A stretch of 64,000 nt of DNA from Liolophura sinensis (Eukaryota > Mollusca > Polyplacophora > Chitonida > Chitonidae): NCBI RefSeq assembly GCF_032854445.1, contig NC_088307.1, forward strand, positions 10,056,017 through 10,120,016, in the 5' to 3' direction. The position numbers were made by a program, and so were the translations under genes. This document shows, in pieces, positions 1 to 64,000 of this stretch. Every line of letters begins with the position of its first letter. Within the stretch, counting starts at the first letter, position 1. Under the pieces are notes generated by a model that was not told the origin of the DNA, searched no databases, and saw only the letters and a list, made by a program, of their open reading frames with translations.

Positions 1-34
1 CTTTTAACTACATAAAGGAAGTGTTTACCACACT

Positions 35-735
35 TTTCTGCGTGAAGATATAAAATGGTGTGGTTTGTGGCTCCGTGGGGAGTCCGGAGTGTACTTTACT
101 TGGTGTGGAGTCGAACTTCTTCTCGGTCCAAATCGAGAGTAAAGATGAGTGTCGTTGGAGCACTTTCTACAGTTTTGTACTGAACAGTTGAATCACGGAT
201 TTCGTGGATACCTGAGGGTTTGTGCTGAACAGTTGCATCAAGAATTTCGTGGATACCTTAGGGTTTGTGCTAAACAATTGCATCACAGTTTTAGTGAATA
301 CACTTTGTCGGATCCTTCCCCGCGGCTCTCACGGACCGTTGCGAATTTCACAATGTTACTCTTACACGGACTGCTAACTGTTACTATCTGTACCTGTACG
401 TACGTTGTGTTGTTACTGTGATATGCGCTGCATAAACGGTGTTTGTGGGTAATATTTAGTATTTGTTTTTGTGAACAAAACTGCGGGCATTTCTGTTTCA
501 TTTTACTGTAACAAATGGGCCATACAAGAAACCCAAAATAGCTACTCCCCTTTGTACTCCGAATTGCCGGCGTACAAACACAAGATTCAAGCCACGCTGA
601 ACCAAATCTTGAGAGAGTTTCGAAACGCTGTGTGCTAAGAGATCCCTGACTCTTCTCTTTCGCCAAGCCTACACATACAGCATCCAAGACAAATCGAAAT
701 AGCTCTTTACACTGTTACAATCAGTACCAGACATG
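35..735 (+). repeat. Module X, left copy
   Basis: About 700 bases that match, in reverse complement, 19850-20400 and partly 18495-18790. Shared landmarks are the stretch around CTCACGGACCGTTG, the run TTACTCTTACACGGACTGC and the block around CCGAATTGCCGGCGTAC. It contains two to three 45-bp units (about 186-300) that are expanded on the other side at 18781-19070. No convincing coding frame is seen. I interpret X as internal sequence of a DNA transposon, because it lies next to the GC-rich array and the Z-Y module in both places. Confidence 0.75.
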
Positions 736-1199
736 GCGAAGGAAGTCAACCATCCACCGTCATCCAACGACGATGTTAAGGATGTCGGCAGTGCCATTCA
801 TCGAGAACAAAACATTGCCAGACAAGAAGAGCCAATCAGAGCAACGAAGGAAATGTAATACTACATACTGAAAACAACAGGTGCACTTCCTTTCATCGGG
901 ATCGAGATTATCCTCTCTCTCAAAACATGAGAATATACAAGGATCACCGTGCAACCCAAATCTGGATGCTCTCCCATAAGAGCGGTAAGCTGTGGCCACC
1001 AAACATTTAGCAATTATTTGTGAGCAGAGCATGGACAGTAAACCTGACCGTACGAAAGAAATCCTCTCAGCGGCCACATCAAGAATCGGCGCGACGTCGA
1101 AAGAATCCCTGGGAAACCGAACTAAACTTTGGAAGGCAGGGAGAGAGATGTTGGGAAAGTCAGACCAAGACCTCCTCCTCTTTACTAGAAGGTCAGTCA

Positions 1200-1625
1200 T
1201 GAAAAGGGATTCGACGGCCCGGGCGGCACGCACGAAAGAAGGGGTGACACGGCCCGGGCGGTCCCCGACGAAAGAAAAAGTGCGGCGGCCCCTAAGGCCC
1301 GGACAAAAGAAGGGGGTCCGGCGGCCCCGAAAGCCCGGACGAAAGCAAAGGTCCGGCGGCCTGGACGGCCCGGACGAAAGAAAAGGTGCAGCGGCCCCAA
1401 AGGCCCGGACGAACGAAGGGGGTCAGGCTGCCACGAAGGCTCGGACGAAAGAAGGGGTCCGGCGAGAAAAGCAGGGGTTCCGCGGCCTGGACAGCCTGGA
1501 CGAAACAAGGGGTTCGTCTGCCTGGACAGATGAAGGGGTCTGTCGGCCCGAACTGAAGAATGAGTCCGTCGGCCCGGGCGGATGAAGAGGTCCGTCGGCC
1601 CGGACGGCCCGGGCGGATGTAGGGG
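1200..1625 (+). repeat. GC-rich degenerate tandem array (plus orientation)
   Basis: Tandem units of roughly 24-30 bases built on CGGCCCGGACGAAAGAAGGGG. The same array appears in reverse orientation at 17860-18460 and 19640-19845. The high GC content contrasts with the AT-rich surroundings. All frames stay largely open and would give Arg/Pro/Gly-rich peptides, so the long frames here are a by-product of the repeat rather than a gene. Confidence 0.85.
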
Positions 1626-1734
1626 CCCGGAATGTCCTAAGACAATACTGGAATCTTATTCTGAACAAACCCCAAAGGTGTATCCAGATTATTCCACCGG
1701 CAGGGGAAAACGTCAAAGTAATATTACATTACCT

Positions 1735-2410
1735 AACTCTTAATTCTTGTCTCCGTAAAATTCATTTCCTCTTAAGCGTCGACACTTGATGATGGAATTT
1801 ACACTGGTACAAACAAATCAAAAAGAATCCCAAAACACTGAATTTGACCATTAGGTCGTTACGGATTATAACACAAACTGACGTCAATCATTACAGTTCA
1901 GCTCAGCTCAGCTTTCAAACTATCTTGAATTCGGCGTAAAACACCAATCATATCAAACTATTGACATGTACTATGGAATATCAGACCTGGGTCCGGGTGA
2001 AACAAAAAAAATAAACACAGAGAAAAACAAACTGGAGTTACCTGGAGTCTTACCCGCAAAATTACCCATGTCTGTCAATGCAACAATCAATGTAACAAGT
2101 TTTCACAACCGTTGTAAGCTCAGTCCTGTCTGTTCTGTGTCTCCACTTACATTTATCTAACTTCTATAAAGGCTGTCATATAATCAGACTGCCACACGGT
2201 CACATTATCAGTGAGGTCACTCCATCTATCAGGTGCTTTCGCAGGAAATTTCGCGGAATATTGGTCTCGATGCAATGTTGCAGAAATAGGTCACCTCCAG
2301 GTCAGTTTTTACACCAACTGACATATATTTATTTGGCTGCTCTAGACTGTAGTGTAAACACGAAACACGTAAAAATGACGCGAATTAACGCCATTGGAAG
2401 GTTACTGTAT
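1735..2410 (-). repeat. Z-Y module, minus copy
   Basis: In reverse complement this matches about 10100-10805 almost end to end: the AATATATGTCAGTT block, the block around GGACTGAGCTTACAACGG, AACTCCAGTTTGTTTTT, the repeated GAGCTGAGCTGAGCTG and a segment near GTCGACGCTTAAG. It also carries a short SINE-tail segment (about 1922-1955) that is shared with 14610-14650. It lies directly inside module X and the GC array. That order is mirrored at 14.2-20.6 kb, which suggests a terminal repeat of a DNA transposon. Confidence 0.75.
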
Positions 2411-2734
2411 TTAATCTATATAGATTTACAATATTACATTTAAATTTACTTAGCATATAGCTTGGCAATATATGGAAAAACAATTTCTTGTGTAGTTCAA
2501 ATCCATCTCTCTTTCCTTTACCTCACTTTGTTCAGCACTAAAAATGTATGTAATTAAAGGAATCGAACTCGTGTTCCCATTCGACACAAGGGTATATACG
2601 CAGACAATGCATTAAAAGCAGTAGTATATGCAATAGAGATTCTGGGCCACCCTTCCCAGGGAACCTCCCCTCGGCAAATAGAGGCCCCCTGCCTCATTTC
2701 GTGAAAGATATACTTAGTCGTACTTAATAATTTT

Positions 2735-3055
2735 TCAGTCATATGACGACAAAGGAGTCTGGATGTAATTTGGAGTGCACGTAATTTGCCTTCTTGTTGC
2801 AGGACGGATTTGCGCCGCTCTTTTATCTAGTGCCGCTTCACTGAGACGACGTACCGAAGGCAAGTAAGCTGCCCCGCCCGAGCCACTATACTGATACAGG
2901 TCAACCAGCCGTTGCACTATCCCCTTCATTCTGAACGCTAAGCGAGGAAGCTAAAATTTCCTATTTTGGGGTCTAAGGTGTGACCCGACCCAGGATTGAC
3001 CCTGGATCTACAGCCTCCAAAGCGGGTGCTCTACCATCTGAGCTAACGGGGCTGG
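2735..3055 (-). repeat. tRNA-derived SINE, family 2, minus strand
   Basis: In reverse complement the head reads CCCCGTTAGCTCAGATGGTA (A-box-like) followed by a GGGTCAATCCTGGG B-box-like stretch. The body is shared with 4732-4960. The tail TTAAGTACGAC is shared with the SINE fragments at 50425-50600 and 23345-23470. It is pol III-type SINE structure, not a functional tRNA, because the body continues far past the tRNA-like part. Confidence 0.75.
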
Positions 3056-3384
3056 AAACAACAACATGAAAACAACGAAAAGGAACCAGATCTCGGGATA
3101 CTTACAGGTATATCTACATGGCTAAAGCCCCACGCCTGTATTGAAAAAAAAAATGCGAGATAAGAGTTTCTGTGATAAGCGAATGTGTGAAGAAAAATAA
3201 ACTTACAGAAAAATAATTGAAACCAAATTTGGATGGAGAAATGGGAGAAAAACGAAGTTAAATTCCCATGTTGTATAATATGTCTCCTCCAAGTTCCAAG
3301 TTTTTTCCTTCTTTCTTTCTTTGCCTTCTGGTGTTTATTTATGCCAATAGTGAAGCCATTAATGACGTCTTCGATATGTCTACT

Positions 3385-3515
3385 CACAAGAACATGCGTG
3401 TTGGTCTGATCATAAGAACGTGCGCGTTGGTCTTATCATAAGAACATGCGTGTTGGTCTGCTCATAAGAACATGCGCGTTGGCCTGCTCATAAGAACATG
3501 CGCGTTGGTCTGCTC
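3385..3515. repeat. 26-bp minisatellite interrupted by a SINE
   Basis: Five or so units of a 26-base repeat containing AAGAACATGCGCGTTGGTCT. A final unit resumes at about 3719-3750, after the SINE at 3523-3718, so the SINE jumped into a pre-existing array. Confidence 0.8.
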
Positions 3516-3522
3516 ATGAGAA

Positions 3523-3718
3523 CCTCCGTGGCTCAGTTGGTTAGCGCGCTAGCGCAGCGTAATGACTCTCTCACCAATGCGGTCTCTGTGAGTTCAATTC
3601 CAGCTCATCCTGGCTTCCTCTCCGGCCGTACATGGGAAGGTCTTCCAGCAACCTGAAGTGAAGTGAAATATTCTTGAGTACGGCGTAAAACACCAATCAA
3701 ATACATAAATAAATAAAT
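3523..3718 (+). repeat. tRNA-derived SINE, family 1, full length
   Basis: Head CCTCCGTGGCTCAGTTGGTT is A-box-like and GAGTTCAATTCC is B-box-like. The tail is GAGTACGGCGTAAAACACC followed by AAATA repeats. A 10-base duplication flanks it: CTCATGAGAA at 3513-3522 and CTCATGAAAA at 3719-3728, differing by one base. This is the clearest insertion of the family in the window. Confidence 0.88.
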
Positions 3719-3729
3719 CTCATGAAAAC

Positions 3730-4730
3730 ACGCGCGTTGGTCTAGGGATCTAGACGGCTGACATGCATGTTGTGCTGGCAATTTGGTGACTGAAGTAACA
3801 AACCTGCAGCGGTTTTAGTATTCATGAATAGAATCTATGCTACACCCTGAAAGTGTAATAACCAATAAAAATAACACTGGTGTTTGAAATAAACAACACC
3901 TATAGTCCTAGGTGTCCTGGACATAGCATATTGGATCTTAGACTAGTGGTCTTTGTTATATACAGTTGTATTTGTTTCCGCTAAGCTCGGGGCTTTGAGC
4001 GTTATAATTATCCACATTTGTTACATCAACATTGTGCCTTTAAGAACAGTGGCAATCAAAGCGCGACTGTGATGCACATTTTTATATACTAGCATATATG
4101 TTGATTCGATGTGAAAATCATTCACAGATTGCGACATGAAATTTTAATTGGATGTCATGTCTAGAATATCAAAAAATTGATGATTGCTTTTCTCTGACGT
4201 GTAACTAGCTTAATATTTTATTTATTTAATTGTTTGCCTTGTAGGGATAGCATAGTTGCATAGTTGGGACGAAGAAGGACAAAAACATGTTTCAATTTCA
4301 GATGTCATGGTCTGGAAAGTTTATAGTAATTTTATACTAGTGAGTCTAATAACTTGCAACTATCGTCACTGCATTTTTTGACCTAATGCTGCTCAAGCCA
4401 TGGTGCTTCATCGCGTGTAGCTTGCTACTATTTAAGCATTTACATGAACTGTTAGAATAAAACGCTAACTGCAGTAAATTGACAAGTGGCCTGATTTTAC
4501 CGGTAATAGTCATGATGACGAACGTGTGACTAGTTGCCAAGTATCTAACAGTTACGGCTGCTCTATTTTAAGTCTCCGAGATGAAAGTCTTTTATTACAG
4601 TTAATAATAATTTTCTTTTTCGATTTCTCTTTTAGGAGAAGAGTGTTTGAAAATATTTTTGTATGGTCGTGTATAATTCCGGTCATTACCTGTTGGTATG
4701 TGCAGTTTACATAATAATGTTCTATGTGAG
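3730..4730. other. No recognised gene
   Basis: AT-rich single-copy-looking DNA. Short frames only; no domain, RNA gene or repeat structure was recognised. Confidence 0.5.
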
Positions 4731-4731
4731 A

Positions 4732-4960
4732 ACCGGTCCCGTTAGCACAGTTGGTAGAGGTTCCGCTTCGGGAGCAGTATATCCACGGTCAAACCTGGGT
4801 CGAGTCACACCTAAGACTTCAAAAGAGGACGTTGCAGCTTCCTCGCTTGGCGTTCAGCATGAAGGGAATAGTGCAATGACTGGTTGACCCGTAACAGTAT
4901 AATGGTTCGGGTGGGGCCGCTTACTTGCCTTCAGTAAGTCGTCTCAGTGAACTTTTTATA
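4732..4960 (+). repeat. tRNA-derived SINE, family 2, plus strand
   Basis: Head GGTCCCGTTAGCACAGTTGG and the B-box-like GGTCAAACCTGGG, followed by a body matching the reverse complement of 2870-3055, including the GGCCGCTTACTTGCCTTCAG stretch. The tail is truncated before the TAAGTACGAC end. Confidence 0.75.
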
Positions 4961-4971
4961 ACTTTATATGA

Positions 4972-5080
4972 ACTACATACTTTCATAGTTCTTTAGTGGT
5001 TTGGCGTTTTGGCCTGGAACGACCATACTGGTTGATGGCTGGTTTACTAATGTTTCAGTGCATAGATTCAGCGATGCTGG
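4972..5080. repeat. Dispersed repeat shared with 48945-49090
   Basis: Both places carry a related stretch with CTTTAGTGGTTTG / CTTTGGTGGTTTG, then TGGAACG..C.TA.TGGTTGA.GGCTGGT. This looks like two diverged copies of one element. Between here and 5870 no gene is recognised; the frames on either strand have no familiar domain. Confidence 0.5.
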
Positions 5081-5869
5081 AAAGACGCAAGGAATGTTCC
5101 AAGTCAAGGAATGAAACCAGTATACAAACCGTGTACCCCGCTAATGTATATGTTGTTGACAATCCAAGAATATATCTCAGTCGCGTTTTGTTTGCAACTG
5201 CTGATATATCTGTAATGGCGATCTGATTCAACACAATGCATATATCCGGGCCCGTGGATAAACGGAATTGGACATAATAATTTTGAAGCAGAGTGTCAGA
5301 GAATTTGGACGCTCTGTCCACATTTACATACAAGGGAATTATACGCATTTTAAAGCTTAAGAATCTTACAATGAAAGCGTTTGACAGAATAACCTTGACA
5401 GACTAGTGTTTGCCGAATAAATGAAGTTCACTGTACCCGGCACATGTCACACAGAACCTAATAAATGCAATATAGATGGCGGGATATGTACACGCCATAT
5501 ATGCGTGCAGGACCCTTCCGTATATTGCTATCCAAGTATATGGATAATTTACAATCAAAACTGAAATTATCCTTATTGTCGAAAAGTCTGCCAAAAAGGA
5601 AACCGTGTTGGTCTTTGCACAAATACTTGGCCAGATAAAATGTATACCACCAGGACAGCCGGTGGTTTATTTTAAATCCAGCTAACCTGGATATATTATC
5701 TTTTGTTATGTATGAATTGTTTAGAGCTAGCACAGCATCAATGCACCCTTCAGTGAATGAGAAAGATCGGGCCTGGCGAAGGTCTATGTCACTTGCATGC
5801 ATGGTCGTATTCGTTCGGTTTACACCTCCACTGCATGTCTCAGAACAGCTTTGATACCTCTATTGTGTA

Positions 5870-6062
5870 TTTTTCTATGTAATTGTACTGTAATCAATGT
5901 TACTAATAATCACTAATATATCTTGTGGATCAGGAACAGCCTTCATAACCTGGGAGCTGAATGCCAAAGTACATTCAAGCTCGGGAATAAAGCTGCTACT
6001 GATCATAAACAATTCCTCCCTGTTTCAGATTTTTAGAAACGCGATGTTGTACAACCCAATAG
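5870..6062 (+). repeat. Direct repeat flanking the SHPRH relic, copy 1
   Basis: The stretch around GTGGATCAGGAACAGCCTTC and CGGGAATAAAGCTGCTACTG, ending near ACGCGATGTTGTACAACCCA, is repeated in the same orientation at about 8605-8752. A short upstream match (TGTAATTGTACTGT) also recurs near 8284. The SHPRH-like relic begins within about 50 bases of the end of this copy. Confidence 0.8.
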
Positions 6063-6084
6063 GTGGTGGAGAACGTGAGCCGAT

Positions 6085-7258
6085 CAGGACCTCTCAGATA
6101 CATCGAGGAATAAACCCCTCAAGCATGGCATCCATGAACCTCTGTACGAGGTCATGGGCAAGGTCATGTGGAGAAAGCCAAGAAAGATGTCATTGATCAG
6201 ATTCAGCTGCCTGGTCAGTCAGAACATGTGAAATGGCTGACATTTTCCCCCGTAGAGGATCACTTCTAAAGGCATGAATACCACACCTGTACGAGAGAAG
6301 CTGCTAGGACTCATTTCCGGCGTACAGATGCAGGAAACAAGCTTACCAGTCTGGACAGACAAACACTATATTCTATCGTGTATCCCCTTTTGAGTTTACG
6401 ACAAGCCTGCTGTCACCCTCGAGCTGTTAGCGGAGCTTTCTAACCACTCCAGAAATCCAGCATGACTATGGCGGAAGCCCTGGAGTCTCTGACCAAGAAG
6501 GCCACTCTGGAATGTGAGGAGGCTCACAGGCAACTTGTGGCTGCTCTCAACGGACTGGCAGGCCTAGATATACTCAAGGGCAAGTATGTTGATGCTGTAG
6601 AGAATTGCGTGAAGTTTTCCGCTCAATCGATGATCACAAGGGTCAGTTCAGGACTGATGACCTACAACACCTACACACCCTACACAACCTGAGGGAGGTG
6701 TTGAAACTGAAGCCAACCGGAGTGTCCCCCACGCTGAGAGATGATTTACTGGATATACAGGCTGAGGAGCTGAGTGAGAAAGATAGGGTGAAGGTCGGGC
6801 CCAAGGTCAGCCAGAGAGAGGAGACTTTACACCCTGTACAGGACAACCTCAGGGAGCTGCGCAGAGAGTTTCTGGTGCCAGTGGATGGTGGATAGACCTG
6901 TTACAGTGGGTCACCTACATCCACCAGTATGAACCTCTACTGCTGAAGGTACAGGAACATTTCCAGAGACCGTCGACCGACTGAAATGTCATCTATTGCC
7001 AACAGGTTCCGCAACTCGAGAGACCTGCAGTACATTTTGCAAGGACAGCTTACGGATCTACAGACCAGCCATGACAAACCGATTGCAGCCATACAGAGGC
7101 TGAGGAAGAAACTGTCTCAGGCTGTGATAGATCAGACTGCCGAATGCTGCCTCAGACCACAGGATGAAGTCCTCAAGACATGTCCATATTTTAAGGCAGA
7201 TGAACTCTTCTCAGAATATGAATCTAAGTTATTCTCCATCTCAGAGAAGGGGGTGTAG
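6085..7258 (+). pseudogene. SHPRH: Intronless fragment of an SHPRH-like SNF2 E3 ligase/helicase
   Basis: Translated across several frames, this stretch follows the central part of SHPRH (SNF2, histone-linker, PHD and RING helicase; a ubiquitin ligase for PCNA in DNA damage tolerance). Recognisable blocks in order are KKDVIDQIQLPGQSEHVKWL, a run ending YPLLSLRQACCHPRAV, ECEEAHRQLVAALNGLAGLD, PTLRDDLLDIQAEEL, RFRNSRDLQYIL and FKADELFSEYESKLFS. These match, from memory, the segment between the two helicase halves. Stops and frameshifts interrupt it, for example after the CEEAHRQLV block and near VDGG at 6885-6895. About 390 residues run without a visible intron although the parent gene should be multi-exonic, so a retrocopy or transposon-captured cDNA is likely. 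It lacks the ATP-binding, PHD and RING parts and should be non-functional. Confidence 0.85.
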
Positions 7259-7259
7259 A

Positions 7260-8270
7260 TAACATTTCGAAATGCGATAGAGTAAGGACTGATGGTAAAT
7301 AGTAGTACCCATGTTGGAAGCCCGAGACTATACAACCTCGCCCGTCTGATATCAGTCTGGCCTGAAAGGATCGCAAAATGCGAGGGTATACACTGTATTG
7401 GTGATTTTCTTGTCAAATGTGTGGGTACAGAATCCTACTGTATCTGTTGGAAAATGTAGTAAATTGATTTAGAAATGGGATGGACCATATTATATAACTG
7501 AAGTGTTTCCCAACAACACATATGCATTAAGGAAATGATGTGATGACAAACCTATAAAATCGCACATCAATGCTAAAAGACTGAAATTATGCGTTCAAAG
7601 AAAACAACAAAATGCGCCTAGCGAAACTCTAAATGACAACAGTGTCAAAAGAACTGTCTTCCAGTAAAGTAAAAAGGGGATATCCTCACGCTTAATTGAA
7701 GAGTTGACCTTTTTTGCCTAAAGTGTACTCTATGAAACTATCCCTCCACACTCTGTGTAAGCTACCTATCCTCGCTTGATAATTCAAGTGATTGGTGCTA
7801 AAAAGGACCAATTTGCCCGACTTCTCTGCTAGTCAATCACCCATCCAGCGCTGACAATATTAATGTCAGTGGAGTCTGCCAACCTACTCTTCACTTCCAA
7901 TCACGCAATTTTTTTACGTTAAGCGCCGATTTGCTCATCAAGCCTTCAAAATTCCTTCGCAAATTCCTCTATCATATTTCCAGGTATACCGTACTCAAAA
8001 CCTTCTGAAAAATGGTAACATATATGCATTCACGAATATGGAAAATCAGAATTTCATAACGCCTATTACTTGCAGTTGTTTACATACCCATAGCCCTGCT
8101 CTTACTGAACCTAATCATGACAAGCATGGCGAGACACAAGCCTTATATCCCACAACACAAGCAAGGTATTTAGACTAATATGCTAAACACTTGCGTTGGT
8201 TACTTCTGTGAAATGTACACATAATTTGGCGGAGCAAATTCTCTCTTTTAACAAAAGGGGAAATATTGTG
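7260..8270. other. No recognised gene
   Basis: AT-rich sequence following the SHPRH relic. No domain, RNA or clear repeat was recognised. Confidence 0.5.
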
Positions 8271-8274
8271 TTGT

Positions 8275-8755
8275 GTATTTTTATGTAATTGTACTGTTAT
8301 AAATGTTGGATTCTTGCATTTTACATTATCGTAGATGAGAAATATTTTGTTGTACATATTTGCTGTTATTGCTGCCGAATTTCTTGTGATTGGCATTCTG
8401 TTACTTATCATACATGTTCTTGCGTAACTAATATATTTGAATGCATTCTATTAATTAGTCAGAGAGTCACCGCTGGAAGACTCTCGGTCTTTTGTGTGTC
8501 GATCAGCTTGGCTTGGCCAGACAAGTTTGTGTCACTAGGTGATAAGCCTTGGCCACCACCAGGTTCCAATCCCTGGAACAGGTTTGGAGTTGTTTCCTTT
8601 GCTTGTGGATCAGGAACAGCCTTTATAACCTGGGAGATGAACGCCAAAGTACATTCATGCTCGGGAATAAAGCTGCTACTGATCTTAAACAATTCCTCAA
8701 TTCCTCCGTGTTCCAGATTTTTTAGAAACGCGATATTGTGCAACCCAATACCTCT
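8275..8755 (+). repeat. Direct repeat flanking the SHPRH relic, copy 2 (longer)
   Basis: 8605-8752 repeats 5911-6060 with few differences, and 8275-8330 resembles 5870-5905. The interval 8460-8605 is present only in this copy. The open frame across it is not conserved in the other copy, so I treat it as repeat rather than gene. Confidence 0.75.
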
Positions 8756-9655
8756 TCAAAACTATATGTGGCATGGTTAAAAATCATAGCAAACCAATCA
8801 GAATGATGATTTCTCAATGGTTATTATACAAGTCGGGGAAAAGTGCAAGCTATCAACATCTTCCAATATGCGGCATCAAAGGCGATTGTTATTTTTTTTT
8901 TTGTTTTCGTTTTTTTTTCTTTTTCCATTACGCCTTGCGTAAGGTATATTCACTCAGTTCTGCTTTAATGAAAGATTTTTTTTGCTATCGGGGTCATAGT
9001 CTTTTGCTATGTCGTTGAAACACACCGGATCTTTACATTATTGGTATGTCATGCTTCACAGAGCTCATCACTTTAAGCTTCGTGCGTACGCTTGACCTAT
9101 TAATTCTATATCTAATGCTATATAAAAGAATCACTTGTGTAACTTTGATATTAGTGTTATAAATATTTTTTTTTCAGGAATTTTTTCTTGTATGGCTTGT
9201 ATGGCTCCGTATTTTCGCATATCGAACCTATTGCCCTGTTGACATGCGTAGTAATTCTATTAATTCAACATAAAAATTCCATTAAACTAACGGGATATTA
9301 CGTTGTATATGACAGAATATTGTGTTATAATAAAACAGAATACATTCTAGCATCAGTCAAACAACACACTTTCTGTTAAAAATTAACTGATTAATTGTTT
9401 TTCTTGTTTCAGTGTATAGCGCCATCTTGCCCTTTGGTATGGATACATGTATGTAGGCCTGCATGTAGGCCCTATATGTATCCACATCCACGCGTGACCT
9501 CCGCGTTCGTTTACACACCGCATGTGTAATATATAGTGCCAGGAATTTTCGGCATAAAACTGAATTAATTTTTTTATCTCACTCACTGGTGTTTACATTC
9601 CTTATTATATACTATATAATATATTCATGTAGCAACCAAACTATACACAATAAGG

Positions 9656-10085
9656 ACTTATGTGATAATTGTGTTTAGTGTAGGTATGTTACAATTTCTA
9701 ATACAATTTTCTTTTTCCATTATTCTGCATTAATTCGGAAATATACATTTAAGTACATCTTAACTCATTTAAGAACTAACAATCTTAAATGTCACAAAAT
9801 GTGAACCAACAATGATCCAATATATTACTTAGAACCAACATTAAGCAATGGTATTTACTTGGTCGATAAAAAAGGTAAAAGGAGTGTTCCAAATTAAAAC
9901 ACAACGTTATGGTTTAGGTATTAACATACAAGTCCGCTGCAAACTGTGTTCTGGGTCACAACTTCCTCTATCTCTAAATGAAGGGAAGTGAAAGGGTTAA
10001 AGACACCAAAATTCAACACTGGTGCGTAAAAACACTTTTATTTCTTTTTTTATTTTTTATTTTTAGATTTTTGTAAGAGTGTTGA
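9656..10085 (+). repeat. About 430-bp dispersed repeat, copy 1
   Basis: Nearly identical, in the same orientation, to 44590-45010. Both run from GATAATTGTGTTTAGTGTAG to TTTAGATTTTTGTAAGAGTG. Here it abuts module Z. At the other site it continues into a foldback structure. It is AT-rich and non-coding, most likely a non-autonomous DNA element. Confidence 0.85.
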
Positions 10086-11055
10086 GAGCACCACTTTCAC
10101 TTTCACTGACGTTAAGTGGAAGATTTGCTTAGTGATTTTTCCGTGTTTAAAACAAACATACATTCCAGGCTATAGCAACCACATAAATATATGTCAGTTA
10201 CTGTGTACACTGCCCTGGAGGTGACCTATTTCTGCAACGTTGAATAGGAAACATAAAGTACTTTGTTTCTAACACCTTGCAGGAGGCCTGTTGCTCAGAA
10301 ACCGACATTCCGAGGAATTTTCTGCGAAAGGCCATGACAGACGTAGTGACGTCACTGAAAATGTGACTACGGTGTGTCTGATTATATCAGGGCGTTTCTG
10401 AGAGTTAGACAAATGTAAGTGCAGACACTGAACAGATAGGACTGAGCTTACAACGGCAGTGAAAACTTGTTACAAGGATTGTAAGATTGACAAATTATGG
10501 GTAACTCTGCAGGTGAGACAACTCCAGTTTGTTTTTTCTCTGTGCTTAATTTTTTTTTTATTTTGCCCAGACTCAAAACTGCTTTTGAAAGCTAATTTCA
10601 AATTTGAAAGCTGAGCTGAGCTGAGCTGAGCTGTACTGACTGATGTCAGTTTGTGTTATAATCCGTAACAAATTAATGGTCAAATTCAGTGTATCTGAAT
10701 TGTTTTTGATACGTTTGTTCGAGTGTAAATTCCATCATCAAGTGTCGACGCTAAAGTAGAAATGAATTTTATCGAGACAAGAATTAAGAGTTCTCTAGAC
10801 TTAAGCACCATGCTAAAAATACATATGGCTTGCCAGACAAGCCGTAGAATTCTTATAAATTAGAAATAACATTATTTACTGGTAACTGGTTTGGCTACAT
10901 ACAATAGGCCTATATATTATATACACAATATTTACTTTAAGCCTTTACGTTTTAAACATTAGATATTGTTAAAAGAATTAACTGAGAAAAATCCTCTTTT
11001 TATCACAATATTCAAGAAATCATTTTGACACCCTCTTCCGGTTACGTTTTGTCAA
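10085..11055 (+). repeat. Z-Y module, plus copy 1
   Basis: Matches 14160-15080 in direct orientation over most of its length and 1735-2410 in inverted orientation. Landmarks are GACGTTAAGTGGAAGATTTG, the pair CTTGCAGGAGGCCTG and CCGAGGAATTTTCTGCG, the GAGCTGAGCTGAGCTG run and CACCCTCTTCC at the end. The distal end overlaps the last codons of the THAP relic on the other strand, so the THAP gene may belong to the same element. Confidence 0.82.
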
Positions 11056-11381
11056 ATCTTCTGTGGGGTGCGTTGAAAGGACGAATAGGTTGATTTCGTT
11101 GTTGTTTCGATGACAAAGGACTTGACATCTCAACTGCCAGGGGAATGTCCGGCACAGCGCCTGTTATTAGCCATGCTACTGCATTTTCATAGCCCAAGCT
11201 TGCCAACTTCTCTGTCTCGATCACACATGCATTAGGAGAAATGCCTGCTGCACAGTTTATGGTGGTACTTGAGATCGAACTTCTTCCTCGTGGCAGGGTC
11301 CTTTGGAAAGGCAAAGAAAGAAATTCCACCTCCCTCGACCAGCTGACTACTGCACCCGTAATCTACGCATATCACAGGCAT
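11042..11381 (-). pseudogene. THAP-domain protein relic
   Basis: Reading on the minus strand from an ATG at 11381, the frame gives MPVICVDYGCSSQ, then ISFFAFPKD, then KLCSRHF. These are the opening Cys pair, the hydrophobic core and the closing Cys-His of a THAP (C2CH zinc finger) DNA-binding domain. About 25 residues expected between RKK and the CSRHF part are missing and a stop follows. A second frame continues with TEKLASLGYEN and GAVPDIPL, the latter resembling the conserved AVPTIF box downstream of THAP zinc ligands. THAP domains occur in P-element-type transposases and in host regulators. No catalytic domain is visible here. The deletion and frame change make it a pseudogene. Confidence 0.7.
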
Positions 11382-11639
11382 GACTATCTCTCAAGAATTT
11401 GTCAAACAACGGCAAATTCGGGTCGAAATGACTGTTTACAGCTTTCTACTATGACTTATACACGTATCGAGCTAGCGCCTCCTTACGGTGACGTCACGGA
11501 CTCGTCAGCCTCGCTTTGAAATTCAAAATGTGCATATTTAGCCAAGTGGTCTTCTTCGCCGGCTGCTCGCAAAACGACTACACCCAGGCCGTGGTTGGTT
11601 GAAGGGGCCCAAATACTTTCAATATGAACTTTTAAAACA

Positions 11640-13080
11640 ATCTGGAGGCACAAAATATAGAAATTCTTGACAGTATTCCTTTAACAAAGTGAAGTAATTG
11701 AGAAGGAGGTGGATTTGAACTACACAAGAAATTCCTTTTTCACATATTGTCAAGCTATTTGTTAAGTAAGTTTAAATGTACTATTATAAATCTATATACA
11801 TTAGACATTAGACGGAAAAGGATATTATCCTGCAGGGGCGTAGGCTGGTGGGGAGGGGAGGGGGGGGGGGCAGTGCAGGGGTGTTCCGCTCAAGTGGACG
11901 AAAAAAATATTTTAACCTATATCTCTTACCTAGCTATTAACATTCATTCCACAGATATTTGTTGTAGCCTATATAGACCTATATTTCAATTTTGTACCGA
12001 TTTACTAAATAGTATATTGGCCTATTTAGACTGTCATGTGCCTATGTTCTGTCATGTGAACCATTCCATATTGTTCCCGGTGGAAGACGACGTGTTTTAC
12101 AAAATCACCTCTCTAGTACCGCGCAAGCAGCAGTAGCCATTTCCGTCTGGTGGACAAGGCAGATGCCGCAGTTTTACTGGTACTGTTTGTAACACTAGAG
12201 CCCATGACAATAAATATCATTTTGTCAGGGACAGCCTGGTTTCAACCCAACCTAAGCTGAACTTGAGTTGTGGTTGTTTTTTTTTTTTTTGATTATGTGA
12301 AAATGAATGTATACACATTGGCCAAATCTGCATTCGAAACACTTCGAAATCACTCAGATTCTCTCTCCGGCATTCTAATAACCTGAAGCTTTCGGGCCCT
12401 AGGCGGTTCCTGGACCCTCGCCTAACAGACTGCGATGGTCGTTCCGCTCTCGTGAAATCCGACCCCGGTGACGATCCACCCTACGCACCTGTCCTGTGCC
12501 TTTAACGTTATACAGTAGGCTGCTGGTCATTAACGAATATTTTAGCGCGGCCTATTCCACCGGATACACCTATTACATAACAGGTTCAAGGGCGCACTAG
12601 GGAAGCCCTCGCGTCATTTCGTAGACGATCTGTCACTGTGAGCAGACTGGCAATCGATCTGAGCCACCTACAGACGATTTCCCATTGAGTTGCAAAGGGT
12701 TATTTATTTCAGACAAAAATATTTCGGTGTTAAGCATCCCCGAGACATTTTGATAATTCACATTCTCACAATAGATGCGCAGGAGCGACACATTTTCAGT
12801 TTTGTCTTTTGGCGTGCGATAAGGAAAGAGAAAACATTCTACTACTTCCAAATGATAGTCAAAAACAGCAACAGCTGTGCTATCTGTACAGACAACTCGC
12901 TTTACCAGTGACAATGTTGAGTGCTGTGTGAGTCAGGAATGCGAGCTGCTCTAACCGAACACACGTACTCAGTACGATCCAGCAAGAACGAAAGCTAAAG
13001 TGTGAAGCGACCGTTTAACGGAAACATGGCTGTATATATTTGCCTCTTATATACACAGGTATCATATAACTATGTCACAA
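11640..13080. other. No recognised gene
   Basis: Short frames on both strands (for example minus 12914-12633) have no domain I recognise. A G-run lies at 11855-11870. No RNA gene was seen. Confidence 0.45.
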
Positions 13081-13087
13081 TGCTACG

Positions 13088-13145
13088 TGTAAGTGAAATA
13101 TTCTTGAGTACAGCGTAGGACACCAATTGAATGAAATAAAATCAA
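13088..13145 (+). repeat. SINE family 1 tail fragment
   Basis: AAGTGAAATATTCTTGAGTA, then a CGTAGGACACCAATTGAAT end, is the 3' tail of SINE family 1 without its tRNA-like head. Confidence 0.7.
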
Positions 13146-13742
13146 ACCAAATATTTAACAGAATAATCTGATGGAATAACAGAATACATTCTATTATCGC
13201 TTAAACAATTGACTTTTTGTTTAAATTTAACACATTTTTTTTAATATTACCATGTCCAGCACAATGTTGGTTTCGGGGCCCAAGCAGATTGGAACATACT
13301 GTTATCGGATGTAAAATGTGCGTTACTACGCTGCCAGATTGCCCCACAGTGGAAGGTCTACCCACCCATCGATAGCCTAAAATAACTTTGTCTACTTCCA
13401 CATATAGAATATTCAATTAACTTTCTACACATATTCTGCTCAGTAGTAGTGCAAGTGATGTAAACGACGTAGAGAGGGGCATGAACAATAAGGAGTATTG
13501 CAAGATTCTGGAAAAGTACACCATCGTTTCATGTTCTTTAGCAACCTTATTCAGGTAAAAGTAGGTCAGAATCAACAAATACAAGCTAAAACTAGTGTGC
13601 ATACTTCGATGGTAGAATTATAGTATAAGTAAAAACGAATTTATCAGGCTTTTGTACAGCACAAAATGTTAAACCTACTCAATTTGTCAATGTAAAGTAT
13701 TTTCAAGCGCTTTTTCTCACAGAAAGCTCAAGATTGTGTTAA

Positions 13743-13803
13743 ATTATTTATTTATTTGATTGGTGTTTTATATACGCCGTACTCGTATTTCACTTATACA
13801 ACA
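13743..13803 (-). repeat. SINE family 1 tail fragment, minus strand
   Basis: ATTTATTTGATTGGTGTTTT followed by ACGCCGTACTC is the reverse complement of the family 1 tail. It is directly followed by the large CA/CT microsatellite. Confidence 0.7.
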
Positions 13804-13833
13804 GGGGCCACCCAATTCCTCCCCCTTCTACCC

Positions 13834-14060
<227 letters not shown>

Positions 14061-14159
14061 TATACACAAGAGATTTTTATCCCTTGTGCGTTAGGGTAAC
14101 CTAGAACAGTATCCTTCGGCCAGACTAACTGACCGACAGGTAAAAAACGGCACTTACAA

Positions 14160-15080
14160 TCCACTCTGCAGCACCACTATCACTTTCATTGACGTTAAGT
14201 GGAAGATTTGCTTAGTGATTTTTCCGTGTTTACAACAAAACATACTTTCCAGGCTATAGCAACCACATAAATATATGTCAGTTACTGTGTACACTGCCTG
14301 TCTGCAACGTTTAATAGGAAACAGAAAGTACTTTGTTTCTAACATCTTGCAGGAGGCCTGTTGCTCAGAAACCGACATTCCGAGGAATTTTCTGCGAAAG
14401 GCCATGATATACGTAGTGACGTCACTGAAAAATGTGACTACGGTGTGTCTGATTATATCAGGGCGTTTCTGAGAGTTAGACAAATGTAAGTGACCTAAAC
14501 TGACCTAAAACTGCTGGCATAAAGGGTACCAAAATAAAAAAAAAATAAAAAAAAATAAAACATGCACAAAAAATAACCTGGTAGGTCTCTTTTTTTATAG
14601 TACATGTAAATAGTTTGATATGATTGGTGTTTTACGCCGAATTCAAGATAATTTGAAAGCTGAGCTGAGCTGAGCTGTACTGATTGGCGTCAGTTTGTGT
14701 TATAATCCGTAACGACCTAATGGTCAAATTCAGTGTTTCTGAATTGTTTTTGATACGTTTGTTCGAGTGTAAATTCCATCATCAAAATAGAAATGAATTT
14801 TATCGAGACAAGAATTAAGAGTTCTCTAGACTTAAGCACCATGCTAAAAATACATATGGCTTGCCAGACAAGCCGCAGAATTCTCAGTAATTAGAAATAA
14901 CATTGTTTACTGGTAACTGGTTTGGCTACATACAATAGGCCTATATATTATATACACAATATTTGCTTTATGCCTTTCCGTTTTAAACATTAGTTATTGT
15001 TAAAAGAATTAACTGAGAAAAATTCTCTTTTTATCACGATATTCAAGAAATCATTTTGACACCCTCTTCCTGTTATGTTT
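14160..15080 (+). repeat. Z-Y module, plus copy 2
   Basis: Direct repeat of 10085-11055. Near-identical stretches run from GCACCACTATCACTTTCATT to the CACCCTCTTCCTGTTATGTTTTG end. It includes the SINE-tail segment (14612-14650) and the GAGCTGAGCTGAGCTG run. It lies immediately upstream of the Mutator-like transposase. With the inverted partial copy at 20430-20590 it could form the ends of that element. Confidence 0.82.
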
Positions 15081-15232
15081 TGTCAAAGCTTCAAAGAAAT
15101 CAGTAATAAAAAAGTGTGCCATGCTAGTATAAAAGTTAATTGTCAGTAATAAAATATGTATCTCAGTTGCATTTGATTGTTATAGTGCCCCCTCGCCCAC
15201 TTTTCATTTGCTTCCTACGCCTATGAACAGGC

Positions 15233-16661
15233 ATGTCTCTCCTTCGGAGACCTGGCCCAAAAGCTGCGGTGGTGAACCGAGCTCTTCAAGTAGGCCTCCA
15301 GGACACACCAATGGGGAACACCCGAGCCAGACTCCTGTTTGCAAACCATGTCGCATCTGCAATCACAAAGCTGAACCGAGAGGATATGGCAAATAAGGTG
15401 GAAGAGGTAAAGGCATACAAAAGGCAAAGAGGAGAGGATGACAGCACAATGGATCTGGCCTCAGATGCTCGCTACAACAGCATTAATATAACCAGCCCCA
15501 AGAAACCAGGCCAGAATGCTTCACAGGCCATTTCCCTGGATGTGGAGACATCAACAGACAAGCAATACATTGTCCCCGCTGATATGAAGAATAAAGTGTG
15601 TTGGACTAGGTCCTGGCTGAGAGGGAAAGGCTTCCAAGTAAAGTGCCCTGGAGGACACGAGGGGTGCACGGAGAACACAAACCCACATGCCCCCTGATCC
15701 GAGTATAATATGGGGAACGAGATTGGCGAGGGATTGGCGAGGCAAGGTGTTTTAGCCAAGCACGTAACCACGGACGACGACTTCACGTCAGCCAAGGGAA
15801 TGGAAAACGGCATCCGACTGGTCGAGCCACTGTGGGAGACGGTTAGCAGATGCCACTCACCTAGGCAGATCCCAGTTCAAGTAAAGCAACCAGGCTAAGT
15901 TCCGCGATGCCATGTTCGAGGGACAGGGCCGAACGAGGGAAGCCAGGAAGAAAGCTCAGAAGGTGTTGAGCCAGGATGTTAAGGCCAGGTGTAGCTTGAT
16001 TTTTTCTCAACTTATGTCTGAGCACAGTGGTGACATGAGGAAAATAAAAACTTACCTACCCAAGGTTAAGGATGCAACGGTCAGGTGTTACGGTGGGGAC
16101 TATTCCAACTTCCGCAGGAAGAGTGTGGTTTGCTCCGCAGGAGAAACCAGCAGCTGGTTGGGAGAGGCAGTGAACTCTGCCCTTTCAACATGGATGCGAG
16201 CGACAGGAAACTATTGACCGAAGTACTGCACATGAAGTTGGGCGAGACAGCCGTCGCCAGTCTCCGGATGAACACCTCAAAAGTGCGAAGCTGTCAACAG
16301 GCCACTCAGTGTCTCCTTTCACAGGAATGTTAACTACAGCAGAAATATGGAGGGAAGGGCGGCGTCCACATTCCACAGACTTAAGAATGGCCAGGACAAA
16401 TCCACTGCTGCCAAACTCGGAGCTGTCGGTGCCATTGTTTCACCTAGGAGCGAGAAAACGGCACAACAGATTGAAAGGGTGTAGCAGTACTACAAGGTTT
16501 ATAAGAAGCAAAAGACAGTTAAGGGGAGATCACTCCGCAATACAGCCAGAAAACTCCAAGGGCACAATCAGTATATTTCAAATCCAGAAGAGAAAACTGA
16601 CTATGCCAAGGGACAACTGGACAACACCCCAACAGATCACACATGCGCTAGATATTTGTAA
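15233..16661 (+). pseudogene. Mutator-like transposase (decayed)
   Basis: Conceptual translation across several frames follows the animal protein family annotated as Mutator-like transposase domain proteins. Blocks in order are NTRARLLFANHV near the start, ARYNSI, the pair GQNASQAIS and KQYIVPADMKNKVC, SWLRGKGFQVKCPGGHEGCT (a Cys/His pattern typical of the family), HVTTDDDFTSAKGM, RKKAQKVLSQDVKARC, KIKTYLPKVKDATVRCYGGD, VVCSAGETSSW and LLTEVLHMKLGETAVASLRM. Family members would be expected to cut and paste DNA between long terminal inverted repeats. At least four frame changes (near 15690, 15890, 16100 and 16280) show it is dead. It is intronless, follows the Z-Y module, and ends about 140 bases from a convergent nuclease relic. 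Family assignment is by remembered motifs. Confidence 0.75.
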
Positions 16662-16799
16662 CCGCCAGTTTTGGTATATAATTTGTCAGTGCTGTTGTCG
16701 GTTATGAAAGAAATTTATAAATAAATACAGAAATTGAGCAAAACCTGACACATCTGTTTGTTTATTATTTTTAATGAGGGGAAACCAACCTGCTCAGTT

Positions 16800-17161
16800 T
16801 TAAATGCAGCATGCACCTTGCATACTGCCCACGGCCGAGACAGTGCCATGGCTGTAGCAGCGCTGCCTGTTATTGTTAATACCATGCGGTTCCCAGCTTA
16901 TGTGGTCCACATTTACACAGCGTGTGTTGTGGCACACGTGTGAGCAATCAAAATTGGGATCTAAATATAACACTCCCTGCCTGGCCATATAAACAAGTCT
17001 ACCAATGTGTTTTTTATTCCATCGGTGTGTGAGGAGGCGAGGCCACATCGGCCATCCCTCGTCAATGGTCCAGTCCACAGTCGACAGGCTCCGTTTTTGC
17101 TATAAACACTGAAACTTTTAATTTTTGCAGCAATTTCTGCTCTGAACGTCTCCATTTCCAA
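16800..17161 (-). pseudogene. His-Me finger (I-PpoI-like) nuclease relic
   Basis: Two overlapping minus frames together give the zinc-binding loop region typical of I-PpoI-type homing endonuclease relatives. CRLWTGPLTRDGR lies in the first frame (17161-16961). The second (17078-16800) gives GRLVYMARQG, then CSHVCHNTRCVNVDHISWEP, then NNNRQRC. The CSH..CH...C...H pattern supplies the zinc ligands and catalytic His expected of the fold, and the NNxRxRC end is characteristic. One frameshift between the halves makes it a pseudogene or a sequencing-error casualty. About 120 residues is a normal size for stand-alone members. It is convergent with the Mutator-like transposase and probably part of the same mobile element. 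Its role there is unknown. Confidence 0.72.
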
Positions 17162-17384
17162 GCGTAGGAATACTAGAACGCTGCATGTTGTTCATTTCAG
17201 AATGCCTATACACGTTACCCTACACTAAACAGCACTTTACCTATTTTTCATCAAAATGGATATTTTCAGAAAATAAATAGCTCCAGGAAGCTATAAAATG
17301 ACTCAATCAATGCAAAACACATCCCAGACATACCCACCAAAATTATCAGGTTGCTGCGAAATCTGAGCGCACTTTACATATTTT

Positions 17385-17712
17385 GGTGACTGTTAGTGCA
17401 GGCCATTAATTTTCCATAAGCTACAATGTTAACGTCTAGCGCTGTAGCTCAGTCCCAAACATTCCGTGGCCAATAAGCTTTGGTGCATACCTGGCCCAGC
17501 CTGTAAGAAACAAGCCATAAAAATCTTGACATGTTGACCGTCAAAATCTGGACGTTTCCATGCGGCAGCAGGGAGGCGTGCCTAGCATCACCAAGGGGAC
17601 GTCACTCGCAGCCTCATCACTACCTCACACCTTGTGTCCTCTCGTCCAGAATTTCAAACTTTCATCAATAAAGCTCATACCTCCTTTAAGTTTAGACAGT
17701 TTCCAGCATTTT
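17385..17712 (+). repeat. About 310-bp dispersed repeat, copy 1
   Basis: Direct match to 28135-28445. Shared landmarks are CCAATAAGCTTTGGTGCATA, GCAGCCTCATCAC and CTTGTGTCCTCTCG. On the minus strand part of it is open (FWxRGHK motif in both copies), but one copy has a stop, so I do not call a gene. Confidence 0.8.
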
Positions 17713-17859
17713 AATACCACGCATGCACCTGTACACCAAAAATGGCCGCCTGGGAGCAAAAAAAGACTTTATACCCTAAAATACACAGAATTACATCCCT
17801 ACCGAAAAACGAAAGTTGTAAAGGGGGTCTGTGACCACATATACTCTGACATTTTTGGT

Positions 17860-18460
17860 ACGGACCGCCGGACCCCTTCTCCCTCCGGGCCTCCAAACCC
17901 GTTCTTGCGTCCGGGCCGCCGGACCCCCTCTTCCGTCCAGGCCTCCGGATGCCTTCTTCCGCCTGGGCCGCCAGACCTCTTCTTTTCGTCCTGGCCCCTT
18001 CGTCCGTCCGGACCCCTTCGCCCGTCCGGGCCCCTTTGTCCCCATTTTTTCCGTTCGGTCCGTCCAGGCCGCTGGACCCCTTCTTCCGTCCGGTCCGCCA
18101 GACCCCTTCTTTCGTCCTGGCCCCTTCGTCCGTCCGGGCCATGCGGGTCGCTGGACCTCTTCGTCAGTCCAGGTTGTCAAGGTCACCGCACCCCTTCTTT
18201 TGTCCGGGCCACGGGACTCCCTTCTTCCGTCCCGCGCCGTCCGACCCCTTCTTTCGTCCGAGCCCCCCTCCTCCGTCCGAGCCCCTTCTTCCGTCAGGGC
18301 TGTCCGGGCCGCTGGACCCCTTCGTCTGTCCGGGCCGTCCTGGTCTCTGGACTCTTTCGTCTGTCCGGACCGTCTGGACCGTCTGGGGCGGCGGACCTCT
18401 TTGTCCGTTCGGGCCGTCCGGGCCGCCGGACCCATTCTTCCGACCGCCCGTCTGGGTATC
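17860..18460 (-). repeat. GC-rich degenerate tandem array (minus orientation)
   Basis: The same array as 1200-1625 in reverse orientation, about 600 bases, units with CCGGACCCCTTCTTCCGTCC. Long open frames on both strands (Pro/Ser/Phe-rich or Arg/Gly-rich) follow from the repeat and are not genes. Confidence 0.88.
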
Positions 18461-18494
18461 CATGTCTGGTACCGAATTGTATCAGCGTAAAAAG

Positions 18495-18790
18495 TTATTT
18501 CGATTCTTTTTAGATGCTGTTTTTAGTAGCCGTTTTCTGGTTTCTTGTATAGTCCACTTGTTACGGTAAAAACTACACAGAAAGGCCTGCAGTTTTGTTA
18601 ACAAAACGTTTACTAAACATTACCAGCAAACACCGTTTATACAGCACATATCACAGTAACAACACAACGTACATGTACAGATAGTACCAGTTAGCAGTCC
18701 GTGTAAGAGTACATTGTGAAGTTCTCAACGGTCCGTGAGAGCCATGGGGAAGGATCCAACAAAGTGTAGTCCACGAAAGCTGTGATGCAA
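18495..18790 (-). repeat. Module X, partial minus copy
   Basis: Reverse complement of part of 300-720, with CGGTCCGTGAGAGCCATGGG and ACGTACATGTACAGATAGTA. It runs into the expanded 45-bp array. A second, longer copy follows at 19850-20400. Confidence 0.8.
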
Positions 18791-19072
18791 CTGTTTAGCA
18801 CAAACCCTCAGATATCCACGAAATCCTTGATGCAACTGTTTAGTACAAACCCTCAGATCTCCACGAAATCCTTAATGCAACTGTTCAGCACAAACCCTCA
18901 GTTATCCACAAAATCCTTGATGCAACTGTTCAGCACAAACCCTCAGATATCTACGAAATCCTTGATGCAACTGTTCAGCACAAACCCTCAGATATCCACG
19001 AAATCCTTAATGCAACTGTTCAGCACAAACCCTCAGATATCCACGAAATCCTTGATGCAACTGTTCAGTGCG
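18781..19072. repeat. 45-bp minisatellite
   Basis: Six to seven nearly identical 45-base units containing GATGCAACTGTTCAGCACAA and CTCAGATATCCACGAAATCC. Because 45 is a multiple of three, the plus strand stays open with a repeated 15-residue peptide (MQLFSTNPQISTKSL). There is no other sign that it is translated. The counterpart at 186-300 has only about three units. Confidence 0.92.
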
Positions 19073-19075
19073 ATA

Positions 19076-19252
19076 ATAATCCAGGAGCCTCTCACCAATG
19101 CGGTCGCTGTGAGTTCAAGTCCAGGTCATGGTGGCTTCCTTTCCGGCCGTACGTGGGAAGCTCTGTCTTCATCGTCGGGCTTCCCCGTGCTCTGCTCGGT
19201 TTCCTCCCACCGTAATGCAGGCCGCTGTCGTTTTAGCCTTCTCGGTCAGGGC
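19076..19252 (+). repeat. SINE family 1, tail missing
   Basis: Carries the CTCACCAATGCGGTCGCTGT segment and CGGTTTCCTCCCACC, but stops before the GAGTACGGCG tail and runs into the repeat at 19250-19560. Confidence 0.8.
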
Positions 19253-19545
19253 AATGTTCGTTGAGTCGTGTTTTATCAGCCCTGCTCGTCTTCATCCTGC
19301 ATGGATGTAAGCATTTCGCCTAGCTGGCAGTTCTTCCGGGAAGTTACCGAACATAGCAGAACCTTCTCATTAATAACAGACTCTTTCATTCAGATTTTGG
19401 GAAGATATTTTCGTAACAAATCTGACTTTGCTTAGGGAATATAATGCAAAGTCACAACATTTTTCTCTAAGCAATGACTCTCCTCAGGCGTTTTTTTCTT
19501 TTGCCAGCTCACCCTGACAAAATCCGTAGGTATCCACGAAATCCG
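19250..19545 (+). repeat. About 290-bp repeat, copy 1
   Basis: Nearly identical to 24288-24578, from TTTTAGCCTTCTCGGTCAGG to CCAGCTCACCCTGACAA. In both places a SINE lies just upstream. Confidence 0.88.
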
Positions 19546-19639
19546 TGATTCAGCTCTTTGCTAGTTCTGTTCATTACCGTTGTAGAAAAGATGAGTAGAA
19601 GAAGGAGGAAGGCTGAATAGTACATGTGTAACAGTAAGA

Positions 19640-19845
19640 GTATCCGCCGGATCCTTTATTCCGTCCGGGTCGTCCAGGCCACCGGACGCCTTCTTCCGAC
19701 CTGGCCGTCCGGGCCTCCGTAACCCTTCTTCCGACCTGGCCGTCCAGGGCCGGCGGACCCCATCCTCCGCCGGGTCCCTTCGTCCGTCCAGGCCGTCCGG
19801 GCCGCCGGACCCCTTCTTCCGACCTCCCGTTTGGGTGTCCAAGTC
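19640..19845 (-). repeat. GC-rich array, short minus copy
   Basis: About 200 bases of the CCGGACCCCTTCTTCCGACC-type repeat, directly followed by a full module X copy, as on the left side of the window. Confidence 0.85.
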
Positions 19846-19849
19846 TGGT

Positions 19850-20400
19850 ATCGAATGTATCAGCGTAAAAAGCTATTTTGATTTGTCCTGGGTGCAGAAT
19901 GTGTAGACTTGACGCGAGAAGAGTCTGGGATCTTTTAACACACAGCTTTCAAACTCTCTTAAAATTTGGTTCAGCGTCGCTTGAGTGTTGTGTTTCGTAC
20001 GCCGGCAATTCGGAGTACAAAGGGGAGTAGCTAATTTTTTGGTTTCCTGTATAGCCCACTTGTTACGGTAAAAATGAAACAGAAATGCACGAACATTTAC
20101 TAAACATTTCAGCAAACACCGTTTATACAGCCATATCACAGTAACAACACAACGTACATGTACAGATAGTACCAGTTAGCAGTCCGTGTAAGAGTAACAT
20201 TGTGAAGTTCTCAACGGTCCGTGAGAGCCATGGGAAAGGATTCGACAAAGTGTACAGTTCACTAAAGCTGTGATGCAACTGTTCAGTACATCATCACCCT
20301 CGATATGGACAGAGAAGACGTTCAAGTCCACACAAGGCTAAAGTACACTCCGCACACCCCACAGAGCCACTAACAACACCCTCTTATGTCTTCACGCACA
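19850..20400 (-). repeat. Module X, long minus copy
   Basis: Reverse complement matches 35-735 with moderate divergence and without the 45-bp expansion. It includes the CCGGCAATTCGGAGTAC landmark and a block near TTCACGCACAAAAGT at the end. Confidence 0.82.
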
Positions 20401-20429
20401 AAAGTCTGGTGAATACCTATGCTATTCCT

Positions 20430-20590
20430 GTCCCGATAAAATTCATTTCTGCTTAAGCGTCGACTCCTGATGATGGAATTTGCGGAGGTGTAAACACACC
20501 CAATAGGTCTCCGAACTGTAACATAAGCCGACAACAGTCATTGCAGCTGAGCTTTCAAACTACTTACTATGAAATATTAGGCATGGGATT
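20430..20590 (-). repeat. Y module, partial minus copy
   Basis: Reverse complement of the Y part of the Z-Y module: AAAATTCATTTCTGCTTAAG, CGTCGACTCCTGATGATGGA, then GCTGAGCTTTCAAACTA. The Z part is absent. This is the inverted partner of 14645-14830. Confidence 0.7.
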
Positions 20591-20984
20591 AAAATAGACG
20601 TCTGTCTTAATCTCAGATAACACCTACGAGCAGTGTCGGGTCTGATCGATCGGGACATGGAGTGGTGTATTAAGGATAGTTTTATACACACATACACACA
20701 TTCGTTCGACTTCAATGGTTTTAGGGGCTGGGTTATTGTTGAAATATGGTTTACCGATGCTGACTTTGACATATTTACATGTTTCAGGGAATTTGTGCAT
20801 TCTAAATATAGGGTAGGGTTCGAGCTGTGGAGGGTGATGGGTGATGGGGGGATGGGGGAGGGGGTGATGGGGATGCTGCAGCTATTTCTTTTCCCATTGT
20901 TTACAAGCAACTGTGTAGCGGAAGCTGTGTCTCGATTTGTCTGTGGGTCAGTTGATCGACTAAATTGTTCATATTCTTTTTTAG

Positions 20985-21030
20985 GCCAAAGTGACTATGA
21001 CGTCCTATGTGAAGAAACTACTGGGTTTTG
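20985..21030 (+). CDS. IFI44-like exon with start codon
   Basis: The acceptor ATTCTTTTTTAG precedes 20985 and the donor GTAAGT starts at 21031. The ATG is at 20997 and the peptide is MTSYVKKLLGF plus one base. The exon is short but joins in frame to the next one. An upstream non-coding exon is implied by the acceptor but was not located. Confidence 0.72.
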
Positions 21031-24000
21031 GTAAGTATTTTTTAGCGAGCAACCTGGTACTTCTATATATGTCATTCGTTTTGTTTGTTTTTTATGAGGG
21101 GGGGGGGGGCGGGAGATTTTTGACAGCATGTGTTTTAACATGGTCATGCTATCCTTACACCTCTCCTAAACGAAGTTAGAAAGGGGGTATAATGGAATCA
21201 CCGCATTTGTCCATCTGATAGTAGGTGCGATTTTTTCAATGCATCTCCTCCCAATCCACAGCACCGAATGTGATGGTGTTAAGGTTGTCTTTCCTTTGTT
21301 TCTGTAAATGTTGGTGGATGAAAAGGGGGTATATTCGGACATCAGGATTCTAGTTCAGCATGAGAGCTCTGAGAGCAAGGCGAAACAAACCCTATACTGG
21401 CGGATTTCCGCTTTTTTCTTTTTCTTTTTTGTTTCGGTTTCTTTGGAGGCCAATTGTATAGCAACAATCTTTGAAACCGCTACTGCAATAACCAATGCCA
21501 CCTCCTCCGACACGTCCAAATTCACAGCCAACGCCACTTCCATTGCAAGTGTTACTGCCAGTTGTATATTCACGGCCACGGCCACTTCTACCGCCACAGC
21601 CTTCGCCACCCCTACTGCCACCATACCTATCGCCACACGATGCACATCATCACCCGCACCGCCTCTTTCATCTCCACCGCGATATCTACCATCTCCATCA
21701 CCGCCACTTCCACTTCCACCTCCACCTCCATCGCAATCGCTACCGCCACTTTCACCATCACCTTCAATACCATCGCTATTTTCACCTCCACCACTTGCAA
21801 TGCCACCGACGCCGTCACCTCCAGCGCCACTGCCTCCATTACTTTTACGTGCTGATCTTGACGTCCTGCTTCAGTGAAAATGTTCATTAATGAATCACAA
21901 ATTCATACCAGGCATAAAAACATTATACAAATATATATTTTGGTGGCGTATACAGAAGTTTTGTGTATGCTTTGAACATGGGCCGAATTTAGTCGAAGTC
22001 ACCTGTAGAGCGTGATGTGGATCGCGTTGTGTCACAAGTAGACAGCTCATCCGAGTCTACATCCCTTCGCCATCTAAAATGGATCATGTAGTAGTGATAT
22101 CTATAAATTTTTGCTCGCCTTATGTATAACTCGCATTATGTGACAACAAATACCATTTAACCTATGATAATCCATTCCCTCTCCAATTGTTTTCCATGTG
22201 CAGTTTTAATTTATTGGTGGATGTGATGATGTGTCGTGTCGATAACTCCGACTGTCTTCCACGTACATGTAGAGTTTTAATTTTGGTGGATACACAGATG
22301 ACAATGTAACTCACATTTGCCCATTTCTGCGTTTACCATGGTAACCAGATTGCTATTCCCCTTATATCTGCTAGATGCATGTAAACAGACAAGCATGAAC
22401 TTCGTGTACAGGCGACAACTCAAATTGTTGTCCACGTTCTATTTTATTTCTTGGTTGATACTTAGACGGAGGTGACGATGTACCGGGAGTCACATTAGTT
22501 CATTTTCACGGTTGTCATGGAAACCAGTTTGCCATCATATATATATACTACATAAATACATATGATTTTGAGTCCGGGCTACAACTCCAATTATTTTCCA
22601 TGTGCAGTTTTAAGTTTTGGTGGCTATACAGATACAGATGTGACGATGTGTCGCCCTTCACATTTGTCCAGTTTTATACGTCCGCTCCTAATAGGCAGAG
22701 AGGATTATGGTAAAAGTAATTTTGTGCGTCTGTTCTTCCATATTCATGACCGGACTATATCTCCAGTTGTCTTCCTTGTGCAGTTTTAACTTTTGGTGCA
22801 TAGGTAGATACAGATGTGATGATGTTTTATGTACGGTATACCTTTCAGTTTACTGTTTTTATTTAATACATAAAAAATCATCAACACCTGTCAAGTATTT
22901 TCCCTCAGAGTTTATTGTCATCACAATGGTACTGGTATTCTTTTATACGTTTGAAACAAATGTATTTGTTCGGACGTATAATGTGTTCACCTGAACTCTT
23001 GTTTTTAAATGGCTTGTAAATTTGCTGGATACGGACTTAAAATAAGATATAAAAGACTTCCTGTATGGCATAAAGACAATTCATTTCAGGTACTCCACGA
23101 CCCCCAACTCCTCCACCCAAGTTGATAGATTCCTGGCGAGATGTAGACTGGAATACGCTGTAAGTCTCAAAGTCGTGTAATACGCCATTCATGGTATTCA
23201 TGTATGTGTGTGTGTGTGCGTGTGCGTGCGTGCGTGCGTTGCGTGCGTTGCGTGCGTTGCGTGCGAGTACATGAGTGCGTGTGCATGAGTGCGTGTATGT
23301 ATGTTTGCCTCGGGGTTTTGTGTCATACTTAACAATTTTCATTCATTCGAGTGAGTGAGTAAGTGTTTGGGGTTTAACGTCGTACTTAACAATTTTTCAG
23401 TCATAACGACAAAGGAATCCTTAGAGTGCATGCAATGTGCCTCCTTGTTGCAGAACGGATATCCTCATTCATATGATGACGAGGAGTCTTTATGTGTGTC
23501 CATATAAGTACATGAAGTCACCGAGACATGCAAATCCGAGAATCAATACCAGTACCGATCAAAAAAAAAACATCGATGACGTGTTTGGACGATCGGGAAA
23601 GACGTGTGAGCGTCTGTGATGTTATAGTTATGTGGATATATGTACATGTGTGCGTGTATATTGTTTACGTGGTACTAGTAGTCATTTCTGTATGAGGACT
23701 GCGGAGCCTCCGTGGCTCATTTGGTTAGCGCGCTAATAATCCAGGAGCCTCTCACCAATGCGGTCGCTGTGAGTTCAAGTCCAGCTCATGGTGGCTTCCT
23801 TTCCGGCCGTACGTGGGAAGCTCTGTCTTCATCGTGGGGTTTCCCCGTGCTCTGCTCGGTTTCCTCCCACCATAATGCTGGCCGCCGTCGTATAAGTGAA
23901 AGAGTACAGCGTAAAACACCAAATAAATAAATAAACAAATAACAATAAACACCCACATGCGTATAACATTAAAGTGAGCACATAGTCAGCCACTAAACCT

Positions 24001-27000
24001 GAATTAATTGATAAAGTAGTATTCCAGAAATGTTCTAAATATATTGTGAAAATTCTACACCGTTTATCAAAAAATGTAAATGGCACACGATCGTCAGTCC
24101 GTAGCCACTCATTTGGTGACGCCATCTTGCCATGTTATAGCAATATAGAGTGATGTCACAAACCCTGGGAGCTCTTCTGTACCATCGGTATTAAGCAATG
24201 TGACAGTAAGAAAATACAAACCAAGATACCTGATACCCAACCAAAGAGTGTCAGCTCTGTTCCGTGTTCAAAGGGCCGATGTTTCTTTTAGCCTTCTCGG
24301 TCAGGGCAATGTTCGTTGAGTCGTGTTTTATTAGCCCTGCTCGTCTTCACCCTGCATGGATGTAAGCATTTCGCCTAGCTGGCAGTTCTTCCGGGAAGTT
24401 ACCGAACATAGCAGAACCTTCTCATTAATAACAGACTCTTTCATTCAGATTTTGGGAAGATATTTTCGTAACAAATCTGACTTTGCTTAGGTAATATAAT
24501 GCAAAGTCACAATATTTTTCTCCAAGCAATGACTCTCCTCAGGCGTTTTTTCTTTTGCCAGCTCACCCTGACAAGTTACTGCAGTATCCTGCCCAACATT
24601 TACACATTGTGACACGGGCAGCCGTTCTCAGTTCCATGCTTATAATTGTTTAGTTCAAAATACATCAGTTTAACACTTGAACTAGCCGCAAAATCCAACT
24701 TATTGCATCGATATCTCTCTATATCTCTCTTGTGATTGGCCAACTTCATAAGGGCTTCCACAACATGGCTACTCCAGTTGAATTGTCCATCAGTGCCATA
24801 TCCCGAAAACTGAACTTCATATTCTCCGCTTTCAAAACTTTATACATTTTTTTGTATATTTTTCCTACACCCCTACTACATTTTTTCTATGTATACATAG
24901 TTGCAGACTTTATGTTCACTTTAAAGATGTTCACCCCATCTTTTCCGATCATCCTAGCACTTGATCGATACTTTTTATTGATCGGAGGTATTGATTCTGG
25001 GCTTTGCAGGTCTTGGTGACTACTCATATATTGTGCCTGCTTATGCCAGGGCGAGTTCGTGCCGCTAAAATTCTAGGCCCACTTCTTTCTCTAATTTTTG
25101 TAAATATCATAAATGTGAATACTAGATGTGATATCAACATCTTTGCTGATGACGTTTTTATCCCAAGAGATTTTACTACAGCCTAAAATAAAATAAATCG
25201 CCACCTCGATCGTTATTCACATTGAGCAAACCAGTGGATGATAAAATTTAATGCAAAAATAAAAAAGTATACTCAATGGTCGTGGGTTTCCCCTGGGGTC
25301 TGCCCGGTTCCCTCCCACCATAATGCTGGCCGCCGTCTTATGAGCGAAATATTCTTGAGTACGGCGTAAAACACCAACCAAAATTTAATAAATATCACCT
25401 TTGAGACGTACCCAATGTACCAAAAACTGTATTTAGATGGTAATGAAGTGAGTGTTCAATCTCATACACATCTTGGTATCACTTTGCAACACAATAGTAG
25501 ATGGGACGAACATCACTTGTAAGATCACTTGTAAGATCACTTGTAAACAAATGCAATGAGAAATTGAAAATTGTTAATAGAGTAAAGAGAACATTGATTG
25601 TATAATAACATTATATAATAGTATGGTGATACTTTATATAACAAGTGAATATTCTTGAGTACGGCGTAAAACACCAATCAAATAAATAAATAAATATATA
25701 ACAACTGTAATATAGCGCTCTCTCAAAGGCCGAACAATATCCAACTTCGTGCAGCTTTGCTCTGTACAGGTGGACTTCGTCGAACATCAAACAAGGCTCT
25801 TCTTACTAAACTTAATTGGACACCACTGTATATTCGGCGTAGACAACACAGGATTGTACTGTTCTTTAAAAATGTAAATGGACTCTCTTCGGCTTATTTA
25901 CCATAAAGACCAATTACAGAAATCAGTGCATACATCTTGAGGCATAAAGAAAATTTACGCTTATTTAGATGTCGGCTCAGTTTCTATGAATCCTCAGTTT
26001 TTCCGAAAAGTACTCATGATTGGAATAATCTGAGTACATTCGTAATTCTTCCATTAAAGAACTTAAAACATTTATAACCCTACCAAGTTCTACTTCACAT
26101 GACTTATTATCCTTATATAATATCTTTAGCAGCTTTCCATCTGCTTTGCAGTGTGAGCGCTCTTCGAGCTGATCTCTTTAAACTCAACGTTGTTGAAGAT
26201 CCTACTTGCGCTTTTTGTAATGATCCGCAAGAAAATACTTATCATTATTTCTTGCATTGCCCTCAATTTGCCACACAATGGTAATGGTAATGTTAATGCT
26301 GAAATGGCCTACTAAATACATCTCACTCCATCATATATCTCTGTAAAGGCAGTTACGAACTAATTAAAAGTGGTTAACTGAAGTATATATCTGTGTTTTG
26401 GACGTGCAGTTGTTCCATCCATAACGTATTAGTACATTCATAACCATGCTTGAACATTTATAACTATGTCTGTGTCTGTATACATAATTTGCTTGCTGTC
26501 ATGTTGAGGAGACCTTCTTAGTGGCCGTTAGGCTGTAAGGAATCCTCTTTAAAGAAATAAAGAAATAAATAAAATAAAATAAAATAAAATTAAATTAAAT
26601 TAAATTAAATTAAATTAAATTAAATTAAATTAAATTAATTAAATTAAATTAAATTAAATTAAATTAAATTAAATTAAATTAAATTAAATTAAATTAGTGT
26701 TGCAAGCACTGAGGTACTAGTATCATGTCCAAGACACCAGACAAGACACTCAACCAAATCACATTATACAGTTTATAAGGTGCTTGACTAGGTGCGGTGA
26801 TATTTTCCCCGGTCTCTTCCAGTTAAAAATTTTACTGCCATCATGTCAATGAAATATCAATCAAACCATTCCCAAATGCTCTGTTTGACTTCTGTTTTTG
26901 AAGAGACGCACTAAAGAAGGATGTCCTGGGATATTCTACCGGGAAGGAAAACGCTCCGTTCGCGAATATCGTCATGTTTGGTCAAGTCGGTGCTGGGAAG

Positions 27001-30000
27001 TCCAGTTATTTCAATACCATTGACTCCATTTGTAAAGGGAGGTTTGCGGCACGCTTTGAAACTGGCGAAAGTAGAAGCAGCGTAACGAAATGGGTAATTT
27101 TTGTGTCTTAGCATTTAGCCATTGGGCAATGACCCAGGTGTCTCTCAGCAACGCGGTCACTGTCCAGCTCATGCTGCCTTCCTCTCCGGCCATACATTCT
27201 GCAAGCAATCTGAGACATGGATAAACGATACTTCCAAACTAAACTAAATTTTCTATTACTGTTTTACAGCACACTTAGAAAGGAACAGTTATAAATGCAC
27301 GACATGAATGAGCTGGAGTGGTTAAAAAATTAGAAGCATAGGTGTATTAGATACATTATTCACACGATCACAGACACTGCCTTCTGATTGGTGAAAAAAA
27401 TTTTTCGAAAGTATTTTCTGAATGTATTTTTCAAAATTCATTCTTAAGTAGGTAAAGTGAAGAATTATACTTTATGTTCGAGCTCCTTTTGCTTTCGATC
27501 TAATCAGTATATTTACACTAAATCTCACAGAAGATTAAATTTTAATTACCACAAGTAATTATGTCATTTTTTACTCATGTATATGATGATCAACATTTTC
27601 AGTGCCACAGAAATTATTTGCTGCAGAGCGGGTAGAAATAATGTAAAATGAAAGAGCATACGTCAAAGGCGAAAATGATTAAAATGTAGCTAACGATGAT
27701 AGTGTTTTCTGTTGCAAGTTCCGAAAAACACGTTTTGGAGGCAATAATGGCCCTGCATTCTACGTATGCGATACAATGGGAATGGAAGAGGACCAAGGTC
27801 TTGACGTCACAGACTTCCCTTTCATCCTAGACGGTCACCTCTCGGACAAATTTCAGGTGAGGTCAGAAAGTCCTGGTGAGGTTGGTAAGAGGTAAAGGAG
27901 AGGTGAGGTTAGGAGACAACATCTTCGTAAGTTCGAGGTGTTGAAGGCACCATTTGTGTCACTTCAGGGTGGGGTTGACAGAACATGAGGTTAGGTCAGA
28001 AGACATCTGTGTAAGTTTGGGGATGTTGGCAACATGGTGATGTAAGGCCTGAAATCAACATCCGTGTTAGCCCCGGGTGAGGTTGAGAGCAATGTGTCAG
28101 TTCCGGGTGAGATTGGCACAATGTGGCCACAGGACCCCCATTAGTTTTCCATAGGCGACAATGTTAACGTTTAGCGATGGTTAAAACATTCTGTGGCCAA
28201 TAAGCTTTGGTGCATACTTTGCCCAGCCTGTGAGAAAGCAGCCATAAAAATATTGACATAATGCTGGCCGTCAAAATCTGCATCTTTTTCTGCCGGTAGC
28301 TGGATGGGGTGCCTAGCAACCCCAAGGAGACGTTACTCGCAGCCTCATCACCACCTGTCTCCTTGTGTCCTCTCGCCCAGAATTTTAATCTTTCATCATT
28401 AAAACTCATACCTGCCCAAAGCTTAGACTTAGAAAGCTCCGGCTGAGTTTGGTAACGTGGAGAGGAGAGGTAAGGTAAAAACATTCCATGTGAAGTTGGT
28501 GGCATGGAGAGGAGAGGCGAGGTCAGAAAGTTACGGGTGATGTTGGTAGCAGGTTAAGGAGAGGTGAGGTCAGGAAGTTACGGGTGATGTTGGTAGCAGG
28601 TTAAGGAGAGGTGAGGTCAGAAGGTTACGGGTGATGTTGGTAGCAGGTTAAGGAGAGGTGAGGTCAGAAAGTTACGGGTGATGTTGGTAGCAGGTTAAGG
28701 AGAGGTGAGGTCAGAAAGTTACGGGTGATGTTGGTAACATGTGGAGAAAAAGTGGGGTTAGGAGACAACATCTGTGTGAGTTCCAGGTGAGGCTGACAGC
28801 AATGGTGGGACCAGAAGACAATATTTGTGACATTTCCGGCTGAGGTTAGCAGCAATGTGAGATGAGGCTAGAAGACAACATCTGTGTCAGTTCCGGGTGT
28901 GGTTGACAGTAATGTGACGAGAGGTCAGAAGAAACCTCTATGTCAGTTCCCGATGAGGTTGAGAGGTCCGAAGACATCTGTGTAAATTCTGGGGAAAATG
29001 TAACATGGCGATGTAAGGCCAGAGTCAACTACTGTATTACATCCGGGTAAGGTTGACAGCAGTGTGAGGCGAGGTCAGAGGTCAACATCTCTGTTAGTTC
29101 CGGGTGAGGTTAACGGTAATGTGAGGTGAGGTCAGAAACCACCATGTGTGTCAGTTCCAGACGAGGTTGAGGTGAGGTCAGAAGACATCCGTGTAAGTTC
29201 AGGGGAAATTGGTAACATGGCAATGTAGAGTCATATATCTACTTCTGTATTAGTTCTGGGTGAGTTGACAGCTGTGTGAGGTTAGGTGAGAAGCCAGCAT
29301 CTGTGTTAGTTCCGTGTGAGGTCGACAGTAATGTGAGGTGACGTCAGAAGTCAACACCTGTGTCAGTTCGGGTAGCGTTGACACAGTGTGAGGTAAGGTT
29401 AGAAGACATCTTTGTAGGTTCTGGAGAAATTGGTAACATGGCGATGCAAGGCCAGAAATCAACATCTGTGTTAGTTCAGGGTAAGGTTGACAGTAATGTG
29501 AAGTGATGAGTCAGCTTCTGTATTAGTTCAGGGTGAGGTTGACAGCTGTGTCAGGTGAGGTGTATTAGTTCTGGCTGAGGGTTGACAAGCCTGTGTGAAG
29601 CTGCACTTGCCGAAAACTAATGGACATTAAAACATATACATTCCTGCATGTACCTGTATGTGCAGGGGAACAAGAAAAAATCAGGTTAATGTACTAACTT
29701 TACAGTTTTATTTTTTTGAAGAGGCATAACTAATTTTCACTGTAAAATACCGGAACTTAGTAAAATGTATGAGTGTGTGTATCTACAGGTGATTGTAGTT
29801 CTTGTCCACTCTTGTCACTTTTGAAGTCTGAATTACTGGACCAAATACCAGAGTAAAAATTAAACTTCTGATAAAATGCCACAAATGTTAAGAATGAATG
29901 AATGATTATGGTTTAACGCCACATCGGCAGTATTTCAGCCATATCGTGGCGACAAATGTTAAGAAAAGTATACTACAGATTCAGTGTACATAAATATGAC

Positions 30001-31184
30001 TTATGTTAATACCTTCGCTCAGAAATAAAACATGATGTGCAGAAGGTGACCTAAAATAATTTGGCTGACACAATGCATGGATTGGACAAATCATGCACAG
30101 ACTACAACGGTACTGAATCAGTCGCGTGTTTCAGAGATGATTCCTCAACAAACTGCGTTTCAGTGATGCTTATGTGTTTTAGATTATTTGTCTGATAATA
30201 CTCATAATTTATCCAGATGTGATCAAATTATACGGCCAGGGTCAAATTATACGGCCAGGGTCAAATTATACGGCCAGGGTCAAATTATACGGCCAGGATC
30301 CGGTCTGAGTCCAGAAATAACTTCAGCCAGACTGTCAGTTGTATGATTCACTATGCCAAAATAAATTGGCTAATTATAGTCCTAAGTGTGTGTTTTTTTT
30401 TGTTCATAATAACGTAAGTCTTTAGCACACGAATATGAAAAATTGTTTATACCTACTTTTTAAATCTTCAAAGTTTACAATCACTGAATCAGACACGGAT
30501 TTTTGAAATAAAAGTGTATTGTTGTGGATCGAAGTATACACGCGCATCTTTTCAACAAGTCTGTCACAGAGACCGTTAGTTAAAAGTAACAAGTTATAAC
30601 CTGTAAGTTCTAACATCAAACGACAATTAGTTTATCTACTCTGGTTTGAAGTTATAAGTTACAGGCTGAACTTGTAACTCATAACTAAAGGTCTCTATTG
30701 ATAGGCTTTTCTCGTGTAAGGTTTTTGTCACTTGCAGTTGACCGCTACCAAGTACCAGTGCAAGCTGGGTCAGCGGGTATACGTGTATATGTACACAACT
30801 GCGAGAATGATCTTCCCAGACATTTAAAAGCTACTTTTTAAAGATAGTGTTTCTAGATGTGCATAATATGCTTTGGAATAAAATGGATATCCCTCTTGTC
30901 TGTTAACTTTCAGAATAATAAGCCCTTATTTTGAAAATTATTAGACTCGACTGATATCCATCGTAACACAGGCACTCGAGTTGTATAACCTCTATTTGTT
31001 ACACATACCGGTAAACAATGAGACGGAATGATCTGACCTCGGGCAGTTGGGATTTAGCAAACGTAAAGATTTAGCAAACATAAAGAATTTTTCACAAACT
31101 TTGGTTGACAGTTGACCGGTGTTGACCTTTTAACTTATTATAAATTAAAAATTTTGTAAGTGGGTGTATGATAATGGGGTAGGG

Positions 31185-31215
<31 letters not shown>

Positions 31216-33580
31216 TGTGTGTTGTGTGTGTGTGTGTGTTATTTGCTACAGCTTAAGCAATTACATGAACAGGTAGAACAAAACCCTAACTGGGTGTAAA
31301 TTGACAATAGGCCGTGTTTCACGGAGGATTCTGCTGGTGAACTATGTATTCCCGGCACTTTAATGTTATTGCGTGTTAAATGTGATGACAACACAGCATT
31401 TTGAGTATTTCCAGACCAGTGATGTCTAATAAATTTCAATTAACATAACTGCATTTTCTTTTACTTTATTCTGTCTAAGCCATTGTGCTAGGGGCGTGTA
31501 ATTTGCTACTGCTTAAGCATATACATGAGCAGTCAGAATGAAACCCTAATTGAGGTAAATTGACAAGAGGCCGTATTTCACCTGTGATGTGTGACCATTT
31601 GCCAGCTATCACACTGCCGTCTCGTCTGTCACATATATGCACTACCGGAGCTCCAGGACATCCACACAGACCCCATACAAGCCTATAACCTATGTACTTA
31701 CTTATAAATAACACATGGAGATTGAAAAATCGATTAGTTATACCAGTAAGTCAATGATTTAAGGTTTACGATATAGCCACTTAAGGAATAATCAAATAAT
31801 GGGAGCGCGTGTTTACGGAATTGTTGGGATGGCTGTATTTGACGCTGGACTTTTGATTGACAGTTCGACGGTCGTGTCACAGAAGACTCGCCAGGCTTTG
31901 TACCGTCCCCATCGCTCGGTCAGAGGATGCACTGCCTGTGTTATATCATGGACTCTTGCAAACTTACCATGATCTCTGGTGACACCCAGACGAAAATTGC
32001 ACTGGTCAAAGATCTTGCTAGTGCCAGAAGTAAGTGAGCAAATTTGCATCTCACAATCTGGTTAATCAGTTTTAAAACTATTCTCAGGTAAAGTACATAG
32101 TGTTATCATGATATATTACTGACATACAGTCAGGTCGAAGTCAATTACAAAACCGTACCGAGACGAAGTAACGCTTTACTGTTTTAGTAATGTAGTTTGT
32201 TGTTCTTCATATATTCCACGTCAACAGCCAGGCTTTAATTGCATGTGAATAGGGACAACCTGAGAAAAACAACACATACTTAACCTTCTAACTGAATATA
32301 TATTAAATGCCTTACAACAGAAGGTAGTTCCTTCTCACAGAAGCTGGTTCATTCTGGTAGAAAGCAGCTCCTTCCATCACAAGGTAACTCCTTTCAACAA
32401 CTGATAGTTCTTTCTAGCAAAAAGCAGCTCCTTCCGGCAGAATATAGTTCGTTCTAGCAGAATGTTTTATTGATAGTCCCTATTAATAGCAGAATGTACT
32501 TCTTTCTAACAGAAGATATTTCCTTCTGGCAGAATGTAGTTTCTTTTAACAGATTTTTTTTTAGAAAACGTTAGTACCTTTTAGCAGACAGTAGTTTCTT
32601 TCAGCAGAAGATATAATGTCGAACAGTTGACCTCAATAGTCAAGGGTCGTGTAAACTAACGATATACTCAATGATGCGATATACTCAATGATGCGATATA
32701 CTCAATGAAACTTTATATCTACGATCTGTGAAACTTTACACATATACATGTCATAGACTTCCTGAGACCTGATTACATTTTGGTGTGCGAAACTGCTCTC
32801 TTACCTGCTTTTTTCACTGATCAGAATTTGCTTGTGGACTCTCCAGGAGGCTTCATTGCACTCATTGTATATGATTATCTAAGCTGGGCTTTGTTTTACT
32901 TTTTGAGGTCAAAATTCGTCTCAAACAGCTGAGAAAATAGTGTCGACACTGTATCGTTAAAATAACTTTGCAGCTTTTCATCCAATATATTATACGTAAT
33001 TTTCACGAGGCCTATCTTTGTCCTATTTTTCCAGATGTCACAGTTCGGTCTTATTTGATTACTAACTGAGTATTGTATCATTTTTATTCATTGTTTTATG
33101 TGTTTATGTTTAGACCAATATCATGACAGTTGAATGAAGCGGAAAGGGAGGGGGGGTTGTCGGGTTGAAATTTTATTCAAACAATTCTTTTTAGTTTTGA
33201 AGTGAAGAGTTCTTAAGTATGGCGTTAAAGAATTAAGATTAATATTTTAAATTTTACCATCAAATTTATATCCGGTGTTACAATGTAACTTTGGCCTTTC
33301 TTTTTCAGACATCCGCTTTGTCATTCTGCTGACCAAAATTGACCTGTTATGCCCGGAAGTAGCCCGGGACACGAAGAACGCTTACCGGAGTCGCGCCGTG
33401 CGTGAGGTTGTAGAACAGGTCAGCTCTCTGACCGGCACCCCCATCGGCTTTATCTACCTGGTCAAGAATTATGCAAGTGAGAAAGATCTTGACCCCGTCA
33501 TGGACGCGTTGGCTCTGACAGCGCTTCGGCAGATGTTATGGTTCTGTGACGACATCTTAGAAGAGTCAGATGACGAATAA
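20997..33580 (+). CDS. IFI44-like GTPase, six exons
   Basis: The predicted protein of 289 residues resembles vertebrate interferon-induced protein 44 and its like, GTP-binding proteins linked to antiviral responses and expanded in molluscs. Exons are 20997-21030, 23090-23159, 26904-27093, 27719-27856, 31864-32029 and 33309-33580. All introns are GT-AG and the phases (1, 2, 0, 0, 1) close to 290 codons including the stop. Residues 28-45 (SWRDVDWN..) are the W-rich lead-in of the family. G1 is GQVGAGKSS at 61-69, G3 is DTMG at 116-119 and G4 is TKID at 208-211. No TLDc domain is seen upstream, so this is the short form. The start ATG follows an in-frame TAG just before the exon; further 5' exons would be non-coding. 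Function is inferred from family only. Confidence 0.88.
21480..21850. repeat. CCACCN-rich low-complexity tract in intron 1
   Basis: Degenerate hexamer-like repeats of CCACCT/CCACTT. The long Pro/Ser and Thr/Ala frames it opens on both strands are a consequence of composition. It lies between coding exons of the IFI44-like gene. Confidence 0.8.
22175..22840 (+). repeat. Diverged tandem repeat, about 170 bp, in intron 1
   Basis: Four to five diverged copies of a block containing TTTTCCATGTGCAGTTTTAA, then TTTTGGTGG, then GATACAGATGTGACGATGTG. Copies begin near 22185, 22245, 22420, 22590 and 22755. Confidence 0.6.
23090..23159 (+). CDS. IFI44-like exon 2 (coding)
   Basis: Acceptor TTCATTTCAG, donor GTAAGT. 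Encodes TPRPPTPPPKLIDSWRDVDW plus NT. The proline-rich linker and SWRDVDWN lead directly into the GTPase domain; the family's typical PWR.I.W pattern is seen. Confidence 0.85.
23208..23300. repeat. (TGCG)n-type microsatellite
   Basis: Irregular TGTG/TGCG repeats in intron 2, starting about 50 bases downstream of the exon 2 donor. Confidence 0.85.
23345..23470 (-). repeat. SINE family 2 tail fragment, minus strand
   Basis: GTTTAACGTCGTACTTAACA and a stretch around TGCCTCCTTGTTGCAGAACG match the tail and body of the family 2 SINE at 2735-3055, without its tRNA-like head. Confidence 0.7.
23705..23943 (+). repeat. SINE family 1, full length, in intron 2
   Basis: GCCTCCGTGGCTCATTTGGT head, the CACCAATGCGGTCGCTGTGA segment, and an AAATAAATAAATAAAC tail. 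Confidence 0.85.
24288..24578 (+). repeat. About 290-bp repeat, copy 2
   Basis: Direct, nearly identical match to 19250-19545. It lies 345 bases downstream of a SINE in intron 2 of the IFI44-like gene. Confidence 0.88.
25276..25392 (+). repeat. SINE family 1, 3' half
   Basis: ATGGTCGTGGGTTTCCCCTG to GAGTACGGCGTAAAACACCA. Nested in the LINE relic. Confidence 0.82.
25640..25698 (+). repeat. SINE family 1 tail
   Basis: ATATTCTTGAGTACGGCGTA followed by AAATAAATAAATAAA; nested in the LINE relic. Confidence 0.8.
26555..26697. repeat. (AAATT)n / (AAATA)n microsatellite
   Basis: About 140 bases of pentamer repeats that seem to have grown from the A-rich end of the LINE. Confidence 0.95.
26904..27093 (+). 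CDS. IFI44-like exon 3 with P-loop
   Basis: Acceptor TCTGTTTTTGAAG, donor GTAATT. Encodes DALKKDVLGYSTGK, then the Walker A/G1 GQVGAGKSS and a run ending FETGESRSSVTKW. The exon has an in-frame TGA just upstream of the acceptor, which fixes its 5' limit. Confidence 0.88.
27138..27196 (+). repeat. SINE family 1 internal fragment
   Basis: TCTCAGCAACGCGGTCACTG and CTTCCTCTCCGGCCATACAT match the middle of SINE family 1. Confidence 0.6.
27719..27856 (+). CDS. IFI44-like exon 4 with G3 motif
   Basis: Acceptor TGTTGCAAG, donor GTGAGG. Encodes FRKTRFGGNNGPAFYVCDTM and GMEEDQGLDVTDFPFILDGH, then LSDKFQ, in phase 0 at both ends. DTMG is the family's version of the switch II DxxG. Confidence 0.9.
27857..28760 (+). 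repeat. Tandem array built from the exon 4 donor region
   Basis: The intron opens GTGAGGTCAGAAAGT and the same 15 bases recur in tandem units downstream. The best part is five 47-base units starting at 28531, 28578, 28625, 28672 and 28719, each with GAGAGGTGAGGTCAG. A further dispersed repeat (28135-28445) interrupts the series. Confidence 0.85.
28135..28445 (+). repeat. About 310-bp dispersed repeat, copy 2
   Basis: Direct match to 17385-17712, inserted in the intronic tandem array. Confidence 0.8.
28760..29600 (+). repeat. Degenerate tandem array, intron 4
   Basis: Longer, diverged units of the type GAGGTCAGAAGACAACATCT followed by GTGTTAGTTCCGGGTGAGG and GTTGACAGTAATGTG. They appear related to the 47-base units upstream through the shared GTGAGG and GAGGTCAGAAG pieces. 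Confidence 0.75.
30221..30300. repeat. 19-bp tandem repeat, four units
   Basis: Four near-identical units of GTCAAATTATACGGCCAGG. Confidence 0.9.
31184..31240. repeat. (GT)n microsatellite
   Basis: GT repeats with two interruptions within intron 4. Confidence 0.95.
31864..32029 (+). CDS. IFI44-like exon 5
   Basis: Acceptor TTGATTGACAG, donor GTAAGT. Encodes FDGRVTEDSPGFVPSPSLGQ, then RMHCLCYIMDSCKLTMIS and a run ending KDLASAR, plus one base. The region after the switch II in IFI44 proteins has the same layout. Phase 1 matches the next exon. Confidence 0.85.
32310..32620. repeat. Degenerate tandem repeat, about 26-30 bp, in intron 5
   Basis: Repeated GTAGTTCCTTCTxxCAGAAG-type units, strongly diverged, within the last intron of the IFI44-like gene. 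Confidence 0.65.
33309..33580 (+). CDS. IFI44-like last exon with G4 motif
   Basis: Acceptor CTTTTTCAG, stop TAA at 33578-33580. Encodes IRFVILLTKIDLLCPEVARD, then VVEQVSSLTGTPIGFIYLVK and an acidic end EESDDE. TKID is the guanine-specificity motif; LLTK.D..CPEV and VKNY are family hallmarks. Confidence 0.9.
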
Positions 33581-33610
33581 GGTATCTTATAGCAAAATTT
33601 GATTCGGATT

Positions 33611-33861
33611 TAATTTATTTATTATTTATTCGATTGGTGTTTTACGCCATACTCAAGAACATTTCACTTATAGGACGCGGCCAGCATTATAGTGGGAGGA
33701 AACCCCACGACCATCCGCAGGGTGCTGACATTCCTTCTCAATTACACCCTGAGAGGAAGCCAGCATGAGTTGGACTTGAACTCACAGTGACTGCATTAGT
33801 GAGTGACGCCCGAGTCATTGCACCGCGCTGGCACTTTAGTCACTAGGCCAATGAGGCCCCG
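33611..33861 (-). repeat. SINE family 1, full length, minus strand
   Basis: Begins ATTGGTGTTTTACGCCATAC and ends in the tRNA-like head near GGCCAATGAGGCCCC. It lies about 30 bases downstream of the IFI44-like stop, probably in the 3' UTR. Confidence 0.85.
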
Positions 33862-34059
33862 GTACGGCATTAATGGCGGCGTTGTCAATAATATTGTAGC
33901 GTCCTAACCCACCAACAGCTATAGTAGAGTCTCACCAAAGTGGCCGATATGAATTTTGATTTTGTCCTTATTGGAAATAGGCTTGTTGGTTTGGCCGAAA
34001 AATCTTTTTGGAAAATTTACAAGGTTTGGCTACACAAAGTGAGTAATTACATTTCATAT

Positions 34060-34175
34060 ACAGTACCCTTGTTTCCCGTTACCATAATGCTGGCCACTGT
34101 CGCTTAAGGGAAATGCGCTTGAGTATGACGTAAAACACAAATCAAATAAATAAAGAAAACAAATAAATAAATAAA
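34060..34175 (+). repeat. SINE family 1, 3' half
   Basis: CCGTTACCATAATGCTGGCC to GAGTATGACGTAAAACACAA and AAATAAATAAAG. Confidence 0.8.
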
Positions 34176-34179
34176 TCAA

Positions 34180-35330
34180 TCAATATATAGTATTTGATTT
34201 CCGGATCTGATTTAAATCATTCTTTTCAGATCAACCGTCGGTACTGTTCAAGATCAGGGATGTCCCTTTCAGACATGAAATAATCGCTCCGGGATCTTGA
34301 AGCAATTTTAGACTTAAGTCAAAATTTCAATGATTAAACTTGGTATTTTCCTTGTCAATATTTTAGCTGAAAGTTGTATTACAATAATTTACCCAGACAT
34401 TTACGTTGTGAAGAAATATTTTAACATTGTTGCATAAGAAATAACTATTGTAAAGTCATTTGAAGTTTTTACTAAAATCTAAGATATTAAACAGTAATCT
34501 TTAGTATGACCTTGGGCGTGTTTTTTCTTTTACAGTTTTGCCTATAATGTTCGCAGAAGTGGTCATTTGTACAGAAAATCTGTAGTATCTTGAGTGGGAA
34601 CTATATATGTATATAGTCTGTTAAAACTGAAATGTAATAATGTTCACTATGTTAAATCATTTTATCTTCATCAATTATGTTAGAACATTTTGACAGCGGT
34701 GCGGGAGAATCATTTATAATGTTAGATTTAACACTTTACAAAACGATTAGCTAATGTTGTAACTTATGATCAATGTATTTTTCCCTTACATATTATTATT
34801 ATTATTATTAGGTTTTATTGTAGACTTAAGTCCATATAACACAAACATGCGTGATAAATACAAAGATTACATATAATGATAGCTTATAACCAGACAGTGT
34901 TTTAATAAAGAGTATGACTCTACTTATTACTAAATAAACACGGACATCTAAGGTCCATAACCAGGTATCGTTTGATTGTTACTCAATTCCAGTCTCGTTA
35001 ACAAGGAGTCTGTTTCTCCAGAAGACACTACACTGTGCATGATAAACACCTCACTAGCACTACAGCTGTGTTTTAACTTCATCACCCACCTGAATGCATT
35101 GTTACAGATTGCTTTCATTTTGTTGAAACTTTTCTGCCAATGTACTGACCATAGTGAACAACAATAAATATGTGAACAATACGACTTAAACACCCGTTTC
35201 TTCACAACAGAAGAACATTCACTCTAACACAAAGTTGTCTGCGTTGTTCGTAAATGTCATCGCTATCACTAAAATACACATTCCTTTTGACAGACAGTAT
35301 GATGGCTCCGCAGAACGTCATAGACTACAA
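34180..35330. other. No recognised gene
   Basis: AT-rich. An (ATT)n run lies at 34790-34812 and an AATAAA at about 34904 that could serve as a poly(A) signal for the upstream gene, although it is over 1.3 kb away. Nothing else recognised. Confidence 0.45.
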
Positions 35331-35333
35331 CTG

Positions 35334-35335
<2 letters not shown>

Positions 35336-35404
<69 letters not shown>
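35336..35404. repeat. (TG)n microsatellite
   Basis: About 34 uninterrupted TG units. Confidence 0.97.
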
Positions 35405-35408
<4 letters not shown>

Positions 35409-35449
35409 GTTAAGACGCCACTTTCGGTGTGGGGAGGATGTGGGGGTAG

Positions 35450-37345
35450 TCGTGGAGGCAAGAAGCCACTATAGCTGTTGGCGGGGGGGGGGGGGGGAGG
35501 GGTTAAGACGCTACCATAGCTGGTGGGGGTTAAGGCGCTACAACAGTGGGGGTGGGGGTGGTGGGTGGGGGGTGGGGGGGTGTTAGACGCTACTTCAGCT
35601 GTTGGGGAGGTTAAGACACTACTATAGCCGTTGGGGGGTGGGGGTGGGGGGTGGGGGGGTGAACGCTACTATAGCAGGTGGGGAGGGTTAAGACACTACC
35701 ATAGCTGGTGGTGGGGGGTAAGACGCTATCATAGTTGGTGGGGAGGGTTAAGACGCTACCATAGCTGGTGGGGAGGATTAAGACGCTACCATAGCTGGTG
35801 GGGGTGGGGTGGGGTGGGGTGGGGTGGGGGTAAGATGCTACCATAGGTTTTGGGGGGTTAGGACGCTACTATAGCTGGTGGGAGCTGAGACGCTTGTAAC
35901 GCTGTTGGGGGGGGGGGGTAAGACATTACTGCAGCTGTTGGGGGGTAAAACGGTACTATACCGGGTAGGGGGGAGACGCTACTATAGCTGGTGGGAGGTG
36001 AGACTCTACCATAGCTGTTGGGGGGGGGGGGGTTTAGGACGCTACTATAGCTGTTGGGGGGGGGGGGGTAATACACTATTATAGCGTGTTGGGGGGTTGT
36101 CCTACTATAGCTGTTGGGGAGCTAAGACGCTACAATAGATGTTGTGGGGGCTAAGACGCTTTAATAGCTGTTGGGGAGGTTTAAGACGCTACCATGGCTG
36201 GTGGGTGTGGGGGTTAAGACGCTACTATAGCTGGCCGGAGGTGAGACTACTACAGCTGTTGGGGGGTTAAGACAGTACTATTGTTGTTGGGGGGTTAAGA
36301 CGCTACTATTCCAGTTGGGGGGGGGGGGGTAAGACGCTACTATTCGTGTTGGGGAGGTTAAGACGCTACCATAGCTGTTGGGGGGGGGACGCTACCATAG
36401 CTGGGAGGGTTTAAGACGCTACTATAACTTTTAGTTGTTAATACGCTATTATAGCTGGCGGGGGGGGGGAGTAAGACGCTACTATTGCTGGGGGTGAGGG
36501 GTTGGGTTAAGACGCTACTATAGTTTTTGGGGGGAGACGCTACTATAACAGGTTGGTAGGTAAGATGCTACTATAGCTGTTGGGGGAATTAATACGCTAC
36601 TATAACTGTTGGGAGGTAATAGGCTACTATAGCTGTTGGAGGGCTAATACGCTGTAGCTGTTGGTGAGGGGGGGGGGGTGTTATATGCTACCATAGCTCC
36701 TGAGGGGCTGAGACGCTAATATAGCTTTTGGGGCGGTTTAAGACGCTACTATAGCTGATGGGAGGGTTAAGACGCTACTATAGCTGTTGGGGGGGGGGGG
36801 GGGGGTAAGACGTTACTATAGCTGTTTGTGGGTTAAGACGCTATTATAGCTGTTGGGGGTGTAAAACGCTACTATAGCTGTTGGGGGGGGGGGTACGCTT
36901 TTATAGCTGTTGGGGGGCTAAGACGCTACTGTAGCTGTTGGGGGCTGAGGCGCTACTGTAGCTCTTGGAGAGGTTGAAGACGCCATTATTGCTGTTTGGG
37001 GGTTAAGACGTTACTATAGATGTTGGGGGGAAGGGTTAAGACGCTACTATCGGTATTGGGGTAGGTAAGACGCTACTATAACTGTTGGAGGGCTAAAACA
37101 CTACTATAGCTGTTTGGGGAGGGGTATGACGCCACAATAGCTGTTGGAGGGGTTAAGACGCTACTATAGCTGTTGGGGGAGGGGGTTAAGACGCTACTAT
37201 AGCTGTTGGGTGAGGTAAGACGCCACTATAACTGTTGCAGTGCTAAAACGCTAGTATATGTATTGGGGGAGGAGTATGACAAAACTGTAGCTGTTGGGGC
37301 AGAGGGTTAAGACCCTACTATAGCTGTTGGGCGTTACTAATAAGC
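35450..37345 (+). repeat. G-rich minisatellite, about 30-bp unit
   Basis: About 60 units of the form TAAGACGCTACTATAGCTGT followed by TGGGGG and a variable G run (up to about 18 Gs, for example near 36789). Only the core GACGCTACTATAGCTG is well conserved; the G tracts vary in length. Gly/Trp-rich frames here are artefacts. Confidence 0.95.
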
Positions 37346-38030
37346 ATATTGTTTTCTTACAATTATAAAGAATATCATGTGAGGTTGACAAACGCTGGAG
37401 AGACTTTGCCAACGGGCATAACAAACAAACAAACATCGTCAGCATATATTATATGGTATATGAAACGTCAGTGGAGTGATCACGTTTGAAACCATACTGT
37501 ACATCGGAACTATACACATTCAACTCAGATTAATGTAGAATAACAAGTTCCCTAACCTTTAAAGCCACGTTTGCTACAACAATGGACCTATAGTTACCAG
37601 ATTCATTATTAACACACATTTTGTTCTCGATAACAGGAGTTATTAAAACCTTATATGTTTCCTCCGGCATATGAGCATGGCACTGTGCATGATGATCATG
37701 GTGATATGTGGTGCAGTTTAAACGTGTTCAGCAGCTAAGCCGTCATTGTCAGGTCATTGTAGTTCTTGTCACAGTAGAAACTACTTCACATAATTGTCTA
37801 GGTGAAACAAAACAAACAAAATCAAAACAAAACAAAACAACAACAACAGGCACATCGCCTGTGAAAGCTGACAATTTGACTAGTACACTCTTTTTATGAA
37901 TATCATTTTTGAATTTTTGCCTTTAAATTGACCACGCCACAACTTAACAATTTCTAATTCACCATCTACGTTATCTGCTCTACTAGGGAGAGCTGTACAC
38001 TTATTATTGGATATTTTAACCACTTCCAAG
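37345..38030. other. No recognised gene
   Basis: Spacer between two tandem arrays with an (AAAAC)n-like run at 37805-37850. No domain was recognised. Confidence 0.5.
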
Positions 38031-38255
38031 AAATCTTCAATTGAGTTTTGTGTGAAGAAATCATCAGTTGAGTTTTGTGTCAAGAAATCATCAGTTGAGT
38101 TTTGTGTCAAGAAATCTTAACTTGAGTTTTGTGTCAAGAAATCATCAGTTAAGTTTGGTGTGAAGAAATCGTCAGTTGAGTTTTGTGTCAAGAAATCTTA
38201 AATTGAGTTTTGTGTCAAAAAATCATAAATTGAGTTTTGTGTCAAGAAATTATCT
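38030..38255. repeat. 27-bp minisatellite
   Basis: About eight units of TTGAGTTTTGTGTCAAGAAA followed by TCATCAG. In-phase length gives a repeated 9-residue frame on the minus strand, probably accidental. Confidence 0.9.
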
Positions 38256-38744
38256 TATGTAATACAATTATGCTTACAATTTCCGAGAGTTTTCTATGAG
38301 CAGCATCTTTATGCAAATTCAACTGATAATCGGACAACACGATCCAGTCGTTTACCAAACCAGGTGTGGACTTCAATTTTTCACCGGTGTGTAGAGAAGA
38401 AAGTACAACCCAGTCAAACAACATACTGAGTAGCCCGTGGTTTGAACTCACAACATCATACATCAAGTGATTATTGACATTGCATGGTCGGCTGATCCTC
38501 ATAAATATTGTTCAGATACACATCCACAACGCCAAGATCGGTCAGCCTGAAATTACAGAGATCTTGGACTGGTCTCCCGCGGTGAAAATGGCTCCAAATG
38601 CCGGGTTCCAGGCGAATGCTGAAAGGACTATGGATTATATTAGGCCCTGAAGTTCTGCTGGTTACCCCGTTACTGCAATGGTACCTCGCTCACGGGTTGG
38701 TAGTGAACCGCACTTCGCTTCCATACGCTGCCTTCACAGGTGGA

Positions 38745-40510
38745 CATATAGAACAAGCTGCATTCCATAACCTGCGTTCACAAGTAGACAAATAGAACAA
38801 GCTGCATTCCATAGGTCGTGTTCACAGGTGGACATATAGAACAAGCTGCATTCCATAAGCTGCGTTCACAAGTAGACAAATAGAACAAGCTGCATTCCAT
38901 AACTTGCGTTTACAGGTGGACATATAGAACAAGCTGCATTCCATAAGCTGCGTTCACAAGTAGACAAATAGAACAAGCTGCATTCCATAACCTGCGTTCA
39001 CAAGTAGACAAATAGAACAAGTTGCATTCCGTAACCTGCGTTCACAAGTAGACAAATAGAACAAGCTGCATTCCATAGGTCGTGTTCACAGGTGGACATA
39101 TAGAACAAGCTGCATTCCATAAGCTGCGTTCACAAGTAGACAAATAGAACAAGCTGCATTCCATAACTTGCGTTTACAGGTGGACATACAGAACAAGCTG
39201 CATTCCATAAGCTGCGTTCACAAGTAGACAAATAGAACAAGCTGCATTCCATAACTTGCGTTTACAGGTGAACATATAGAACAAGCTGCATTCCATAAGC
39301 CGTGTTTACAGGTAGACATATAGAACAAGCTGCATTCCATAAGATGCGTTCACAAGTGGACATATAGAACAAGCTGCATTCCATCAGCCGTGTTCACAGG
39401 TGGACATATAGAACAAGCTGCATTCCATAAGATGCGTTCACAGGTGGACAAATAGAACAAGCTGCATTCCATAAGCCGTGTTGACAGGTGGACATATAGA
39501 ACAAGCTGCATTCCATAAGATGCGTTCACAGGTGGACATATAGAACAAGCTGCATTCCATAAGCCGTGTTCACAGGTGGACATATAGAACAAACTGCATT
39601 CCATAAGATGTGTTCACAGGTAGACAAATAGAACAAGCTGCATTCCATCAGCCGTGTCAAGCTTGTTCTATGCATTCACAAGGGGACATATAGAACAAGC
39701 TGCCTCCATAAGCCGGTTCACAGGTGGACATATAGAACAAGCTGCATTCCATAAGCCGTATTCACAGGTGGACATATAGAACAAGCTGGATTCCATAAGC
39801 CGTATTTACAGGTGGACATATAGAACAAGATGCATTCCATAAGATGCATTCACAATGGGACATATAGAACAAGCTGCCTTCATAAACCGTGTTCACAGGT
39901 GGGCATAGAACAAGCTGAATTCCATAACCTGTGTTCACAAGTAGACAAATAGAACAAGCTGCATTCCATAAGCCGTGTTTACAGGTAGACATATAGAACA
40001 AGCTGCATTCTATAAGCTGCGTTCACAGGTGAGCATAGAGAACAAGCAGCATTCCATAAGCCGTGTTCACAGGTGGACATATAGAACAAGCTGCATTTTA
40101 TAAGCTGCGTTCACAAGTAGACAAATAGAACACGATGCATTCCATAAGATGCATTCACAAGGGGACATATAGAACAAGCTGCCTGCATAAGCCGTGTTCA
40201 CAGGTTGGCATAGAACAAGCTGCATTCCACAAGCCGTGTTGACAGGTGGACATATAGAACAAGATGCATTCCATAAGATGCATTCACAAGGGGACATATA
40301 GAACAAGCTGCATTCCATAAGCCGTGTTCACAGGTGGACATATAGAACAAGCTGCATTCCATAAGCCGTGTTCACAGGTGGACATATAGAACAAGCTGCA
40401 CTCCATAACCTGCGTTTACAGGTGGATATATAGAACAAGCAGCATTCCATAAGCCGTGTTCACAGGTGAACAAATAGATCAAGCTCCATTCCACAGGGTG
40501 CGTTGACAAG
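38745..40510. repeat. 44-bp minisatellite with higher-order structure
   Basis: About 40 units of 44 bases with the core ATAGAACAAGCTGCATTCCA. Two unit types, ACAGGTGGACATATAG and ACAAGTAGACAAATAG, alternate. The landmark ATAGGTCGTGTTCACAGG at 38811 recurs at 39075, a shift of 264 bases or exactly six units. The minus-strand frames across it are repeat artefacts. Confidence 0.95.
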
Positions 40511-40519
40511 TGGGCAAGC

Positions 40520-43500
40520 CGCAATTTAACAAATAGCTTTAATTCCGTTCTCATCCGACTTGTTGAATCCGACAAATCGCACAATGTGAACACTTGACAT
40601 AAAAAAAACCTATCTCTGGTTGTATCAAAATGTATTTTATTTATTATCTACGCTGTTCGATAACAAATCCACTGCCAAAACAACAAATTGGCAAATACAA
40701 TAAATGGTCACAGAAATACCTGAGGATTGATCACAGACTTACTCATGATTGTTGCACCAGTATCATTTGCGTATCATTTGCGTATGTCAGCTCCTATTTA
40801 TTAACATCAAACCTTCACCACTGCAAAAGCATTTTCTTACCTTGAGGCAAGAGGAGAGGTGTAACAGACCAGCTAACGCTTCTCACGCCTTAGAAGCAAT
40901 CAGTTCTATGGGTATTTGAAGTGGGAACCCAACCCAGAAAGTTTCACTCTTTGACAATATTATTATAAGTAAAACAAATGGAGAAATTCCAATCCAAGAG
41001 ATAGGTAATCATTTTTTTCCAGACAGGGATACAAGCAAGTCATTTGTCACACAAATATGCAACTCATATTTACGTTAACGTTCTTTTGGAATATAAACTA
41101 CACATTTCTGAACCCTGAATTGTTTAAGTCACTGAGAGTGTAAGACCTGCTGAAAAAAAAAAACGTTTGCTATCCGTGTCGATGCCATAGGTATTTACAG
41201 GCTGATAAAAATATAAATATGACTGCGGAAGAGGCGTACTTAGAAGTTCAGAATTAAAGGATATTTCCAGGCAGTAAAATTGAAAAGCGTTATACTTGGT
41301 TACAAGAAACGAAGGAAAGCACAGAGAAAACAAAATTAGATTTTTGTTTAAAACTTGAGCTCATCAAAATTTTTAATTAGATGATGACATTATGACGTCA
41401 TGCCGTCACAGTTTTCAAACGCGCAAAGTCATGACAAGTAAAGGTATTTCAGTATTCTGAACTCGAAGAAAAAGCACTTGTTTGTAAACTTTGTACACAG
41501 CATTGAAACTTGTGTAAGAGGACTCATGTAGTGAAAACTTCGCCCCATAGGTTTGGCAATAACGGCGTCCTACGTTCTTGAATCTATAGATTTGTCTGGC
41601 GGATTAGCCCACAAAGTTATGTACTCAAAGGAATCCATTTTCAATTCTGGATTTCTCCTGTAAGCATTTAGGTTAAATTCCAAGTGATTGTAATGTACAA
41701 CAAGCACATGTAACGTACAGCAAAAAATTGAAAATACTGTAAACAAATTCTGTAGCAATCACTGCCTACCCCTATTTTCATTCCCGAAGGAAGAATCACA
41801 AAAATCAAGCATGTAAACAGTCAATTCATTTTTTAGCAACAAGAGTAAAGAGTTTTATAATAGTGTTTAATTCTTCATGTTACATAAACTGCCACGTGTA
41901 TAGCCAGAGAACACAGGTACCAAATAATTACAAACCCATCTTTGATGCAATTCTCTATTCATCCATATACATGCCGAGTACACTGCTTCTCAAGATGACA
42001 CACACAGCATATCTTTTTCATGTATACATTCAGGTTAAAGTAATAACCGTCAAACCATCAGGAATCCTCAATTCAGCACATCTGAATAATTGCACACCAA
42101 TTTTTCTTTGAATGCAAAGTATGTACAGCCTAATGACAACATGAACGGTTTGAATCATCAAATACTACATACGATGTTCTATAGGATAGTTGTTGTAGTT
42201 TTAAGGTAATTCCCATCATCGGAACTAGTTTTGATTATCTGAGCAGCCTTTGTGATGCTTTAGACTTTAGCCTAACATATATGTATGTACATAAAATGCC
42301 GGAAAACATCATATTCTTCATGGTATGTCGGTAATGGATAAAACAACATGGTGAACACAAAATATCATGGTGAACAAATCTTCAGTGGTCTGCAACCTGA
42401 AAATATGCCTCTTTTGGCAGTAAATAACAGACAATGCCTACGGGACTGGTGTTAATCATTAAAAGTTACAGGATCCTCCTAATTGATAGTAAGGCAGCCC
42501 TACAAATACAGTGTTGACATAAAAATCAATATATTGCAAAACGACCATAGCATAAATTTTAAGGCGATGCGACTCGTTTCCATTAGGCTTCTGCTCTCTT
42601 GACAAGAAACAAAAGTGAACAAACCCTATAACTTTAGCACTTAACTGGTGAGAGTTAGGGAAAGGATGGAGAGAATGATTTAGACAATTTGGAAATTGTG
42701 GCATCAACTGTACCCAAATATTAAGAGGACGAAGAACTCTAAACTACAGAGACTGGTAAACAGCATGTCATAGGATCACATTTCATTGTTGTACAGCGTA
42801 ATCCAACTTTTGCTGGTATGAAAATACATATTTTCCCCACATTTACCCATTCCATGTTGTTAGCTATCACTTGAAATGATGGAGAAACCTTGAAGCTGTG
42901 TCAATCGAAGCTGTTGCTCATCATGAAAGTGTCGCCAAATTTGGATATATGAACATGACCATTATGGCTGGCTGGTTAGGGATATGGTTGTATACATGAC
43001 ATCTGATGTCCCACCCTCACCTCTTCTTGTGACGGCGTTACTTTTCATATCATTTCAAGTGAAACCAATGGTGACGTCATGAACTCACAGAATGAATGAA
43101 CATATGCGTTCACAGACTCCTTACAGCGAACGTGCCGCTCTCTATGCCCGCTTTACAGCACTGCCACCACTGGACAAGCTTGACATTTGGAGCCGGTGTG
43201 ACGCACATAGGCGTATTTAGGCTTAGCCTCACCACTGATGCTCATGCGCGGAAATATTTAATCAATAAAATTGGTTCCCGTATCACAAAGAATCATGTTG
43301 TGTATACTTTAGATGAAGAGAATCCATGTGTATAAAGTGTTATTAGAAACAACGGTTAAAACGGAGTTTTTGTATATTCTGACATCACTTCCTGCCTCAT
43401 CATCTCAACCCCCGTGACCTCGGCATGGTTCAAGATTTCTCTACAAAATTTACTAGTGGTGGCAGTGATGTAAAGTGAATGCAGAGAGCGAAACATGTGC

Positions 43501-44580
43501 TCTGAGTGCGTTTTGTTATATATATGTTTTTCAGGGGGGACGAGACCATCTCCCAGCCCCCCAGTAACCATAACAGAAGAAAGATCCGATACCTCCTGAC
43601 CACATCTCACATGCTTGAATCCTGGAGATACTCCATAATTCATGAAGTCAAACTGGCTCATTTCTACAGAGGATATCTTCACACTCTCTGAATGCAGGCT
43701 TAGATTAACCATACAGCGCCAAAGGTTGTTGCCCGTTTATAGCTGTGTCAATAAGCGCCCCAGAGTTATCCCCCCTGAAATTCTCTCTCGCATATGGTAT
43801 TGCTGATTCTGTTGCTGACTTCAATCCATGTCCAAAAAAAGCCATCTGGGCTTCAACTCTAGACCATTGATTGCTTATAAAGGATTAAAACAGTATACGT
43901 ATTTAATCAGTTCTAAACCAGTGATGGCCTATAAACGCATTAAAATAGTATCCGTATCACTAAATACTTGTTAGACGAGAGGTTTAGAACAACAACAAAA
44001 CTTGTACGAAAATTTAACCTTTATTCATTATATAATATATTCCATATGTGTGTACATTTATATCTGTAACCCTACCTGTATTTAATGTAAAAAAAGCATG
44101 AAACTACACACAGGGATGTTCATTCAAATTACTTCGTCCGTACACCGTATATATTCCTCGGGTAATATATATATATATATAATGGACAAATGTGTCATAT
44201 TTTCACTACAGAGAGGCACTGATTATGTACAAAAATATGAGCAATTTGTCATTAAACACAGTTTAATAAACAAACAAACAAACAAACGATCATCATATCC
44301 CTTATACATCAAAGACACTTGTACTGTCATCAGGTTATTTAAACACCGTGGAAATGGTGCAGGAAACATAAAAATACGTATACAACATTTTAACTGATTG
44401 TCTCTAAAATATATCTTGGGCTAGGTCTATGCCTGGGACATGGCTCACCGAGGGGAAAAATATGACGTCTACTGAAAGTTTCCTAGCCCTTCATCAATGA
44501 GACCTATCGTGGGTTAGATTCCAGATCAGGCACGTCGAGTTTCGCAGAATTATTGATACCCAACTTTGCCCAATCCATAA
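40520..44580. other. Gene-poor spacer
   Basis: AT-rich DNA with short frames on both strands and no recognisable domain. The longest, on the minus strand at 43712-43356 (118 codons), has no familiar motif and an overlapping plus-strand frame, so I do not call it a gene. A short (TA)n lies at 44167-44181. Confidence 0.5.
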
Positions 44581-44589
44581 GGACGTATA

Positions 44590-45010
44590 TGATAATTGTG
44601 TTTAGTGTAGGTATGTTACAATTTCTAATACAATTTTCTTTTCCCATTATTCTGCATTAATTCGGAATTATACATTTAAGTACATCTTAACTCATTTAAG
44701 AACTAACAATCTTAAATGTCACAAAATGTGAACCAACAATGATCCAATATATTACTTAGATCCAACATTAAGCAATGGTATTTATTTGGTCGATAAAAAA
44801 GGTAAAAGGAGTGTTCCAAATTAAAAGACAACGTTATGGTTTAGGTATTAACATACAAGTCCGCTGCGAACTGTGTTCTGGGTCACAACTTCCTCTATCT
44901 CTAAATGAAGGGAAGTGAAACGGTCAAAGACACCAAAATTCAACACTGATGCGTAAAAACACTTTCATTTCTTTTTTTATTTTTTATTTTTTTAGATTTT
45001 TGTAAGAGTG
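44590..45010 (+). repeat. About 430-bp dispersed repeat, copy 2
   Basis: Nearly identical to 9656-10085, differing by single bases and small indels. Confidence 0.87.
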
Positions 45011-45335
45011 TTGAAAGACATTCAGATATTTGAATACTATGTGGACTTTATGAGCCATACTGACGGTATCTAGGAACTCTGATCTCACATCATCTTTTTG
45101 GTCATGATGTTCACCAGAAGGAAAGAATTTTGAGGAACATTGTTTCAGTAGTTTTTACTCATGGGTAAAAACAGTTATTCCAGCATTCAGTGTCGTGATC
45201 AGAGTTGGAAAAACTTCCTTTGACGTCAGAGTTCCTAAACTCGGAAAGTATGGTCCATAAAGCCCACCTTAGAATTCAAATGTTTGAACGCCTTTAGCTC
45301 TTCTCACAAAAATCTAAAAACAAATAAGTGAAAGT
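44957..45335. repeat. Foldback (inverted) repeat, arms of about 120 bp
   Basis: 44957-45090 pairs with the reverse complement of 45222-45335: ACACTTTCATTTC.., TTTAGATTTTTGTAAGAG, CTTTATGAGCCATACT and GGAACTCTGA on the left all have imperfect partners on the right. The left arm overlaps the end of the 430-bp repeat. Confidence 0.7.
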
Positions 45336-45612
45336 ATATTTATGCATAGTTTTAAGTGGTCTATTTAGTGACGACTACTTCGATTTTTAGAGGTCTTTTC
45401 ATGTAATGAGTCAGACAGGGCCATTTCGCCGCACTAATATAAATCCTTTCGTTTAAAAGATAAGACACCAAATAATGTAACCTTAATTATTTCGGACGAG
45501 GGGTGAAAACAGACCTAACCGGCCGCAGGTTTTATTTCTCCGATGCTTCTTAGCTATGTAGACTAACTTTTAATCTGGAAGCCATGGTATGCCCCATGTT
45601 AGAGAAACCAGG

Positions 45613-45833
45613 GGGCTTCCGTGGCCGAGGGGTTAGTGTGCTAGCTCGGCTCAATGAGCCAGGAGCCTCTCACCAATGTAATCGCTGTGTATTCAAGTCT
45701 AGTTTATGCTGGCTTCCTCTCAAATCATACGTGGGAAGGTCTGTCAGATTGTCGTGGTTTTCCCCCGGGCTCTGTTATCGGTATAAGAGAAATATTCTTG
45801 AGAAAACAGCGCAAAACACCAGTCAAATAAATA
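45613..45833 (+). repeat. SINE family 1, diverged full length
   Basis: GGGCTTCCGTGGCCGAGGGG head, CACCAATGTAATCGCTGTGT middle, and a diverged tail AGCGCAAAACACCAGTCAAA. Confidence 0.8.
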
Positions 45834-46119
45834 TCAGAGAAACATGATTCGAAAAGGCGGAATAAGATATGGAGTGAGGCCACAGGGGAATCTGGTAAGT
45901 TCTGGGGTTAATCTTTATAACATGGCGGATCTTTCCATTTTTTCAATGTGCGAGTTTTTGGTTACTTTGGCATCTTGGTTATACAGCATCACAAAAATAA
46001 AAAAAAAGGTACGCCGTTTAAAGTTTTCGTGGGATACCTCACCAATACATGCATATACTGTTCTACTCTTTTCTCTGTTGTCCATCGATTAAGCTTATAG
46101 ATGAACACAAATACAGGGG

Positions 46120-46698
46120 TTAGGGGTTGTTCAGTACGGCATGGAGAGCCGCAGGTAATCTCACAGAGTTACCAGTAACCAGAAGAGCAGATGCAGATTT
46201 TACCCCGCTAAATTTGACAAAAGGAACAAATGGATTAGTCAGATGAATACCACTGACCGTGTATATCAGCCGGTCACTATCAGGGTCCAAGATTGTAAGT
46301 GACCGATCTTCACAATCTATATACAGACCGATGTGTTGAGGTCCTGTGTGAGGTCTCCACTGTACGAATTCAGGTTTCATCTCACCCCCACAGTCGCTAG
46401 AACACCTGACCTTGCCAGCACTGTACTGCATCTTAATGTACCAGATGTCACCGCCAGGGTTACTATTCTTCACATCACCGCCCTTCTGGGCCACACCTAC
46501 ACGACAGTAACAGCCGAATATACCAGCAGTCGAGAGAACTGTAATCTCTACTTCAAGATAGTACCTGCCCATCCGGTAACGGCCGTCCGTTACAGCCGTG
46601 CGCACCCCTTCACTGGTCAAATCACCACACTCTACCAGGGAACCACTGCAGGCAATTCTAAGTGGGCTTCCGTCGGTTTTCTTGAACACAAGATTGGG
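46120..46698 (-). CDS. TRIM last exon: SPRY/B30.2-like domain
   Basis: Begins PNLVFKKTDGSPLRIACSGS after an acceptor TATGTTCCAGAG and ends at TAA 46120-46122. Motifs in order are RYRMGRYYLEVEI, CRVGVAQKGGD, WRPHTGPQHIGLYIDCEDRS, LTILD and PFVPFVKFSG, which follow the beta strands of SPRY domains (LEV.I, IG.YID....L.ILD, P..P). A PRY part is not clear. It would be the target-recognition module. The exon is fully open. Confidence 0.85.
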   Translation of the reverse strand, partial: PNLVFKKTDGSPLRIACSGSLVECGDLTSEGVRTAVTDGRYRMGRYYLEVEITVLSTAGIFGCYCRVGVAQKGGDVKNSNPGGDIWYIKMQYSAGKVRCSSDCGGEMKPEFVQWRPHTGPQHIGLYIDCEDRSLTILDPDSDRLIYTVSGIHLTNPFVPFVKFSGVKSASALLVTGNSVRLPAALHAVLNNP

Positions 46699-49600
46699 CT
46701 CTGGAACATACAAATGACAGACGTGACAAATAAACGACAGATAACATGCAAGAAACATATATGAACATCAGCACCGAATTTGTAAAATACAAATGAGACA
46801 AATGACCATCAGCTCCCAATCCGTAAAATATAAATGAAACATATGACCATCAGCTCCAAATCTGTAACATATAAATGAGAGATATGAACATCAGCTCCGA
46901 ATCTGTAAGATACGAAAAAGAGATCCGAATCTGTAACGTACAAATGAAACATATGATCATCAGCTCGGAATCTGTAACATATAAAAGAGACATATGGACA
47001 TCAGAGCCGAATCTGTAATATAAAAATGAGACATATGAACATCCGTTTCAAGTAGGCAACATACGAAAGAGAGATATCAACATCAGAACCGAATCTGTAA
47101 CATACAAATGAGACATCTGGACATCAGGTCCGAATCTGTAACATATAAAAGAGACATATGAACATCAGGGACGAATTTGTAACATGCAAATGAGATATAT
47201 GAACATCAGGTCCGAATCTGTAACATATAAAAGAGACATATGAATATCAGAGCCGAATCTGTATCATAAAAATCAGACATATGCACATCAGCTACGAGTA
47301 GGCAACATACGAATGGCAGATATGAACAACAGAGCCGAATCTATAAGATACAAGTGATAGATATGAATAGCAGTTCCGAATCTGCAATACATAAACAAGA
47401 CATATGAGCATCAGCTCCGAATCTGTAACACAGAAATGAGACATCTCGACATCAGCTCACAATCGGTAAGATATGAATGACAGATATGAACATCAGCTCC
47501 GAAAATGTAACGAACAAATGAGACATATGAACATCAGCTCCGAATCTGTAAGATACAAATGACAGGTATAAACATCAGCTCTGCCTCTGCAAGATACAAA
47601 TGACAGATATGAACACCAGCTCCGAATCTGTAAAATACAAATGACAGGTATAAACATCAGCTCTGCCTCTGCAAGATACAAATGACAAATATGAACATCA
47701 GCTCCGAATCTGTAACATACAAAGGACAAACATGAACATCAGTTCCGAATCTGTACGATACGAATGACAAATATGAACATCAGTTCCGAATCTATAACAT
47801 TCAAATGACAGGTATAAACATCAGCCCTGGCTCTGTAAGATACAAATGACAGATATGAACATCAGCTCCGAATCTCTAACATACAGATGACAGCTATAGA
47901 CATCACTCGTGAAAACTGCAACATACAGATGACAAATATACACATCAGCTCCGAATCTGTACGACATAAATGATATGTATCAACATCAGCGCCGAATCTG
48001 TAACATAGAAATGTGCGGTCGCTATGAGTTCAAGTCCAGCTCATGATGGCTTCCTCTCCCACCGTACGTGGAAGGGACTTGCAGCAACTTGCAGATGCAA
48101 TAAATAAATAAAGCAATAAATAAATAAATAAAATAAATGAATAAGTGAAAAGTAACATACAAATGATATGACAGATATGAACATCAGCTCCTTACCTCCA
48201 CCGCTGTAACTTTGAACTTGTCGCCTATACTCAGTAATCTGTAAAAGCTTCCAATGTCACTGTCAAAAGTCTGTCGGGTGTCTCCCCTTCCCATCGAGGT
48301 AACTTACTTGCGATATTTAGACGTCCCATAATCCGCTGTTCCACATCTTCCTCTGTTACGACCACATGTCTCGGTTCCACGGGATAACAGTTTACAGACG
48401 TCGTTAGAGTATCTTTTAGTTCTTCCTGTTTCTTCATTAATGTTTTGATATCAGCTAACTGGTCATCAATCCTGTGAGAAAGAAGTCAGATAGAAACGAT
48501 TATACATTCACCGTTTCCACCGTGGAGTGTATCTTAGGATTGTTTATAAAGGCTACCAAAGAACTCGCCTAAGTGAAACACTTCAATGGAAAACTTCATC
48601 TGAAGTCGTGAATTTGGTAATTTACGGTTACAGCAACCTGCGGATGGTCGTGGGTTCCCCCGGGCTCTGTACGGTTTGCTCCAACCATAATGCTAGCCGC
48701 CGTCGTGTGGGTTTCCTCCCACCCAATGCTGGCCACTCGTCGCATAAGTGAGATATTCTTGAGTACGGCGTAAACCACCAATCAAATAAATAAATAAATT
48801 AACGATGGAACACCCCCATCGTGTTTTTGTACATTAAGGTAATAAAGGTTTGAAAAGGCATCATAGAGATGGTATAATCAAACTAGAATTAACTCACAGC
48901 AGTTTCACTGCTTCTCTTTGCATGATTCTATAGTTATTTTCGTACTTTATATACTTTCTTGGTCCTTTGGTGGTTTGTGTTATACGTCGTTTTGGGAACT
49001 GGCCTTGCGATTATTGACTTGGAACGTCCTTATTGGTTGACGGCTGGTATATGAATGTTTGTTTCGACGTATAAATTCCCAGCATTTTTATGACTGGTTT
49101 TCAGCAAAACGATGTTTGTAACTGTTTGATGGCCTTTGGTTGAGTTGATGAAAGTATTTCAGCACAAATAACACTCTAACAAGTACAATCTTAAAACTTC
49201 CATCGGAAGTGAATCTTGTGGCTTAGGTGAACTCGATGTACAGGGTGTCCCAGAAGTCGCGCACCATCCAGAGCGGTGTGTTGCCCCATCTCTTCTAAAC
49301 ATAGAAACCAAGTCAACTCTTTCCTGTACTGTTAGTTTATTAGCCATAATTAACTCTGAAAGAGGGGAAAAAAATAAAATCAGTATTAAAATCTTAAACA
49401 CAGAAAAAAAAATGAAAATTAGGATGGTGCGCGACTTCTGTGACACCTTGTATATTGGCAATTGCCATAGAGAATTCGTTCCCCATTGTCGAAGTACGCA
49501 ACTACATGTATTAAAACATTGCATACATATAGTCCTTGGGAATATAGTCCTTTTGCTCAATTTTGATGTTCTATATTCCATATATGCATTTTGATGCGAT

Positions 49601-52600
49601 GATTTTAGAGCTACATAATGTTCAGATGTTCACCAATGTGGTCTTGTTGGTAGAAGTCCAGGTCTGACAGCAACATGCGGATGGTCGTGGGTTTTCCTCG
49701 GTCTTGGCATGGTTTCCTCCCACCATAATTCTGGCTACTGTCGCATAAGTGAGATATTCTTAAGTACGGCGTAAAACACCAATCGAATAAATAAATAAAT
49801 AAATAGATAAATAAATAAATAAATAAATAAATAGATAAATAAATAAATGTCCAGGTGAAGGGAAGATATCATATAATTATTTACTTTCGCCCAGTGTCGT
49901 AGCATTCAGAGGCATGTTTTCATTCAACTGACTTTCATTTAATTAAAACTGCACGCTTAAGCTTTAATTGCAGTTTAAAGGAAAATAAACACCGTAAAAA
50001 GAAAAAAATTCCTCTCCAAGAGACCAAACTACATCTAACTGCCATCTTATTTTATCTTATCACGCGAGCAACTGCGATACTGGGCAATTTTAGACCGTTT
50101 TCCATAACCTGATACTCTTAGCGGTCCTGCGTATGAACATCAGTTTTCAGCGCAATTGGATCAGCGGTTTTTTTTTTCTAGTTTTCCAAATATCTCCATG
50201 CATTATGGCGGTTAAGTAGGTCAGGGTAGCATAAAGCATTATACACCAGTACATACATGTAACAATGGTGAAAAGCTGTTGAAGTCTATAATAACTATGA
50301 TATGCACTCATCTGACAGAAAAAGGCATTTTCGGAAGCAAGGCTAGAATTGCATGTAGACTTCCAAGCGGCCTGTACGCCCGGTTTTCAGCGTAGCAATA
50401 TTTGTGCTAGTTGTTAAACAGAACAGCGGCTTACTTGCCCTCGGTAAGGTGTCCCATTGAATCAGCACTAGACAAAAGAGCTGTGAAAATCCGTCCTGCA
50501 ACAAGGGGGCACATTACATGCACTCTAAGAATTCCTTCGTCATCATATGACTGAGAAACTGTTAAGTACGACGTTAAATCTCAAGCACTCACTCGAGTAA
50601 CATAACGGCTAAATCTGGATTCAAATTCTGGCATGACTATCTGCGTGACGCGCGTATTGAAAACCCAGGGCAGTCTAGCTGTTATTACCTGCATTATAAT
50701 CACAGGCTTACAGCATAGAGAGTAAAACTAGAGCAGCGACGACAGAGTGATAACTGGTATATGGTCACGCATAACCCGTGAAATGCGGCTTCTTATCGAT
50801 TTACCTCACCTTGGGTTTTATTCTAACTGATCACGTAAATGCTAAAATAGCAGCAAATTACACACCCCCTCGCACAAATGTTAGCCGTTACCGAAGAAAA
50901 GGTATACCTACTGCACCGACACACACAATCGTACAGCTGCATGCTTCCGCAGGTCCTCGGGACGGTTCTCATTCCGTTATGAAAATTGTGTCAGAATTTC
51001 CCCTACCTTAAACCATATCGTATATTTAGCTGGTTACAGTTGATCGATAATTCTCTTATCGATCTTCCATTTTAAAAATGCAATCAATACAAGTAAAGAC
51101 TGATCGCTGTAGTCAACTGATAGCTATAGGCTTTACAGTTGATATGTAAACATGTCATTGATTATAACAAGTTTTTACACGGGTTTTATGCCAAGACTAT
51201 CCTTTCATAGCGAAACGGTTACATTGGATAGAAATGAAGCGTCTGCAATCTTCATTGGAATTCAACGCCCTTTGCAAACTGTATTTGTTACTGCTGTAAC
51301 AGCATAATGAATTTGAGCTTGTTCCGTGCAGTAGTCCAGGTCACCTAACAATATGGCGGTAAAAGTAGGTCACACCATGACATCATTTGTTTAAGGTCGT
51401 ACAGTACTCTTGCACCCGACTACTCTCTCGATAATTCATGACGAACAGTTTTTCCGGAAATTGGCGAACAAAAAACAATTTTGAAACGTCCATGAACGAA
51501 CAAAAGGCTTCCACCTTTCAGCTTGGAATAGTCATAATCTTACCACGGACAAAAGGCTTCCACCTCTCAGCTTGGAGCAGTAGGTCTAATACTAAATACC
51601 ACGAACAATAGGCTTCCACCTGTCAGCTTGGAATAGTCATAATCTTACCACGAACAAAAGACTTCCACCTTTCAGCTTGGAGCAGTAATACTAAATACCA
51701 CGAACAATAGGCCTCCACCTCTCAGCTTGGAATAATAATAATCTTACCACGAACAATAGGCTCCCACCTCTCAGCTTGGAAGAGTCATAATTTTACCAAG
51801 AACAAAAGGCTTCTACCTCTCAGCTTGGAATAATAATAATCTTACCACGAACAACAGGCTCCCACCTCTCAGCTTGGAATAATAATAATCTTACCAAGAA
51901 CAATAGGCTCCCACCTCTCAGCTTGGAATAATAATAATCTTACCAAGAACAAAAGGCTTCCACCTCTCAGCTTGGAAGAGTCATAATTTTACCAAGAACA
52001 AAAGGCTTCCACCTCTCAGCTTGGAATAATAATAATCTTACCACGAACAACAGGCTCCCACCTCTCAGCTTGGAATAATAATAATCTTACCAAGAACAAT
52101 AGGCTCCCACCTCTCAGCTTGGAATAATAATAATCTTACCACGAACAAAAGGCCTCCACCTCTCAGCTTGGAATAATAATAATCTTACCAAGAACAAAAG
52201 GCTTCCACCTCTCAGCTTGGAAGAGTCATAATTTTACCAAGAACAACAGGCTCCCACCTCTCAGCTTGGAAGAGTCATAATCTTACCACGAACAATAGGC
52301 TTCCACTTTTCAACTTGGAATAGTCATAATCTTACCACGAACAACAGGCTCCCACCTCTCAGCTTGGAATAGTCATAATCTTACCACGAACAATAGGCTT
52401 CCACTTTTCAACTTGGAATAGTCATAATCTTACCACGAACAGTAGGCTTCCACTTTTCAGCTTGGAAAATCTAACAATCACGACAAATGTGAATCACTTA
52501 CATACCTTTTGGACAGCTGTTTTGAACCCTGTCAATAAAATCATTAATCGAATTAGTTTAGTTCATGTTACAAACCCGATGTTTTACAGAGAGTAAAATT

Positions 52601-55600
52601 GCGCCTGAAACTAGTTTTGATCTATATGACTGATTTTTTACGCCCCACTAAAAGCACTTTACGTAAAGAGTTCGGGGCAAAACCACAAGGCATTTGCACG
52701 TACCTGACAAACCTAGCGAATGCACTTTCAAGGTGCTATGGCTCATCTTTTGAAACAAACTTAAAGCAATAAGGACATGGACTAAACAAACTCTCAATTA
52801 GCTATATTGTCTTCATTATTTACCATAGCCGCTCACAACATTTCTTCGCTTTGGGCTTGTGAAAGAAGTATTGTATTCTATTCTATGCTTCATCATACGC
52901 ATGCGCATAGAATATATGAAAAATCGCTTTCAATAAGGCTTTCCTCATTTTAGACATGCTGATAACAATAAAGTACAAAAAATACCTCAGCATAGAGAGC
53001 TAGACGAGAGCAGCGACGACACTGTGACAGTTGGCAAATGGTTACACGTAACCAGTAACCAATTAAATACATGTTCTTGTGAGTTATTGTTTTATTCGAA
53101 CTACTGATATAAATACTTGAGCAGCGCCATCTAACACACCCCTTAGCACCAATTCTGCTGTTACACGGAAACTTATCAAACGTTTCAATGATCAATAAAT
53201 CAATGCAACTAAATACAACAAATACAATATTATGTTTCAGATTTACCTTCAAAATCTGCACGGGCATAAGGGAGGGCAAATCTTTAGAGGACTGTTGTAC
53301 CCTCTTCATTTCTTCCATCTGCATCTCAAGGTGTTTTACAGCTGCGGAACACTGCATGCTCCATTCTGTGTGTCTACTTTTCACTGCCTCTATTGAGTTC
53401 TCCTTCCATTTTTTTAAGACATCCAGTGCTTTACCGTATGCGTTTTCGATGTCATTCAAATGTAGATCTTGGTTTCTCTGAAAATCCGTATGAAAATTGT
53501 TTTGCTGGTTTGGTCTTCAGGGCCTGTTCTACAAAGCTTTCGCAACAATGCGTCAAGAGGTGGACGTATGAACATTTGCAATCAAAGCGCAACTGGGATA
53601 CATGTTTTTATTATTGACAACGTTTATCCTAGGCTGATGATGGACACGGTTTGGATACTGATTTTAAGCATTCGCCCAGAACATTCTCTCCAACATGCGT
53701 CTTTCCAACATCACTAAAAACTGTTGACTTGACCTCTTCAATGTTTTTTGTCATGGAAGCTACAACTGGCGCGTGTTTCGTAAAACAATTTGCGACTGTT
53801 TCGTAAACAACTTGCACCTGTTTCGTAAAACAGTTTATCTGAGTGTTAAGAGGCTCACTCCTTCATCAAAACACAAATATTTTGTTTACAAATCGATTCA
53901 GTGGGTTTGGTCGTACGTGATAAGGTCTGCCAACAACGTGTGGATGGCCGTGGGTTTCCTGGGGGCTTTGCCCCGTTTCCTCCCACTATAATGCCGGACA
54001 TATTATAAGTGATATATGCTTGAGTACGACGTAAACCACACATCAAGCAAATAAATCAAATAAATACATTCATAGATATACTGTCATGAAATGATGTTCC
54101 AAGCTGATACTGGCAACATCCATTTCCGAAACAACACACAGCACCGATTCCGCAGGAATATTAAGAAAATAGTTACGTAAGTAGCAATTAAATATGGTAA
54201 CGTATAAGAGAAAAGCAGTCATCAGTTTTCGGTAATGCATGCAGAGCAATTTCAACTGACAGTAAATAATTCCAACACTGAACACAAACATAGAGGTTTC
54301 AGCCGCAATTTGATTGACATGCAGAAGTGCAAAAAAGCTTCTATTTTTGTAGTATCCTTTCACGTAACCTATAATTTTTCAGCCGTATCCTGGCCACTGT
54401 GTTCATTTGAATTAGATATACAAGCTACGACAACAACTGAACAAATCGCCAGAGGTCCTAGACGCTCTGTCCATATTTCCATACGAAATCAACCATTTCA
54501 TCCATTCTTGGTATACACATTTCACGTGGTTCTTCGCTTGTTTCACTTGTTACTTCCGGTTTCCGACGAGAGTGTATGCTGATATTGTATGACTTTTGTA
54601 TTGTATGAGAAATACATACTTGGATATTATTTCGTAAACCCTTCAAATCGGACAGAATCTGTCCCAGTGCTCCTATGGGTTCTTTCATCTGACCAGATTT
54701 TGCCATGACCATAGCCTGTAAGCAACACAATTCATAGGAAATAATATAAAGACATTGATACATATACCTGCCTTTGCTGCATGGTTTTGGATTTATTTCC
54801 TACATGAATTTCCCAGGACAGGAGCTGAGCAAACTTTATCGGCCTGTTTCTAAATTGCCTGATCTAAACTTAAGAGTGCGAGCATGTGTGTAATGATTTT
54901 TGAGGCACTCTCCTTGCACTCAATATGCGTGCTCTATTGTAAGAAAAAATCAATGAGCTGAATTGAATCTATGCGTGGGAAGGCCAGCTGCTGAGAATAT
55001 CGAAGCACAAATCTGGACTTGGCATCAAAAGCTTTCTAAAATAACACAACTAACATCTACCTTGACATAGATTCTAATACACAATACACTAAGTCATTTA
55101 CGATAATTAATATGCATACAGCCCGTACGTCATATACATATTGACCATTGACATCCTCCTCGTGGTATTGTGCTTTACATGTATGCAAAACTCAGCTTAA
55201 TGCATGCATTCCACTTGCATGTGGAGAGGTCTGACAGCAACTTGCGGATGGTTGTGGGTTTATCCGGGGCTCTGCCCGGTTTCCTCCAACATAACCGTGG
55301 TCGCCGTCATATAAGTGAAATCTTCGTAAGTATGGTGTAAAACACCAATAAAAAAAATAAATAAATCCAGTACTTTGTGAAATACTACCCCTAAAATTTT
55401 CTTTAACATTCATTCTAATGCACAATACATTGTAATTAATTTGGTAATTTACGGCAGTTAATATGCACTCAGCGTATCGACGATGGGACATTCCGTCGTT
55501 TTACTCTTGTCTACATGTGTGTTAAACGTTAGCTGAACACATGTAATACATTTGAAAATACCACCCCTAATATTTTGTTTAACATCGCTTTTCTGTTATT

Positions 55601-56332
55601 GGATGCTGACGCCGACGCTCAAAGTATGGGGTAAGCTACGCCTGTATTGTGTACAGGCTAGCTAATGACAGGTATCTCTCGCTCACCTTATCCTCTTCTG
55701 TGGCAGACCGGATGTCCCTGGTTTGGTGTAGTGGGTGTTCACCCAGACATCCCAGACAGATGACATCTTGGCATGTGACACAGTATATACTCAGTGGTTG
55801 ACCGTGTCTTCCACATTCCAGGTACGAATCTGAGGTTTTCTGGGAGAGGTACTCTTGAGCTGAAATTAGGCAGTGACGCGCTAAACCACCCCTCATCGGA
55901 TGAAGAGAAGCTAGACAGTCCTTACAGTACAATAAAGTACAGGTGGAACAAAACTTGACGGCTTTTCCTTGATTTTCTTCCTCGCATACAGAACAATATG
56001 GAGTCTTATCCTCAAGCTTTATGGTGTCAGAAGTGGCGTACCTCTGAACACTTTTTGTCACCTGGAAGTTGACAGGCAAACCCGCCACACCATCTTTCCC
56101 AGACTGGTTGGTGCCCGGCACACGGGACATTGTATCATCTCTTGAACGTCTTCACTCTCCGCGCTGTAGGAGGCTTCTTTATTTGTCTGTTCAGATCTAG
56201 ACTTGTCAGCAAACAAGTGAATACATTCCCTACAGAACATGTGTTCACATGCTAACACTACGGGTTCCCGAAACGTTTCCATACAAATTGCACATGTAAG
56301 GTCATGCTCTGTAACTGTGCTTTCAGCCATTG
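46120..56332 (-). CDS. TRIM-family RING E3 ligase with SPRY domain (two frame breaks)
   Basis: RING / B-box 1 / B-box 2 / coiled-coil / SPRY protein, the tripartite-motif class of ubiquitin ligases, many of which act in innate immunity. Exons on the minus strand are 56332-55687 (ATG at 56330), 54715-54620 (96 nt), 53477-53247 (231 nt), 52528-52506 (23 nt), 48471-48196 (276 nt) and 46698-46120 (579 nt including stop). The 96, 231 and 23 nt sizes equal the coiled-coil exons I recall from vertebrate TRIM genes. The reading frame needs one extra base near 56095 and another near 48300 to run through, giving about 616 residues. The substrate is unknown. Either a recently dead copy or a gene with two indel errors in the assembly. 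Confidence 0.85.
46770..48005 (-). repeat. 41-bp minisatellite in TRIM intron
   Basis: About 30 diverged units of 41 bases, in gene sense containing TGTCATTTGTATGTTACAG then ATTCGGAGCTGATGTTCAT. The real SPRY acceptor upstream reads TGTCATTTGTATGTTCCAG, so the unit includes a near-copy of the 3' splice site. Short frames across it are artefacts. Confidence 0.9.
48013..48140 (+). repeat. SINE family 1 fragment
   Basis: GTGCGGTCGCTATGAGTTCA to TTGCAGATGCAATAAATAAA, embedded at the end of the 41-bp array. Confidence 0.75.
48196..48471 (-). CDS. TRIM exon 5: end of coiled coil and linker
   Basis: Acceptor TTCTCACAG, donor GTAAGG. The first frame gives IDDQLADIKTLMKKQEELKD and VEPRHVVVTEEDVEQRIMGR, then NIASK. 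The second frame, from about 48290, gives FDSDIGSFYRLLSIGDKFKV then TAVE up to the donor. The first frame ends in a stop at 48231, so a 1-base loss around 48290-48305 (CGAGGTAACTT on the plus strand) is inferred. An in-exon GTAAGT near 48306 could alternatively act as a donor. Confidence 0.75.
48631..48800 (+). repeat. SINE family 1 with internal duplication
   Basis: The segment TTTCCTCCxACCxxAATGCTGGCC is present twice (around 48670 and 48710) before the GAGTACGGCGTAAACCACCA tail. Confidence 0.8.
49241..49450 (-). mobile_element. 210-bp mariner-type MITE with transposase N-terminus
   Basis: The 29-base ends (49241-49269 and 49422-49450) are inverted copies differing at two positions; both carry GTCGCGCACCATCC. 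TA lies on each side (49239-49240 and 49451-49452), the Tc1/mariner target. On the minus strand an ATG at 49347 gives MANKLTVQERVDLVSMFRRD before running into the end repeat. From memory this resembles the N-terminal helix-turn-helix region of some mariner-like transposases. It is therefore an internally deleted derivative. It lies in a TRIM intron. Confidence 0.85.
49630..49860 (+). repeat. SINE family 1 with long AAAT tail
   Basis: CACCAATGTGGTCTTGTTGG to GTACGGCGTAAAACACCAAT, followed by about 60 bases of AAATA repeats. Confidence 0.82.
50425..50600 (+). repeat. SINE family 2, 3' half
   Basis: CGGCTTACTTGCCCTCGGTA to ACTGTTAAGTACGACGTTAA and CTCAAGCACTCACTCG. It matches the reverse complement of 2735-2880. 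Confidence 0.78.
50600..51480. other. TRIM intron, no recognised element
   Basis: No gene, RNA or repeat was recognised between the SINE fragment and the 49-bp array. Confidence 0.5.
51480..52470 (-). repeat. 49-bp minisatellite in TRIM intron
   Basis: About 20 units of 49 bases with CCACCTCTCAGCTTGGAATA and ATCTTACCACGAACAAxAGG. In gene sense each unit carries GTTCGTGGTAAGATT, resembling a 5' splice site. The array ends about 35 bases from the 23-nt exon. Confidence 0.93.
52506..52528 (-). CDS. TRIM 23-nt microexon
   Basis: Acceptor ATTTTATTGACAG, donor GTATGT. GGTTCAAAACAGCTGTCCAAAAG is split only by its position: it begins at phase 0 and leaves two bases, coding GSKQLSK plus AG. This 23-nt exon between the 231-nt exon and the linker exon is a known TRIM feature and joins in frame on both sides. 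Confidence 0.8.
53247..53477 (-). CDS. TRIM 231-nt coiled-coil exon
   Basis: Acceptor GGATTTTCAG, donor GTAAAT. It is fully open and phase 0: RNQDLHLNDIENAYGKALDV, then LKKWKENSIEAVKSRHTEW and a run ending SLMPVQILK. The heptad-like spacing of Leu/Ile/Val and charged residues supports a coiled coil that would mediate dimerisation. The 77 codons equal the classic TRIM exon length. Confidence 0.87.
53925..54064 (+). repeat. SINE family 1, 3' half
   Basis: CGTGGGTTTCCTGGGGGCTT to GAGTACGACGTAAACCACAC; in a TRIM intron. Confidence 0.8.
54620..54715 (-). CDS. TRIM 96-nt coiled-coil exon
   Basis: Acceptor GTTGCTTACAG, donor GTATGT, phase 0 at both ends. Encodes AMVMAKSGQMKEPIGALGQI and LSDLKGLRNNIQ. 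The 32-codon exon after the B-boxes is the classic first coiled-coil exon of TRIM genes. Confidence 0.87.
55229..55366 (+). repeat. SINE family 1, 3' half
   Basis: CAACTTGCGGATGGTTGTGG to TATGGTGTAAAACACCAATA and AAATAAATAAAT; in a TRIM intron. Confidence 0.8.
55687..56332 (-). CDS. TRIM first coding exon: RING and two B-boxes
   Basis: Acceptor TTTTTGTACAG at 56333, ATG at 56330, donor GTGAGC. The RING reads CAICMETFREPVVLACEHMF then CRECI and CPVC. After a frame change, B-box 1 is YCSVCEEENQGKAVKFCSTC then LLYCKDC, and B-box 2 is CGRHGQPLSIYCVTC then CLGCLGEHPLH. All zinc ligands of the three modules are present. The change of frame lies at the TTT run 56095-56097 (plus strand), where one more base would join RING and B-box 1. 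The acceptor before the ATG shows that at least one non-coding exon lies upstream. Confidence 0.85.
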
Positions 56333-56339
56333 CTGTACA

Positions 56340-57024
56340 AAAAGAAAACAGGAACAAATTGAGAAACACGATGTACTTTTGAAACCATCCTATTTGCAAA
56401 ATTATCCTATTTCAGACAAAGTAGTTCGACAGCTAAGCTCACATGGAGCACATGTAATATCCGAATCCAACAACCTATGACAAATGCGTCTACTGACTGG
56501 GTTACCTCCGTTCAATACACTTGGCCTACTGTTAAAAAGCGGTGAAACTATTCGCCGACGACTACAGCGAAAATTGATTGCTGCCGGGTCGTAAAAGTAG
56601 TTCCTTTTAATTTTAGATATATATTTTTTGGTCTGTTTGGGCTACCCTTAATCCTTTTTTATTTTTTTTTTGGCTTGGTGGATGGTATCTTTTTGTAAGA
56701 TAGGCATCATTATTTTACCCTAGGCATAGGTGTATATGTGTTTTTTCGCTTCCTGGGTGGGGTGTGTGGGAAGATGCACAGTAGACAAGAGAAATGATAA
56801 TACAAGGATTACTAGTATGTGATTAAGTGGTTTTGACTTAGATCAGTCGATTGTCAGGTTCGTCGGTCAAACCCATTCAGGAATGTGCTAGGTGATTTTT
56901 GGTATGTTGTGGAGAAAACTGCAAGCTGCATTGGTGGCATGGCTCAACAACGTGCCAAAGTTTTATATGGCTCAACAACGTGCCAAAGTTTTATATATAT
57001 ATATATATTGTCAACTTCAGCCCG

Positions 57025-57074
<50 letters not shown>

Positions 57075-58210
57075 GGCTGAAGTTGACAAATTCTCCACAT
57101 AAATAGCAGGGGAAATCATTGCACTCATGTTACCTCATATCCTAAACTGAACACACGTGTTCCACGCTGTAGCAGTAGGCTACTATAACTAGGTCAGCGT
57201 CCCCGACCGTCACCTATGACTTCGTACAACCAATACATGCATATGAACGTATACTACAGCGATGCGCGGGCAAACCATAGCACAGTAAATTTGTGTTACA
57301 TTACACGATCTAATTCCAACAGTTGTAAGCTCGTAATGCCTGCTATCTTCTGTATGCGTACGTACAAATAGGTTAATATCAAGACGTGAAACCTAGGCGA
57401 CAGGTCACATCTTGCGATCGACCTCCAAATACCGCTGTAAAGCTCAGCTCCTACGTCTACTGCAAGACACACATATGTAAGTATAGTCGCACGAGCGTTG
57501 CTCAGCTGAATTGACGATGTAGTAAAATAGCAAGCACAAGTAGGCCTACAGAGCCACGCCCAAGCCTGGCTGAAATGAGCCGGGAATAACTATAGCCTAC
57601 ACACTTTCTCAGAGTTTCTCACACACAGGCTGAGATTAGCGCCCATGCTTGGACACTCTACTGTCGACAGTCCGCCATTTTTCCATGTGGTGACGACCAG
57701 ATAAACTACGTCATAGCCTTATGAATTAGAAGTTGTGTGCTAACGATCAGTATCTGTTCCGACACACAATCAAACATATGATAATTAAATAACCCGATAG
57801 CTAACATATTTTGACGAAGATATGTTTAGCTCAACTCACACTGCTTACCCTCCGACACTAATCCAGCCGTGCTTCACAAGTGGATGAAACTGCAGAGATG
57901 GAAATCGAAAGTATTTGGTTCCGAGAAAATCCATATGATTTATGCAGGGAGGTAATTTGCTAGCTATACATGAAGTCATATTTTTACTCGGTGTTGTCTC
58001 CCTTTTTTCTTACTCTGCCTTTGTTTCTATTCCTTGCTAAACACGATCCACCCTCCTACATTCGATGAGAAAATGGGCGATTTTGACCACGAAATTGGAT
58101 GATATTGTTGAGATTGGCATCATCACTGGACAGACTATATCTGTCTGATTGGACGCTGTTATACATCGAACTCGTTCATCCAAGATTGCTTCGACGTTTG
58201 GAAAAAAATT
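56340..58210. other. TRIM upstream region, no recognised gene
   Basis: Should contain the TRIM promoter and 5' non-coding exon, but I cannot place them. A tandem duplication of a 28-base unit (56939-56993, CTCAACAACGTGCCAAAG) and an AT hairpin are the only structures seen. Confidence 0.5.
57008..57089. repeat. AT-cored palindrome
   Basis: 19-base perfect inverted arms (57008-57026 and 57071-57089, TTGTCAACTTCAGCCCGAT) flank a 44-base (AT)n core that is itself self-complementary, so the whole 82 bases can form one hairpin. Confidence 0.92.
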
Positions 58211-58217
58211 GTTATAG

Positions 58218-58482
58218 TGATATTGTCATAGTTTGCCACGTGCGTTTGTTTACATCATAGCACATATGTATGTTTACATCACATGATCAGCTCCCTTATA
58301 TTGATATTCATGACGTTGCAGCATAGCGATCGGCTAATAATACGTAAGTAACATACTGCGGGACTGCTCAAGGTGATGAACCTGGGTGGAATAGAGTGAC
58401 TGTCTGAAAGGAGACGCTGTGTCGAGTCCTTTATTTACTTATACTTTCTTACGTCAAAAGACGGTAACATAAAATTATTGCA
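58218..58482 (+). repeat. 5' LTR
   Basis: Starts TGATATTGTCATAG, ends ATTGCA just before the primer binding site. Same length as the 3' LTR. Confidence 0.88.
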
Positions 58483-58512
58483 TGGTGTCAGAAGTTCAGA
58501 AGAACCCTCGAG

Positions 58513-59238
58513 ATGGCAGCAAACGTGAAACAGATGTCTCCCATGGATTTCGACAGCGGTAATGTTGCAGAAAACTGGTCACGATGCAAGGAACTGATGC
58601 ACCTCGTGTTCACTGGACCGGATGCAGACAAGTGGAAAGCGGAGCAAAAAGCCGCACAGTTCTTGATAAATATCGGACAAAAAGGCAGAGACATTTGCAG
58701 AGCATGGCGTTCTAGTGGTGAACGCCATGTTCAGAGGAAGATTCTAAGAAGCCAGAGAAACTGTTCGAACTTTTCGAGTACTAATGCAAGCCGAAGAAAA
58801 ACACGTCTGTACAACGTAAGTTTTTATCAACGGGGTCAAGGTCAGTCAGAATCGATAGACGAATGGGTCACTCAGTTAAAACTCATTGGCCGTGACTGCA
58901 GTTTTCATGATCTAGACGACATGATTAGAGACAGGATTCTCATGGGCCCAAATTCATCAGAAGTTCAGGAAAAACTCCTCTTAGAAGATGATTTGACTCT
59001 AGAAAAAGCAACAAAAATTGCCAGGGCTCATGAAATATCACGTGAACAATTGAAAGTGTTGAACAAAACTCTCGATGAAGTCCACGAGCTAAAATTTGAG
59101 AATAAATTTGGAAAGAATAAATTCAAAACTGGTCAACAGAAATTTCAGGGACAAAACGAACAGAAATTTAAGAAGTTTCAGAAACGGAACACACATGACA
59201 AGCAGGACAATTCTCAGTGGGGTCGGTGTGGATATTAA
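58513..59238 (+). pseudogene. Retrotransposon gag, truncated
   Basis: An open frame of 241 codons starting 30 bases after the 5' LTR. The N-terminal part (with WSRCKELMHLVFTG) and the central part (SIDEWVTQLKLIGRDCSF..) are typical of the capsid-like region of gypsy gag. It becomes Lys/Gln/Asn-rich toward the end. The expected zinc knuckle lies across the frame break at about 59255-59310, so this reading ends before it. Structural protein of the retrotransposon particle; not functional as it stands. Confidence 0.85.
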
Positions 59239-60232
59239 CAGAAACTTGCCCAGCAATGGGAAAAAATTGTATGAAATGTGGCATAGAAATCACTTCAGGA
59301 GAATGTGTAGGTCTAAATCAGCTCATGCTATTTGTGAAGATAATCATAATACAGAGACTGACACTGAAGACAATGTGGTATGTTTAGGAACAGTTAACAA
59401 AACTGAAAACAACGAAAATGAAGCTTCTGCAAAGACTGAAATAGGAAGCACAGGCAAAACTCTCAGGTGTAAACTGGATACTGGAGCACAGGTAGACTGC
59501 ATTCCCACAGAAACATGCAAAAGTCTACTGTCATGCGAAGTACCTCTACAAACACTCGTTCTCCCCAAGTTGTCAGGATATGGTGGTAATCAGCTCAAAG
59601 TCACAGGTAAATGCACGGTACCATGCAGGTACAAAAACATCACTCAGAAATTAGAGTTTGTAGTTGTGGATAGCCCAGCGAAACCCTTCCTAGGTTTCAA
59701 CGCCTGTAAGCTGTTACACCTGGTGAAAGTGGTTTTGACAATTGATCAATCAATCACAAATCAGTTTTTGACTAAAGAATCAGTGGTCAAGGAGAACAAG
59801 GATATCTTCACAGAGCTTGGTTGTCTTCCAGGAAAAGCCAAAATTAGACTTAAAGACAACGCACTACCAGTTGTACACGCACCACGGCGTGTCCCCGTAG
59901 CATTAAGGGATCGTGTCAAAAATGAACTAAAAGGTATGGAGACAATGGGCGTTATCAGAGCCATTGGCGAGCCCACAGAAAAGGTAAGCTCAATAGGGGC
60001 CGTCGTGAAAAAAGACAACACACTGCCGATATGTATCGACCCGAAGGATTTAAATGAAAACATAATGCGAGAGCACTATCAACTTCCTACATTGGAGGAC
60101 ATAACAAATAAGCTGGCAGGTGCGAAGTACGTCAGTCGGCTCGACGCAAAATCCGGGTACTGGCAGATCCAGCTAGATGATAAAAGTAGTAAACTCACAA
60201 CATTTAACTTTCCCTTGGCAGGTGGGCATTGA
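59239..60232 (+). pseudogene. Retrotransposon protease and reverse transcriptase, first part
   Basis: The frame carries the protease active-site motif LDTGAQVDCIP, a C-terminal protease stretch with FLGFNA, then the RT entry (RVPVALRDRVKNEL, LPICIDPKDLNE) and the RT block SRLDAKSGYWQIQLD. It stops at 60232 in the middle of the polymerase, where the next part continues in another frame. Confidence 0.85.
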
Positions 60233-60660
60233 CACGCTTACCTTTTGGCCTTGTATCAGCCCAGGAAATATTTCAAAAGAAAGCACATGAAGCCCTGGAA
60301 CGTCTTGACGGCGTTGAGGTCTTGGTTGATGACATTCTGGTCTACGCACCAACCAGAGAACTGCACGACGAGCGACTCAGAGAACTACTTCAGAGATGCC
60401 GTAACAAAAACCTGCACCTGAATCCTGCAAAAATGGAAATTGGGGTCACAGAGACAGAGAGTTCTACGGACACACTCTCACGTCGGAAGGTCTGAAACCT
60501 GACCCAGACAAGATTAAAGCGATTGAACAGATGCCGACCCCTACCTCGAAAAAGGAACTGGAAACGGTGATTTGCCCCAGGACTTGCCACAGCAACAGCT
60601 CCAATAAGAGGACTCTTAAAAGAAGATATTGAGTGGGCATGGGACGCAAATTGTGACAAA
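60229..60660 (+). pseudogene. Reverse transcriptase, second part with frame breaks
   Basis: RLPFGLVSA followed by the catalytic region VLVDDILVYA (the usual Y/FVDD box reads LVDD) and the thumb start LHLNPAKMEIG. The frame is lost at about 60440, and the following 180 bases contain the connection region in mixed frames with an apparent internal loss near 60565. Confidence 0.8.
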
Positions 60661-60672
60661 GCATTTGAACAG

Positions 60673-61960
60673 GTGAAATCCATCATCACGCGAACACCAG
60701 GACCGGTGTCAGCATACTATGACGTCACCAAGGACGTCACCCTCCAAGTAGACGCATCAAAATCAGGCCTTGGCGCAGTCATTCTTCAAGAAGGCAAACC
60801 AGTTGCCTATGCCTCAGGAGCACTTACGCCGACACAGCAAAACTATGCACAGATAGAAAAAGAAATGTTGGCAATTCAGTTTGGGTGTGAGAAGTTTCAT
60901 TCTTATATCTATGGAAAACAAGTGACAGTACACAGTGATCACAAGCCGCTTGAGATAATCATGCGCAAACCACTGGCTTCAGCACCACCCAGACTACAGC
61001 GCATGATGCTGCGCTTACAGCTCTACGATTTGAACGTAGTTTTTCGTCCCGGAAAGGAAATTCCGATTGCGGACACACTGTCGAGAAATTACAAATCTGG
61101 ACATGACGCACATGAAGATCCAACCCTGGAAAAGCACGTTCATGCAGTATTTGAACGGATCCCAGTAACTGATCAAAAACTGGAAAAAATAAAATCGGAA
61201 ACACAGAAGGATCAAACTCTCATCAAACTTAAATCTGTCATTCAGAGAGGCTGTCCACAGTCTAAACAACAAGTGGACGCTGATTTGAGAAAATTCTGGC
61301 ATGTGCGAGACGAACTGACTGTTTTGAACGGCATAGTGTTCAAAAGTGACAAAATTGTGATTCCAACATCATTGCATGTCGACATGCTGCAACGGATACA
61401 TACAGGACATTTCGGCATGGAACTTTGCAAACGACGTGCTAGAGAATTTCTCTACTGGCCGCACATGTGTTCACAAATTGAGGACTATGTGAACAGATGT
61501 AGCACATGCCTTGAACACAGATCCTCCCTACCGAAGGAACCGATGATGTCACCGCCGATACCAAACAGGCCATGGAAATTGTTAGCCACAGACCTGTTTG
61601 AGTGGCACAACCGTAACTATGTCATTGTGGCTGATTATTATAGTCACTATTTTGAGATCAGCCTGTTACTTAATATCACCGCCAACAGTGTCATCAGTCA
61701 CATGAAATTAATCTTTGCCCGGCACGGCATATGTGAAGAACTGATATCTGACAATGGAAGCCAATACACATCTGCACAATTCAGATGAAGCAGCCCCTAT
61801 CATCATCAATCTAACGGACTTGCTGAAAAGTATGTCGGTATAGCAAAATGGATCATAAAGAAAGCCCAGACCGATGGCACTGACCTGTACATGGGACTGT
61901 TAGTCTACAGAAATACACCCACTGATAGAACCGCTACACCAGCTCAACTCCCAATGAGTC
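60673..61960 (+). pseudogene. RNase H and integrase
   Basis: RNase H begins around LQVDASKSGLGAVILQEGKP (first catalytic Asp), with IEKEMLAI (Glu) and VHSDHKPLE (Asp), ending near ADTLSR. The integrase follows: HH-CC zinc region (HTGHFGMELC..C..C), then the core with TDLFEW and SDNGSQY (two catalytic Asp). An in-frame TGA at about 61786 separates these from HHQSNGLAEKYVG, which holds the catalytic Glu. Enzyme parts are therefore complete but interrupted. Confidence 0.87.
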
Positions 61961-62968
61961 GTCGTCTTCGAGACACCCCCCCCCCCCCCACCCAGTCCAA
62001 CAAAAACGGCTCCGTCCGTCCATCTGTACAAAACGTAAAAGATGTACAAAGGCGACTTTATACAACCGTAACACCCAATCTCAAAAACCATTAAAGGAAG
62101 GAGAGGATGTGTACATGCAACAACTCAATGGGAAATGGAAACCAGCGATAGTGAAAAAAGTAGCCGAGATATCACGATCATATATATCCACATCTGATGG
62201 TGGAAATTAGCAACGGAACCGTCGTCACATCATTCCGTCCAAACCAGCCCCGCTAGCCAACAGTCCGAACAACAAATCAACAGGCTCGACACCTCCACCA
62301 CTGGAAAACCCAACTTATCCTGAGACTCCGAAACCACCTTGACACACCACCAACTTCACAGTTCTCATGTTTTGGTCGATGTATTAAGCCCAAGATTTTA
62401 TCTGATTTCATAACTGGATAAAGTGGAAGTGTGTGTGTTATTGTGAGCACAGTTTGTTTTGCTCTCACTTGCAGATCTCAGTCAGAATGCAAATTCCAGC
62501 TCCAACAGTGAATTTGTGAATCAGTGATTAATGTGTGCATTCTATTCAGTTCATTGGATTCTATCATTCCTCGGCATTGAAATGAGTGATGCATTTACAG
62601 ATAGGTTCAGTTTTTGCATCACTCAGATTCATGGATTTGGATGATTCAAAGTGCTATAATAATTTTATTTGCTATGTTAAATTGTTCCGAGTTGTGTGAT
62701 CTTGACATTCTTATAAAAGTTTAATTGATGGATAAATTTGTGTTTAGCTTTAAAACCTGGTGAACCTCGGATATCATTTGACATTTGACTCCAACTCAAG
62801 TTTTAAGTATCAAACTGACTCTACAAACACTTACAGTTTACAGTGTATTCTATTTTGTTTTAAATTGAAATTTGTTGCATTTGAAATGTATACTTGGGCA
62901 GTCCTTTAGAAGCGAAGTTTGTTAAAGAATGTAATACCACTAACTTTTCTTTCAAAAGAAGGGGGATG

Positions 62969-63233
62969 TGATATTGTCATAGTTTGCCACGTGCATTTGT
63001 TTACATCATAGCTTATGTGTATGTTTACATCACATGGTCAGCTCCCTTATATTAATATTCATGACGTTGCAGCATAGCGATTGGCTAATAATACGTAAGT
63101 AACATACTGCGGGACTGCTCAAGGTGATGAACCTGGGTGGAATAGAGTGACTGTCTGAAAGGAGACGCTGTGTCGAGTCCTTTATTTACTTATACTTTCT
63201 TACGTCAAAAGACGGTAACATAAAAGTATTACA
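62969..63233 (+). repeat. 3' LTR
   Basis: Direct repeat of 58218-58482 with about nine substitutions and no indel; preceded by the polypurine tract. Confidence 0.88.
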
Positions 63234-63239
63234 CCCAGG

Positions 63240-63840
63240 ATGTTAGAACGTGCTCCATTTAAAAAAAAACTACTACACTTGCAGTGGCAGTTTGTCTCGG
63301 CGTTTGAGGCAAAATTACCAATCAAATAAGTCTCCCTGGCGTTTAATTTGCAGACACTTACGTTCCTTACCTTTTTGTCTGTCGATCGGTTATTTCCTAG
63401 GCCGCGTGAACCAGAGATTCATTTAGGGTGCCCAACTGGACCCACTGTCTTGAGAGCCTCGTCATATTTCACAAGGACAAGGGACTGCATCGGGTTTCCT
63501 ACTCGAGTGCGCTCTTACGTTGGTTTGGGGCCAAACTTGGCCGAACAAAATTTGGCCAAACCTAACGTCAGGACAATCTCGGACTACGAACTCACCAGAT
63601 TCTGTAAAGTCACCATTTATGTTGGTCAGGAGGTGCATTGACTAAGATCCATTTATTCAGGGAACCGAAATCAGCCAGGTCTCTGAACAACCCAAAGCGA
63701 ACCTTCAGCAGGCAAAGGATCTAGCCATTGACAAAATTACGTTAGACACAACTATTCCCTATCACACAACTGTTCAACGTGCATGGAGAATTAACTTTCA
63801 TAGTTTCACACGCGCACAGAACAGTTTTATCACAATACCG
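63240..63840. other. No recognised gene
   Basis: A plus-strand frame of 97 codons (63348-63641) shows no familiar motif. Nothing else recognised. Confidence 0.45.
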
Positions 63841-63841
63841 G

Positions 63842-64000
63842 TATATTTATTTATTTATTTGATTGGTGTTTTACGCCGTACTCAAGAATATTTCACTTAA
63901 ACGACGGCGGCCAACATTATGGTGGGAGGAAACCGGGCAGAGCCCGGCGAAAACCCACGAGCATCCGCAGGTTGCTGCCAGACCTTCCCACGTACGGTCG
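63842..64000 (-). repeat. SINE family 1, minus strand, cut by window end
   Basis: ATTTGATTGGTGTTTTACGC to GACCTTCCCACGTACGG. The tRNA-like head would lie beyond the window. Confidence 0.85.

Follow-up and report, generated by a model that had tools for sequence, protein, structure and literature searches.

A decayed transposase-nuclease gene pair in the chiton Liolophura sinensis, very probably the remnant of a KolobokP DNA transposon

The gene pair and the sequences around it

The window, a stretch of 64,000 nucleotides of the chiton Liolophura sinensis (contig NC_088307.1, positions 10,056,017 to 10,120,016), carries the remains of a transposase gene and of a nuclease gene that lie tail to tail (Table 1). 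A preliminary description, made from the sequence alone, had identified them as a decayed Mutator-like transposase and a decayed His-Me finger nuclease, and this is borne out by profile matches, stops and frame changes. The Pfam domain PF20700 (Mutator-like transposase) is found at 15230-15694 (E 1.2e-18), and a second match to it at 15885-16214 (E 4.3e-6) falls 0.1 bit below the Pfam cut-off. The alignment of the transposase to the intact protein begins at residue 189 of 684 and crosses stops and frameshifts. The nuclease matches PF05551 (zf-His_Me_endon) at 17099-16803 on the minus strand (E 2e-9), and its best match among solved structures, a marginal one (E 0.005), is I-PpoI. Alignment to intact proteins splits it across three frames, with a CSHVCHNTRC stretch still legible. 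The 3' ends of the two genes are close to each other, as first reported, the measured gap being 112 bases instead of about 140 (108 bases in the intact copy L026). A tblastn search of phage records with the transposase fragment gave no match.

Both genes lie in a remnant whose extent is given by alignment to another genomic copy, L010. Window positions 15248-17400 align with the internal region of L010 at its positions 1439-3685 (88%), and 17403-17836 with positions 13-453 of its long terminal direct repeat (LTDR; 94%). The remnant, which is an older copy, thus comes without the left LTDR and without the first 1438 internal bases. The gene pair very probably belongs to a copy of a KolobokP DNA transposon that is dead and truncated at its 5' end, the assignment of the chiton element to KolobokP being based on architecture and motifs.

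A repeat, Y, is present on either side of the genes in plus and inverted orientation, as previously noted. The right-hand copy aligns to the left one with a score of 97 and to the copy at 10087 with a score of 132 (best scores of 20 shuffles each, 73 and 74); it also scores 132 to the copy at 1735, a value obtained without shuffle control.

Table 1. Features of the window related to the transposase-nuclease pair
Feature	Position	Strand	Basis or remark
Y repeat, outside the element	14170..15092	+	Locally duplicated sequence, taken in the preliminary description as the left end
Inverted, decayed partial Y copy, outside the element	20402 to about 20617-20630	-	Alignment scores against shuffles
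Further Y copies	10087-11061 and 2379-1735
5'-truncated remnant, very probably KolobokP	15248..17836	+	3' part of the internal region and right LTDR
Decayed DDD/E transposase (PF20700)	15248..16661	+	Corresponds to residues 189-684 in the intact protein (684 aa)
Decayed I-PpoI-like nuclease	16774..17155	-	Pfam, structure match, alignment to the intact protein
Right LTDR	17401..17836	+	Aligned from 17403, first two bases from the sequence; ends ...GGGGGTCTGTGACC
Further LTDR of this kind, a 3'-truncated solo fragment	28125..28428	+	84% to L010 LTDR positions 1-310

Genomic copies and the intact element

Twenty genomic loci were fetched; they were the top scorers in a search with the transposase and so are not a random sample. 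All of them contain both the transposase and the nuclease, arranged tail to tail at least once. Among 15 further loci of the same search, 11 have an undeleted nuclease pattern (without the 10-bp deletion described below) nearby, and the pattern searches show neither nuclease pattern at the remaining four. The two genes belong to one mobile element; on this point the 20 loci uphold the preliminary description.

The intact chiton family follows the plan LTDR-INT-LTDR over about 4.59 kb, with two terminal direct repeats of about 453 bp surrounding a transposase gene (684 aa) and a nuclease gene (127 aa). In the 17 full monomers, the LTDR measures 452-454 bp (in 15 monomers both LTDRs are 453 bp long), the two repeats of each monomer are 99.1-100% identical and the same ends recur. 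The terminal repeats are therefore direct, instead of the long inverted ends first proposed. Each LTDR bears 18-bp imperfect inverted ends, GGCCTCGGACCCCCATTA versus TAATGGGGGTCTGTGTCC, that are inverted at 15 of 18 positions, and its terminal bases, GG...CC, agree with the 5'-RR...YY-3' rule. Target duplications of 8-10 bp had been suggested as the ones to look for at the ends of the unit; those found are 4 bp long. They are exact at 13 of the 17 monomers and match at three of four bases at two more, and the last two (L009 and L023) have no target duplication at the element ends. Exact 4-bp duplications also flank five of six solo LTDRs and all three multimers with both ends read (one tetramer and two dimers). 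The 21 exact duplications favour A at position 1 (16 cases) and T at position 4 (17 cases).

In the intact copy L026, the transposase matches PF20700 at 1.5e-76 and the nuclease matches PF05551 at 6.8e-8. A CCHC zinc finger (C-x14-C-x3-H-x3-C), which in KolobokP follows the first D, and the motifs DPTH, CYGGDCSKCRRNSVVC and CEAVN can be recognized by eye in this transposase; their assignment as catalytic motifs is putative, being our own reading.

Besides monomers, the genome holds solo LTDRs, six of which were hand-picked from 40 listed among 2073 candidates, and multimers, namely a tetramer (C9:31862897-31879877), a dimer (L037) and a partial dimer (L027). At C6:48425630-48426104, an LTDR stands between two internal regions. 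In a survey of left junctions that covers 100 of 173 places, at least 11 form an array at C7:32930491-32964387, ten of which are spaced by about 2.9 kb and the last lies 7.8 kb further. In the pattern searches, neither place has a nuclease pattern, deleted or undeleted. If the C7 array really is without a nuclease gene, it would speak against a cis requirement for the nuclease.

Affinities of the element and competing readings

The preliminary description knew of no earlier report of such a pairing, but a transposase associated with an I-PpoI-like nuclease was published in 2022 as KolobokP (Kojima and Bao, Mobile DNA 13:24, PMC9587614). The chiton element resembles KolobokP, as presented in the main text of that paper, in its LTDR-INT-LTDR plan, in the length of its LTDRs (about 453 bp, against about 450 or 660 bp), in its inverted ends (18 bp with GG...CC termini, against up to 18 bp with 5'-RR...YY-3' termini) and in its target duplications (4 bp, against 3-5 bp). 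In both, the direct strand encodes a DDD/E transposase and the complementary strand, further downstream, an I-PpoI-like nuclease, which sits at the same place in most KolobokP families; both also form solo LTDRs and (LTDR-INT)n-LTDR multimers (PMC9587614). The chiton element differs by its host, since neither chitons nor Polyplacophora appear in the main text of PMC9587614, and by the lean of its duplications towards A at position 1 and T at position 4, whereas no strong target preference is described there. Judged from architecture and motifs, it very likely fits the KolobokP lineage of the Kolobok superfamily.

An alternative reading is a non-autonomous LTR retrotransposon that acquired the transposase and nuclease genes. 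Such an element would suit the solo repeats, the target duplications of 4 bp and the direct orientation and length (about 450 bp) of the terminal repeats, but the LTDRs end in GG...CC with 18-bp inverted ends and not in TG...CA, and neither a polypurine tract nor a tRNA primer site was seen by eye beside the repeats in the L010 sequence. Moreover, six further ORFs of L010 (part of those listed) have no Pfam match above the cut-off and no reverse transcriptase. None of the nine proteins scanned, which represent part of the ORFs, is a reverse transcriptase; a non-autonomous element need not encode one. With its GG...CC ends and no reverse transcriptase in the scanned ORFs, this reading was rejected as highly improbable.

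Even less credit can be given to a Mutator (MULE) transposon bounded by Y as long terminal inverted repeats and carrying both genes, as originally proposed. It would account for the inverted Y copies on both sides and for the Mutator-like label of the transposase domain. MULE target duplications usually measure 8-11 bp, whereas the chiton element has ends of its own with 4-bp duplications, and its terminal repeats are direct with an inverted part of about 18 bp and no long inverted ends. Y is found at the ends of none of the 20 fetched loci; five contain short Y matches (40-98 bases) away from the ends. In a genome search with Y, all five matches longer than 100 bases fall within the window; this search missed the diverged right-hand copy and may likewise have overlooked diverged copies in other parts of the genome. 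The two further Y copies of the window have neither gene alongside, and no match to the element occurs in the stretches around them (9500-12500 and 1-3000). The genomic copies thus contradict this reading, which was rejected. "Mutator" is Pfam's label for the PF20700 domain; the word is absent from the main text of the KolobokP paper, according to which the C/DxxH motif is common to five superfamilies including MuDR and Kolobok (PMC9587614).

It is equally implausible that the nuclease represents a homing element of its own, inserted beside a transposon, the pairing being due to chance or secondary. Its relationship to I-PpoI suggests that it came from a group I intron (match found here; PMC9587614), but in all 20 loci the genes recur tail to tail at least once and the direct repeats enclose the nuclease. 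A comparison of L010 2050-6760 with Rfam (E up to 0.1) gave no match to any family, including group I introns, for which reason the idea of a group I intron surrounding the nuclease gene was rejected. The nuclease resembles I-PpoI and other His-Cys box homing endonucleases in an aligned His-Cys box stretch, with S, H, H, E and N positions placed by eye, and differs from them in that its gene resides in a DNA transposon, not in a group I intron.

KolobokP as a kind is thus already known, and the chiton is added to the hosts in which it has been seen; the claim of a new transposon class falls away, the pairing being that of KolobokP.

Following the transposition and recombination models of Kojima and Bao (main text of PMC9587614), the lifecycle of the chiton KolobokP element can be pictured as follows. 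The DDD/E transposase most likely acts at the 18-bp imperfect inverted ends of each LTDR and would move either the whole unit or a lone LTDR. Joining to a 4-bp staggered cut would generate the 4-bp target duplications. Recombination between direct repeats, possibly provoked by the nuclease, would yield solo LTDRs and tandem multimers. What the two proteins catalyse, and how the multimers arise, is inferred in this picture.

A young subfamily in which the nuclease gene is broken

Twelve young copies (mean divergence 0.24%) have in common a 10-bp deletion that breaks the nuclease gene, and 11 of them retain a full-length transposase frame. Undeleted nuclease sequence is present at 56 places in the same genome. 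Nuclease loss in this young subfamily predates its spread, a feature that distinguishes the chiton family from KolobokP as published. A recent KolobokP burst in the chiton probably arose from a lineage in which this single deletion, which removes the catalytic histidine, had inactivated the nuclease beforehand. Multimers were found in at least three of 52 clusters with undeleted nuclease (two from distance clustering, and L027), a lower bound because not all 52 were read, versus none of the 12 deleted loci, all of which were read and are monomers (Fisher p = 1.0), a comparison that speaks neither for nor against a link between multimers and a working nuclease; the C6 place and the C7 array were counted in neither class.

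Since the nuclease would have been broken before the burst, transposition would need the transposase only. If so, the nuclease would have another role, for example in rebuilding tandem arrays, or would be supplied by other copies. Whether nuclease-less families merely decayed after insertion was left open in the main text of Kojima and Bao (PMC9587614). With 12 nuclease-broken copies against 56 undeleted places in one genome, the chiton offers a natural experiment on the purpose of the nuclease, which the authors of KolobokP had only modelled.

The element and its remnant in the window

The two decayed genes of the window belong to a copy of KolobokP, an animal DNA transposon lineage of the Kolobok superfamily in which two long terminal direct repeats (LTDRs) bound an internal region (INT) carrying a transposase and an I-PpoI-like nuclease. 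KolobokP elements with the features seen here were described by Kojima and Bao 2022 (PMC9587614), the main text of which contains neither of the words Polyplacophora and chiton; a search by name found no other paper on KolobokP among those covered.

A genome search for the transposase gave 41 matches (best 40 of 253 candidates scored). Sequence was read for 20 regions (L009-L028) and, to complete an array, for L029 and L030; together these account for 24 of the 40 rows that lie outside the window. The remaining 16 rows are 15 loci judged by nuclease pattern only, with an undeleted nuclease pattern nearby in 11 and neither nuclease pattern (undeleted or bearing a 10-bp deletion) in four. The transposase and the nuclease lie tail to tail in 20 of the 20 regions read, which bears out the earlier proposal that both belong to one unit. 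Comparison of copies gave a unit length of 4581-4593 bases for 17 full monomers. At both ends of these stand direct repeats 452-454 bases long, each starting with GGCCTCGGACCCCCATTA and ending with TAATGGGGGTCTGTGTCC, 15 of 18 positions being inverted. Of the remaining three regions, L022 is a copy with no right end found, L027 holds a partial dimer, and L028 a piece of a tetramer. Both genes are intact in L026 (transposase, 684 aa, PF20700, E 1.5e-76; nuclease, 127 aa, PF05551, E 6.8e-8). In the copy L010, six more ORFs, a part of its ORFs, had no Pfam match above the cut-off, and no Rfam family matched positions 2050-6760 at E up to 0.1. Exact left LTDR-INT junctions number 173 genome-wide versus 57 exact right INT-LTDR junctions, an excess which suggests that other shortened families have the left end in common.

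Aligned to L010, the window copy comprises internal-region positions 1439-3685 and the right LTDR from position 13; the left LTDR and the first 188 transposase residues are absent, and stops and frame changes occur in the remaining coding part. The window copy is an older, dead insertion: counting mismatches only, it diverges by 7.3-7.8% from intact copies, whereas members of the deleted class differ from each other by 0.24% (66 pairs) and those of the undeleted class by 0.49% (10 pairs).

Features of the window
Feature	Position	Strand	Basis
Decayed transposase, PF20700	15248-16661	plus	profile match and alignment to intact protein
Decayed I-PpoI-like nuclease	17155-16774	minus	profile match and alignment to intact protein
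Shortened solo LTDR of KolobokP kind	28125-28428		alignment to L010 LTDR
Y	14170-15092		self-comparison
Inverted partial Y copy	20402 to about 20617-20630	minus
Further Y copies	10087-11061 and 2379-1735
Long minisatellite array, unit about 28 bp	35483-37331
Long minisatellite array, unit about 44 bp	38719-40513
Long minisatellite array, unit about 41 bp	46759-48013
Long minisatellite array, unit about 49 bp	51496-52467

The Y repeat and its surroundings

The preliminary description took the repeat Y for the inverted ends of a Mutator-type element. Both copies flanking the gene pair are real, the right one being inverted and partial, but Y does not form the ends of the element: it lies at the element ends in none of the 20 regions read, five of which carry Y-like stretches of 40-98 bases away from the ends. 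Of the matches in a genome search with 14160-14840 (all 24 candidates scored), five are 125 to 681 bases long, and every one of these is inside the window; the other 21 are short pieces (34 to 94 bases), of which 17 fall in query positions 442-497. No Y longer than 100 bases was found outside the window by this search, which skips common words and missed the diverged right-hand copy, so that absence is unproven.

Self-comparison shows that parts of 21-2379 recur inverted in parts of 14170-20416, the two regions having in common Y, a GC-rich minisatellite and a 45-bp tandem repeat. They probably arose by inverted duplication of a local stretch, and only one of the arms would then hold the KolobokP remnant. 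A tRNA-like element, presumably a SINE, occurs together with its neighbour in two copies (19067-19520 and 23727-24574) that are 95-98% identical and are inserted in the 45-bp tandem array. Two dispersed repeat pairs of no assigned type, each with 97% identity, occupy 9650-10088/44577-45017 and 58217-58482/62968-63233.

Target duplications and multimers

The preliminary description suggested looking for duplications of 8-10 bp just outside the ends; the target duplications are instead of 4 bp, exact at 13 of the 17 full monomers, matching at three of four bases in L010 and L019 and absent from the ends of L009 and L023. The left flank of L009 shows AACT (identical to the right-hand duplication), followed by 16 additional bases that end in AGTACA like the internal region, and then the LTDR; this arrangement may be a scar left by a unit since lost. 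Among six solo LTDRs, hand-picked from the best 40 of 2073 LTDR candidates, five have exact duplications and the sixth (L033) has none in register. Exact duplications also flank the tetramer (AGGT), the partial dimer L027 (CAAT) and the dimer L037 (TGTT), one unit of which is internally deleted. Over the 21 exact cases, the five without exact duplication being excluded, A occupies position 1 in 16 and T position 4 in 17.

Multimers were found in 3/52 undeleted clusters versus 0/12 deleted ones (Fisher p 1.0), counts that do not decide whether nuclease state and multimers are linked. Two more multimer-like places, one on contig C7 and one on C6, have neither nuclease pattern. On contig C7 (32930491-32964387), eleven exact left junctions, ten of them ~2.9 kb apart, carry neither nuclease pattern among the matches listed; this array resembles a large multimer built from a non-autonomous, shortened version of the element. 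One LTDR flanked by two internal regions (C6:48425630-48426104) and two left junctions spaced by 2.9 kb (C2:27105351-27108307) are probably further multimers.

A subfamily with a deleted nuclease

Twelve of the 20 loci (L009-L020) have in common a 10-bp nuclease deletion between two ACA repeats, which leaves a frame of 81 aa that lacks the His-Cys box; the one tested, from L010, has no PF05551 match. Their transposase frame is open over 684 aa in 11 and over 612 aa in L020. Since these copies share the deletion, differ by 0.24% on average and carry exact target duplications at 9/12 loci, with eight different sequences, the deletion therefore predates their spread. Genome-wide, the deleted pattern occurs at 11 exact places plus L009, with one variant base, and the undeleted 24-base pattern, which does not imply intact genes, at 56 places including the window remnant. 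It is possible that other copies provide the nuclease to the deleted ones.
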